This document shows, in pieces, positions 1 to 64,000 of a DNA stretch of 64,000 nucleotides. This DNA comes from Isoetes taiwanensis (taxonomy: Eukaryota > Streptophyta > Lycopodiopsida > Isoetales > Isoetaceae). The stretch covers positions 12,779,614 to 12,843,613 of the forward strand of contig JAJEKV010000033.1 of the NCBI GenBank assembly GCA_021234155.1, read 5' to 3'. A program made the translations under genes and the position numbers. Positions within the stretch are counted from its first letter, which is position 1. Every line of letters begins with the position of its first letter. The notes beneath the pieces are model-generated. The model saw nothing but the letters and a program-made list of their open reading frames with translations, searched no databases and was not told the DNA's origin.

Positions 1-1296
1 TTAAACTTCGTTCAGTTACGTATTGCTGCTAAATCAACTTTGCTTTATAGAAAATCAATAACGGCGTTAGCGTTTCCATGCTTACTCGGGATGTCTCCAT
101 TCTGCGAGGCTAGGAGAGTGGCGTCCCATAAATATGTTCATCAATTTGTTTTAAATACAATATATGATTAGGTGAAGCTCGGTTGGGCGCTTTGTCACCA
201 TCTTTAATGCCTCGAGAATAAAGAATCGCGCTTCTCTCTCTACCTAAATTGGCGGACAAATTCGAGTTACATGGTCTGGCGATTCTTTGGGCTCATTTGC
301 TTATCTCACGAGGTTAGTAGATTCTTCTATGCCTTTTTTTCAACTACCCGGGCTATTGCTTGAAGCATGTCTTTGTGGAAGAGTTTTGGCAATATACGGG
401 TTGTCATTGTTTGGCGGTGACAGAGCTGCTCCCCTCCCGAACAAATTGAACTTTTGGGTCCGAGGGAGATGATTGGAGTCAAATGTGGAAGTGGGTTTGG
501 AACTCAATTGCCACCTAAGATTCGCACCTTGTTATAAAAATTGTGAAGTGCGAACACTTGGGTTCGTAAAGATGAAGCAACACATGGGTTAGCATAATGT
601 GTGGTCTACGCTAAAGCTTGGAGAAGCGTATGTTTCTATACCTGAGATTTAGCCTATTTGATATTGGATAGAAGGATTATTCCACGCTACCTGCTACTTG
701 TAGACAAAGAGGTCCTTTTGGGCATATATTGACTAGATGGCACGGGTAAACAAATTTGCTTTTCACCTTTGTAAGGCATGGTTGCTATGAATCATATAGG
801 AAGGAAGCTGATTGTTTGGCTTTTAGAATCGCGAGAGAGATGCAAGCTGGATCTTTCGATTCCTCTGGTGAGATATAAACTATACATCACTTACCAGAGC
901 ATCAATTGGGAAGAAAAATTAGTAGCTATTTTTGGAAAAGGATACTTCCACATTGTGGACAATCAGGTGCATTCCTTCGATGAAATCATGTAAGTGATTA
1001 TACGATGCATGGGTACCGTGTGAGGTGTGTTTACTTGGGCGAATGCCTTTATCACACCTTCCGGCGAGGTCATATTATTAGAATTAATTGCCAACCTTAA
1101 AGAGCAAAAACAAGCATTGCAGAGCCGTAGGAAGGCATCCTAATGTTGGCGTCATATGAGATTTGATTGGAGCTGCAAAATATTGCGGTTTAAGATTAAA
1201 TGGTGCAATAGCTAAGAATGATGTGCTAAAGTCATGTTTATAATATGAAAAATTTCCTCTACCATTACATTTTAATCCATGAAGTGAAATTGGGTT

Positions 1297-2091
1297 TTAA
1301 ATAAAACCTATCATATCATTGGGGTCATCATAAAACAATGATTGGAATATGAAACCATATGACATTGGGTTGCAAGTAGCCATGCTGTCCTATGTGGATT
1401 TATATTTGTGTGTGGCACTAGAACAGGATCCTGCATATATATTTATATCCTCCAAGATTTAGCAGATTAAAAGGTACTGCTAGCCTGTAACGACAACTTG
1501 GTCCAAGTGCAGGGGTCTTTCCAGCTCTTGCAGTTGCTGACGATATTGTTCGAAGTTTTTATTTCAGCATCGGTTGACCGAGGGCATTGGCTTAGCGATG
1601 AGACCGCTCGGTACATTACGGCATCAACAAAAACATACTTTAACATTTCTTTATTGCATTTTTCCAATCCAATTACCTGTACCAAGAGACGGTAGGAGCT
1701 CAAAAGACAAGCTTTCTTTCTTGAGAGGAAAAATCTCCCAATGTCCGGTCTCAGGTAATTCGACACACTCAAATACACAACTCAGAATAGCGATCTAGAC
1801 CTAAAGGAAGAAGACCGGGTTAGTTTGAAAAACATGAAGGCTCAGTTCTGTTAATGCGTAGCACGCTTTCTTTCCAGTGAGCGGCGTTAAAGCTATCTGT
1901 CTATCTATCCCCATCTAAAGGGAAAAAAACACATGCACAATAAAGAAAACCATATATGTATAGCTTGGTTATTAGAATCACAATAATGTTACCAGAGTGA
2001 AGCGGAACATTCTTCCACCTTAGGTCCATGTCTGCATACAAATGCCTTTGCTTCTCGTCCTCTTCAGGTGACCAGAAACGCTTCCTCATCT
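1297..2091 (-). pseudogene. R2R3-MYB transcription factor pseudogene
   Basis: This is the counterpart of the intact MYB gene at 24890-25722. The first exon still reads MRKRFWSPEEDEK, then a 2-base loss changes the frame, so the rest of the R2 repeat is scrambled. The second-exon region keeps the NYLRPDI core of R2 but with indels around it. The third-exon region keeps TDAEIK from the R3 recognition helix, but the FWNN that follows is altered. At least three frame breaks are visible relative to copy 2. If the assembly is accurate the gene is dead. The breaks are mostly missing AG or CA dinucleotides, so assembly error remains possible. Confidence 0.75.
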
Positions 2092-4199
2092 TCCTAAAGT
2101 AGGGCGGCAGCTACGGGCATTAGGCCTAGGGTTCTGAAAGTTGTTATCTAATTTCTTTTAAAAGACAAGAAATAGTTCAATTCAATTTAATTCAATTATA
2201 TTAAATAGAAGATTGAATGGTAATAGCCCTCCATCATATACATAGACCTAGCCCTACATACATCAGTGAAGTTGATGGAGAGGCAATAACCTGACTTTCT
2301 GGACATGATTCATTTTTCTCAGAGTGTCAGTGTTCGTGTCCATGGGTTGAGAATGCTCTCCTGGCAATAGAATGCGACATTGGACATGTGCCCCATTTCA
2401 TTAGATTCTGTGTTTCATTTAGAAGCTTTCATACCAAAGGGTACATTCTTCTTTATGGTCATAAATTGGATTTTGGCACCCTTAACACGCTCGGTTTTGG
2501 TGGCCAAGGACCACGTGGCTTCATTCCTTTCGATTTCGCAAAGGTATGACATGACCGATCGCTGTATGGCATAAAGAGATTCACAGATTATTGATCCAAT
2601 CGTTCCTCCAAGGATGCGTTCTTTGCATGTCGGGATGTGCAAATGAATTTTTCGTGCATTACATGACAACTTGTTCCTGCATGTTAGTACTTGCGAACGA
2701 CATTTTACGATTATAAATCTAAAAATTAAATCTTTATTTAGAATAGTAAAAATGCCCTATTGTAGGCGATGTTTTGTATGATATCTAGGTTTCAATTCAT
2801 CACTAGTATTACAATATTTAAACATTCGGGGTCACATAGTGGTGGCGCACTCAGGTTCAAGGTGTTAATACTATGTCAAATACTTCGTTAAGGATTTAAA
2901 CATACATCTTACTTACAAAAATTAGTCGAATCTGTGATCACACTCTTTTGAAAATGCTCAGCGCATAATGGGCTAAACAAATAAATATATAAGTTCATAT
3001 TGAAAATTAATATGATTAATATCACACTCTTTGATGTTACACTTTCGTTTATATGATGATGGTTTGGAAGGGTTTTATATCTCCCGAGCGATTTACTTTT
3101 CTTGAATATCACAGCACAATAGCAGGGGTTTTACGGCTTTGTGCGGCTTTTATTTAAGGTTTTAACATGATTTGGTGATCTTATTCAAATGGATGTCTTA
3201 ATCGTCGTCGGGTATTACCATTGACCATTGATTTTAGCCTTTTTCAATGGTCGGCAAACCAATGACTCATGGCAAAGCCCTTTTTTTGTCGCGTGTAGTG
3301 CATAATGGAGCACATGAAGAACCGATGATTTAGCCTTTTTTCAATAATCGACAGCAATGCTTCATAGCTCAAAAAGCCCTCTTTTTTGTGTGATAATAGA
3401 CGTAAGAGACTTGAAGGGTGCATGTAGTGGAGTTCATGAAGCAACTGCATTCTTATCGTAACTTTTGATCCAGCTCTGTTTGAGATGATTTTTATTCGTT
3501 AAACTCTCTCTGAGATCTTTTGATAGTGTATAATATGGATATGTTTGGTTAAGTTATCTATGCCTAAAGCGACAATTTTCGGCCCGGTTTGGTAGGCTTT
3601 CACATCCTACAGAAATTTGATTATCTGGGATTACCTTTATTGGATATTGCTTTATGGCTCATTAGAATGAAGCTACAGAAATTGCATTTTTAGATTTTGA
3701 AGTTATTAAGCAAAATTCCAAGGCTTCTAGATCCTTGTGCTAACAAGCGAAAAGTTTCCACTTTGGTTTCTCACCACAAGAATCCATGGTGGCCAAAGAA
3801 ATTTCTTCAGTTGAAAAATGTTTGTGTGGGTGTTGCAAACTTTATGACTTTTAGAATAATGGGATCAATCGCTCTGCTTTATGGTAACTTATGTTCTATT
3901 TGTTTTTGTGATCAAATTCAAAAGCTTCGAGGTGATGAAAGCCTGAATGAATTCTAGTTTTTTGGTTTGAATTAAAAATTTTTTTGTTGTGCCTTTTGCA
4001 TTTTACGATCCTTTCACTAATACATCTCATGTTGGATCTTAGTCATGAGTTTTACGTTGGCAGCCCTAATGTTTAGGGACTAGAGGTGGCGAAAGCTTGA
4101 AACATATATAATTGGCGTGTTACGTAAGCGGGAGTTCACACTTTGCTTAAAATTTCAATTAAATTCTTATTACCAAACAAATGCTTAGTTTCATTCATT

Positions 4200-4264
4200 G
4201 AGTTTAAATGGTTGGACTCAATTGTTAGTGTTAATAAAACCTGAGGATATCGGGTTCAATCCCC
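4200..4264 (+). repeat. tRNA-like (SINE-type) pol III promoter block, copy 1
   Basis: GAGTTTAAATGG at 4200-4211 resembles a tRNA A box and GGGTTCAATCCCC at 4252-4264 resembles a B box, with about the spacing of a tRNA. The arms do not fold into a full cloverleaf, so this reads as a tRNA-derived SINE head or tRNA relic. The same block sits in duplication copy 2 at 27816-27884. Whether it was ever mobile cannot be told, because both copies share the same flanks. Confidence 0.35.
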
Positions 4265-4386
4265 ATGACATGACCGCAGGTCATCTTCTTAACAAATGTT
4301 CTTTATTCCATTGATCTAAGTACTTTAATAGCATGTTGGCTTTTTTGAGAACTGGTATGTCATTTTTTGTTGTTATGTTGTCCATC

Positions 4387-4720
4387 TCCAGAGCCCACAG
4401 AAGAGCAAAAAAAAAGACAACACAAACCATTACATAAAACACTTTTAAATTAAAATCCCTAAACCCTATGGTTTGGGTGCATATTATTCACAGCCGGGGA
4501 GGGGTTCTTAAGGCCACGAGGGGGCCAAAAAGAATGCAGCACAAACCATTAACATCCAGCATGTAAATAAAATCCCCTATTTTATTGGTTTGGGTGCATA
4601 TTCACCGCGAGGGGTGACTCTAGGGCATCGAGCTATTGGATGGGCATATTCATGAGTTATGCTGATTTGCAGACCCGTGAATAGATCACCGTTTGTCAGG
4701 GTATGCTGGCTGGCATTTTT
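4387..4720 (+). repeat. Dispersed 'ggtttgggtgcatattca' repeat, copy 1
   Basis: Two tandem ~125-bp units each run from an A-rich start through 'acaaaccatt' and 'aaatcccc' to 'ggtttgggtgcatattca', followed by a downstream block with 'attggatgggcatattcatg'. Better-preserved copies at 28022-28270 and 34205-34575 begin with a GGCCCCGAAGGGGC-like palindrome. No coding capacity is visible. It may be a non-autonomous element or a satellite-like unit. Confidence 0.55.
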
Positions 4721-6280
4721 ATCTTGTATAGCAAGACTTGTGAAATACTACTATAGGTTTGGTGCAATATACTTAATAGTGTTGATTTCAAACATGTATA
4801 AATAGGTGCTTTGCTACGTGTAGCATTATAGAAGTTTTAGAGGAGAATATTGTAATGCTAGATTGTGAAGATGCATGATATTTTATTTATACCTATAACT
4901 GAGATGGTGCCTAGCTCAGGGTGTGTAGTTACATGTAATGGTGCATCCATTTTGGATAATTATTGTCCATGCATGGCAATTCCTTGAAGGTATTGACTTG
5001 ATGATGAAGGCGATATAAGTTTGAGGATATAGACAATACGTGAGAACCTTATGATGCATAACATATACAAAATGGCAACTAGGTTGCCGCTTAAATATCT
5101 AGAATGAAAATGGCTCAAAGATTTAGCTCAAATTGTTTGAAAATTAGCGTCGGTCTCCCTCCGATTTGCCATGTCATGGCGGTTGAAAGTGGTCACCAAT
5201 TTCATACAGCTCGACTCTATTTGATGCATTGGGAGCCCCAGAGTCAGCTCCCCACTTTCCATACGCCATATGTCATCACCATTATTAAGATCTCATGGTT
5301 GTCTTGCGGACTTTGGGGCTAATGTTAGCCAATATTATGGGTAAGAAACATGCTTGCGATAGACGTGACGCAAGGTTTGAATTGGATATGACTAACATCT
5401 TATTTATGGCTTCTTGATTCTTCTTCTTCTTCTTCTTCTAGACGCCATAAATGAACGCTACGCAAAGCCCATGGACAATGGCACATAGACAAGTGAAATA
5501 ACTACACTTCCGACATCTCATAGGTACACTTGCAATTGTCTACCGAGCAAACATTTTACATTCCTTTTGCTTCTTCATACGCATCTATGCGAACAAAATA
5601 GTTGATTCGTGGTCCAGTTCTATATCAATGATCAAAATACTTTCACACAAACTTATTGTTCATGCAATATGGATATCTTGAATTTTTAACATCATTGGAA
5701 TGATTATGCACCAATCTATACAATTAAGTATTGTTGAGCATGCATTAGCTTCCTCGGAGACTTCTATAAGAAACAAGCATTTATCACCTTGGGAGTCTCA
5801 TCCCACTATGTCCAAGGGTTTTGATTTGCTTTGGTTGATTGGTCTGAGGTCAAACTTTCATGAGGCATGCAATATGGGAGCAATGTTAATGTGGTGGTAT
5901 GAGTGTCTTATAAGTGTTAAGAAAGCTGTAAAAGGACAAAGTTGGCTTAAAGGGACAAAGTTGGCTTAAAGGACATGTTCTAAAAAATGGGTAAATGAAA
6001 GCATGTGTGAACGTATTCTCTGGTTAAGTTAACAATAATAAACTTAACTAGGTTGGTGTAAATTTATTCTCGTAAATTTGTATGAAGAGCGTAATGTGAG
6101 AGAAGGCATTTTGGTTAACCACTAATTTAAACTAGACAATGTGTGGACACGTGTTTAGGTTAAATTTTCTAACTTAACTATGTTTGATGTGAGAATTTTA
6201 ACTTGTTCTAGTTAGATTAAGTATTTAATAAATCTTAACTATTTTGTTGTGTGAAGAGAAAATTATTAGGTAGTTAACTT

Positions 6281-6400
6281 TTTTTGGATTGTCCCTTAGG
6301 GGGCAAACCCCGCACTATGGAGTTTGGCATATTCAAATATGTGCTACCAAGAATATAGCGGATATCTTAGAAATAGCTCTAAGCCTGGCATTTGCACATG
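6281..6400 (+). repeat. Dispersed 'GGGGCAAACCC / GGCATATTC' repeat, degenerate copy
   Basis: A TTTTTTGGATTGTCCCTTAG stretch leads into GGGGGCAAACCCC and then a 'tggcatattca' segment. The same order occurs at 57705-57830 and, reverse-complemented, at 17205-17305. It is probably the end of an unnamed dispersed element. It lies just beyond the right edge of the segmental duplication. Confidence 0.45.
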
Positions 6401-7340
6401 GCTGGCGTCCGCCGGTGATCTGAGTGGCCAGGTGTAGGCTGGCTGGTGGCATCGCCATGGTCTTAGAAGATCTGGTCGATGGTCAAATGTAATGAAGATG
6501 ATCGAAAAAATTGCGAGATACACATCATCTTGAGAACATGAGTGCGAACTGGCATTTCTTGATTGCATTCTAACTCTTAGCTTTCTGTTAGTTTGTTCTC
6601 TTGCTTCAGCAAAGTTTTTAAGCTATTTTCAAGCGAATGGAAACCAATGGTATATTCTAGATTTAGATTTGTTATACATAAGATTCTGTTATTCTTTTGT
6701 TGATCGTCGATACTAACTTCAAATTGAGTTTTCCTTTATGTTCGAGAGTTTTGGAGCACTTTAGTAGTGTTATTAATATGTTTGAGTTGAAGAATTCCTT
6801 CCAAAAGTTCTTGATGTGCTTTCTGGAGTCGATAGCATCCTAAGGCTCATGGGCGTTGGCGGCGGTCCGATTCGACCAATGATGGCTACGTTTATACATC
6901 TCCTCTTCAAAACACTGTTAGTTTCTCGTTCCTTAAGTTTGGGTCCTTCTATTCCTAGCTCGGTTGGACTCTATTGGCTTCCTCCGAAGCCCATAGTTTC
7001 TTGTTGCCTCTATTCTTTGACATTGTCATCCCATGTGCCTTCTATAGGAATCCTATATTGCTAAGCGTGCATACATGTTAGCACACGGCCTTAATGCTAA
7101 TAAATAATGTACCCCACCGCGAAGGGGTGGCCCATCATCATCGATACAACTAACAGCAGGAATCACAGGTATAACAAAGAAATTCTTGCCGTAAATAAGG
7201 TTCTTCCAGTTCATGGGGGTCAGCGGCAGGTCAAGGCCCCGGATAGCGGCGTTGATATATAACATGGGCGTTGGGCGGCAAGAAGAACAATATGGGAGTA
7301 GTCCACTCCCATCAGCCCCTCTTGTGCACACACTTTGCGG
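6401..7340. other. Intergenic, no gene recognised
   Basis: Short open frames at 6816-7064 (plus) and 7053-7331 (minus) contain no domain I recognise and their starts are poor. I see no splice-linked exons here. Confidence 0.5.
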
Positions 7341-8060
7341 ATGGGTGAAACATGCTATATGTAGTTTGTAGCCTTCTACACTGTCTCATGGATTCAACCT
7401 ATGAGACTACTTTGGATTACATCTCCACAGGAATGGAGTAGGCGGGAAGGGATGAATTCCCTCGAATCTGCTTAAGGAGGTTCCATGGAGTCGTACTAAG
7501 AAAGATAAATCACCACATCTGCTGACACGCATCCGTCTGACTTACCCCTAAATCTCACATAGAAGTCACGGGGACATCACATAAGCCCGCGTATCCTGCG
7601 TTACCTTAAGGGTGTCGGACCATGCATTTCGCGGTGATCGACTAAAAAGCCACAGCGCGGGCCGGTAGCCATGCTCGGCGAACTAAGCCCCCACTTCACC
7701 GGTGCTCAACATCGGAGCATCCACAACGGTGGGCTCTTGTCCACAAGCCGCATTCTTGGGTTTAAGGGTTCTAACTAGGAACATCTCTACTTCTAGATGG
7801 CCTTGGAGGTCTCTACCCCCTTTTACCCATACAACCACAGGGAGGAAAGCAGAAAAAGCTATCCTTACATCCGCATCTATCCATCCATAGCTTCGAATAG
7901 AACATAAAATAGAGATTAACCATACATCTATTCATACAAGGGTTAACCTAGCTATCTTCTAAGCATACAAGGGTTAATCACTATCTAGGAATCAAGCTAT
8001 CTAAGTACTAATCGAGATCATAGCTAGATCCATTATCTCTCTAGTTCTCCATCCTTTTGG
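7340..8060 (-). mobile_element. Probable degenerate LTR fragment, related to the 37-48 kb LTRs
   Basis: Read on the minus strand, landmarks appear in the same order as in the 1.7-kb LTRs at 37163 and 47021: a CTAGATAG/GATCTAG-rich run, 'gggggtagagacct', then 'acaagagccca', then 'gggcttat'. Similarity between landmarks is low and no ends or target-site duplication are visible. I infer an old solo LTR or LTR fragment from a related family. Confidence 0.35.
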
Positions 8061-8114
8061 TGGGCAGGTGGAACAGTAGCTCGCCTCTACCAATCCCTCC
8101 CCAATTCAAAATGT

Positions 8115-8190
8115 GGCAAATTGGGGTGGAAGCCCCAATTTTGGTGTCCCAAATTGGCAGGTGGGGTGGAAGCCCTAATTTTGGTGTCCC
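8115..8190. repeat. Short tandem repeat, ~50-bp period
   Basis: The phrase 'ggggtggaagccc.aatttt' followed by 'ggtgtccc' occurs twice, 50 bp apart. It sits at the 3' side of the degenerate minus-strand LINE. Confidence 0.6.
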
Positions 8191-8507
8191 CAATTTTGCC
8201 TTTGATTATGTGGGCTTTCGGTAGGATTCAGCGTCTCGCGATGCTTGCTAGCTTATTTGGTTTTTCCACCGCATTATTTCTTATAAGATGTCGATGGTCC
8301 TTTCCCATGCCCTTCGCCGGTTTTGCCTGTCTCATATACTATAGTTGTTTGTGGTATTATTAAGTTCTCGGTAAATTCCACGCACTTATGCCCATTGCAT
8401 AGTAATTCCTTCTTGTTTTTCCCATTTCTTCTCTGTCGGACCCGGCCCCAAAGCCCTCGCCCCATCATTTGTGTAGTTGCAACCTCTTGCGGTGAGCAGA
8501 ATAACAT

Positions 8508-9600
8508 TTAATTTCGACTTACTATCACGCTTTTGTTGAAATTTTTCATATTGTAATAACTGGGTGGTTGTTTGGAATCTCTTGTATCGCCCCTTAGCCC
8601 ATTTTTCACATGCCGGGTGTGCATCGTATCGAGATACGTGATACATTGATTATTCTGGATTACGTTTCCCCAAATATCTAAGCGGTTTATGTCTACTTTT
8701 GTGTTCAAGAAAAAGACTATTTTGGTTTTCGCGAGATTAATGTCGATCCCTATCCTTTCACAAAAATTTCCAGCGGTTTAAGTAACACATTGCATCCCTT
8801 TGTTCTTTGTGGCCATCATGCTCAGGTCATCTGCATAGACATGATGGGTACTTTGGTGCTCCCTAGAGTAGGTGCGCGTCATTGTCCCCTCAGCACGTTA
8901 CGCTATAAAATCATGTAGGGCATCTATGTATATCCCAAACAATGTGGGAGATAGTGGGCATCCCTGTTTGACCAAATGTCACGATCTATCGCTTTCCCTT
9001 CTTCTTCCATTTTTAGCATAAACATTATAGTATAATCTCGCACGGTGCCCCCACCATGTCCTTTGGTGCTGCATATCTATAAGCCCTTTGTATTAGTTTT
9101 CCCTTGGGCGTGTCAAACGCTTTCCTAAAGTCCACAAAGTAGCATATTATTTTCTTCCCCTAGTTTACGTTACGTTCTACCATTTGCCACGAGGGTCACT
9201 AAAGGTGATGCATCGTTGAGTGATTAGGCTGAACCACCACGCCCCGGGTGCTCTCAGATTCTCACCCTCGCCCAATGCCCGACTTGTTGTCTAAAACTTT
9301 TCCAAACCATTTTGCAAAATGGAACTCACCATTATAGTTACGTAATTTCGGTTCTGTCTGTTCCCCCCTTGTGTAGGGTTATCCACCTGTTATCGCCCAT
9401 CGGCTGAAGTGATCACATGTGTATTGATGATGCCGTTGAAAATATCGTCACTGTTTTACGATTCTTTGCATCTACACATTTTAATAGTTCCACTTGTTAA
9501 CAGGTATAGGTGCGGGGCTTTGTTATTTGCCATTCTATTGATTGCCATCATCACTTCACATTGTATTAAAAAACGGCTTTGTCCATCCCTTGTAGTTACG
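8508..9600 (-). pseudogene. LINE reverse transcriptase, degenerate
   Basis: Minus-strand translation shows reverse transcriptase motifs in order: a motif A-like VDFRKAFDT near 9100-9150, the KQGCPLSPTLFGIYIDAL block at about 8895-8970, the catalytic YADDLSMMAT around 8820-8845, and a downstream 'GIDINLAKTKIVFF' block near 8720-8760. These lie in more than one frame with internal stops, for example after DFIA and after QCVT. The 'QGCPLSPTLFG.YID' form is not that of the L1-type LINE at 49.7-54.2 kb, so a second LINE lineage is present. It cannot encode an active enzyme. Confidence 0.75.
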
Positions 9601-10551
9601 GTATGGGTCTTTGGAGATGCCCCGGTCTTATCTGAGTTTTCTCGGGGATTTATCTCTCCCATCCGTCTGTCCCAATATCCTCTTGTGTACTACCATTTTC
9701 TGATTCCTTGTCCTTTCTCTTGGAACCCTCTCGGAATTTCGGGGATGCTTTTTCAGGGGTTTTTAGCAGGTCCCCAGCGGTGTTGTATCGATTTTTGTTT
9801 CTCTTTGCTCTCAACATCTTGGGATATACCTTTTTTTCGGTTTGATATGTCTCCCTCCCCTTTATGCTCTCGACCCTTCTTTTACGTTCTCTGCATTCAT
9901 GCGATCAATACCAACTTCGGGCTTTGAATGCATCTTTCCCTCTTTTTTCTTATTCAGAAGACCTCATTTTGCTACTTTCCTTTGTTATGTCATTAAGCTT
10001 TGTCTCCATTTTCGTGCGCTCACGTGTGCCCCCAATTCCATTTCCCCATTTCTTCTTGAGCGTATTGCACAAATACATCTATTTTCTTCTCTTGAAACTA
10101 TATTTTGGTTTTCGTTAATTTCCTCTGTTTCTTGTTGCACGCCTTTTAGGTATATTCATCTTCCATGAGTATAAGTTGTATGGATTGCGTGGCTCTCCCT
10201 TTTGCCGACCGGCCGGTCTAGGAGCATGAATCTCGATACTATCTTCATTTGCGGTGTCATTCATTATCACATAATCCACTATACTTTTCCCATGTGCATT
10301 CGGCTTGTGTACTTCACGACCCCTCCCACTTTTGTACCCTATTGGTTATAATGACCCACGTGGTCGTGAAGCATATCTCAGTAGTAGCTCTCCCTTGGCA
10401 TTGACTTACGCTCGTCCTCGTACTCTGTCCCATTCTTTCCGATCTTGTCTTGCTAGTCCATTGTCTATTTGTGTAGGTGATTTTCCATGCTCACGCTTGT
10501 TTTGGCGTTGGATCGCCTATTAATATCAATGGGCCTGTTCTTTCCATTTCA

Positions 10552-10839
10552 TCATAGTCTCCCCGGTTCTAACAGTTCTAGTTTATCACTGCTTGGTGGG
10601 TAATAGGCTAAAATCAGAATTAATTCTATTTTGTTCTGCAATTGTATATTCAAAACCATGTATCTCTTATTGACATCAGATTGCAAAATACACACACTTT
10701 TTACTATATTTTCTTTAACATAACAGGCTAATCCTGCGCTCCCTCTTCCAATTTTGAAGTTTTTGTCCTTCCAGCACGTGAATAGTTGGTACCCTTCCTC
10801 CTCTGGCAATCTTTTTATATTGTGCTCCCATGTCTCCAC
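10552..10839 (-). pseudogene. LINE endonuclease fragment
   Basis: The open frame contains ETWEHNIKRLPEEEGYQLF, GRGSAGLACYV and a LAYYPPSS block. This matches the middle of an AP-endonuclease-like (EEP family) domain of LINE ORF2: the metal-binding E of the 'ETW' motif, then the 'GGLA.YV' and 'AYYPPS' strands. The catalytic C-terminal histidine region is not seen in frame. It lies 5' of the reverse transcriptase at 8508-9600 on the same strand, as expected for one LINE. Confidence 0.7.
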
Positions 10840-11471
10840 CAGACATATTATATCAGAGCCGTGTGCCCCTTCCAGCCTCTCCCCATCATCCCAAGGATAC
10901 CCAGTACAGTTCCAATACCATATCTTCAGCGTCTTTTCCCTCGGGGTTGTTCTCTCTGGGTGTCCGTGTGTTCCAATGTTGTCCCAAACGTTTTGTACGT
11001 ATGTAAAAAATACGTATGCATATGTTTTTTACAAGTATGTATCAATACAAACGTATTTTACAAAAACTTTTTTTTTCTCCCTTTTATTTTTTTTTGGTGT
11101 ATTTGAAATCTACCTCCTTGATGAGCCTATTATTTGCCTATCTGTGGAGGATGCTATCCAAGATCATTGTGAGGTGGCTAAGAAGCATTCAAGGAAGCAA
11201 GCAAGACAACCGAACATGATTTGGGGTCTTCACCTTGTCATCTCAGGCCATGATCGTCTACTCCGTCCGAGCGGCGTTTAGGGCAACAGAGAAACGTATG
11301 AATGGAAGAAAAAAGAAGACTTACCTAAGATATTAACAAATATAATATGTTATATTAAAAAAAAAAGCAAGGATAAAAAAACTACTAAATTTTTGACCAA
11401 CGTTTTTATCATACATACGTATAATACGTTTGTTTCATAAAATACGTTTGGTATATATGTAAAAATCGCGT

Positions 11472-12640
11472 TTATACAACACTTTGGTGTGTTACGCTCC
11501 GTTTCCCAATCTTCTTGGTCTCCCTCTTGTCTTCATGGTGAGTTGGGTTCATATTCCGGCTTTCGTCTTTGTTCGGTCTCTGTAGGCCCCTTTTCCCCCT
11601 CTTTCTTCCCCCTAAAGGCCGACTCATGTCGGGGCTATTGTTGCCACCACTATGTTCCGTGTACTGTATGGAACCCCCCGTGGGTTGGTATTCTCCTTCT
11701 CCATATCGTCTCCCCCATCCGTCAACCTCCTTTCTCCGAACTCCAGATCCTAGGTCTGTCTGGCCTCTGCGGTTCGTACCCTCTTGTGCAAGAACACCTT
11801 GCCATTTTGACCCCCTTTGTATCCTGCACGATTCGGTTCTCACGGGCCAGCCCGGCTCACTGTAGCCCTTGCCTTTGCATTACCGTAAGTGCTTCACGTA
11901 CCTTGATCCTGTTTCTTAGTGCGGATCCTATCCGCAATACCCTATCCTTGGCTGCTCGATCCACGAGTGTTAAGTTTATGTGCCTCGCTCTCCCCTCCAT
12001 TGTCACGATCGCCTTTGCCTTGACAATGATGCTCTGTGTTCTTTGAAGACCACCTCTATCACCTCTGCGATCACTTGATATGTATCCTCGTTAGGTTTCT
12101 CACGCTATCCCTATAAGCTTCAACGTCATGCCTAATTCTAGTGCGTTCCTCATACTCTACAATATGCGGTTTTATTTTACCAAATGACTCCCCATGCATT
12201 CAATTGAACATTTCCTTTTTTCTAATTCAACCAACCTATTCGAGGGATTTTGGCCTTCTCCTCTTCAATCTTCGTCCATTTCATTTTGCATTTCTTGGCT
12301 TGTCTTTTCCACTCCTACTATCCTCCGTCCATCTTTGGCAATGGCTATCTTGTTTCGGTTGGTTGATTAAAGCTAGCGTGTTGAGTGCATCCATCTTTGG
12401 GTATCCTAGTCTCCAGTTTGCTTGTCTATCTCGAGCTAGGAAATCTTTGAGATCTGTTGGCTTGCGGTGCTCTTGCAGCCTCTGCTCTCTTAGTCCGGCT
12501 AAGGTTGGTGCTTTTCGCCATGGCTTGGAAACGTCTTTGTACCATTTGTATTCTTCGCTGCTTGAGCTCACCACAACACAATGCGATGCTACTACTACGC
12601 CATATTCGTTTCATCGGTATATATATCGGAAGCCTCAAGC
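11472..12640 (-). pseudogene. Possible LINE ORF1 region, charged and degenerate
   Basis: Overlapping minus-strand frames encode Lys/Arg/Glu-rich sequence: 12281-12574 contains KPWRKAPTLAGLREQRLQEH and QANWRLGYPKMDALNTLALI, and 11472-11843 is rich in Gly, Arg and Asn. No zinc knuckle or RRM fold is clear. The position between the 5' monomers and the endonuclease suggests ORF1, the RNA-binding protein of LINEs. This is a positional inference. The ORFs on the plus strand here are shadows of a C+T-rich strand. Confidence 0.35.
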
Positions 12641-12889
12641 GGTTCGTTAATTCAAAAATTCACCGTTAACTACGATTTTGAATTTTGAATATTGGAATAC
12701 GGATTAATTATTCAGCCTCCACTACTTAATATCTACTCACGTTTCCTCGGGTGTGTCCATATCCTCTTCTATAATGATTGGTTGGCGATTCGAAAATCCG
12801 TCCTTCCATGCTTATTTATTTTGTTCTTGTCCATGTACTCATTGCCATATACGTGTCTTTTGAGTATTTGAGTTTGTAGTGCGCGGGTG

Positions 12890-13300
12890 CCGGGTTGGTG
12901 GGTCTAGCCCTCGCTATCACGGTGTGTCTGTAAAATTTGAGCCTCTGTCGATATCTTATTCCGCCCGCTTTTTACTCTTATTTTGCATTTGCTTGGTTTG
13001 TGCATTTGCACATGATTTTGAGTTTATAGTGGTCAGATTACCCGGTTGGTGGGTCTAGCCCTCGCTATCACGGTGTCGGTGGAGGTGAGCCTCTCATCCG
13101 TATCTTATTCTGTCCACCTTTTACTCATACGGTCTTGCGACCTTATACATTTACCTTTTGTAGATTTGGAGTACTTCACTTAACCAGTTGGTGGGTCTAG
13201 CCCTCGCTATCTTTGGCGTCTTGTGGAGGTTGGAACTCTCTGTTCCGCACTTAATGATGCCCGCTTTTTCTCCTTACAATTTGCATGTTCCCTTGTTTTC
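12890..13300 (-). repeat. Tandem ~145-bp monomers, likely LINE 5' UTR
   Basis: The core GTTGGTGGGTCTAGCCCTCG starts at 12894, 13045 and 13187, giving periods of 151 and 142 bp. Each core is followed by a 'gagcct' or equivalent block, 'tatcttattc' and a 'cccgctttttact'-like block. A partial unit may continue past 13300. The array is at the 5' side of the minus-strand LINE, where some LINEs carry promoter monomers. Confidence 0.75.
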
Positions 13301-13400
13301 GTTGTCCGTCCGTGCATATCTCCTTTTCCTTCTGCCTCCCCTCTGTATGTCCGCCTTATGTTTTGTTGTTTTTGGGTCTCATCTGTTTCCTTTACTCCCC

Positions 13401-14369
13401 ATCCCGGCCTTTTAGTTCGTAATTACGTCAGGAGTTTGCCACCCTTTTCTCAAAGGTTTTTTATCTTTGGGTTCGTGGCTCCCCCCTTGTTTATTCATCT
13501 TTCGCCCTCGTACATTCTTGCCTTGGTAAGTACTTTCAGCCTCCCCCCTGTTTCCTGCTGCTCTTTTACTCTTTTTACCAATCTGCCGCTACTGTGGTCA
13601 TCCGTCTTCTATCTCCCTTGATGTTTTCTGTGTACTTGGGTTTTCCGTTGTCCCCCATGTGTGCCTGTTCCTGTGTTCTGGGGTTGCTCTCCTATTTAAC
13701 CAATATTTTACTATCTTGCATGCTACCACCTTTTCCTGTATTCTAAGTGGATTTCTTTGCTGTCGTGCTTGTTGTCACGTTTTCCGGCCTCTTGGGTGAA
13801 TATCCATGCCGCCTATTTGTCTGTACTCGTAGGGATCTTTGCCATTTGTTGAATTGTGATAGCGTCGTTAGTCACCCAAACTCACCTCAGGAATGCATGG
13901 AGAGATGTAATGTTACACTTCCAGTACAATTTTGTAAATTGCTACTTGACTACTTTCCGCATATAGTAATCTAAGGTTATGGATATGAAAACATCACTTT
14001 ACCTTGTGTAGAAAGTAATTGAGAGTAAGAACATACTGATCTTCGTAACAAAGGAACTGTCTTTTATGAGTAATTCTATCTTATATTCAAAAAGAGAATT
14101 CACTGTTACATATTCTGGCTTATTCAACCACTTTTAAGCATGTCTCTCAGGCAAGATTTTTCCTTCTATGTTCGGGTTTCCCCGCATCATTCAAACATTT
14201 CATACAGCTTTATGCTGAATACATCTTACATATTTTAGCAAAACTGAAAAACTAAAACATAAAAGGGCGAGAAAAGTGACAGATAAAAGGTAAAGCAAAA
14301 ACAAAAACAAAGGGGTTACATGCAGCCCCTTCATCTCCCTCCATTGTTGCCTCTCCCCATCCCAGATAT
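13401..14369. other. Intergenic, pyrimidine-rich on plus strand to ~13750
   Basis: From 13300 to about 13750 the plus strand is rich in C and T and lacks recognisable protein similarity in either direction. From 13860 to 14300 composition becomes AT-rich. I see no gene; this may hold the 3' end of the Cys-rich gene that lies immediately to the right on the minus strand. Confidence 0.5.
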
Positions 14370-14912
14370 TCATTTCCTTGGCTTTTTCTCCGCGGATGAC
14401 TCCCCTATCTTTTTAACTTTTTCCAAGTTTCTCCCCATATATGCTCGGCACATGAAATCAACAGGGTTCTTCTCGCAACAGTATATACAAACCTTCCCAA
14501 AATCACAGATGTATAGGTTGTCGATAGCTTGAAGACCCGATGTAATCTTTGCATGAATCGCTGTCGATTAAAAACACGTTACGTCTAGATCCTGGCGCCT
14601 CACTGAATCATTTTTGTCGCCTAATACTCCAAGCACCTCCAGTAACCCTAAGGTATAACCACGATCCCGCATATGTTGAGCATGATGAATTCGGTCGCAG
14701 TACAAACAGTGCACTCGCCCGCAGCTGATGCACGACGGCAGATCCCGTCCCAAGCATAAACACTCCGGTTCACAGATACACCAGGGATTGAGATCCTCGA
14801 GGTCAGGATTGTAGGGCACCGTAAGGTTGCCCGGGACCCCAGATTCGGGCCGCTTCATGACCTTTTTCTTCTTCCCATCGCTATCGGCTGCTGCTCTCTT
14901 ACCCTTGTCCAT
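14370..14912 (-). CDS. Hypothetical Cys-rich protein with one in-frame stop
   Basis: I do not recognise the family. From the ATG at 14912 (context GGAAATGGA) the frame runs 114 codons, meets a single TAA at 14568-14570, then stays open in the same frame for 65 more codons to a TGA at 14370-14372. The N terminus is basic (KKKK at residues 14-17, a possible nuclear signal). Cysteines are at 45, 47, 51, 53, 61, 64, 69 and 72, followed by HH at 76-77. After the stop, five more cysteines follow at about 136, 142, 145, 146 and 155. The pattern suggests two zinc-binding modules split by the stop. Upstream codons are open to a TTG at 14990 but have no ATG. A TATA-like box lies at 15067-15075. Alternatives are a pseudogene with one nonsense change, a base-call error, or a genuine 114-residue protein. 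Confidence 0.5.
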
Positions 14913-15066
14913 TTCCGCTATTGAGCTGTGGCGGAGGTGAAGACGGAGATGGACTGGCGCTTCCCTGGTAACTTGAATTTGAGGGCTCAAGAGCTCCAGG
15001 CGCTGGGAAATCGTGAGAAATCTTGAGAGCGGGCTTTCACCATTCGTTTATTTCTTTGTTACTACT

Positions 15067-15075
15067 GTTATATAG
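15067..15075 (-). promoter_or_regulatory. TATA-like box for the Cys-rich gene
   Basis: CTATATAAC on the minus strand lies about 155 bp upstream of the ATG at 14912. This is reasonable for a plant promoter with a ~120-nt leader. No other core-promoter evidence is available. Confidence 0.4.
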
Positions 15076-15980
15076 CTCTAGGGTTACGAAAATCTGTCTG
15101 AATTCCCGCTCATTCGATACGGCCATCTGCCTTAAATGCTGGTCTTGTCCTATCTTGTCTCTTGAATTTTAAATGCGTGAATATTAAGCCACAATCTCCT
15201 AGCTACTTGTCGACATCATTACATTTTCGTCCTTTTTCTATATTTTCATTATTTCATTCATACCTCCTTAATAGTTATGATTATGGCTTAGTCATTCCGT
15301 TAGGTTCTTTTTTTTACGTATATAATCTTTTTCGGCTCTCAACTTTGTGTTGCCCGTGCTCCATCCCCTTTAGGCATTTGGTCGCTCTTTGTTCCGTTCC
15401 TTTTGCCCCGTATTCAGTCTCCTTTAATTTTCACGTAATTATAACTTCAGTGATATTTATCTCACGTTATTCGTCTCCCACCCCATCTTTCTTTTTCTTT
15501 TATTTTCTTTTTTTTTCCTTTATTTTTCTTTTCTTTTTCTTTTTCTTTTCCTTTCTTTTCCCTAACGTTTTAAAAATTTGAATCACCCGTCGCCGAACTC
15601 GTGAGTTATTTTCTTGCCGTTTCCCCTATCTGCTAGCTTCTACTCCTTTTGGAAATCGATGGATGGTGCGTGGTGTATAATAATATAGTATTATTTATTT
15701 AATTACTGCTTCATCCGTCTGCCTTGATCTGGTACTCCGATGATATATTCATCGTCGGCAAACCGTTGTTTTTATCCGATCGAGCATGGTTTGATTTATC
15801 TAAAATCTAGACTGTCTATAATATAAACTATCTATAATCTATTTAGACTAAGCACGTTCTAATCTGTAAATAAATCTGAGATGATGATGCACTTACCTGC
15901 CTTCGCCCCCCATCCTCGCTCCCATCGCCCATCGCCCATCGCGTTTCAGATGGGAGAACTACAAACTGATTGTATAGGGG
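15076..15980. other. Intergenic, with a long T/C tract
   Basis: 15480-15565 is an almost pure pyrimidine run dominated by T with scattered C. The open frame at 15162-15581 is a by-product of this composition. No gene is recognised. Confidence 0.5.
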
Positions 15981-15982
15981 AA

Positions 15983-16100
15983 CTGAATTTTTTTAACATC
16001 ATTGAAATGCTTATGCACAATCTGTACAATTAAGTATTGTTGGAAGCATGCATTAGCTTCCTCAGACTTCTATAAGAAACAAGCATTTAGCACACTAAAT
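15983..16100 (+). repeat. Partial third copy of duplication-internal sequence
   Basis: This ~115-bp piece, containing 'acaattaagtattgttgg' and 'cttctataagaaacaagcat', matches 29353-29462 and, less exactly, 5680-5790. It shows that parts of the segmental duplication also occur as scattered fragments. Confidence 0.75.
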
Positions 16101-17204
16101 GGCAGATCTTCTGAATCCACAACGCCCTTAATGTTGAATACCCTAGTGTCACGAGTTGCAGTGAATGATGCACCCAAGAAATGATACTTGTTGCATGTCT
16201 TATAACCCCATGAACAATTGACAATGTTGACAGATGTAGTCAGATAAAAGAAAAAGTGGCATTTTTAAATGAATGTTCTAAAGGCACCAAACTGAATGCC
16301 AATCTACGTATGAATGAAACTGAATGCCAAACTGAATCACGCTGGTTGCAACATTAGCAAGCCTTAGAAGTGCCAGTTTGTTCTTCAAACAGATATGCAT
16401 TATGAAAGATGCATGGACAAAAAACATGAAACGCAGGACGACATATGTGCAGCCACCAATTCCTAGCTAAGCTGTCAATTGTCATTGAGCCAAGACGCCA
16501 ACCATCTATAAATCATATTTATCCGGGAGAAGAACCAAAGCTATACAGAGAAGATAACAACGGAGTTTATGGTAGGACAACCACCTGTATAATAAATATT
16601 GATGTGAGGTTAAAGGATTCCTGTTGATATTGATTGTTTGCCACAGAAAGCATGACCAGGGATATGTCAATGCAATCGTGTGCAAATTTGTGATGTTCTG
16701 CCCATTCAATTAGGCGATTGGGCCTTTGGATAATATATCGAAGTTGCAATGACCTCAAAAACTTGTTGGAAAACTAAAGCTCCATAATCGACGCATTTGA
16801 ATGCTTCTGCTCCAGTATTGTTTACCTATTCCAGAGTTTTCCTTGCAAAGATAGATTTCCAAGCACCGGAAAAGATAACTTCATCATCTTCAATGCCGAG
16901 AAGTGCATTTTTTCCTCACCAAGTGATCCACATTTCGCATACATATCAACCAAAGCACTGCCAACCAAAGGAGATGTTTGAAGTCGTCTTTGGGCTGCCT
17001 ATCTGACACTTTTGGAAGCCTGTATGCCAAGCTTTAATGATCCATCGTATGCATAGAAAAGCCCAAGAACCCAGGAGTGAAGCTTGTTGAGCGGTCTTTG
17101 TGCAGCTAAGGGCCTAGGAAGAAGCTGGAGCTACAGCAGCCACCATCGCCAGAACACCACTAACACAAGTGACCTAACATTTACAGACAATAATGGGTTT
17201 TTAG
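16101..17204. other. Intergenic, no gene recognised
   Basis: The open frames at 16445-16627 and 16797-17006 (plus), and their minus-strand overlaps, hold no recognisable domain. Composition is ordinary. Confidence 0.45.
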
Positions 17205-17305
17205 CAGTCATCGGCATATTCTGGGCATATACTGGCATATACCTAGAATATGCCACAAACCCCACATAAACAAGGGTTTGCCCCCTTAGGGGCAACCCAA
17301 AAAGC
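17205..17305 (-). repeat. Dispersed 'GGGGCAAACCC / GGCATATTC' repeat, reverse copy
   Basis: On the minus strand the segment reads TTTTTGGGTTGCCCCTAAGG, then GGGGCAAACCCTTG, then several imperfect 'ggcatat' words. It matches 57705-57830 in the opposite orientation. The repeated GCATAT/ATATGC words can pair locally. Confidence 0.6.
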
Positions 17306-17487
17306 GTAGGCTACTATAATAAATCTTTTCGGTACTATGTTTCATTTCGTATATGTCGAATACTACGTGGACGGACCAGATTTACACGCCCATCTTCTGC
17401 CGTATCTCTGCTTTCCCCCTTCCGTTTCCATTTCCCTGTTGTGTTGATCAAGGGCTTACCATTTTGTGTTGAATTGAGAGATCCGGC

Positions 17488-18705
17488 ATGGCCAGCAAAT
17501 CCCGTAAGGCGCGCCAGAAGGGCAACAAATGTTGCAAGCAAGTCTGTTCGAAAAGGCTGTCATTAAGACCTTGATGCCATGGCTATGGCGGAAGACAAGG
17601 ATGAGGAAGTTTCTTGCTACAAAAGTATGGCTGTCTTGCATTTTCACTGGCGTCTGTTCAAGTTTGAAATGGCCTCAATAAATCCAGACAACGAAGCTCT
17701 TCCCAAATTCCACCTTGTGCAAAGCGTTGAATTTAACCTTCAGGATCGATGAGGTTATGCAAAATCAAGCCTCAAGAATGGATCGATCAGGTTAGGAATA
17801 ATCGTTAATGTGATTCAGTGGGCATCTGAGAAGTCTGAGCCTGTTTCGCTGCTTAGAAGCATCTGCAATGGCTTTCTTGGATCTGCTTAACTGCCTATGA
17901 TGCCGCTTTGTATGCGCATAAGCTTCTAGCAGAATGTATGTTTAAGCAAGGTGTCAAGGAATTTAGTAGTGATCCAGCAGGCTCATCTCAATACAAGAAG
18001 TGTCTAAACATTATGCATGATTGCCAGGGGCCTCTTGCAAGAACTGGTGTCAAATTTAAATGCACCCAAAATGCTTTTGATGAACTGAAGGATCTGAAAG
18101 AACAGGTTCAGCTGTACATATAAAACTGCCTGGCTGCTGCTTTCTATGCGCATAAGCTTCTAGCAGAATGTATGTTTAAGCAAGGTCTATCAAAGGAATT
18201 TAGTAGTGAATAGTGATCCAGCAGCCTCTAAGTCTCAATACAAGAAGTGTCTAAACATTATGCATGATTGCCACGGGCCTCTTGCAGTGGCCCAAAAAGT
18301 ACTGGTGTCAAATTTAAATACACCCAAAATGTTTTTGATGATGTGTGAATCAGACTGGTATATGTTTACTCTAACAAAACGATTCAAATGCACCCAGAGA
18401 CAGGTCAGGAGAAGGAAGATAAGGAAACATAAAAGGATGGAGGCAAAGTTGAAAATTCTGGCTTCTAAAGCTGCTGAGAGTGCCCAATCCAGATTCCAGA
18501 AAGCAGCATCTTGGTTCACTTCAGAAATCTCTGCTGAAGGCGAAGCTCAAGAAAGCTATTGTTCACTATCATCCAGACCATAACAAACAATATGGAGATG
18601 AATGGCGTGTGCTTAACCTGAAATATGAGCATTTTAAGGGAGAATGGACCAGATTATGCAACTTCTTGACCTCAAAAGGACAGTTTTTTAACCGTTTTTA
18701 AAACT
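17488..18705 (+). pseudogene. J-domain (DnaJ-like) protein pseudogene
   Basis: An ATG at 17488 starts MASKSRKARQKGNKCCKQ, then the frame is lost. Homologous segments continue in shifting frames. Two copies of YAHKLLAECMFKQG followed by 'SQYKKCLNIMHDC' occur at 17908 and 18145 onward. Near 18550-18620 there is KKAIVHYHPDHNKQYGDEWR. The HPD in that last block is the signature of the J domain, which stimulates Hsp70 ATPase, and the 'W..L' that follows fits the helix III-IV end of plant J proteins. Multiple stops and frameshifts and a ~235-bp internal duplication show it is not functional. I cannot assign the subfamily. Confidence 0.55.
17888..18350 (+). repeat. ~235-bp direct duplication inside the J-domain pseudogene
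   Basis: The segment from 'gcgcataagcttctagcaga' through 'catgattgcca' and 'ggtgtcaaatttaaa' occurs at 17915-18100 and again at 18148-18330. The second copy carries extra short insertions. The duplication repeats one exon-like block of the pseudogene. Confidence 0.8.
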
Positions 18706-18750
18706 TATGTACTGGGTGCAACACATAAACATACCATTTTTGTTGTGCAA

Positions 18751-18965
18751 TGTTGAATTTATGAACACAGCAGAGATAGATAGAACAAATGGAATGAATT
18801 GGTGAGAATAGCCCTCACCCTAGCACACATATATAAGCCTCAAAGAGGCATGAACAGACACAGACGCAACCCATATCCAAGAGTCACGATTGTGGCTCTT
18901 GGGCTGGATCGATGAGGTGTGCATGCAGTGCCACCTGGATATGCCCTGTAGGCAATATTTCAACA
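18751..18965 (-). repeat. 3' LTR of the gag-only element
   Basis: This 215-bp repeat is closely similar to 20001-20220 and differs mostly by short indels. It ends in TG..CA with a 7-bp TGTTGAA/TTCAACA inverted repeat. It is the 3' LTR because gag reads leftward. Confidence 0.9.
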
Positions 18966-18976
18966 CTCCCACTGCA
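18966..18976 (-). promoter_or_regulatory. Polypurine tract of the gag-only element
   Basis: The minus strand reads TGCAGTGGGAG directly before the 3' LTR. This is the usual copia position and composition of the plus-strand primer. Confidence 0.7.
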
Positions 18977-19066
18977 CTAATGTACACCTTGAAACTAAAA
19001 ATTCTACACAGAAAGATTAAAAACAATACTCTAAGAACCACTAAGCACTTAGAACTCCCGCTCAGC

Positions 19067-19809
19067 TTAAAACAATCTACTATTGTTCTTGGCGTCAGCA
19101 TGATTTTCCTCTTCTTGCTTCTTCCTTTCTTTACACATAGCAATGAGATGACCTGGTTTCTTGCAATAGTAACAGGTTCTTTCTCTTCTATCATTTGATT
19201 GTGCCACAAAGGCTGTTGCAGGTTCCTCCTTTGTCTTTTACCTTGCATCCTCTTTGAGAAGAGCTTGGATGACATCTTGAGGTTTCAAGTCCTTAATGCT
19301 TAACAGATTAAAAGATAATGTATCATAAATGCTTGGAAGTTCTCGTACCAAGATTGCCACTCCTTCGTCATCACCAATAGGTGAACCTATGGCTGCTAAT
19401 TGTTGTTGCAAAGAATTATATTCACTTACAAAAGTTACAACATTGCTACCTGTGATTCTCAAATCCATGAGCTTGTTGCGCAAGAACACCATAGTTGATT
19501 TGCCCTTGTCTCCATAGATGCCTTCCAGAAAATCCCAGATATCTCCTTTGAAGTCTTGCAATCTAATATGGTTGGGGCTAGATTATCGCTGAGACATTGT
19601 TGAAGAATAGCTCTTGATCTTGCATCTCGAATCTCCCACTTAGTTGCTGCATCAGGATCAGCCGGTTTTGCTTCACTGCCATCCACAATCTTCACCAAAT
19701 CTCTCTCCAACAATAAAGATTTGACTCTTATCTTCCAAATATAAAACCTATCTCCATCAAATTTCTCCACCGTAATTGGAGAAGCAACACGATAACTTGC
19801 AGTGACCAT
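19067..19809 (-). pseudogene. gag: Copia gag polyprotein (capsid + nucleocapsid), frameshifted
   Basis: The ATG at 19809 begins MVTASYRVASPITVEKFDGD. The N-terminal part matches the copia Gag capsid (UBN2/DUF4219-like): FDGDRFYIWKIRVKSLL, then the 'ILQQCLSDNLAPTI' helix. The middle (19238-19561) has MVFLRNKLMDLRI, a YNSLQQQLAAIG block and LVRELPSIYDTL. Near 19133-19176 is a CCHC zinc knuckle, C-x2-C-x4-H-x4-C (CYYCKKPGHLIAMC). A TAA at 19067-19069 ends the frame before the polypurine tract. Two frame changes are visible, near 19560 and 19240, so the present copy is broken or mis-assembled. Gag packages the element RNA; the retained full domain set implies it was recently useful. Confidence 0.8.
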
Positions 19810-19980
19810 ACTTCTTCCCTAAATCAGAATTTTGTTGCTTGCTAATCTACCCATAATCCATTTCGATTTTCCCTAAAAGGATGCTTGGTTTTGAGGAAGA
19901 ACACCAAAACGTTGCTCCTACTGAATCCCTAAATTTCAAATCTTATTCCTTCTTTGTCGGGCCTTGGATCGATGCATAAA

Positions 19981-20000
19981 TTAGCGAAAGCTCGATACCA
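19981..20000 (-). promoter_or_regulatory. Primer-binding site (initiator Met tRNA) of the gag-only element
   Basis: Immediately after the 5' LTR the minus strand reads TGGTATCGAGC. This differs from the plant consensus TGGTATCAGAGC by one missing A. It is where the initiator Met tRNA primes minus-strand DNA synthesis. Confidence 0.85.
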
Positions 20001-20220
20001 TGTTGAATTTATGAACACAGTGAGAGAGATAGATAGAACAAATGGATTGAATTGGTGAGAATAGCCCTCTCTTAGTAGCACACATATATAAGCCTCAAAG
20101 AGGCATGAACAGACACATATGGAACCCATATCCAAGAGTCACGATTGTGGCTCTTGGGCTGGATCGATGAGGTGTGCATGCAATTGCCACTGGATATGCC
20201 ATATAGGCAATATTTCAACA
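20001..20220 (-). repeat. 5' LTR of the gag-only element
   Basis: This 220-bp LTR is the partner of 18751-18965. On the minus strand it starts TGTTGAAATATTGCC. It should carry the promoter; a TATATA-containing stretch ('tatatatgtgtgct', minus strand) lies near 20082-20095. Confidence 0.9.
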
Positions 20221-20306
20221 TGCAAATAGGTTGATTGTTCATCTACTTCAAGCTTGTCTCTCTGGAAAAGTATCGCTTGGTACATGAAGTGTTAATATGG
20301 TGTTCA

Positions 20307-21905
20307 GCTCTATCTGCATGTTAGTATTGATTTTATTTGTATAATAATTGATTTCATACTTCATGTGTTTCAATAATTTGGCATGCATCCAATATTTGAA
20401 TGTATATTATGCGTCATCATGTCTAGAATACATGTGTAGAAGGAAGGAAGGAAGGAAGGTACTTTTATCGTCCACACGGAGACCAATCGGTCTATGGGAC
20501 CCAATACAAAAAGCGACAAGCGGATTCTTGCCCGGATTAAAACCCCGCCCGAAGGGTTTTGAAGGAAAAACCGTGGCGACAATCGGCCTGTCGACAAAGC
20601 GTGGTAATCATATAAAATGCGAGAAACATCCCAATATATCTGGTCATGCACCACCCCGTAGTGCCTAGTCGTGGACAGCAAACGGGGGGCAAAGGTGACC
20701 TCGCGAGGTCCGTACCTCTGGATGTATGACCCGGGGCGCGTCTCGGCGGTGTGTTCATCAGCAAATGCAAGGAACACGTCCGGCCGGTACTAAGGGGCGT
20801 ATCTGGCCGGACCTGACTGAGCGGCGGGCAACTCTGGAAAGTGTGAGACTCATCCTCAATGGCACCGTTTGCGGCGAAGCGAGGCTGTCTGGCCGGGGCT
20901 CCCAATCCAATCGCCGTCACCGATCGCGAAGATGGTGGGCACTGTGCGAATGGAGCTGCAATGAGTCTGGCAAGGCCAGGGGCAACCGGGGGAGCCAGTA
21001 GATTTTGTGGGGCCCAGACTTCTTGGGGGTTGATGTGCTCCTTGTAATGGGCCATTTTGACCTGCTCTAGAGCAATGGGGTCCCGAGCTTGCCAAGGAAA
21101 CAAGCATCTAGGTACTCCCGGTGAAGGCCGTCACGATCGGGCATTTGCGCCCGGTATGTCGCATCGTGCTCTGCCGCGTTCCATCTGGCGAACCAGCGAT
21201 CTCTCTTACCCCTCCCGGGCCCTAAGCATTTGCGGACTCATGGCCCGCGGTGTAAGCCCAAGGGAGCCGAGCATCACCCATAGTAACCACTTTCGAAAAT
21301 AGGCGATGTGTCTATCATCAGGGGCGGCAAGAATCGATTTTCTGCGAGAATCGATAGGGGCTGAAGGTTTCCCCAAGTGCGGGTGCCAAAATGCCTTACG
21401 CACTTTGCTCCAAGTCATTCCGGTCGCCAAAGAGGCGCCCGGGGCCCCAAACCTCGACCCGTCTGAAGGGCCGGCTCGACCGGTGCGGAGCAGATGTGGT
21501 GATGTCCCCAATCATATAGCTCACGCACGGTATTTGTTGTTACGCATGGCATAGCATTAAGTGAGCTCTATATGCATGTTAGTATTGATTTTGTTTGTAT
21601 GAAGAATAATGGATTTCATACTTCATTTGTTTCAATAATTTGGCATGCATCCAATATTTGAATGTATATTGTATGTCACCAGAGCTTGCAACATGTCTAG
21701 AATACATGTGTAGAGCATTAAGTGAGCTCTCAGGTGGACGATAAAATCATATTCTATTCTATGCATGTTAGTATTGATTTTGTTTGTATGAAGAATAATG
21801 GATTTCATACTTCATGTGTTTCAATAATTTGGCATGCATCAATTTTGAATGTAGATTATGCATCATCGAGCTGCATAACATGTCTAGAATACATGTCTAG
21901 AGCAT
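20307..21905. repeat. Three ~150-bp direct repeats, one split off by a LINE insertion
   Basis: A unit with 'gcatgttagtattgatttt', 'ttcaataatttggcatgcat' and 'catgtctagaatacatgt' occurs at about 20307-20437, 21565-21718 and 21755-21905. The first two are separated by a LINE 3' fragment (20438-21552). The second and third are separated by a ~30-bp piece resembling the very end of the same LINE family. The array was therefore tandem before the insertions. Confidence 0.85.
20438..21552 (-). mobile_element. LINE 3'-terminal fragment with (CCTT)n tail
   Basis: On the minus strand this fragment carries a short coding stretch with 'VKMAHYKEHINPQ' and 'GAIEDESHTFQSCPPL'. The second resembles the Cys/His-type C-terminal segment of some LINE ORF2 proteins, and both match 22532-23106. 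It is followed by a hairpin-like tail motif at 20534-20572 and the end 'gtggacgataaaagta', then (CCTT)4. A simple-repeat tail in place of poly(A) is typical of several LINE clades. The 5' part is missing. The insertion point is within a ~150-bp tandem repeat unit. Confidence 0.6.
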
Positions 21906-22009
21906 TGACGGTGAATTGGCATTGGTGCACAGATTTTTTTACCTACCTAGTTTTTTGGACCTCCCCAGGATAAATAAGTACCTTTACCAAATAAGTCATG
22001 GCATCATCA

Positions 22010-22300
22010 TTTGCATCACTAAGAAACGTTTTAAGGGGTAGATAATGCCCTGGCCAGAGGGCATTATGGGAGTAAAATTCAAGGGCAATATGGCAATGGC
22101 CAAAATGATGAGGGTGTGAGGGCGCACACCCTTGCCATTTTGGCCATGGCCATAATACTGGAATTTTATTCCCATTAACGTCCGAGGGCCAAGACGTTAT
22201 CTCCCTTAACACCCTGCTCCGAGGGTGTTATGAGCCTTCGTGATAACGCCCTAGGGCGTTACGAGTGTTTTAGGCATAAAAACCCAAGGAGCATGGTGTT
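22010..22300. repeat. Cluster of related palindromes and a ~52-bp-arm hairpin
   Basis: In about 260 bp there are four short palindromes of one design: TAATGCCCT...AGGGCATTA (22045-22069), TAACGTC...GACGTTA (22175-22200), TAACACCCT...AGGGTGTTA (22206-22231) and the perfect TAACGCCCTAGGGCGTTA (22243-22260). Between the first two lies a long hairpin with arms of about 50 nt (about 22066-22119 and 22121-22174), sharing TGGCCAAAATG/CATTTTGGCCA. The stems differ but keep pairing. No coding is present. It could be a foldback or MITE-like element. Confidence 0.75.
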
Positions 22301-22384
22301 AAGGGTAAAAAAGAATACATCTAGATTATTTGGAAATGTTCCACGTACTCCACCACCCCAACCACCACCACCACAAAAAAAAAA

Positions 22385-23106
22385 AAGGAATAGAATAGAT
22401 TTTTATCGTCCCACGAGACAGGAATTGGCCTATGGGACGGGGATTAAAAACCCCCCCCCAAAGGGTTTTCGAGGAAAAACCTTAGCGATAATAAGTATCT
22501 TTGGCATCTTTGTACAATTGTATAGGACAGTTCAATCTTGTCTCCGGAGGACCTGGCGAAGTTCGTGCATCCATAACCTCCTAGAGGTATGACCCCAACA
22601 AACCCGACCCAGGTATTCAATAACTTGGTTGGCGGGCACTAGTGTCGAACATCTACTGGCGTGGGATATGGGCAAACTAGGCGAATCACGGAGGGCATGA
22701 CATTCATCCTCAATGGCGCCACGGTGGCAGCGGCAAAGCCTTTCCTCCCGTGCTTCGAGCCCAGCGTCTTGTCTCAATGCGGGACGCGATGTGCGGTTTG
22801 TCGCGAGCGGAAGCTATAAGTACGCACTTCTTCATGGGCAAATAAGTGTACAAATATCTTGGTGTGTGAGCCTCTCGTGAGCCTAGGATTGACTTGCTGC
22901 TGATAGTGTGCTAGCTTAACGTGCGTCAGGGCATCTGCATCCCAAAGCTTGCATAGGAAAGTAGCATCTAGGTACAACTTAAGTGCCTTGTGATCTTTCT
23001 TTGTCCTTACATGTACGCATCTGTTTGCCTGTACACCCCAGCGTGAGAACCACTGAGCTTGCTTGTCCTTCCAGCAGGCTTTGAGGCGTTGGGGACCCAT
23101 CGCCAT
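22385..23106 (-). mobile_element. LINE 3'-terminal fragment, second copy
   Basis: This matches the fragment at 20438-21552. The minus-strand frames at 22774-23106 contain WKDKQAQWFSRWGVQANR and VKLAHYQQQVNPR. The frame at 22532-22777 contains RCHRGAIEDECHAL, a Cys/His segment of the type seen at the C terminus of some LINE ORF2 proteins. The tail motif at 22441-22481 and terminal 'gggacgataaaaatc' match the first copy, followed by an A/T-rich tail. Frames change between the pieces, and the reverse transcriptase is absent. Confidence 0.6.
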
Positions 23107-23599
23107 GGTCAGAGAGAGAGAGAACTTTTTACAATTTCACCCTATTCATGCAGCATGCCGCCACTAGGTTATGTAGAATTGTTTAGCATTCCTAACTAAA
23201 GATGCAAGTGAAACTTTTAGACCTTTCATTGCAAAATACAGGGAGAGCATCTAGCGTTAGGGCCATATGAATTTGATTGGAATTTGATTTGATTCTTATT
23301 TTATACTCTGAAGGTAAGATGCTCCTTATTCTCATTATCTACATATGTCTCTGTTGGCAACGCTCTCTTCCAAATAGCATAAATATCATTATGGAACTTA
23401 TCTACATGGAGGGCAAGATTCTATGAGATTATCTCAACACTTGGATATTTGCTAAGACTCATCGAGGGTCCAAGATTTTACAAAATTTCCCTGACATTCC
23501 TCCACATTCCCACATAATTCTATGAGATTCTCTCTCGACATATCATCAAGGTTCTCTAAGATTCTTTTGAACATGATGCATAGTTGACCAGCCCAATGA
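23107..23599. other. Intergenic, no gene recognised
   Basis: This AT-rich stretch lies between the LINE end and the left limit of duplication copy 2. A short piece near 23245-23280 resembles 24727-24765. No coding is seen. Confidence 0.5.
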
Positions 23600-24889
23600 A
23601 GCTATGCTAAATCACTGCTTTATAGAAAGGTATCAATAACGGCGTTGGTTTCAGCGCTATCGGGGATGTCTCCATTCTGAGGCTAGGAGAGTGGCGTCCC
23701 ATAAATGTGTTCATCAATTGTTTTTTTAAATACCCAATATATGATTAGGTGAAGCTCGGTTTGGGCGCTTTTGTCACCATCTTTAATGCCCACGAGAGCA
23801 AAAGAATGCGCTTCTCTCTCTACCTAAATTGGCAGGACAAGTCGAGAGTTACATGGTCTACAACTGATTCTTTGGACTCATTTGCTTATCTCACGAGTTA
23901 GTAGATTCTTCTATGCCTTTTTTCAACTACCAGGCTATTGCTTACGAAGCATGTACTGTGGAAGAGTTTTGGCAATGCTCTAGGTTATGTATAATTGTTT
24001 AGCATTGACAAACTGCCTTCCCTCAAACAAGTGGGCTTTTTAGGTCCGAGGAGATGATTGGAGTCAAATGTGGAAGTGGGTTTGGAACTCAATTGCACCA
24101 CCTAAGATTCGCACCTTGTTATAAAAAATTGTGAAGTGCGAACACTTGGGTTCATAAGATAAAACCTTTTATCAGTTACTTATGTCCAATGTGTGGTCTA
24201 CTTTCTGAAAACTTGGAGAACTGTATGTTTCTATGCACAGAGATTTAGCCTATTTGATATTGGATAGAAGGATTATTCCACACTACACTGCGCAGACAAG
24301 AGGTCCTTTTGGGCATATATTCGACTAGATGGCCACGGGTAAACAAATTTGCTTTTCACCTTTGTAAGGCATGGTTGCAATGAATCATATGGAAGAGGCG
24401 GTGTTTGGCGGCTTTTAGGAATCTGAGAGATGCAAGCTGGATGCTCGATTCTCTGGTGAGATATAAACTATACATCTCATACCAGGCATCCAATTGGGAA
24501 GAAAAATTCAAAGTAGCTATTTTGGAAAGGATGCTTCACATTGTGGACAATCAAGGTGCATTCCTTCGATGAGGAATCATGTAAAGTGATTATACGATAC
24601 ATGGGCCACCGTGTGAGTGTGTTTACTTAGGCGAATGTTCCCCTTTATCACACCTTCCGTACTTGAGTCATATTATTAAATTAATTCTAACCTTAAAACA
24701 AAAAAACAAGCATTGCAAACCACATGGAGAGCATCTAATGTTAGCGTCATATGAATTTGATTGGAAATTGCAAATATTGCAGTTTAAGACTAAATGGTGC
24801 AATAGCTAAGAATGATGTGCTAAGTCATGTTTATAATATGAAAAATTTCCTCTACCATTACATTTTAATGCCATGAAGTGAAATTGGGT

Positions 24890-25722
24890 TTAAATAAAAC
24901 CTATCATATCATTGGGGTCATCATAAAACAATGATTGGAATATGAAACCATATGACATTGGGTTGCAAGTAGCCATGCTGTCTTCTATGGTTATATTTGT
25001 GTGTGGCACTAGAACAGGATCCTCGTATATATTTATATCCTCAAGATTTAGCAGATTAAAAGGTACTGCTAGCCTGTAACTTGTAACTTGGTCCAAGTGC
25101 AGGGGTCTTTTCCAGCTTCTTGCAGATTTGCGAACAGTATTGTTCCAGAAGTTTTTTATTTCAGCATCGGTTCGACCAGGCATTAGCTTAGCAATCTGAG
25201 ACCATCTGGTACATTACAGCATCAACAAAAACATACTTTAACATTTCTTTATTGCATTTTCCAATCCAATTACCTATTACCAAGGACAGACTGGAGCTCA
25301 AAGACAAGCTTTCTTTCTTGAGAGGAAAAATCTCCCCTTCTAATGTCAGGTCTCAGGTAATTCACCCACCTCCGTCTACAACTCCGAGGGCAACGATCTA
25401 GACCTAAAGGAAAGAAGACCAGTTAGCATTTGAAAAACATGAAGGCTCAGAGTTCTATTGTACATGGCACCTTTGCCTAGTGGCGTGACGTTAAAACTAC
25501 TATCTATCTATCTATCTAAAGGAAAAAAACACATGCACAATAAGAAAACCATATGTATAGCTTGGTTATTAGAATCACAATAATGTTACCAGAGTGAAGC
25601 GGAACATTCTTCCACGCCTTAGGTCCATGTCTGCATACAAATGCCTTTAGCTTCTCGTCCTCTTCAGGTGACCAGAAACGCTTCCTCATCTTCCTAAAGA
25701 GTAGGGCGGCAGCTACGGGCAT
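24890..25722 (-). CDS. R2R3-MYB transcription factor (three exons)
   Basis: Exons read on the minus strand as 25722-25590, 25403-25274 and 25205-24890. Splice sites are GT..AG and sit at the two classic plant R2R3-MYB positions; the middle exon is the canonical 130 nt. The protein is 192 residues from the ATG at 25722, or 181 from the second ATG at 25689. R2 starts RKRFWSPEEDEKLKAF and includes GLDRCPRSCRRRWVNYLRPD. R3 includes LGNRWSQIAKLMPGRTDAEI followed by KNFWNN, the DNA-contacting helix. The third W of R2 is present, as is the first W of R3; plant R3 repeats often replace other tryptophans. The C-terminal tail is short, about 80 residues, with no EAR motif. R2 has CPRSC where most members have CGKSC. 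It should be a nuclear DNA-binding regulator. The subgroup and target are unknown to me. Confidence 0.8.
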
Positions 25723-27815
25723 TAGAGCCTAGGGTTCTGAAAGTTGTTATCTAATTTCTTTTTTAAAGGAACAAGAAATAGTTCAATATAATTTAATTCA
25801 ATTATATTAAATAGAAGATTGGTCAGCCATGGCCCTCCATCATATACATAGACCTAGCCCTACATACATCAGTGAAGTTGATGGAAGGCAATAACCTGAC
25901 TTTCATGACGTATCCTGGACATGATTCATTTTCTCAGAGTGTCAGTGTTCGTGTCCATGGGTTGAGAATGCTCTCCTGGCAATAGAATACGACATTGGAC
26001 GCATGTCCCCATTTCATTAGATTCTAATATTTCCTTCAAAGCTTTCATACCAAAGGGTACATTCTTCTTTATGAGTCATAAGTAGATTTGTACATAACAC
26101 ACTCGGTTTTTGGTAGCCAAGGACCACACGTGGCTTCATTCCTTTCGATTTCATAAAGTATGACATGACCAAATCCTTTGTATAGCATAAAAATTCTAGG
26201 TGTCCAGTCCAATCGTTCCTCCATGAGATACGTTCTTTGCATGTCAGGATATGCAAATAATTTTGTAATTTAATACACGCATTACATGACAACTTGTTCC
26301 TGCATGTTAGTACTTGCTTTCAACGACATTTTACGATTTATAAATCCTAAAAAAATTAAATCTTTATTTAGAATAGTAAAAATGCCCTATTGTAGACACG
26401 TGTTTTGTATGATATCTAGGTTTCAATTCATCACTAGTATTACAATATTTAAACATTTAGAGTGCATAGTGGTGGCGCACTCAGGTTCAAGGTATATGCT
26501 ATGTCAAATACTTCGTTAAGGATTTAAACATACAAGATCTTACAAAAATTAGTCGAATCTGTGATCACACTAGTGAAAATGCTCAGACATAATGGGCTAA
26601 GCAAATAAATATATAGAAGTTCATATTGAAAATTAATATGATTAATATCACATCTGCCTCTTTGATGTTACACTCGTTTATGATGGTTTGGAAGGGTTTT
26701 ATATCTCGAACGATTTACTTTCTTGAATATCTAGCACTATAACAGGGGTTTTTTTTTGTGTTTTTGTACGCTTTTCACTAAGGTTTTCCTATGATTTCGT
26801 GATGTATTCAAATGGATGTACTAATGCGTACATCTAGTGTGCACCATTTCTGAGCCATTGATTTTAGCCTTTTTTTTTCAATGGTCAACAACCAATGACT
26901 CATAACAAAAGCCCTTTTTTTGTGCGTGTGGTGCATAATGGGCACATGAAGGGCCATTGATTTTAGCCTTTTTTTTTCAATAATCAACAACCAATAGCTC
27001 ATAACAAAAGCCCTCTTTTTGTGTGTGATGCATAATGGGCACTTGAATGAAGGGCTTGAAGGGCATGTAGTCATAACTTTTTCCAAAGCTCATTTTGAGA
27101 TTTCTTATCATAACACATTTTTTATCATAAGACTTTTGATTGTATAAAGATATGTTTGAGATGATTTTTATGGTAGGCTTTCACATCCTACTAGCTGATT
27201 AATACAGGATTGCACTATTGGATATTGTTTTATGGCTCATTCCGAATGAAGCTTGCAAAAAATTACCATGCATTTTTAGATTTTGAGGCAGTTATTAAGC
27301 AAATTCCAAGGCTTCTAGATCCTTGTGCTAACAAGCAGAAAAGTTTCCACTTTGGTTTCTCACCACAAGAATCCATGGTGGCCAAATTTCTTTGTTAAAT
27401 TCCAGTTGAAAAATGTTTGTGTATGGGTGTTGCAAACTTTATGACTTTTAGAATAATGGGATCAATCTGCTCTATCTTTATGGTAACTTTTACTTATGTT
27501 CTATTTGTTTTATTGTGATCAAATTCAAAAGCTACAGGTGATGAAAGCCTCAAATGAATTCTAGTTTTTTTCTGGTTTGAATTCTAAAATTTTTGTTTGT
27601 GCCTTTTTATTTTCTGTCCTTTCACTAATGCATCTCGCATTTGGATCTTAGTCATGAGTTATCTGTTGGCCGCCTAATGTTTAGGGACTAGAATTGGCAA
27701 GAAAGCTTGAAACATATATAATTTGGCGTGTTGCAATGAGCAGGTTCACACTTTGCTTAAAGCTGTTTCAAATTAAATTCTTATTACCAAGCAAATGCTT
27801 AGTTTCACATTCATT
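25723..27815. other. Duplication copy 2 interior, no gene recognised
   Basis: Apart from the MYB promoter region this stretch holds no recognisable gene. 26808-27086 contains internal repeats: 'attgattttagccttttttt' followed by 'caacaaccaat' occurs twice, about 95 bp apart, giving a repetitive minus-strand frame (SMALHVPIMHHTHKKRAFVM). Confidence 0.5.
25803..25822 (-). promoter_or_regulatory. CCAAT and TATA-like elements upstream of the MYB gene
   Basis: The minus strand has CCAAT at 25822-25818 followed by CTATTTAATATA at 25814-25803. These lie 80-100 bp upstream of the first ATG. In the pseudogene copy near 2208-2220 the CCAAT is altered. The call rests on position and motif only. Confidence 0.35.
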
Positions 27816-27884
27816 GAGTTTAAATGGTTGGACTCAATTGTTAGTGTTAAAATAAAGCACAAGGATATGCTGGGTTCAATCCCC
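27816..27884 (+). repeat. tRNA-like (SINE-type) pol III promoter block, copy 2
   Basis: A-box-like GAGTTTAAATGG at 27816-27827 and B-box-like GGGTTCAATCCCC at 27872-27884 are the counterpart of 4200-4264. The B box is identical in both copies. Confidence 0.35.
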
Positions 27885-28021
27885 ATGACATGACCTAACG
27901 GTCATCTTCTTAACAAATGTTCTTTATTCCATTGATCTAAATTACTTTAATAACCTGTTGACCTTTTTTGAGGCTTCACAATTGCTATATATCATTTTTT
28001 GTTGTTATGTTGTCCATCTCC

Positions 28022-28380
28022 AAGGCCCCGAAGGGGCAAAAAAAAAAAATTAGACAACACAAACCATTACATAAAACACTTTTAAATTAAAATATCCCTA
28101 AAACCCCCTATGGTTTGGGTGCATATTCACGCTTGGGAGGGGAGGCGTTCTTAAGGCCCTGAAGGGGCCAAAAAAAAAATTCTGCAACACAAACCATTAA
28201 CATCCAACATATAAAAATTAAATCCCCGTAAAACCCCCGTGGTTTGGGTGCATATTCACCACGGGGGTGACTCAGGAACATCGAGAGCTATTGGATGGGC
28301 ATATTCATGAGTTATGCTTTGATTTGGACCGTAGATAGCGATCCTCGTTTGTGGGGTATGCTTTCGTACAAGTGTTTTTT
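28022..28380 (+). repeat. Tandem pair of ~131-bp repeat units plus tail, copy 2
   Basis: Units start at 28022 and 28153. Each opens with a palindrome (GGCCCCGAAGGGGC or GGCCCTGAAGGGGCC), then a run of A, then 'acaacacaaaccatta', then 'aaacccc..ggtttgggtg' and 'catattcac'. The tail holds 'attggatgggcatattcatg' and 'gatcctcgtttgtggggtatg'. It matches 4387-4720 and 34205-34575. Confidence 0.75.
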
Positions 28381-29689
28381 TTTTATACTGTATAGCAAGA
28401 CTTGTGAAATACTATAAGGTTTGGTGCAATATACTTAATGGTGTTGATTTCAAACATGTATGAAATAGGTCTTGCTCTGTGTAGCATTATAGAAGTTTTA
28501 GAATATTATGCTAGATTGAAAGATACATGATGACTGTTTATTTATACCTATAACTAGCAGATGGTGCCTAGCTCAAGTGTGTAGTTACATGTAATGGTGC
28601 ATCCATTTTGGATAGTATTGTCCATGCATGGCAATTCCTTCAGAGGTATTGACTTCTGATGATGAGACGATAAAATATATAAGTTTGAGGATATAGACAA
28701 TACGTGAGAACCCTTATGATGCATAACATATACAAAATGGCAACTAGGTTGCCGCTTCCGCCTCTAGAATGGAAAATGGCTCAAAGATTTCGCTCAAGCG
28801 GTCGGTGAAGGTAAGCATCAGGTCACCCTCCCAGTTGCCATGTCATGGCGGTTTGGAAGTTGGTCACCAATTTCATACCCGCTCCTGACTCCTGCTGGTC
28901 GTGGGGCCCCTGGAATCAGCTCCCCACTTTCCATGCCGCCATATGTCATGCCATTATTAAGATCATAGTTGTGCAGACTTTGGGGCTAATATTGTAATGT
29001 ATAGGTAAGAAACATGCTTGCGATGGGCAATGACGCAAAGGTTTGAATTGGATATGACTAACATCTTATTTATGGCTTCTTGATTCTTCTTCTTCTTCTT
29101 CTTCTAGACACCCATAAATAGACATACATAAGCCCATGGACAATGGCACATAGGTTTGAAGTGAAATAACTTGCTACACTTCCGATATCTCATAGGTACA
29201 CTTGCAATTGTCTACCAACAAACATTTTATTCATGCCTGCTTCTTCTTCTGCATCTATGTACGAACAAAATAGTTGATTACATGGTCAAGTTCTATATCA
29301 ATGATCAAAATACTCTACACAAACTTGTATTTCATGCAATATGAATATCTTGAATTTTTTTAACATCATTGGAATGATTATGCACAATCTATACAATTAA
29401 GTATTGTTGGAAGCATGCATTAGCTTCCTCAGACTTCTATAAGAAACAAGCATTTATCACACTAAGTCTCATCCTATGTCCAAGGGTTTTGATTTGCTTT
29501 GGTTGATTGGTCATGTAGTCCGGGTTCAAGCTTTCATGACGGCATGCAATGTGGGAGCAATGTTAATGTGGTGGTATGAGTGTCTCATAGGCTTAAAAAA
29601 ACAAATGTTGGCTTAAAAGGACATGTTCTTTAAAATGGGTAAATAACTCAAAAGCATGTGTGAAGCGTATTCGGTTAAGTTAACAATAA
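28381..29689. other. Duplication copy 2 interior, no gene recognised
   Basis: This is collinear with about 4720-6035. A (TTC)n microsatellite lies at about 29085-29106, and a segment at 29353-29462 recurs at 15983-16100. No coding region is recognised. Confidence 0.5.
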
Positions 29690-30786
29690 TCCCATCGATC
29701 TGAGCGCGGATCGATATTCTAGAGGGGGCAAGCATGCATGTCTCGCATGTACGCATTGCATGCCTTCTCTAGTTGGGAGAATGCTATATTAGGCGAGGTT
29801 CATCATCAACGTCTCATCGGCGCTTCCTCTTCTCTCTCAGCAGTACCTTATTCTCTATTTTTTGAAACCATGCAGGGGAGGGGCTTCTCCCTATTTGGAT
29901 TGACCAATTTGGTGTTTCTTTCATGTTGTGGCATGTCCTTTCTCGGCCTTGCCTCTTCTTTAGCCATAATCCTTTGCCCTTCGTCCTCGATCCCCTTTTG
30001 ATAAGGAAGTTCTCTTCTATTCGGGAGGTTTTTGTCGTTTTCATGCGAGCCCCATCCTAGAATCCCATCGATTCGAGCATATACCCTCTAGAATCTATAG
30101 GGGGCGAACATGCATGTCTCGCATGTATGCATTGCATGCCTTCTCTAGTTGGGAGATCGTTATATTAGGCGAGGTTCATCATCAACGTTTCATCGGCGCT
30201 TCCTCTTCTCTCTCAACAGTACCTTATTCTCTATTCTTTGAAACCCACCCTCCCCTCCCCCGCCCTTCCCCCCTAATTGTTTAATGTATTTATCGCCTGG
30301 CACGCATGACCAGCCCTTCTATTGAAGAGGTTTTAGTTTTGTTGTCGCGTGGCACGAGTGATCAGCCCCTCCACTTTGGGAGGTTTGTATTTGTTCTAGT
30401 GTTGGTGATGTGCAGGTACAGGTTGGCAAGCGGCAACAGCTTCGACTTCTCCATTCATGGGCATTTTGGGAGCGAATTCTCAGCCTTACATTTGTCCAAG
30501 CCCCGTGCTGAAGGCTTATCACTAGGGTTTTTCCTCGAAAAACTGGAAAGGCGGGGTTTTTAATCCTGGTGATAAGCTTTCGACAGGTACAGAGACCAAA
30601 CATCTATTAGCATTGTATTTCATGGGGTCCAAGTTGTATAATTGGACATTCCCTTTATTTTTCTTCGTGGGTAGTTCGCATGTGTGCGGCTACCCACTAT
30701 CCACCATTGTAGAAAATCTGCTGAGATGAATGAGAAGTCTATCTATCGGAGGTTTTTGTCGTTTTCATGTGAGCCCCATTCTAGAA
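29690..30786 (+). mobile_element. ~1.1-kb insertion: dimer of a small element, with nested LINE tail
   Basis: The uninterrupted site is seen at about 6035 in copy 1. The insertion is bounded by AATAAT-like sequence on both sides, a possible 5-6 bp target-site duplication. It consists of two tandem units. Unit 1 is about 29690-30062 and unit 2 about 30063-30786; both begin 'cccatcgat', share 'catgcatgtctcgcatgta' and 'aggcgaggttcatcatcaac', and end 'ggaggtttttgtcgttttca' followed by a 'gagcccca(t/c)tctaga' end. Unit 2 has its middle replaced by other sequence, including a LINE-tail-like hairpin (30512-30580). No transposase or reverse transcriptase is visible. Confidence 0.65.
30512..30580 (+). 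repeat. Hairpin matching the LINE 3' tail motif
   Basis: GCTTATCACTAGG and CCTGGTGATAAGC form a 13-bp outer stem with one G:T pair. They enclose GGGTTTTTCCTCGAAAAAC and GGCGGGGTTTTTAATCC. The inner part matches, in opposite orientation, the tails at 20534-20572 and 22441-22481. Confidence 0.7.
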
Positions 30787-30928
30787 TAATAAACTTAACT
30801 AGGTTGGTGCGAATTTATTGTCGCAAAGCTAAATTTGTAACTTAATTAAAGGCATGTGTGAAGGCATTTTGGTTAACCACTAATTTAACTAGACAATGTG
30901 TGAACATGTATTTAGGTTAAAATTTTCT

Positions 30929-31760
30929 AACCTGATTTTCATGACGTATCCTGGACATGACTCATTTTCTCGAAGTGTCAGCGTTCGTGTCCATGGGTTG
31001 AGAATGTTCTCCTGGCAATAGAGCACGATATTGGACGCATGTCCCCATTTCATTAGATTCCAATATTTCCTTCAAAGCTTTCATACTAGAAGGGTACATT
31101 CTTCTTTATGAGTCATATAAGTACACTCGTACATAACAAACTCGGTTTTAGGTACCCAAGGACCACTCGTGGCTTCATTCATTTCGATTTCATTAATTAT
31201 AACATGACCAAATCCTTTGTATAGTTAATAGAGTGCCAAGTGCGAGCGAAATAGATGAGATGTAATCGTGTATGTAGATGTAATGGAGTGTCAGGATTCC
31301 TAAGCAATATAGAACTTGGTAAGTCACCATGTTGGACTCCATCTTTAAGAGTTGTAATTTACTTCACATAATCATGATATCTTAATCCCTAAACATAAGC
31401 ACTAAACAGTAAATTTGTGGTAATGATGACATGGTTGATAATATTACATGTCCATCTAAGAGATGCTCTATGTTCATTTGCATTCATGATGTGATAAATT
31501 CTAAAGCCTTAAATGCTCAAATCCTTAAACCCTACACCTGTAGCTTAACACTAAACCCTAAATGAGTGATTTATCAAACATTTATGATGTGTTCAATTAT
31601 TTAGTACTAATATCTAGCATTATAACAGGGGGTTTTGTTTATGTTTTTGTACTGTTTTCTCTAAGGTTTTCATATGATTTGGTGGCCGTATTCATCCAGG
31701 TGTACTAAAGAGTATTTCTAGAGTGCAACCTTTTGTTAGACATTGATTTTAGAAAAGGGG
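30929..31760 (+). repeat. Third, partial copy of the segmental duplication
   Basis: 30929-31235 matches 25897-26190 and 2290-2590, with 'catgacgtatcctggacatg' and 'gtgtccatgggttgagaatg' as landmarks. 31610-31760 matches 26725-26870. The 375 bp between are replaced or strongly diverged. The left junction is a 4-bp TAAC overlap with the end of copy 2. Confidence 0.8.
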
Positions 31761-34204
31761 GCAAATCTTGGGGTGGGGGCTTTTTTGTCTTTGGTTGTGA
31801 ATATCCTCCCATTATTTTATTTTTAGGGTTCTTTTTAGGGTTTAATATCGAGGGCTAGCATGCATGAGCTTATTGTTGCGGGGAATGCCTTGGTGATTTT
31901 CAAAGGAATCGAAGGGAGGCTGCTTAGGAATGCATCATTTCGGATCTGAAGAAGCATTTGCTGGGGATGCATCAGCTCAGATTCACTCATTGCGGGATGA
32001 TTCAGCTCAGATTTTGGTGGCTTTCTAACTCATTGCGTATCTCAAAGTGAAGCATTACAAGCACATAGACCATAAGAGCCTTTATTTGAGCCCTTATTTG
32101 ATTATAGAATTGAAGGTTTAATGTAGGGAAATGGTATCGGGCGTCGGAAATTGGGGCCGAAAGAAAAGAGAGTTGTGAAGAAATGCCCAAGGCAAGGGGC
32201 GTTGATTAAAATTGTGCACAAGGTACTCTCGGGGGATAAAGTTAGGAAGGAGTTGATTTGTGAGACACGACATATCTTTGGAGTGCGTTCAAACTCTGCT
32301 CTAGTTCTCTATCTTATTTAAAATTTGTTTGGTATGTAGTCAGATGAGAAACGATCCCGATAGTCGAGAATATGTAGTAGCGGACTTCTTTATGGCTTGT
32401 AAGAAGCATCTGGCGGGGGGTTTTAGCGGGGAGTTTCTTTGCCTTTATGGCCGCAAAGCAGATCTCGGGAACAAATGCCAATGATCTTGAAACAAATGCC
32501 GAGATCCTCAAAATGCATCGCATGCGGCTCCTCGATTACGCATTTTCCTTTTTGGTTGCCCTAGAATCAACCTAAAATGGCAAGCATCGAGATAGTGTGA
32601 GAATTTCTTAATTTGTTATAGAAACCTTTGTGGATGAAAGCGGTTTGTTTGTTAGCGAGTCTAGGAAGAGGATGTCATGGCGATTCGGTTCTTCAAAAGC
32701 ATAAGCTTTTTCGGATTGTGCAAACATTTTGGTCATATGCAAATGCAATAAGCGAGCGAGAGAATTTTGGGGATGCTCAGAAATATGTCTTATTTAATCG
32801 ACCATCTTCTCGAGTTCAACAAAGAGATTCTCGCCTTATCGATTGTTGCATTGCGGATTTTGAGAAGACCCTCTGCATAGATATTGTTTCCTAGATCGCT
32901 TATGAAGGCGGATCTTTTTAGATTCCTTGGCCCCTGTAAAAGCAGCAGAGTTACCTGTGGCTCAACTTTAGCAGCAGCATAATTACCATGCTCTGCATTC
33001 CTTATGGCAATGGATCTAACCAGCCATCATCTTGTAGGTTTGATCTCTAGCTTTGGTGCCATATTTATAACATGTCAACACCTATCAAAAACATTTGTTC
33101 CTTGCCCTATTTCCGGCCCTCCTTATCTGCTTTTGGAACAGATGTATTTCAAAATGATTCGCTGCCTCAACCAGCCTCAACCAGACTCTGGAGCTCTGTT
33201 TACAAACTGTAAGTCATTTTTTTTGCTTTATTTCAGATTTGCAATGCTCTGCAATAGATTGAGAAGATCTTCTTTGCTTGTTCTAGTCCATTTACAGGCC
33301 TAAATTCGTATCTTCCATACACTAGAGGCCGCTGATTCCAAATTGTAAGTGATTGGAACTTCATTTATTTCCTGCAAAAATTGGGTGTGAAGCTGATTAA
33401 TTGTTATGATTATCCATATTATGTTGTATCTTGGGTCCTCTGGGCATGGCCCAAATCTGTAACTGTTCATACCATCTGAGGCATTAGGGAATCAAAGGCT
33501 CTATTTTCTCCATTAGACAGAATCAAAGGCTCATAGGACCTATGGCGAGTAAGGCTCATCCTGGTAACTACGACTAAACAGGTAAGAAAGAAATTGTTAG
33601 AATACCTTATACTTCAATCCATTTGCAGGTTCATTGGGATGAAGTTATTGCTGCACAAAGGCAAATATGGGCATCTATTTCTGGCGCATATGCAAATAAG
33701 CAACACATCAAAAAAGCATCATTTTTACTCTTCTATTACTCTTAGAAGAAGACATGACGCTTATGTTCACATTTGACATTAGTTCTTTTTTCTTGTTGGT
33801 ATTTAAATTAGTTGAACGTTGTTGTTTATTGCTACTTAAATTAATGTAATAAATTAACATTGTTGTTTATTGCTACTGTATCAAACAAGCTACTTGTTCA
33901 ATATGACTTAAACTCCGTTCTTATATGTTTCTTATGTTTAGAAATATGCGTGTCCTTGCATTAGGGTTATTTGGCTGGCACTGATAGTAGCACATGTTAT
34001 CATATGCACTAGCATATGCATGACAATGTGCAGTTTACAATAGTTTACATGATTCTTGTATTGCAATATTCAAATTACAGATAATGAATACAATGATTAC
34101 ACAAAATGTACTCATAGTTGTTTGCAATGGAAATAATTTGTCTGTCTTGATGTTATTATGCTTTTTAATAATTAATATTTAGGTCAATAAAGTTTACCTA
34201 TATT
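31761..34204. other. Intergenic, no gene recognised
   Basis: Several open frames occur (32628-32894, 33004-33303 and 33594-33776, plus strand). None shows a family motif I can name. An intron-like sequence with 'tttgcag' near 33624 hints at a decayed spliced gene, but this is weak. Confidence 0.4.
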
Positions 34205-34575
34205 TGCTTTAGTTAGGGCCCGAAGGGCCCAAAAATTTTTTTAATATAACAATCAACACACAACTACCATTAACATTATTAATACAAACCATTGCATTTA
34301 ACACATTTAAATTAAAATCCCCCTTAAACCCCCTTTGGTTTGGGTGCATATTCACACGGGGGGTTACGTAGGGCAGCGAGAGCCCCAAAAATATATTTAT
34401 ATAATACATGTACAACATTAACACCATTAAGTACATTCTCTCAAATCTTATAGTATTTTGCAAACCTTAATATACAGGATACAAAAACTTGTACATGCAT
34501 ACCCCACAAACGAGGATCGCTATGTACGGTCCAGATCTTGGAATAAAGGGCAAATATGCCCATCCAACGACTCGT
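34205..34575. repeat. Dispersed 'ggtttgggtgcatattca' repeat, copy 3 (rearranged)
   Basis: 34212-34365 carries one unit in the same orientation as 28022-28270, beginning GGGCCCGAAGGGCCC. 34495-34570 carries the tail block in reverse orientation; its reverse complement has 'tagcgatcctcgtttgtggg' and 'ttggatgggcatat'. The head and tail are thus inverted relative to each other compared with copy 2. Confidence 0.65.
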
Positions 34576-35384
34576 TGCGGTCACGGCCCGACAATGCGGC
34601 ATTAGTCTTGAGCATGTGGAAGGTAGACGTGATGGATTAGCATTTTTAGCTGTAAATGGTATTTGTGTAAATTTTATGGAGATGATACTTAAATGTGTTA
34701 CACTTTCATACATATTATTATAGTAAATGTGTTATTAAGTGATGTTCAAGATATATAGATTTAATAAGAAATGCATCAATATGCTTTCCTTGCCTAGGGG
34801 GTTGCACCCAAACACATATGAGATATTAATATAAGTGACACTATTAGTTCCTATGCTACATTGTGACATCTGCTCAGATAGTGCAACAAAGAGCTTTTTT
34901 CAAGCTCACATAGATTATAATTTGTAATTGTCCAAGTAAACAGATCTTAGTTCCACACATACAGAAAAAAAAAAACAGAAAACAGATGAAGCCTAAGCCT
35001 CACGTACACCAAGTTGCTTGCAAGGGATTGTCGCAGTTTATTCTCTACAAATGGCCTACAAAGTAGATTGAAGTTCCTCTAAAATTGCATATACAGTTTG
35101 TAGAAACTAATCCATGTTGAACTACAGATCTCAATAATCCATGTTGAACTGCAGATCTCAATAATCCATATTGAACTGCAAATCTCAAACAAATGATCAT
35201 GTTATTTTGTGGTGGTAAGAGCAGCATGAACATGCAATTTTTCATGTTTTCGGGTTTCAGAACAGGGGCAAAGACGTAATTTTTTGAAAGAATCCCAATG
35301 AATCTTTTACAAAAAAAAGCTATTTCTATTGCCAATGAGTTCTAACAATCACTGCAAACAAATTCAACTTCAGATAATGAACAT
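34576..35384. other. Intergenic, no gene recognised
   Basis: AT-rich sequence without a recognisable gene. It contains the 27-bp tandem repeat at 35107-35190. Confidence 0.5.
35107..35190. repeat. 27-bp tandem repeat, three units
   Basis: The unit begins AATCCATGTTGAACTGCAGA and closes with TCTCAAT. It occurs three times with one to three changes per unit. Confidence 0.85.
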
Positions 35385-35960
35385 AACATTTGCGGGGACA
35401 TTAGCTTTTCCATCAAATAATACAGATTTTGGGATCTCTTTTGGGAAGCTAGTCAACACCACTGTTTCCTTTCTTAGAGGCTGCAACCATTCCATCACTT
35501 TCTCCTACATTTGTGGCTAAAGCAACCAAATGTGTTGTTTTAAGTGCATTTGCAGCAAGTTATAATGTTATGGCCTTGTGATTGAATAGTGGCAATGGCT
35601 CTGCGAAATGCATGCATATCTAGAGATGGGTCTGCTTAGTGCAGAGATCCTTAGTAGAGATGGGCCTGCTTAGTGCAAGCTTAGCTAGAGATAGTATGCT
35701 TTAAAATGTCTTATGCTTGATAGGTTGGGTGCATGTTAAATAGACAAATGCAAGGATAAGTTGCTGCAGCGCTTTTGTGTGATTAGGCTAGTTGCTTGCC
35801 TAGGAAATCTGCTGGTTCCCATGGATAGATCTGCATGCTTAGGGGCAGGACAGAGATAAGTTACGACATGTTATTCATCCTAAGGCTTAAATGGTGGACT
35901 GCTTGTGGTTACAGTTTGCTACGCATATCAGTGATCAATGCAAACACATTTCCAACATGA
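35385..35960. repeat. Local duplication, copy A (uninterrupted)
   Basis: This matches 37036-37162 joined to 48724-49030. Landmarks are 'acattagcttttccatcaaa', 'gaggctgcaaccattccatc' and 'gagatgggcctgcttagtgc'. It shows the empty site of the large LTR retrotransposon: here 'tacatttgtggctaaagc' is continuous. Confidence 0.85.
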
Positions 35961-36153
35961 GCTTTAAATTGTTGTCTAATCTGCATGCCATACATGAAAT
36001 TAGAACAATGAAAGAAAAACGCCAGGCTTTCGATTATGTATGCAAAAAAATAAAAGTTCTTGATAAATGAAATGGCTTCATTGGCTCAAGAAACTAATAA
36101 CCTAAGAAACTTAAATCTTACCTTAACTTGTGCAAGTGTAAGCTCCATGGAAT

Positions 36154-36920
36154 TTTTTTTTTTTTTTTGAAGAACTGTGTCATCAATATATTAAAAGAAT
36201 GGTAATGTTACAAAGCAAGTGAGGAGGAAGGAGAACTGCCCCAAAGAGACAGCGATACCTCGACTCCACAACAAACTCACAGAAAAACTGCAACTCTACT
36301 GCTGTACAAACCGACCATCACCATCTACAACACCCAAGAAGTCCCGCCAAATGGAAAACTTCCGCTCTACTAATCCCAGGAACACCAGAAAGCTTTGAAA
36401 TAGCTTGTACCTGAGTCGAGGAATCAGAGAGGCTGCAGGCTGCTGAATCCCCTGAAAGATCCACAACCGCCGCCGCTTCCAAATCAGCCACACCAACCAA
36501 CCCGCCACGACGGATGCAAGGCTTCTTTGCCGCAAGCAAGAGCGGCCAAGCACCGAGATACACATGAAGCAAAGAAGCTGGCGGCTAGTTAATCTCACTG
36601 AAAGCAGCCCTGATCCAATCCCAGGCAACCTGCAAGTGAGGGCATAAAACCAGACAATGCTCCACAGTCTCACGATGAAGGCCACAGCAAGGGCAGAGAG
36701 GGCTCACACCCGGCCTAAACTGACTCACAAGGGCATTCACCCTGATACAGCGGTGCACCACCTGCCACAGAAGCACCCTAACCTTCGGTGGGAGAAGTGA
36801 GCTCCATGTCCACGTCCAAACCGAGCGCCATCGAGAACCCGGAAGCTGCAGAGACCACTTGCCTGAAGGGGGCAGAGTGTCATGAATAGCCAACACCCGG
36901 TAACAAGACCGCACAAAACA
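36154..36920 (-). mobile_element. 5'-truncated L1-type LINE with 14-bp target-site duplication
   Basis: A poly(T) run on the plus strand (about 36153-36168) is the poly(A) tail of a minus-strand insertion. Flanks carry the exact duplication AAGCTCCATGGAAT at 36140-36153 and 36921-36934. The insert of about 767 bp encodes a terminal piece of LINE ORF2. The frame at 36585-37016 has PPKVRVLLWQVVHRCIRVNA and a C-x2-C...H...C zinc-binding block (SPLCPCCGLHRETVEHCLVL), the zf-RVT domain found at the C terminus of plant LINE ORF2. It shares about 160 bp with the left end of the LINE at 49738. Confidence 0.9.
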
Positions 36921-36934
36921 AAGCTCCATGGAAT

Positions 36935-37162
36935 GTTGTATGAATTGGAAAGCTAATATGTGTACAACCAAAGCAGTACATTCCATGCCATTCTTTGAAC
37001 TGGAAATAACATTCACAGAACTACATAAAATAGTTCTCTATGGGGACATTAGCTTTTCCACCAAATAATACAGATTTTGGGATCTCTTTTGAGAAGCTAG
37101 TCAACACCACTATTTCCTCCCTTAGAGGCTGCAACCATTCCATCACTTTCTCCTACATTTGT
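36935..37162. repeat. Local duplication, copy B left part
   Basis: 36937-37040 recurs at about 49036-49135 ('aagctaatatgtgtacaacc' and following). 37036-37162 recurs in copy A (35385 onward). It ends with TTTGT at 37158-37162, the left target-site duplication of the LTR element. Confidence 0.85.
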
Positions 37163-37286
37163 TGTGACGTTCAAAGCCACGATATCGCCCTCGGATTTAT
37201 ATATCGCCACGCCCGTCGCGTACACGCCACCCCGACTGACGTGTACGCCAACGTGTAGCCAAGTGGGTAGCCCCTAGGGGGCAACT

Positions 37287-37530
37287 TGCTAAGAATGTGC
37301 ATTAGTATTAATGTGCACATTTTCCAATGTACACATTAATGTGGGCACACATTTCCATGTGGCCACTTGATGCCAAGTGGGCCATACCCATAGGTGCAAT
37401 TAATGTGCACATTTTCCAATGTACACATTCATTAATGTGCACACATTTCCATGTGAGCACATTTGGGTGCACACATTTCCATGTGGGCACATTTGGCCAC
37501 CTAGCCCTTAAAGGCAAGTGGGCCCTTTTC
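37287..37530. repeat. U3 cluster of short palindromes and direct repeats
   Basis: CACATTTCCATGTG-type words and AATGTGCACATTTTCCAATG blocks recur several times, and CCACTTGATGCCAAGTGG is itself a palindrome. The cluster lies 60-300 bp upstream of the TATA-like box, and an identical cluster is in the right LTR (47146-47388). The position suggests promoter or enhancer repeats. The repetitive 69- and 74-residue open frames here are by-products. Confidence 0.7.
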
Positions 37531-37588
37531 CCAATTATCCCACATGCCTAAAGGGGATAATTGGAAACCCTAGCCAACCCCCTTGTCT

Positions 37589-37596
37589 ATTTAAGT
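37589..37596 (+). promoter_or_regulatory. TATA-like box of the 5' LTR
   Basis: TATTTAAG follows 'cccccttgtc'. The same box is at about 47447-47454 in the 3' LTR. It is the best candidate core promoter in the LTR. Confidence 0.5.
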
Positions 37597-38874
37597 AGGA
37601 GAACCCTAACTTGCCCATTTTCGTTTCTAGGGTTTTAGAACTCTGTTTTGGCTGCCTCATACCAAAACCGCCTTCCGAACTTCTGCACCGAGAGGATTGC
37701 AACGTTAGTTTCCCTTGATTCAAGTGTTTTGGGATGGGGATGGTCGAGCTCAGGTCGGGGAGGAGGAACTCAAGGATGGGGTATTTAGGCAATTTAGTAG
37801 TCTAAACCCCATTTCAGACCATCGAATCAGCAGGTTTAGCCTCTTAAATTGCCCATAGCAACCCCCTCTAGATCTCTAGATAGCAGATTCTAACTAAAGA
37901 ACCTAACTCTATGATGTAGATTAGATCTAGTTCTTTAGTTCTCTGTGAAGTATATGTATGATGTATCTCTATGAACTCCTTGTATTGGGAAGGGGGGTAG
38001 AGACCTAAAGCTTTGTAGTTGATGCTCCTAGAGTAGCCTCTCTAGCACACTGTAGATGCGGCCTGTGCACAAGAGCCACACCAGGTTGTGGGTGAAGGGG
38101 CGACCGGGCTTATAAGGAGATTAGGTGTTGACTCTTGAGCGATCCCTATGGTGTGTTAGTGCTTTAGGGATCATTGTGACTAGGTCTAATGGCTTGCCCC
38201 ACTGCGTGTGGGCAAGGCATGGGCTCACACTCGTGAGGTAGTGGATATGACCTTCCATTGAGTTCAAGTCGAATCACGGCGGTGGCCCTCTAGTCACCTT
38301 GAGTCGCATGTAGATCTCTCGGAGGGAGTGATCCCTACCGCCCCATCGAACTGGGGAGATGAAACCCGTGAATAGCCCTTTGGCTATGCATCGGCTGGCT
38401 CTCTGGTCCAGTCCCAACACTTTTCAGCCTACTGCGCAAAGTGTGCACGGGGAGGGGCGGATGGAGTGGACAACCCTAAGCCATGTTCTTATGCCAGCCA
38501 AATCCATTGCCATGAATTTGCATGCGCAATGAACTCACGGAGACCCAAGCCGGCCGGTCCTCCCTTTGAGTCCGAGCCTTGGGTAGGATTTCCTCTATGC
38601 ACAGGCCGATCATTGTCTTTTGCAGATGTGATGTGCCACCTGTAAGGGTGGGTATATGTGTTGCTCTCATATCTTCGACATGTATGTTTACGCTTCCGCA
38701 GCTAGGTAGGCCCTGAGGGAGACGGGGTACAATGACCCTTTCACTCTTCCCACTGGAACCCGTCACGGTTGCAGTGTTATGTGAAGGGCCCTGTATCGGC
38801 ATGGAGCTGGTATGGGGGAAGAACTCCTGTTTGTATACGGTGAGTGCACCGTATGCGAGTAGGGGACGTCACAG

Positions 38875-38890
38875 TGGTATCAGAGCAATG
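38875..38890 (+). promoter_or_regulatory. Primer-binding site (initiator Met tRNA)
   Basis: TGGTATCAGAGCAATG starts one base after the 5' LTR end. It is the exact plant tRNA-iMet complement used by most Ty1/copia and many Ty3/gypsy elements. Confidence 0.92.
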
Positions 38891-39075
38891 TTCTTGGAGA
38901 CCAAGAGCAAAGCACTGACCATGCTCCCAGTAGTACTAACTTGATAGGATCCTCAAACCTCGAGTAGCGGGAAATTTTTTTCCTGGGGTAGAGCTAGTAA
39001 TTATCTAAGATTAGGATAATTAGAGAACATAGGCACTTAAGAGATCCTACTAAATTTCAGGCACTCTTGGCCAAT

Positions 39076-39145
39076 GACTCCAAGAGTGCGCCAGGAGCAT
39101 GTTAGGTTCAGACCTAATGGCCCTCTCGCGCACTCTTAGAGTAGT
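39076..39145. repeat. Double palindrome 1 of 5
   Basis: The outer arms CTCCAAGAGTGCGC and GCGCACTCTTAGAG enclose an inner palindrome TTAGGTTCAGACCTAA. The unpaired part keeps the 'CAGGAGCATG' linker. Confidence 0.85.
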
Positions 39146-39290
39146 CACCCCATATGAACCCTAGAACTTGGCCTTAGGAACTCCAAATGGTAAAATAAAA
39201 GATGAAATCCCAATCAAAAAGCTCAAAATAGCTAGAATTATATGTTAAAACATCGAAAAAACATTAAGTACAAGTCACTTTTGGAACAAT

Positions 39291-39358
39291 GACTCCAAGA
39301 GTGCGCCAGAGTATAGTTAGGTCCCGACCTAACCCCCTCCTCGCGCACTCTTAGAGTC
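39291..39358. repeat. Double palindrome 2 of 5
   Basis: The outer arms GACTCCAAGAGTGCGC and GCGCACTCTTAGAGTC enclose the inner palindrome GTTAGGTCCCGACCTAAC. This is the most complete copy. Confidence 0.88.
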
Positions 39359-39503
39359 ATCCCTAAAAGTGACCTCAAAAATTGATCATAACTTACTCAA
39401 ATGGTAAAGGTAATAATAGAATCTTGTTTATAATGATTAAATTAGTGGGAAACGCATGTTAAATTGTGTAAAGGGGATAAGTTTAGAGCGGAAAGGGACA
39501 ACA

Positions 39504-39569
39504 CCTCTAAGGGTGCGCCAGGGCATAGTTAGGTCTGGACCTAATACCCTCCTCGCGCATGCTTAGAGG
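39504..39569. repeat. Double palindrome 3 of 5, with changed but still paired arms
   Basis: The outer arms are CCTCTAAG and CTTAGAGG in place of GACTCcaAG and CTtaGAGTC. Both sides changed together, so pairing is kept. The inner palindrome is TTAGGTCTGGACCTAA. Confidence 0.85.
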
Positions 39570-39900
39570 GGTTCGAGAGAAAATAGTTGAAGAAGACCTA
39601 GCTTCGATTCGAGATATGGAGGATTTCATCAACAAACCAAGAAATTAAGCAAGGCAGAGATGGAGGTCGTGCAACACTTGAAGACTCATTGGCGTGCACG
39701 CCCACGCAAAAAGACACCGAGAGACATGAGGCGTGAAGTACATCAAGAGGACAGATAAATAGAACACAAGTCGCTTTTTGTAACTAATGTGTTTATATGT
39801 GATGTATGAAAATTTCGAATAATAAAGATATATAGTCGTTAAAAAATGTGTATTCATTAGGTACGTGAGACGGAGCAAATGTGATATTTTGACTAACGAT

Positions 39901-39966
39901 TTCCAAGAGTGCGCCAGAGCATAGTTAGGTCCCAACCTAACCCCCCCTCACAAGACTCTTAGAGTC
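39901..39966. repeat. Double palindrome 4 of 5
   Basis: The arms CCAAGAGTGCGCCAGAGCAT and CAAGACTCTTAGAGTC enclose the inner palindrome GTTAGGTCCCAACCTAAC. One arm has lost its GCGC match. Confidence 0.8.
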
Positions 39967-40109
39967 ATCCAACCAACCGGGGCCTTGATTAGCCCTACTT
40001 GCTCCAAACGTAGTAATAAACAAAGAAACTTGCATTTAGGAAGAAAACTAATAGGAATTTACCCTCCCAAATGGGATTCTTGGCATCCATTAGGCAGAGA
40101 TAGGCCAAT

Positions 40110-40175
40110 GACTCCAAGAGTGCGCCAGAGGCCACTTAGGTCCCAACCTAACACCCCAAGCAAGCACTCTTAGAG
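40110..40175. repeat. Double palindrome 5 of 5
   Basis: The arms GACTCCAAGAGTGCGCCAGA and GCACTCTTAGAGA enclose the inner palindrome TTAGGTCCCAACCTAA. It is the last unit of the series. Confidence 0.8.
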
Positions 40176-43100
40176 ACGCCCAATTTTTCAAACCCCATAA
40201 CTTGAGCTCTGAGCTCCAAATCGCTTTGAAATTTGTTGCAATAGGACCGTTAGACAGCCTAGAATCCATTTATGACCTCAAATTAGGCTAGAAATGTCAA
40301 ACTTTAGCTCAAAATGACCAAAATTGCTCAAACCCTTGAATTGTTTTTCCAAACTATGGTTTGTTTGTAAATAGAAGCATACCCCATTAGTACCACAAGT
40401 ATTGCTCTCGGCCCAAAGCTGATGCCTTACTCCAAGGTAGAAGTGCCCAAGAACATCCCTTTGTGATAGTCATCTAAACCTCAGCATAGCAACCGAAGTC
40501 CAACTGTTGGTACATCACCTCTGCTCATGCCAAAAGCATAAACATTGACCTAATTTTGTGTCCTTCTAATAGAGTTTGACCTATACAGCCGCCACATTCA
40601 CACTCCCTATTGCCAGGATACCTAGAAAGGAGCTAGAGTCTAGAGCTGCCCAAGTCACTCCGTGTGTAGAGATTGGACCCCCCCAAACCAACTTTGCTAG
40701 GACCTTAGAGTATGCCTCAAACATCAGGGAGGTCCTGCAAAACAAACCCTCATTTCATGCCATACCACACGGCCTAAGGTCCATAGACTTGTAGATTAAA
40801 GAGATGTCTCCAATAATGCTGCTCGAGCCATCTTGCTTGCTTATAGAGCCCAAAAAGGTAGGAGAGCCCTTCAAGTAGACCCTTAGACTCTAGGATATAC
40901 GAGAGTTGCTTTTCAAGCACTGGGGCCAGAGCCCACGATTTGGCCGAGAGGCTTAACTTTGAAGACATCAAGGTCCCAGCCGATGTACAAACAGATAAGA
41001 AGAGGAGACCGAAAAGCAGACCCAAGAGAGGGAAGCACAACGACAAACACCTCAACCGACAAACGAGTAGAACAGGACACCACCGACCTATCATCAATCT
41101 CCATCAAATGGGAAGAATATTGGTAACCAACGGCACCAAGAATGTTCTAGATGTCAACCTCCCGGCTACCACGTCCACGAGCTCACATCAGAAAGAGGAT
41201 CTCAACGCCTTCACCAACTCGACGCACATGAGTTTCAAATGGAAGAACGCGAGACAACAAAATACAGGTACAGGAAGATGTTAGGCATCGATGTCGCGTT
41301 AGCATCACGAGCTAGGGCCAGAGGGCATAATCTTCCGTCGAGGAGACAACTCATGGCTTACACAGAGCGTATAGAAACCGGGAGGGAAGATCACCACGAC
41401 CTTGCAGCCCAAAGCAGCTCAAGCTAACGTCAACAAAAGGAGTAACCAAGCTAGGCAACCACAAAGCACCTAAGGCTGACCAAGATGAGCCTCCAGCTCC
41501 CTTGCACCAGCAGGAGAACTTTCATCGGTTCCAAAAAGGTAGGAGACCATGAGAGGGAGGAGACGCATATCAAGGAACATTTCCGACTTCGAAGGCCTCA
41601 GACGCGACTAGGGGCAAGACCAAGGAGGAGAATATTCTGCTCAAACAGGAATTCGGACCCGTGAACACCTAGAAACCAAAGGAAGGGCGGCTTTACTCAC
41701 GCCAGCCAAGGAGTGCACTTCGAATGGTTAGCACCCAAAGGACGGAGGAGACCACCTAGCCAGCGAGGTAGAAATCACGCTTAAAGGCTTACCCGGAAGG
41801 AGCTACGGTAAGTGCAATGGAGATGACCACACTTCCGTGCAATGAGAGAGCCACCTCGAATGAAGCAAAGCCCAAGCAACAGAGTCGACTTTCAGAAATT
41901 CAACTCGGGGAATGACAATGCCCGCCCACCGACCACGATCTCGTGAGCTTCAAGACATTCAAGAATGCCCGACCGCAACAGCCGGTGACCCTACTCAAGC
42001 TCGATCAATGGCACCGCAATCAGCAATCTTGCAACAACACACCGCATGTAGGGACGTGGCGTTACCGCGATTCCTCGCTGATTTAACATACACAACAAGG
42101 AGGAGCATCTTTTTCAAGGGATCACATCGACGAACACTCTTCGCAACTTGAGGTGATCAGCTCGGATCAGACATAAAGCTCAACAATAGTAGCAGCATCT
42201 CAAGGAATCCCTGAGTCAACCCGAACGAAGAAGATGCAAAAAACCAAGAATCAAATGCAATAGGAGGAAGGGAAAACCTAGAGGAGTATAAATAATTAGG
42301 TAGGTCTTAAGTAGTTGTTTTGCAAAAGTGGATGAATTAAAATCCCAATGTAAATGCGTATATGTCTATTGTATATCTAGGATGTCCACATATATAGTGG
42401 AGAAACATGGGTTTAAAGTCATGTTTTACTGATTTAGCGCTTAGATCAGGAAGCTCCTTCACTTCGACTACCAAAGGAGGAAGCAAGGAGGCACAACTAT
42501 AGCCCAAGATCAAAATGGAAGAGCAACTACGAGGGAGAAACGACGAGAGGCCAAGCAAACCTTCAACTCCAAACACTTCGGGAAATGCCCTCAAGCAGAA
42601 GACTGCTCGGCCACCCAATGTTAGAATAAGAGACAACACCGATCATGTCAAGATCATCAACGCGGCACGTGACATCGCCGTGTATAACACTACCTCTTGT
42701 AGCAAGTGGCAAGACTTGACTAACTTATGACATGAGTGGCCTCAACAATGGAAGGAGGAACACCCCGACATCAACGAGCCAACTAAGAAGGCAACATCTC
42801 GACGACCATAATCCCACCTTGTGGTAATATAGGGTGATGCGCTATGACACGTGTATTAGATGGAGATGCACTATTTAAAGGCAATCATGATGAGGAGACA
42901 TGCCTCCAACAACTAGGTGACGGCTTCGTCAGGTACTCCTACCAGTAATTAGAAGAGAAGAAGCCGACCATATCTCCGACATGTGGCACGTCAAACGCCC
43001 AAGGTAGAAGCATTCGACACCTTAACGACAAGGATAGCAACTGAAGCACCTTCGGCAAAAAGAGAGTTCAAGATAATAGCCAAGCTATTCAACGACAAGA

Positions 43101-46100
43101 GTATATCTAAAGGTGTACTTCTTCAACTCAAGGATCAAGTCGCGCGGTATATAAGGATCCATCATCCCGACAATATAGCCAGCAGGGAGGAGAGCCATGA
43201 TGCTTTACTTGCCAGAGAGACCGACATGCATAGAGGGACAAAGGTCAGGAACTGAAAGCTGGAGAAGTGCTAGCAACCGACTTCTTCCACGAGCTCCCTA
43301 GAGGCAACAGGAGGACCAAAACTGAAGAGCACAATCAAAGCCACCGGAGGGTACCTCAAGGCAAGAAGACGGCATAGCACTGTGGAACGTGTTAACGTCC
43401 AAGCCATGCGATCGAGGGGATCAAACGAGGAAGTTTGGAAGCTCGATGGAGAACCAACTAGGTGAGGCGAGCCGATGACTTGCACGCGGCCTTGCATGCA
43501 ACTTGGTGAACCCAAGGATGAACGATTCAAAGAACAACTGCAGAAGAGAACAACTCCAGAGGAGTATAGCCAAAGGAATCGCGCACAGCCTCAAGAGACG
43601 CCTCCAAATAGCTTCAAGTATCATGAAGGGGGAAACAATTACAGCCCGAGAACAGAATCAGGAGGCAGACAGAAATGTCGAAGCATCAACGACCAGCACA
43701 CCTTTAGTTAGAATGTGATGCAAAGCGTGTTGTGCCATAGCCGACAAACATCGGAGGGCCCAAGTATATCAACAAGTTACCCCGGAGTACGAGCTGACGT
43801 ACAAATAGGAGGATATAGATCGTCAACACCATGCCACCGGAAGGAACACCGATGACATTACCAAGGAGTAGGTGTGCAACTCGAACGGAGGCACAAGGGG
43901 GACTTAATAGCTCTATTAGTAATTGTAATTATGTAAGCTATATGCTTTGCATATATAGTTCCCTTGTTATTTCTTCCCTCCCATAGCGTAACAAATCAAA
44001 CGAAGAGATGTCAGCCAATTTGCAGGGGTGAAGCAATCAACATCTTCAACACTCTTCGAGCAACGCGATAACGACAAGAGGACTCGATGTATGAGACGTC
44101 GATGGAGTCGAGGAAACAATATCGGATATAGAGTCATCCTTTAGCTGCCAAGACAAAGAGTTCAAGATGAAAGATCTTTTTCAACGGCGCCACCTTCAGG
44201 CTTTTGAAAAGCGGCATGGAAGATTTCAAGTGACCAACTACACCATCAAAGACCAGCAAGGAGAGGCTTCTAAACGAACAAAGTCAACCTCTACATCAAA
44301 GAGGAGCCACTGTCAAGGAGACTGAAGTATCGAGCGACTCGGAAGAACGTTACCTTGCTCCTTCAAGCAGGCAACGAGCGGATGAGCTTCTAGCAAGCTC
44401 AAAGATCTAAGGCCATGGGGCCTAGTAGGTTAAATGTATGGATGGTAACATCCATATTGGGATTAGAAGGCAATTCCGGATATTCTCGTTGAAAGGATTG
44501 CCCAATTGGGAAGGAGACGCATAGGAGTAACTAAAATTATACACGATTGTTAACAGACATCCAACGTATTGAAACCACTTGGTGAGATTGATCTCCTCGC
44601 TAAGAAGGAATCATTACTAGGATAATTGTTGACCATGTATAAATCTAGTACCTCCAAAAGAATAATCCAACCGAAAGAAAAGAAGTAATCTAACAAGTCC
44701 GGCCAACTTGTTACGATGACATCAATTCGATTGGTAGGAATATTCCAAGAGCTAAATAACTAAGAAAGGGGGAATCTCTAGAATATAAAAGAATAATATA
44801 TGTAAGGTACATCTAAAATAAGAATTATAGTAATCAAATAGTCTTTTGAGACAAAAGGAATTGTCATGATGACAAAACCTTGTGGTTTAGAATCGTTCTA
44901 ACTAAGTAGGTAACCCATGCGAAATAAGAAGCGTATAACCTCTTAAGGGGAGAGAATAGATATGACGTTGTGTACAACGTCATTGAAGGGGTGCAGGACC
45001 AATTTCTTTTCGAAGAAAGTGGGAGGGCTCAATCTTATGATTGAACGTACTTGTATCGAATTGACCGACCCGTAGAATAGAGTTCACTCCGGCAATGGCC
45101 GAAGCGAATAGAGCGTAAAATAGATAGATACCTTAGGCTCAGGAGGCCTTCAACGTGCGAGACTGACGTAGTAGCTAGCTACACCAATGAAGTGGAGCAA
45201 AACTATGGGAGCAATGCAACGACCAAGTCATCTCCAAAGTACTCAACGCCAGCTCAATGGGTGGATGCGTTCTAGCCTTAGGTAAGGTGTGCGCATGTAT
45301 TATAAGCTTTAATGTGTCTTATTGATAAGTTAAATATAGATCCTAATAACGCATAGAAATTGTTGCATGTATATGTATCATAGGGAAATAAGTTAAATAA
45401 CAACGATAATGTGAGGTAGCATGTTAATTGATCCTTCTTGAAGGACATAATTCCTTCCAAGGATAGCTATATGACCGGGGTCCTTATAAATATAGATAGA
45501 AAATAGAATTCGGATATACTTAAGTATATCTTAGGGATATATTTCCAAGGGTAATGCAGACCCAAGGAAGAGAATAAGAAGCACATCTAATTCTTGTGTA
45601 TGATAATTAAAACCTTGTCTATGTAACAATAGGTAGGAAGTAGGGTTATTGTTTAAATAATCACGATCTAAAAGTCGTTAAATATTGCAAAGCTTAGAGT
45701 AAATTTAATTGTACTATCGGAAGTAATATATCCAATACTATGATAATGTTAATTCATAAATATTACCTTAGGGTAATTATGTTAATCACATGCATTAGGG
45801 AGCGTAAAAAAAAAAAAAAAAAAATTGGCTCGTGCATGTCGATTTGTGTTTAGATTAGTTTCATGTGTAGTTAAGATTAATGCGCATGCAACCTATGCTT
45901 GGTATGGATTGCATGCGTTGTTACCGGATGATGAGACCACTACGGTGATCTCTAGGGCGTGGTGTAATGTCAATGTAGGCATGACCGCGTTTCACCGGAC
46001 GAGTGGAAGGTAGATTAGAAAGTCTATACGTCCCGCGGAAGTAGATGACCTCGAGAGAAAGGAGGTCATTAAGGAATGCATTGATAGGAAAGGCACCTTT

Positions 46101-47007
46101 AGCCCCATATATGCTTTGATAGGAGGAATCTATCCTTCACGCCCCCCACGCGGGAAGGATATCCTCCACGCTGGGCAACTAGAGGTGTAGGCATGAGCGG
46201 CATATAGGCATATAGGCGTTGTCTCCACGGCCATAATGGAAGATCCACCCTCTTCCTTCCTGTAGGAGATTAGCCATGCATCCATGTAGATAGGTGGGGT
46301 GGTCACCATATAACCAAAATTTTTGTAATAATTAATAATAGGTAGTGTCGACTGAGGCCAATAGAGCTCAGGAGGGCAAGGAGGTCGAACTCTGAAGGCT
46401 TGCAACACAAATTTTGTTATAATGTGTTGCAAGGGATGAAGGGTACCTTAGAAGTGTAAATTTTGTATGAAATTGATAAACTTTGATAAACTTAAATGTT
46501 GTATTAAGTAAGGTTAATAATTACCTTGCGTGGATTAAGTTATAATGTGATAAGTTAATAGGATAATGAAATAGTAATGTCTTAAACATTACCTTAGAGT
46601 AATTCTAATAATTAAGATAGTAAGTATGTAATTCATATAGATATTGTAAAATTAATGCGAGGATTTTAAGGTGCGAAGACACGCAACACAAATTTTGTTG
46701 GAATGTGTTGCAAGGAATGAAGAGTACCTTAAATAATAATTGTATATGAAAGTGTTAAATTGTGATAAACTAAATGTTGTGATAATAGAAACTAATAAGT
46801 ACCTTATTTTAGTAGAAGTTACTGAATTGACAACTTATTTGATAATGTAATGGCGTAATAATGATTTAAAAATATTATCTTAAGGTAATCGTAATAAATG
46901 TGTAAGTATTATAGTAGTATATATCGTATGCATCGGGTTGATTGCGGAGGTTAGGAAGATTCCAAGGTGGGAGAACCAACGATCTTTGCTGGGACAAACA
47001 TCATTTC

Positions 47008-47020
47008 AAGGTGGGGAGAA
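47008..47020 (+). promoter_or_regulatory. Polypurine tract
   Basis: AAGGTGGGGAGAA lies directly before the 3' LTR. Position and composition are those of the plus-strand primer. Confidence 0.85.
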
Positions 47021-48723
47021 TGTGGACGTTCCAAAGATTATATCCCTCGGGGCGTATATCGTCTTCGCCACGCCACGCGTTACACGCCACCCCGACCGGC
47101 GGTATGCCAACGTGTAGCCAAGTGGGTAGCCCCTAGGGGCAACTTGCTAAGAATGTGCATTAGTATTAATGTGCACATTTTCCAATGTACACATTAATGT
47201 GGGCACACATTTCCATGTGGCCACTTGATGCCAAGTGGGCCATACCCATAGGTGCAATTAATGTGCACATTTTCCAATGTACACATTCATTAATGTGCAC
47301 ACATTTCCATGTGAGCACATTTGGGTGCACACATTTCCATGTGGGCACATTTGGCCACCTAGCCCTTAAAGGCAAGTGGGCCCTTTTCCCAATTATCCCA
47401 CATGCCTAAAGGGGATAATTGGAAACCCTAGCCAACCCCCTTGTCTATTTAAGTAGGAGAACCCTAACTTGCCCATTTTCGTTTCTAGGGTTTTAGAACT
47501 CTGTTTTGGTTGCCTCAACGGCCAAAACCCGCCCTCAGAACTTCTGCACGAGAGGATTGCAGCGTTAGTTTCCCTTGATTCAAGCGTTTGGCCCGGGATG
47601 GTCGAGCTTTCAGTGGGGAGGAGGAACTCAAGGATCGGTATTTAGGCAATTTAGTAGTCTAAACCCCATTTCACCATCGAATCAAGAGGTTTAGCCTCTT
47701 AAATTGCCCCATGACCCTCTAGATCTCTAGATAGCGATTCTAACTAAAGAACCTAACTCTATGATGTAGATTAGATCTAGTTCTTTAGTTCTCCTCAGGA
47801 AGTATATGTATGATGTATCTCTATGAACTCCTTGTATTGGGAAGGGGGTAGAGACCTAAAGCTTTGTAGTTGATGCTCCTAGAGTAGCCTCTCTAGCACA
47901 ATTGTAGATGATGCGGCGTGCATAAGAGCCACACCGGGTTGTGGGTGAAGGGGGGCCGGCCGGGCTTATAAGGAGATTCGTGTTCGACTCTTGAGCGATC
48001 CCTATGGTGTGTTAGTCTTTGCCGGGATCATTGTGACTAGGTCTAATGGCTTGCCACTGCGTGTGGGCAAGGCATGGGCTCACACTCGTGAGGTAGTGGA
48101 TATGACCTTCCATTGAGTTCAAGTCGAATCTGAGGCGGTGGCCCTCTAGTCACCTTGAGTCGGCATGTAGATCTCTCGGAGGGAGTGATCCCTACCGCCC
48201 CCATCGAACCGGGAGATGAAACCCGGAATAGCCCTTTGGCTATGCATCCGGCGGGCTCTGATCAGTCCCAACACTTTTCAGCCTACTCGCAAAGTGTGCA
48301 CGGGGAGGGGCGGATGGAGTGGACAACCCTAAGCCATGTTCTTATGCCCGCCAAATCCATTGCCATGAATTACATGCGCAATGAACTCTGGAGACCCAAG
48401 CCGTCAGTCCTCCCTTTGAGTCTGAGCCTTGGGTAGGATTTCCTCTATGCATTGTGCTGATCATTGTCTTTTGCAGATGTGATGTGCCACCCAGAAGGGT
48501 GGGTATATGTGTTGCTCTCATATACTGACATGTATGTTTACGCTTCCGCAGCTAGGTAGGCCCTGAGGGAGACGGGGTACAATGACCCTTTCACTCTTCC
48601 CACTGGAACCCGTCACGGTTGCAGTGTTATGTGAAGGGCCCTGTATCGGCATGGAGCTGGTATGGGGGAAGAACTCCTGTTTGTATACGGTGAGTGCACC
48701 GTATGCGAGTAGGGGACGTCACA
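47021..48723 (+). repeat. 3' LTR (1,703 bp)
   Basis: This is the partner of 37163-38873. The start reads TGTGGACGT, with one extra G relative to the 5' LTR; the end reads ACGTCACA and is followed by TTTGT. A related segment without LTR ends is at 7340-8060. Confidence 0.92.
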
Positions 48724-48728
48724 TTTGT

Positions 48729-49737
48729 GGCTAAAGCAACCAAATGTGCCGTTTTAAGTGCATGTGCATCAAGTTATAATGTTATGGCCTTGTGATAGAA
48801 TAGTGGTGATGGCTCTGCTAAATGCATGCACATCTAGAGATGGGTCTGCTTAGTGCAGAGATCCTTATCAGAGATGGGCCTGCTTAGTGCAAGCTTAGCT
48901 AGAGATAGCATGCTTTAAAATGTCTTATGCTTGATAGGCTGGATGCATGTTAAATAGGCAAATGCAAGGATAAGCTGCTGTTGCGCTTTTGTTTGCGGGC
49001 AGATACAATGGTGGCTTCTGTGATTACGCTAGTTGTATGAACTGGAAAGCTAATATGTGTACAACCAAAGTTGTACATTCCATGCCATTCTTTGAACTGG
49101 AAATAACATTCACAGAACTACATAAAATAGTTCTCTGTTTGAGCCAGATAATAGTTAGAGTCATTGAAGGAAACTGGCTCATCTTTTATTATGAAAAAGA
49201 TAGATGAGAAAATAATTCTCAAGAAGGGTTAGCGAACTCTACCCGGACATACATGGAATCAAACCAAAAGAGAACTTTGAGCAGATAGACCATGACTGAG
49301 TGGACTTGCATACCTTCAATTGTTATAGAAGATATACATATTGGACTATCTAGCAAGCTAGCATGGTCCTATAAGAGATAAAACTCTTCGATGTGAATAA
49401 CTTACAACTAATTGAAAATACTAAGCATGCATCAAAAAAATAATTTATGGTAGTGCAAAGATACGAACACCACATTTATATTTTGTTAACTCTGTCCAGC
49501 TTTGCGGAGATGACTTTTATGGAAAGGAAGTAACATCCACCTATATATAAAGCATTATGATAACAAAAATGTGGAATGGAAGATCAGATCATCACTATTT
49601 TGCACCTTTTCACTGTTGTCTGAGGTATGCCATTAAGCTCTGCAAAAACTGATGACATTTTAGACCATGTTCTATTATTGCTACAAATATTTGCAAAGGT
49701 AAAGACAACAACTATAATCAATAATGTCGAATGGATT
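48729..49737. other. Local duplication copy B right part, then unique intergenic sequence
   Basis: 48729-49030 matches copy A (35515-35960). 49036-49135 matches 36937-37040. From 49140 to 49737 the sequence is AT-rich, with no gene recognised. Confidence 0.7.
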
Positions 49738-50825
49738 AGCCTGATACAGCGGTGCACCACCTGCCACAGAAGCACCCTAACCTTTGGTGGGGGAAGTGAG
49801 CTCCATGTCCACGTCCAAACTGAGCACCATCGAGAACCCGGAAGCTGCAGAGACCACTTGCCTGAAGGGGGCAGAGTGTCATGAATAGCCAACACCCGGT
49901 AACAAGACTGCACAAAACAAGAAGACACAACATCCGGATGAACCTTCCAAACCTGCACCACCAAATCATCCTGAGGGACTATAGGTATGTGTAGCGGAAT
50001 ACTCCACGCCACTTGCTCCCAGATAGCCCGGTCACTGCCCCTAAGGCAAAAGTGAGCTCGAAAGAACTCCCACGAAGCTAGCTGACCAACCAATCCTCCA
50101 AGGTGAGCACAGCAGCTCGCCTCCAACGGGCCTGCGTCCGAGCATGCACAGTGGCAGCCAAGGGCAAGTGCGCAGGGGGTAGAGGAACCCACAAGAAAGG
50201 AGAAGAGTGGTGATAAACTGAGGCATAATCTAGCTGGAAGAGCACATGCACATGATCCCAAGCCCGCAACACCCCCGTGAGAAAAGAGGATGCATGTGGG
50301 AAAGGCCGGAGACCATACAACAGTGCCCAGGGCAACTCCACATGCACAGACGGCTTCCCAAATGCCACACAATGGCGAAGAGACTGCAACAACAGCGCTG
50401 CACTAGGAGAAGATGCTCCATCCTGCAGAGTGCTCCAAACAAACTTGGAGACCAACACCTTACTATGCAATGCCAAATCCAGAACGGCCAAGCCCCCATC
50501 CTCCCGGGGGCACTTTAACAACTGCCCCTTCATCATCCCCGCCCCACACAAAATTTCGAACAATCTTATCCAAAGCCTGTATCTTACCCTCAGGAGCTAA
50601 CATCGCAGATGCTGTATACACATGAGTGCTACAAAGTACTGACTTGGCAATAGTGATCCTACCTACCATGGACAACTTGCTACCCTTCCACCAATTGAGG
50701 TGTTTCTGCAACCCCTGCAAAATCTCATCCCACACCTTCCCCATGGAAACATCCCCTCCAAAGGGAATACCCAACAGCTTAGTACACACATTACCTGGAA
50801 GCACCTTCCAAGGGAATAGAGCCAA
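49738..50825 (-). pseudogene. LINE ORF2 C-terminal region, degenerate
   Basis: Minus-strand frames contain the post-RT 'thumb' sequence (50463-50825: LLGIPFGGDVSMGKVWDEI, LNWWKGSKLSMVGRITIAKS and VRNFVWGGDD) and, near 49740-49900, 'PPKVRVLLWQVVHRCIR' at the start of zf-RVT. These blocks have a fixed order in plant L1-type ORF2. At least three frames are used, and the zinc-binding cysteines are lost because the element stops at 49738. Confidence 0.75.
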
Positions 50826-50845
50826 ACAAGGGGGAGGCGGAGTCA

Positions 50846-51800
50846 GCTAGGCCCATAATGCGGAGCATTTACCCCAATTTAGAAGAATGCCCGAGGCCAA
50901 GGAGAAAGTATCCAGCAAACCCTTCACATTCCGCAAATTCCTCTCTTCTGCAACCAAGAAGAGGAAAGTGTCATCGGCGAACTGGTTAATAATCTGTTGG
51001 TTACCATCCTGCATCCGAAGCCCATCCACCACCCCTCCTCCACTGCAGAAAAAAACAACTGAGACAGTGCCTCCGCTACAATCGTAAACAAAAACGGCGC
51101 CAAAGGGCACCCCTGACGCACCCCTCTGCCTAAGGAGAAAAAGGCGGAGGGTTCACCCTGGCACACCACCGTAGCCTGTGCTGACCTATGCAGCTTCATG
51201 ACTGTCTCTGTAAAGCGAGGACCACAGCCCAATGCTAACATCATGGCAGACAAGAACTCCCAACGGACACTATCGTAAGCTTTGGCAAAGTCAAGCTTAA
51301 GATAGGCAATGCCTTGACCTGTTCTCCTGGCCCAATAAAGGCCCTCATAAGCTGCGGCAACATTAGTCAAAATGTTCCCCCCAAGAACAAACCCAGACTA
51401 CATCTTACTAATGGAAGAAGTCAACATCGGCTTCAACTTCTCTGCCAGGGCTTTCGCAATAATCTTGTACACAGAGGACAACAAGGAGATAGGCCTCCAA
51501 TCATTAATGGTAGAAGGCTGCTTAACCTTAGGAATCAAGGAAATGCATGTGGTATTCAAGATCCTCTCCATTTGAGAAGACTGCAACAACTCAAGATACA
51601 CCTGGTACACAGACTCACCAGCCCACTCCCAATAAGTCTGAAAGAACTCCATAGGGATGCCATCCAGCCCAGGACATTTATCCTTGGCCATGCACATACA
51701 TGCCTCCGCTAAATCCTCTCTGGAGAGCTCCTGCTCCAAGCTCTCACGCTGGTGAGGCAGAATAGATGGCTTAACAACCCCCAAAACAAGCTCCTGCATC
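50846..51800 (-). pseudogene. L1-type LINE reverse transcriptase, degenerate
   Basis: The order of motifs is complete. It runs from the N-terminal KDKCPGLDGIPMEFFQTYW and CISLIPKVKQPSTINDWRPI (51398-51799), through motif A LDFAKAYDSVRWEFL and motif B GVRQGCPLAPFLF (50924-51370), to the catalytic block with FADDTFLFLV (50847-51110). The last has F-A-D-D where L1 enzymes usually have YADD or FADD, so the catalytic aspartates remain. The three segments are in different frames, so no active enzyme is encoded. Confidence 0.85.
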
Positions 51801-52239
51801 TCCTTCTCATAGGGAAGAGTGCGTGTGCGAAAAACCCTGAGAAATGAGCATGTACATACCTCTCCAAATCAGCGGGATCCTCCAAAGTCCGGCCATCAGG
51901 CAAAGCAACGGACATCATAGATGCTGCATATCGCCGCTGCCTAGCTGCTCTGAAGAACACCGACGAACTTGTGTCCCCCTCCTTCAATCAGGTAAGGGCC
52001 GCCTTCACACGCGCCTCCTGCACTTTAACCTGCTCCAGAGCAACAATACGCTGCAACACTGCATTCTCCCTAATGCCATCAGAAGGCTGTGCCCGAATCT
52101 TCTCCAACTCCTGATAGAGACCATGCAACTTTTGCCGCTCTTGCTGCACACGCTGCCTACCAAAGACCTTGGCAAAACGCTTCACCCTGGCCAACGCAGT
52201 CACCATACCAGACAATACCCTTCAGAGATGAAAAGGTAT

Positions 52240-53170
52240 CAAGCCACAACTCCCGCACCGGGCCGAAACCGAGAAATCCGCTGTCGGCCCGGCGGGTGTT
52301 CAAACGGAACACCGCCCTAGAGGGCCGAGAGGCAACCGCACTCGACCGACAAAACCCGAGGGTAATGATCGAAATGGAGGTAGACAAAATGTTACTCCCG
52401 GCGCAAAGAGGGCACACCATCCGGTCGCATGGGGAAGCATAGCACCGGTCATGCCTAGCATATGCCCGGCCCGCACCAATCTGCCTATTACAATAGGTGA
52501 AGGACAAGTCCCCAGGGACCTCAACCAAGGCCAAATCCTGCAACAAACGAGACCATTGATCCCTCTCAACCCCATGCACAACGGGTTCCGAACCGAGGCG
52601 ATCCTCTACTCACTCTACTATATTGAAGTCCCCCTAACAAAGAACCAAGCGACACACGCAACCCACCAAGGGCTCACAAGAACTTATTCGGATGTGGCCC
52701 ATAAAGCACCCCTCACCGAGAAGGCTGATTAGGGGCATAAACATTAACAATCCCCCACTCTTGCCCGCCCTCCAACCACTTAATTATTGCCCACCGACCA
52801 AACCTGTCTGCTGCAGAGTATGTGACCTGCACATCCATCCTCCAAGCAATAAGAGTACCCCCATTAGTCCGCCTTTAAGAAGAAGCAATAGAGACAAAGC
52901 GCCTACCAACCATATTCATGAGCTTTGGACATATCACCCATGTGGCACTTATGCTCCTCGAATGCAAACAATATCAGGACGCAACTGCCGAAGTGTTAAA
53001 GAAACACAGGCCCTCTTACTACTAGAGGACCGCACCCCCCCCTCCCCCCCACATTCCAACCGAGGATCGACCTATTCATCCCCCCAGGAGAAGTGTCAAG
53101 CCCCACATGCCTACCCACCGGGCCATCAACCAACTCCACAGAGTCATCATCTAAAGCCGAGGATTAATCA
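52240..53170 (-). pseudogene. L1-type LINE endonuclease, degenerate
   Basis: Minus-strand translation gives SILGWNVGG near 53060, RACVSLTLRQLRPDIVCI near 53000 and WGIVNVYAPN near 52740. These correspond to the N-terminal, helix and 'YAP' blocks of the AP-like endonuclease (EEP superfamily) of plant LINEs. Later frames, about 52300-52581, have lost the usual GDFN block. Stops interrupt the domain many times. Composition is GC-richer than the rest of the element. Confidence 0.7.
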
Positions 53171-53336
53171 TAGCAATGTGACCCCGGCTTATCGTGACAT
53201 TCCACTTCCAACACGTGTTGGAAGTCCCCGTGCACCTCCATAGAGTCATGGGCCATACTAGTCTCTACCTCCAACCGGGCTGCTCCAGCCACCTCATGCT
53301 CAAGACATACCGCTTCTGGGACATCCCCAGCGGGGA

Positions 53337-54214
53337 TCACCGGCCCCCTCCCACGCCCGTCCCCCCGGACCTAGCCACAACCAAATCATCCGAGGCCCTC
53401 CCACGAGCCACCACGTCCCCTAGCCCCCGCCATCCAATGGGCGGCCCGGCGAAGAAGCCTACCCCCGCCTCGGCCCCACACCACCTCTCCCACCCACACC
53501 ACTCCGTCCAACTCCACTCACTGCACCATTTAAGTCCTTTGCCCATTGCCCAGAGCGGAGGGAATGCCGCCCCTGCATAAGCACTCGCAACCCCTACCAC
53601 ATCACAAGCACCAACAGGATCATCAACAGGGTCAGATGGTAGCACAATAGGTGGAAACATCCGCCGGATCTCAAAGCCATTCAAACGCTTCAATCGGAAG
53701 AGAAAATGCCAGGGACCACTACGCACTAGAAGAGAAGTGGGCACAGGCTCCAAAGCAGGCAGAGCAACACAGATCCTGGTGACCTGCACAATAGAATGAG
53801 TCAAATATACACCCAGGCCATTAGCCATAGAAACCAAGAAATCAGGCACCATCAGATCTGGAGGAAGATCCTGAATCTGGAACCAATACGGGATTTTAAC
53901 ATTTGTCAAAAAGAACCGATGGGCGGTCTTGGTAGTATATCTTGATACAACACATATGATTCACCCAAAGTATCCACCCCCCGACTAACCAATTGCCGCA
54001 CGGAAGACTCAGCCTCAAACATGATTATGAAGAAATTATTTGGTAGGAATTTCAAAGACTGATACCTGGGCAAATCAATCCGCCTGATGATACCTGGGCA
54101 AATCAATCCGCCTGAGATGTCCGGCAAGCCAAGAGCTAAACCTCCTCGCGTCCAATATGCTCTATCAAATATAGGCTGGAATTTTGTGGTTTGGTACAAG
54201 AGGAGTTTCAACAA
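53337..54214 (-). pseudogene. LINE ORF1 (DUF4283-type RNA-binding region), frameshifted
   Basis: The frames at 53906-54214 and 53337-53909 overlap by 4 bp. They contain LKFLPNNFFIIMFEAESSV, IPYWFQIQDLPPDLM and VRSGPWHFLFRLKR. This matches the N-terminal DUF4283 fold of plant LINE ORF1 and related Gag-like proteins. A 28-bp tandem duplication at 54061-54116 shifts the frame, as 28 is not a multiple of three. A CCHC zinc knuckle is not seen. Confidence 0.65.
54061..54116. repeat. 28-bp tandem duplication in LINE ORF1
   Basis: 'gatacctgggcaaatcaatc' plus 'cgcctga(t/g)' occurs twice head to tail with one base difference. Confidence 0.9.
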
Positions 54215-54230
54215 CTTTGCAATTCAACAT

Positions 54231-54956
54231 TCCAAATCTTTGAAGTTGGTTGTTTGAGTCAATGTCATTGCCTTACTTGCTCTATCCCATTTGTTCTCAA
54301 ATCCTAAAAAAAAATTTAAGCTCATCTAAGTCACTCATCTAAATTTTGCCTTTACAATATACACATGTATTTCTTTTATGACCCCAACAAATAAGAACTA
54401 CCTTCCTCTTATCATGTTATATGATTTGTTTTGTCCCTTACTTACATTTTGATTTTGTCCATGGACTACAGTATCTGTTAGTACTCCATATCGAAATTAG
54501 AGAAAAACCGCACGCAAATGGGAGACTCGTGATGCCACAACAGGGCACAGCTCAAATTTTGTGGCCGATTTGACTACTTTCTGATGTCACATATCACATT
54601 GCATCCTACATACCAAATTCATCAGTTTTACTGAGCTTGCCTGTCCCCTGAGATTTTAGTATCTTTATTCCTGCTTTGTCTCTGTCCTTGATAAGTAGAG
54701 CCTCGTAAAAATAAATAGGAAGCAAACAATTCTGTGATAGAATTAAATCTAAACTATACCTACGTTCATAATAAAAAAGTAAGCCAGAAAAAACACATCA
54801 AACACGAAATAAGAAGTCATAGAGTAGAAACTCGCATTAAACAAGCTGATTACAGCCAGTTGGCAGTCTACAACAGACCACAGGGCCAGAGTGGTGCATA
54901 ACCCTGCTTAGATCCTAGAAGCTCATTACAAAACTCAATACTAAAACCATAGATAA
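54231..54956. other. Intergenic; likely 3' region of the ubiquitin-eS31 gene
   Basis: No coding is recognised. The last ~200 bp (54750-54956) are AT-rich and should hold the 3' UTR and poly(A) signal of the minus-strand gene to the right. A specific signal was not chosen. Confidence 0.5.
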
Positions 54957-56025
<1,069 letters not shown>

Positions 56026-56124
56026 GACGAACGAGGAGGCGCTCGCTCCAGACTTTTCCTTCTTTGCTGCGCCTCGCAAGTGCCAAATTCTTTGAGCTGA
56101 TAGTTGACCTAATATACCCTACTA

Positions 56125-56140
56125 TACCCTAACCCTAAAA
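56125..56140 (-). promoter_or_regulatory. Telo-box-like motif upstream of ubiquitin-eS31
   Basis: The plus strand reads TACCCTAACCCTAAAA about 100 bp upstream of the start codon. AAACCCTAA-type telo boxes are common in promoters of plant ribosomal protein genes, usually near the transcription start. The match is good, but function is inferred from position. Confidence 0.45.
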
Positions 56141-56606
56141 TAGTATTCCTAGCACTCGCAGTTAAACCAAGTTAAAACAAGGTGCTGCCCAAGAGGATTG
56201 CCCTCCAGTTTCTTGAGGGTGAAATGACCTAAAAATCTAACTATGAAGTCATGTTTCCACAATCTATATTTAAATTAAACTAGACCTCTATCATGTTCTT
56301 ATAATCAATTTGTCCCCTACATTCATGTACAAGCCCGTCCCCTCGATCGAACTGTGTATGTAACTGAGTAGTTTAGTGTTGTCGTGGATAGAATCTTGAA
56401 TTCATGTCCATGTAGCATCGCATCCCTATTCTTGGTCAAGAACTGGATTGACCATCCCAGACAAATGAATTGTGCTCTCATCCTCCTAAGACAGCTCTGC
56501 GTCATGAAACTTCCAGGCAAGAAGAAATGACTCGACATAACCCATTTTGTAGCTGCAACTTTATCTTCTTATAGCGTGCTGCATCAACTCTTTGTAAATC
56601 AACCCT
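56141..56606. other. Intergenic, no gene recognised
   Basis: This lies between the ubiquitin-eS31 promoter and the kinase exon. The minus-strand frame at 56323-56538 shows no domain. Confidence 0.5.
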
Positions 56607-56889
56607 CTATCGTCGAATCCTTTTCCTGTATACATTTGTTATCTCGATAATGATGTTTGAAGGACTAGGCGATCTTACACTATTCTCGTAATATTGACCA
56701 TCATAACCAGTATGTTCCAAGACCCAAGGATGACAGAGAATCTGCTCTATTGTCAATCTTCTTTGAGGATCTGGACACATCATTTCAAGAATAAGATCTT
56801 TGGCCTCCTCTGACATTGCTAAAGAATCCCATTGCAAACATGTAGCGATAACATCTTCTTCCAACTCAGTCTTCCAAAGAATTTCCTTC
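56607..56889 (-). pseudogene. Protein kinase C-lobe terminal exon fragment (CDPK/PEPC-kinase type)
   Basis: One exon-like frame of about 93 codons starts after a 'ttcatag' acceptor at 56890. It encodes the end of a Ser/Thr kinase domain: WDSLAMSEEAKDLILEMM, then CPDPQRRLTIEQILCHPWVL. This corresponds to subdomains X-XI, with the conserved R of 'RR' and the HPW motif of the CDPK/SnRK/PEPRK superfamily. The tail after HPWV is short and lacks EF hands. I found no exon for the ATP-binding or catalytic loop within 3 kb upstream (to higher coordinates), so it is either an isolated fragment or the last exon of a gene with very long introns. Confidence 0.6.
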
Positions 56890-57704
56890 CTATGAAGTTA
56901 AAATTACAGAAAGAAAAATATATTGTCCTAGGTTATTAGTAATTATAATATTAGTATTGTCAGGGTTGGTTATTTGTGTGGAGGAAATATTTACAAATTT
57001 TTTCTCGAAAGAAAATCGTGGTGTTGCAAGCCTTGTTTGCGAAGCTTGCCATGTACTTGCGGGAGGGTGTTCCTATAACAATGCTTCAAACTACAATGTA
57101 GGTGCCCATGGGCCTGCTTCTTTGTGATCTTTTTGGGTAATTCACAATGTTCCTTTTCGTCCTGCATGATTCAGCCAGTCATATATGAACCTGAAAGCAT
57201 CCTTCCAGCATCTCTGTTCAAGTTATTCAGCAAAACATGGAACACAACAAAATCATAACATGTTGGAGACCTATTTGAAATGGACTGTGGAGGAGAAATA
57301 TGGTCTTTAGAAATTCTGTTGACGAAAAGAAGGCCAGTTGGTGGACGTAAGGTATAATGTAAACTATCTCGATAGGCAGATTATTAGACGCAAAAAGATT
57401 ACTCATATTCGAGGTCGTAACTTGACAAATACCTAGCTTTCTCAGCAAATGTTGATTTCATTTTCATAAGAGCTTATTTAGGGAAGGTCTTTGACGAGTA
57501 GGTAGATGCCAAAAGAGTAATGGCATGTCGGGCGTTATATGGCTTTTTAATGACACAGTTGGTGTATTTAAGCATAATCCAGAACAAAGATGAGCATTAA
57601 GGAAATCAGAGATGCCAAAGCATTGAAGTCAATCCAGTTATTGCCAAGACCATTCTAAAGTGCTCCAAACAATTGAAGACTTTGCAAAAGATGGTCCTTC
57701 TTTT
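56890..57704. other. Intergenic, no gene recognised
   Basis: The minus-strand frame at 57227-57448 has no recognisable domain. No kinase exon was found. Confidence 0.5.
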
Positions 57705-57830
57705 TTTTTTTTGGGGATTGCCTATAAGGGGCAAACCCTAGTGGGCAAACCCTAGTTCATGTGGGTTGTGGCATATTCCAGGTATATATTAGTATATGCC
57801 TAGATTATGCCAATATCTGCTCCAAACCGA
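57705..57830 (+). repeat. Dispersed 'GGGGCAAACCC / GGCATATTC' repeat, forward copy
   Basis: T10GGGGATTGCC is followed by AAGGGGCAAACCC, a second 'gggcaaaccctag', then 'gtggcatattcc' and 'tagtatatgcctag'. It matches the reverse complement of 17205-17305 and a degraded copy at 6281. Confidence 0.65.
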
Positions 57831-59001
57831 TTATTGGCAGTAAATTGGTGGTTGCTTCTGTTGCTGGGTAGCCACTCTCGAAACCGGCTAACCCATTACT
57901 TCTCATTTACCTCTCTGTTTTGTTTCACAGTAAATCATTCTGAGGAGCTCAAATCCTGCACTCAACTGGCAGATCACTGGAGGCGCTGCTACCATGGCAT
58001 CTGTCGGATTAGTTTTCCAGTACTTGGATTAGGCGCAAGAGGATCCTATTCTTGGGGTATTGTCCAATCCCATTTTTTTTTCCTTCTCTCTTTTTGCAGT
58101 GAATCATCCTTTTTCCCCAAATTTTTTGGACGTCTAAGCCATTTTCGATGAAAGGGATGCTCTTTCTTTGACTATGCTGTGAGCAAGGAACAGGAGAAGT
58201 AGTTATCTGAGCATCATCACTGCTTGAGAAACTATTTTTATTAAGTTTTCTTCATTTTTGTTGGAGGCGACCTTGTGTTGTGATTATTGTGTTGTCATAT
58301 GGAAACCTGTGCTTGACTAGTTTTCAGAATGATTTCTTATCAAATTCATATAACATGTGCTTATTCACTTCTCAGACAAACCCTTTTTAGGTTGTAGCAA
58401 GAATCAACTAGTCTTATTATTGAATTAATTTCTCATGTTTGTAGTTGTGGTCATCATGTTTTCGAACTTGAGCTTTGGGTTGTAGCAAGCACCAACTCGT
58501 CTTGTCATTGAATTAATTTCTCATGTTTGTAATGGTGGTCATCATGTTTTTGAACTTAAGCTCCATCCTTTCGCACAACAGTGTTTGCACTGTGTTCTAC
58601 TTGCCTTTAATAGAATATTATAAAAGAAGAAAAAAAATTTTGCGGTCATCATATTTTCAAGCTTAAGCTCCATCCCTTCCCATAACAGTGCTTGCAATCA
58701 ATGAGTCACGCATTCAGCCATGCATGTTTATTAGGCGCAAAACTTGATAAGCAGTTTGGATCCGTTATGTGGCAGCAGAATCTTGAATCAAAGGTGGGGT
58801 CAAAGCTTGGTCCACATAATTTTTTAATTTAAGTTCGAACAACAAACATAATCAAAACAAGGAACATGGCCGAGAACATCACACAATTTTAAAATGTCAT
58901 AAGATTGTCTCTATATTTAAGCATGATTCAGGAAGAAAAGGTAAGAGCAAGGAATTGATGACACCTACATACTGCCTCCTTCGCTCCATCCTCTGACCAA
59001 C
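57831..59001. other. Intergenic, with tandem repeats; no gene recognised
   Basis: The plus-strand frame at 57807-58151 is open for 114 codons but shows no domain. A dinucleotide-poor, T-rich stretch precedes the tandem repeats at 58390-58697. Confidence 0.45.
58390..58697 (+). repeat. 88-bp tandem repeat, two full units and one displaced partial unit
   Basis: 'ggttgtagcaag' starts at 58390 and 58478, and the units share 'attgaattaatttctcatgt' and 'ggtcatcatgtttt'. A partial unit with an extended 'aagctccatcc..cataacag' end recurs at 58534-58589 and 58643-58697. Confidence 0.8.
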
Positions 59002-60147
59002 ATGATGGTAGAATCCTTTAATAATCCTCAAATTCCAGTTGCAGGCCTTCATACTTCAAGCCATTCTAAAGTGGTTCAGACAATTGCAGATGCGTGTGAA
59101 AGATGGGGGGTGTTTCAGGTAAAAGATGAAGCTTTAACAATACAGGAATACTAAAAAATCTCATCATACTCTCCATTTTTGCAGGCTATTAATCATGGAA
59201 TACCCATATCTGTATTAGTAGGAATGATGCATGCAGCACAACAATTCTTTGATTTACCATTTGAAGAGAAACTTAACTATGGAAATCATCCATCTAGACT
59301 TATGAGGTTTGGAAGCAATGTAAACCATGGGTCCATATTAAAATGAAGAAATTACCTGAGGCATCCTCTTGTGCCAACAGATGTTGAGTTCCTGCCTGCA
59401 AAACTAGTGTGTTACACGTAGGTCTGAGATTTATTTATGATACTTATTGTATTCTTGTTATATTGTTTTATTTTCACTGCTGGTACTATTTAGATTAGCA
59501 GGGAAGCTGCCGTACATTACATTCACTACGTGAATGAAGTCTCATCTTCATATCAGAAAGCCTGAAGCTAGAGTCAGATTATGCATCCAAGCTTTTCAAC
59601 AATACGACTATGTTTGCAAACCATTATCCTTGTTGTCCAAATCCAGAGCTTACCATCGGCGCAAAGAACCACTCAGATCCGGGTGGCATTACCATCTTGT
59701 TGCAGAACCATGTTCCTGGCTTACAAATCAACCACAATGGCATCTGGATTACCTTAACACCAACTCCAGATGTTCTCATCATACTTGTAGCTGACCAACT
59801 CGAGATACAAAACACATGTTGATTACATGCCTTGAATTTGTATTTAAAACTGCTCTTGTTTTTTCACTCATATCTCATATTTTGTATCTTATACTGATCC
59901 TGAGCAATGGGAAGTATAAGAGTATTGAACATAGAGCCTTGAGTACAGCCGAGTCTCGGATTTCCATCGCCACGTTTGTACAGGCTTCACTGGATTCCAA
60001 AGTAACATGATTTATGAGTCTCATCCAGCTAAATACAAAGTTGTAGTGTACGAGGAATACCTCAAGCACTGTGCATCAGTGACCTCATCAGAGAAAACAT
60101 CTAGCCCCTTACATTCTAGATGCTTCATAGCAGAAAAAGCTCTTTAG
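59002..60147 (+). pseudogene. 2-oxoglutarate/Fe(II)-dependent dioxygenase pseudogene
   Basis: Exon-like pieces follow the plant 2OGD plan. 59002-59118 has the DIOX_N part ending ADACERWGVFQ, then a 66-bp GT..AG intron. Next, 59185 to about 59419 begins AINHGIP and includes 'FDLPFEEK'. The catalytic part (59610-59822) has NHYPCCPNPELTIGAKNHSD followed by PGGITILLQ, with the HxD iron ligand pair as HSD. The C-terminal part from about 59908 has NGKYKSIEHRAL, where the H is the distal iron ligand, and ends near YKVVVYEEYLKHC. A TGA replaces the Trp of the 'W-R-D/N-Y' motif near 59343, and frameshifts lie around 59545 and 59600. Family members hydroxylate or desaturate flavonoids, hormones and other small molecules; the exact subfamily is unclear. 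Confidence 0.85.
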
Positions 60148-61385
60148 GGCTTGGGGTGATATACTAATGTACAAGGTTCCCTAGTTCCTCCTCAGTATCC
60201 AACCAACCTAGTTATTGCGAAAATAATTATAGTTGCATATGGTTTTTTTTCCATCCACTTAACTTTATATCATATCACACCAAGAACACAGCATCAAATC
60301 GTGTTGCAGCTTTGAAAAACTAAAAACTAAAAACTAAAAACTACAACATAAAGCTTATGTTCCATGATTTATCAAATAAAAACAGCTCTAGTTTGAAGGA
60401 GCGCATGTGTAAAAGAGTAACAAAGGTGAGAAACCGTACTGCAAAATCAGATTAGAATTCTAGATGCCAAGCCACGAGCAGTAAAAAGGAGCATCTCCCT
60501 TAATGCTAAGGATTAAGTTGTGAAGATTTTGGAAACAGAATCTATGCCAAAGCAGGTAAGGACGACTAGTTAGGACGTTGTTGTAGGAAGGTCATTTTTC
60601 ATTTGCCATACATGGTTGTCATATGGGTGTTAATTTGCTATTTTCGGCCATTAATGCGTATAAAGTATAAGCGAATTGCAAAGATTCCAGAGAGAAATTT
60701 CCGAGGCGGCTAAGCCACAATGTCACTGAGGCAATTTTCCCGAGGGATCTTCAAGAGCTGATGTTTTTTGTTCAAAATTCGCAGCCAGCATTCCTATATC
60801 TTAATTTAAATTAGCATATGATAAGGTTATCATGACGTGGTAGTAAAAGAGGAAAGCTCAGAATGCAAAGGTCGGTGAAAACATGAAATAAAAGGAAGGA
60901 GACGGACGTCTAAGAATTGTGCGCACATGGAGATATAAAAAATAGCCATTTGTTTGAAGCAACGGAATTTGAATGATATGATTCAGTGAAGGAGGAGTGA
61001 AGAATCCGTCTGTGATTGGTGTGGTTGATCAGGCACAAGCAAGTTCAGATTCTGCGGCTGAATTAAATTGGTTTTGGGTTGATGGAGGGACGTGTGTCTC
61101 TGAACTTGTTGCTATGTCTTTGAATCCTTATTGATTGGGTTACCAGAATCAAGTGCAGGGTTGCCGATCGTATTCAGGTGGGAATAGGAAGAAACTTGAA
61201 TGGGCTGCATTAATTGAAAGGCTTTGTGACGGAATTTGATATTCTGTATCCGTGAGATAATCTTCTTCTGGTTACCTCTCTGTGAAGTCATTGCAGAGAT
61301 TAAGTGCAGTAGAATTAAAAAGAGAATCAGTTAGGAGCGTGTGAACTAATTTCTTCTTTGGGTTCAATTCCCGGACTCACAAGAT
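60148..61385. other. Intergenic; probably includes the 5' LTR of the copia fragment
   Basis: A primer-binding site at 61403 implies a 5' LTR ending at about 61401 (...TATCA). Its start was not located by eye; no second LTR copy is in the window to compare. No gene is recognised. Confidence 0.45.
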
Positions 61386-62441
61386 TTGCTATTTTTTATC
61401 ATTGGTATCAGAGCGAAGTTTGTAAGCATAGAATCAAATGACCCGCTATCCATGACCATTGATTCTAGAGCCGAAAGAACAGTAATCAATGCAAAAGAGC
61501 TCATAAAGGAGATTAAAAAAACAGATATTCCGTTTGTGCAGATGGAAAACGTCAATATACATAAAGTAAAAGACTGTGGGAAGTTAGAATTTTGCCATGA
61601 TGGTGAGAATATGGTATCTTGTGATAATGCTCTATACACTCTAGGTATGTTGTTCAATTTGATTTCACTTGCAGATTTAGTAGATGCTGGCTATAAACTG
61701 AATCTTGATGCACACATTTGTGAGATGGTGGGAAATGGAGGGAGCATAATAGCAAGAAGAATAGGAATGTTATATTGCTTAGATGGTCTTCCCATTATTG
61801 CTAGAGTAAGTCCAACAGAATTATGGCATCTCAAACTTGATCATACTAGTATCAAAATCATGAGCAAACATAAATTAGTAGATGGTATGCCTGCCAATGT
61901 AGTTCTAAACGAGCATAGAGTTTGTCGAGGTTGCATGCTTGAGAAGTCTAGACAATCTTTTAAACCTCATTTTTCAAAAACTCTAGGCATTTTGAATTTA
62001 GTCCATACTGATGTATATGGTTCCATGTGTATACAGAGCATGGGTAAGAAATTGTATTTTGCCACATTTGTTGATGATTTCTCTAGAAGAACAAAATGCT
62101 ATTTTTTAAAGTCAAAGGACTAGACATTGTATTGAGATGAAGTTGAGCACGAGACCTCTAGGCAACTGAAGCGCCTACACTCCGATTCAGGGGGAGAATA
62201 TATTTTTGGAAAATTTATGCAGTTCTGTCGTGAGAAGGGCATTAGACGTCAATTTATATGTGGATATACTCCCCAAAAAAATGGCATTATTGAGAGGAAG
62301 AACAGGACGCTCATGGATGCAGCAAGATCTATGTTGAAGCATGCAGGATTGCCAAATTATTTATGGGCAGAAGCAATGCAAGCAGCATGTTACATCCAAA
62401 ATAAATTGCCTTCTGAGGAGGTTTGGTTCGGAAGAAAGTAG
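61386..62441 (+). pseudogene. Ty1/copia pol fragment: protease, GAG-pre-integrase and integrase core
   Basis: A TGGTATCAGAGC primer-binding site at 61403-61414 is followed after about 50 bp by a protease-like block (TIDSRAERTVINAKEL), where the catalytic DSG reads DSR. A GAG-pre-integrase segment comes next (LWHLKLDHTSIK, CRGCMLEKSRQS), the HHCC zinc site with H and CxxC. The integrase core begins VHTDVYGSM (first catalytic D) and continues YFATFVDDFSRRT. A frame change near 62105 precedes HSDSGGEY (second D) and YTPQKNGIIERKNRTLMDAA (catalytic E). The reading stops at 62441 before any reverse transcriptase. Gag is entirely missing, so the element is internally deleted and 3'-truncated. Confidence 0.88.
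61403..61414 (+). promoter_or_regulatory. Primer-binding site (initiator Met tRNA) of the copia fragment
   Basis: TGGTATCAGAGC is an exact match to the plant tRNA-iMet 3' end complement. It lies one base after a presumed LTR end in CA. Confidence 0.85.
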
Positions 62442-64000
62442 TCAGTACACAAGGAGCCCAAAAATGAACTATTGTACTTAACTAGTACCATATTATCTAA
62501 AAACCACCATATAACATGGTTTTTTATGCATAATTTTTCTTGATAGAAGAAAACCACACGCAGTAGTGCTTTTTCAATATTCATAGTGGTTTTTGATATG
62601 AAAATTAAGGATAATTATCAGCGATATAGTGGTTTATTAGACTCGTAGTGGTTCTCATGCATACTATAGTGGTTCATTAAAACTAGTGATGGTCGCTCCA
62701 TGAATTTTGAGAAGCCAAAATGTCTAATTTCTTTTTATTGCCTAAATTATAATTCCTTGAACATAAACTCAAAATTCCTCTTGTATTGAATAAAGAACCA
62801 AGTTTACATAATCAATCTTGTTAATTTGGGATTTTCAGGTCTCGCTGAAAACATTTTTGGAATTTTTTTTAACTCAATTTCCTAAGATTTTGAGGGGTTT
62901 GTCTGCCGGGAAAACTTTCAGACTCTCTAAAAATCGGGAATGAGTTTTTCCATACGATTTTCATTGGCAAATTTTTCCCTCTGTGCATGTCCGCATGCCA
63001 CGATTCTCTAAGACCTCATGCACTCAGCGATTTCGAAAGACCTCATACACTCATCTCTAAATTGGAAGATGCTCGGATGCAAAGAAAATTCGGCCAGTTT
63101 TCAGTGCAGAAGACAGAAGATGGAGGTCCAGGTTTGGAGAAAGTGAGGTGCAGATTCTTGCACAGGTAGAAGATGGAGGGATTATTGGATTGGATAGGTC
63201 GGAAGGATTTACAGTATTTTTTGTGGAACAGAAGCCTGAGCATCCCCATTTCTCCAATATCCGCAGAAGCCCGGGGATTTTCCATCACTAAACTTGAAAA
63301 TTGTGAGCTAGCGACAAGAAGCTCAAGCTCCGGTGGAAGATTAGGCATGCTACACCAACTAGCCTAGAAGGCACATTGTCATCAAAAGATAGATTACCTC
63401 ATGATGGAATGTCTTGCGGCAGTTTCTTGAGTAGTAATTTATCTAAAAAAAACAAGTCGATGTCTTCAGGTGGGTCGGCAAGGAGGACCAGTGCTGGTGA
63501 TTGCCCTCTCTTCCTCCACCCATTCTGTTGTACCATTTTCGTTCAAGTTCACTTTGATTCGATCCGGACCTGCTCATATTGTTTTTCTCTGTGAATGCAG
63601 GTTATGCCAATGAAGGAATCAAATTCGCCTGGGTATTCGTAGTGTTCTCCGATCAGAGAGGCCTAAAAATATTTGGCTTAAACAGATGTGAGATCAGAGA
63701 TTAGATTGTTGCATTGTGCCCAGACAGGAAATGGTGACAGTAAAAGCACATATCTGTGAGGCATGCTTGGCCAAGACGGTACATCACGATTTGGTTTTCT
63801 TTCCACATAAGTTTTCACATCCTCTCCGGTTTTGAAACTGCATCTACCATTTTCTTTATGCAAAACTTGCATTCGCAGCTCATGAAAATAATTTGTAGCA
63901 TTACTCTAACTCTGTGGTCTTTTGTTGCAGACTGTTGAATGATGCTATGTTGCATGTGGCCTCAAAACCATCCCGTCATGAGATCTCCCCTCCATTTTTA
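62442..64000. other. Intergenic; possible exons of an unrecognised gene
   Basis: 62987-63169 (plus) is open and ends in QKTEDGGPGLEKVRCRFLHR; a 'tgaatgcag' acceptor-like site is at 63593-63600. I cannot link these into a gene or name a family. The rest is AT-rich and shows no repeat with other parts of the window. Confidence 0.4.

Follow-up and report, generated by a model that had tools for sequence, protein, structure and literature searches.

The packaging and dimerisation signals of the retroviral 5' leader are hairpins that lie between the primer-binding site (PBS) and gag, and, to our knowledge, the ways in which the plant LTR retrotransposons choose their RNA and in which the enzyme-less copies are copied are poorly understood. 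Five repeated units were found downstream of the PBS of an LTR element in the window, i.e., the whole stretch of 64,000 nucleotides of Isoetes taiwanensis DNA that was analysed. These units are similar to the retroviral signals in their hairpin form and in the placement between PBS and gag, but they have no conserved self-complementary loop, occur in five copies over 1.1 kb and show no preference for the plus strand.

Conserved RNA structures have been predicted for the large retrotransposon derivatives (LARD, e.g., Sukkula), according to the accessible part of PMC7215508. Like the window element, which has no protein domain in the interior ORFs scanned, they are large LTR elements with PBS, polypurine tract (PPT) and target-site duplication (TSD), the mobilisation of which in trans is assumed. 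However, the window element carries in its leader the repeated hairpins common to the gag-pol relatives of the same genome, and no such array is described in that part of PMC7215508. In Drosophila gypsy, which is likewise an LTR element, the 5' untranslated region carries an insulator composed of an array of sites, with twelve Su(Hw)-bound repeats in the accessible part of the source (PMC2493044), whereas five 76-nt two-tier inverted repeats with a ~212-nt spacing are found here. The palindromic motifs of Sireviruses are also repeated dyads conserved in the non-coding parts of plant LTR retrotransposons; as far as the available part of PMC2829016 goes, however, they are short, belong to the Ty1/copia superfamily, lie in the LTR upstream of the TATA box (by ENV also, in two elements) and contain a CGG-CCG core in all but one, and the motif of the maize Sirevirus is given as CACCGGACNNNGTCCGGTG (PMC10760457, in part). 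The maize CRM1/CRM4 repeats share with the window array the involvement of chromovirus UTR sequence in tandem repeats and the homogenisation, but form pericentromeric arrays derived from LTR-UTR segments, and the terms 'palindrom-', 'hairpin' and 'secondary structure' have zero counts in the available text of PMC3648361. Thus, LARDs, the gypsy insulator, the Sirevirus palindromes and the CRM leader repeats are the nearest systems, each of them differing in place, size or make-up; among the matches listed in a literature search by title or the start of the abstract, which left most subscription papers outside, no leader hairpin array like that of the window was found.

Element and array in the window

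The LTR element of the window occupies positions 37163-48723 (11,561 bp) between two copies of the TSD TTTGT (Table 1), and the alignment of its two LTRs (1693 columns) shows 93.7% identity. The element ends, the PBS and the length of 11.56 kb given in the first-pass annotation hold, with both LTRs, the TSD and the string TGGTATCAGAGC at 38875, which we take to be a PBS of the initiator-Met tRNA type. No Pfam match above the cutoff was obtained for the interior in 10 of the 36 listed ORFs (those of at least 60 aa) that were scanned. By its LTRs, TSD, PBS and PPT, its long interior with no gag-pol among the ORFs scanned and the cis sequences in common with putative autonomous partners, the element is a LARD-like non-autonomous LTR element. 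The Rfam scan of 36000-50000 gave no family at the gathering score, and the phage records gave no match, which is uninformative here.

Three interiors of the window type (window 41071-41427; L022:405-980; L024:140-655) have in common an open frame that contains QPPGYHVHEL and has no Pfam match above the cutoff in any of them. Around the element, at 35394-37162 and 48721-53960, there are minus-strand pieces of a reverse-transcriptase element, presumably a LINE, with RVT_1 in two ORFs (one of them below the cutoff), and its left and right fragments match each other out of order. The window also contains a direct repeat of ~6 kb, 83% identical between 27-6039 and 23605-29690, and a plus-strand ORF of 257 aa at 61350-62123 with a Pol_BBD match and a gag_pre-integrs match below its cutoff, perhaps, as we assume, part of a Ty1/copia-type element.

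Table 1. Coordinates of the LTR element, its leader units and the segments common to relatives, in window positions
Feature	Positions	Strand	Basis or remark
TSD, left (TTTGT)	37158..37162	.	read directly; partner at 48724..48728
5' LTR (TG..CA)	37163..38873	+	alignment to 3' LTR, 93.7% over 1693 columns
PBS TGGTATCAGAGC	38875..38886	+	string read in sequence
Unit 1 (position 1)	39072..39147	+	fold and flank clustering
Unit 2 (position 2)	39287..39362	+	fold and flank clustering
Unit 3 (position 3), clade-B-type arms	39499..39574	+	pair comparison and flank clustering
Unit 4 (position 4), broken lower outer stem	39895..39970	+	fold and flank clustering
Unit 5 (position 5), partly broken lower outer stem	40106..40181	+	fold and flank clustering
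Interior	40182..47007	+	mostly common to L022, L024, L047, L050
Segment	46033..46365	+	just 3' of pol; common to L021 (69.9%)
Segment, longer version	46001..46365	+	common to L023 (81.8%)
PPT AAGGTGGGGAGAA	47008..47020	+	read directly
3' LTR (TG..CA)	47021..48723	+	LTR-LTR alignment and reading
TSD, right (TTTGT)	48724..48728	.	read directly

The array at 39072-40181 consists of five nested palindromes of ~76 nt in identical orientation, spaced by 215, 212, 396 and 211 nt, so that the claim of five nested double palindromes was borne out. Each unit was folded, and none of the 200 shuffles per unit was as good as the real one on the plus strand (z of -6.2, -10.4, -5.4, -4.9 and -4.4 for units 1-5); on the minus strand, the numbers of equally good shuffles were 0, 0, 0, 0 and 2 of 200. 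The minus-strand fold is clearly better in units 1, 2, 4 and 5 and about equal in unit 3, one reason being that pair 10-67, often a C.A mismatch (112/145 cells over the genome sample), is G.U on that strand. Unit 4 has a broken lower outer stem, and the pairing at 19-58 and 20-57 is lost in unit 5 also. The sequence of unit 2 recurs with 100% identity over 82 nt in 13 of 40 scored genome matches, the window itself included. The weak in-register likeness of the window spacers gives the array the appearance of a decayed tandem repeat with a period of ~212 nt. As to the linker described as conserved, its CCAG part alone is invariant within the window, and the whole linker CCAGAGCATA changes at 0.96x the spacer rate over the five positions.

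Fixed positions and the shared leader in the genome

The genome searched (1.66 Gb in 1110 contigs) contains 392 + 348 matches to the inner pattern and 447 + 381 matches to the outer-arm pattern (828 full matches), with zero genome-wide matches to the reversed control patterns. From the first 100 of the 740 places of the pattern requiring the inner stem, 40 stretches picked for variety were fetched, which together with the window gave 41 loci and 160 units, all the loci being selected for a unit match. The orientation of the units is uniform within each locus, 40 of the 41 loci hold at least two units, and 119 spacings between neighbours fall at 200-225 nt (92), 380-440 nt (11), 1500-1800 nt (13) and elsewhere (3). 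By the clustering of flanks, five fixed positions were recognised, to which 136/160 units were cleanly assigned, and a called unit was lacking at two of 173 flank-predicted sites. A further 16/160 units were hybrids, with the upstream flank of one position and the downstream flank of another, namely 4-to-5 seven times, 3-to-4 five times and four other types once each (L001-L020, L025-L044). Since six of the seven 4-to-5 hybrids belong to one subclade and may be one event, the hybrid events are fewer than the hybrid units. Nevertheless, the hybrids mean that exchange takes place inside the units, by which the unit number changes; six units are present in locus L035. The array is, therefore, one inherited old structure of five positions with a ~212-nt period and no set of insertions.

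The seed pattern is fitted by 0/33, 27/33, 14/25, 16/20 and 2/25 units at positions 1 to 5, so that positions 1 and 5 are the less biased set. Out of the 160 units located, 157 were extractable and 146 distinct; the covariation test on the free tree took these 146, that on the position-wise tree took 135 (leaving out 24/160 without a clean position and one without a place in the tree), and the counts of rates took 133.

The first-pass annotation had proposed a search for autonomous relatives with the same leader units, and these were found. Eleven interiors were examined, i.e., the window and ten others taken from the array-bearing loci (10 of 40). Matches to Ty3/gypsy gag or pol, 3' of the array and with the array upstream of gag, are present in 6/11 (L021, L023, L045, L046, L048, L049), and the interior of the window type in 5/11 (window, L022, L024, L047, L050). 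Above the Pfam cutoff, L021 has gag, RNase H and the integrase zinc domain (rve being below the cutoff), and L023 has gag, RNase H, rve (integrase core) and a chromodomain; pieces similar to these domains occur in L045 and, fewer, in L046, L048 and L049, and with the chromodomain query a match was obtained in L021 and L045 as well. Pfam named no reverse-transcriptase domain in the pieces scanned, the L021 ORF expected to hold it giving only a sub-cutoff protease match. By gag, RNase H, integrase and chromodomain, the gag-pol relatives are assigned from their predicted domains to the Ty3/gypsy chromoviruses. The window family and the Drosophila gypsy element presumably belong to one superfamily.

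The exact string TGGTATCAGAGC lies ahead of the first unit in 12/41 loci, including four of the six gag-pol carriers (L003, L010, L020, L034) and four window-like loci (window, L014, L029, L031). In L003/L021, the gag match starts ~3.3 kb past the PBS, with the units in between. The sequences common in cis to the window element and to L003/L021 and L020/L023 are part of the LTR, the leader and 46033-46365, the leader thus being one of the few parts shared with the gag-pol elements. Positions 3 and 4 are separated by ~390-415 nt in the window element and in L014, L029 and L031, which are of its type; in the gag-pol carriers L010, L020, L025, L030 and L034, this distance is 1583-1729 nt, and a 3-to-4 hybrid stands in its place in the window-like L016 and in the gag-pol carrier L003. 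Both kinds of interior are present in leader clade A and in leader clade B. The window interior is 91.4% identical to L047 (clade A), 90.0% to L022 and 93.6% to L050 (both clade B), the segments compared being about the same. This independence of the interior identity from the leader clade suggests that leaders may have been exchanged between the lineages.

Arm matching, rates of change and strand

It had been proposed that both outer arms of unit 3 changed together, so that pairing rather than sequence was kept. The letters are real, and pair 6-71, which is A-T in units 1-2, is C-G in unit 3; however, the arm type of unit 3, CACCTC../..GAGGGGT, is shown by clade B throughout the array (C-G at 6-71 in 47/50 clade B units), so that the change belongs to a lineage or was concerted, and it breaks some of the pairs. 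Thus, unit 3 has non-pairs at 5-72 (A.G) and 14-63 (G.G), with G.U at 15-62, and, with its clade-B arms, was rejected as a case of private compensatory change. Over the five window units, two-sided changes between standard pairs account for 2 of the 24 pairs compared; pair 4-73, beyond the arms as first defined, is T-A in unit 2 and C-G in unit 3. With exceptions, each position has different arm types in the two clades. Clade A has A-T at pair 6-71 in 42/53 units of positions 1, 2 and 4, but lacks a standard pair there in 12/20 units of position 3 and 11/12 of position 5 (one of them with a gap). Two mismatches accompany the clade B type, namely A.G at 5-72 (56/144 cells) and, in many cases, G.G at 14-63 (30/145 cells).

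The covariation test, in our own R-scape-like, phylogeny-aware implementation of limited power, gave no single significant pair, either on the free tree (best E 1.6; pair 6-71 E 18; 146 distinct units) or on the tree keeping the five positions apart (best E 0.85; pair 6-71 E 37). The best-scoring pair in both cases was 5-72, yet it swaps G-C for A.G. The per-pair null on the free tree, uncorrected for the number of pairs, gave 0/100 for 5-72, 6-71 and 14-63, two of which are not swaps between standard pairs.

At the level of the helix, the matching of arms was found by two approaches. When the 5' half of a unit was combined with the 3' half from another element, position for position, the cognate halves folded better in 9/10 clade-by-position groups (the opposite in 1/10), with the Stouffer z of -5.0 (plus strand) and -5.1 (minus) within clades and -7.2 and -8.8 across clades, these folds carrying no tree-based null. 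The excess of Watson-Crick cells was 116.6 across clades against a simulated null of 9.1 +/- 15.5 (z 6.95; 0/400 simulations as high) and 32.1 within clades against 6.7 +/- 9.6 (z 2.63; 3/400); with the plus-strand wobble counted, z was 7.56 across and 2.44 within clades, with the minus-strand wobble 6.50 and 3.25, and in control registers slid by 1-3 columns z ranged from -2.65 to 1.90. The two arms of the outer stem are, thus, matched beyond chance when summed over the helix, both strands alike, and the keeping of pairing stands at this level, though not for any single pair. A column-permutation fold test also gave z of about -9.6 on both strands; because permutation also breaks blocks of neighbouring letters, the half-swap test and the simulated-null pair counts were relied on instead. 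Swapping between the positions of one element had the reverse result, the swapped halves folding better in 27/31 elements on the plus strand and 26/31 on the minus, which probably comes mainly from complementary linkers of different positions.

Rates were obtained as parsimony changes on a spacer-built tree, relative to the spacer rate, so that the unit changes are, if anything, overcounted; the Poisson values for these counts assume independent columns. Clear constraint was found in the inner stem TTAGGT/ACCTAA alone, with 15 changes against 99.1 expected (0.15x), far under the spacer rate at each of the five positions, including positions 1 and 5 (8 against 32.8). The outer arms as first defined have 232 changes against 264.1 expected (0.88x), split into 0.58x for the 5' arm and 1.17x for the 3' arm, and in the lower outer stem a slow 5' arm (0.41x) faces a fast partner (2.17x). 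A set of 'outer core' columns changes at 0.23x, but was chosen after viewing the alignment, as opposed to the 0.88x of the arms defined beforehand. The whole units change at 0.93x and the orthologous spacers of 32 loci look as conserved as the units, so the conservation of whole units failed as an argument.

No tolerance of G.U above A.C was found on the plus strand, changes from Watson-Crick pairs going to G.U and A.C 42 and 40 times without the lower stem and 46 and 69 times with all pairs, where whole blocks of the lower stem are replaced. The minus-strand folds are more stable in 10/10 clade-by-position groups (e.g., -43.5 vs -32.4 kcal/mol), and the wobble cells standing there number 437, as compared with 190 for the plus strand. 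The balanced changes together with the stabler minus folds do not favour a plus-strand RNA hairpin. The 4-nt centre is free to change and mostly not self-complementary; with 17/157 self-complementary tetraloops, a kissing-loop dimerisation signal was rejected, and the suggestion of a dimerisation role was not borne out for loop-loop contacts.

Explanations of the array

The reading preferred, which is held tentatively and with well under half of our confidence, is a cis-acting hairpin signal that is repeated in the units and common to the autonomous and non-autonomous elements; it is favoured by the matching of arms, the site after the PBS and the sharing by coding and non-coding partners. The ~212-nt tandem array with its five positions is part of the long 5' leader both in a Ty3/gypsy chromovirus lineage and in its LARD-like partners, each unit being a two-tier inverted repeat with an inner stem fixed in sequence and an outer stem that evolves fast with its arms still matched. 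The hairpins would act in the nucleic acid of the element, either the genomic RNA or the cDNA copied from it, and a common trans factor, for which Gag or nucleocapsid from the autonomous partner is the most likely candidate, would recognise them in the service of packaging or reverse transcription; a packaging role is possible. Enzyme-less copies that keep the leader would still be mobilised, and the likeness of the arms within a lineage may be due to exchange inside the units when they are copied. The support for any action of the units comes mainly from the inner stem. A narrower form, which is regarded as doubtful, considers the array as a multi-copy hairpin 'passport' of the chromovirus lineage, the outer arms changing with the lineage and the inner stem remaining fixed, so that enzyme-less partners would carry the leader type of either lineage in order to be copied by it. 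Counter to the hairpin signal are the lack of a significant single pair, the equal changes to G.U and A.C and the better minus folds; the outer arms at 0.88x and the clade A pair 6-71, often unpaired at positions 3 and 5; the uneven arms of the lower stem (0.41x vs 2.17x) and the better folds of the between-position swaps.

The hairpin signal is put slightly ahead of a DNA-level array of dyad protein-binding sites, an enhancer or insulator of the leader in which a host MYB or similar factor might occupy five dyads 3' of the promoter; this is nearly as likely, i.e., possible but rather uncertain, and is favoured by the strict inner dyad, its identity with the MYB site AC-III and the absence of strand preference. 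The inner TTAGGT-N4-ACCTAA amounts to two inverted copies of AC-III, ACCTAAC, which is given as a MYB4 target in the available part of PMC5467005; the right halves are ACCTAAC in 122/157 units and ACCTAAT in 29/157, and the left halves are ACCTAAC in 119. The window leader of 1327 nt contains ACCTAA[CT] ten times against 0.4 expected from mononucleotide shuffles, although such an excess would follow from the conservation of any inner stem; ACCTAAC occurs seven times against 0.2, which is equally trivial given the conserved stem. The free 4-nt centre and the balance of G.U and A.C changes outside the lower stem agree with dyads in DNA, with the twelve Su(Hw)-bound repeats of the gypsy 5' untranslated region as a precedent (PMC2493044, in part). 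Such an array, however, leaves the matching of the outer arms and the concentric layout unexplained, and AC-I, AC-II and AC-IV are absent among the listed half-sites (157 right, 156/157 left), of which the mutated ones are too few to weigh.

An old palindromic tandem repeat without present function, in which copying errors (template switching, templated correction of arms) keep the units alike and matched as in inverted repeats, is considered unlikely. It would account for the 16/160 hybrid units (with the reservation that six of the seven 4-to-5 hybrids, being of one subclade, may be one event), for the clade-specific arm types at every position, exceptions included, and for the 0.93x rate of whole units; the linkers, complementary between positions and poorly so within units, suggest shuffled halves of once-perfect palindromes. 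Against it, the inner stem is far under the spacer rate at all five positions, the linkers are largely position-specific while the arms change, and the lasting mismatches at 10-67, 5-72 and 14-63 (112/145, 56/144 and 30/145) would be erased by frequent templated correction. Selection for a structured minus-strand molecule, i.e., an antisense transcript or first-strand cDNA folding at the units, is improbable: stabler minus folds in 10/10 groups and 437 wobble cells against 190 speak for it, but the changes over the tree outside the lower stem are balanced (42 vs 40), and the standing excess may, therefore, stem from a few old fixed differences. By far the least probable is the insertion of each unit on its own as a MITE-like palindromic DNA transposon, an alternative already named in the first-pass annotation. 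The units are palindromic and present in hundreds of copies in the genome, but occupy five fixed positions with homologous flanks, the window spacers are weakly alike in register, and no duplicated target sites were seen around the five window units; independent insertions are refuted for the loci examined.

Hundreds of natural units, from coding and non-coding partners and with two leader types, have one repeated leader structure in common, which gives direct, testable predictions on what is recognised by the replication machinery or the host. As a separate observation, the 3' linker of position 1 and the 5' linker of position 5 (usually AGAGGCCA) are complementary in all three clade groups, and their duplex has the lowest mean energy of the 25 combinations in each group, the linkers inside one unit pairing less well. 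Such a long-range pairing between the first and last units is more simply explained as a relic of perfect ancestral palindromes.
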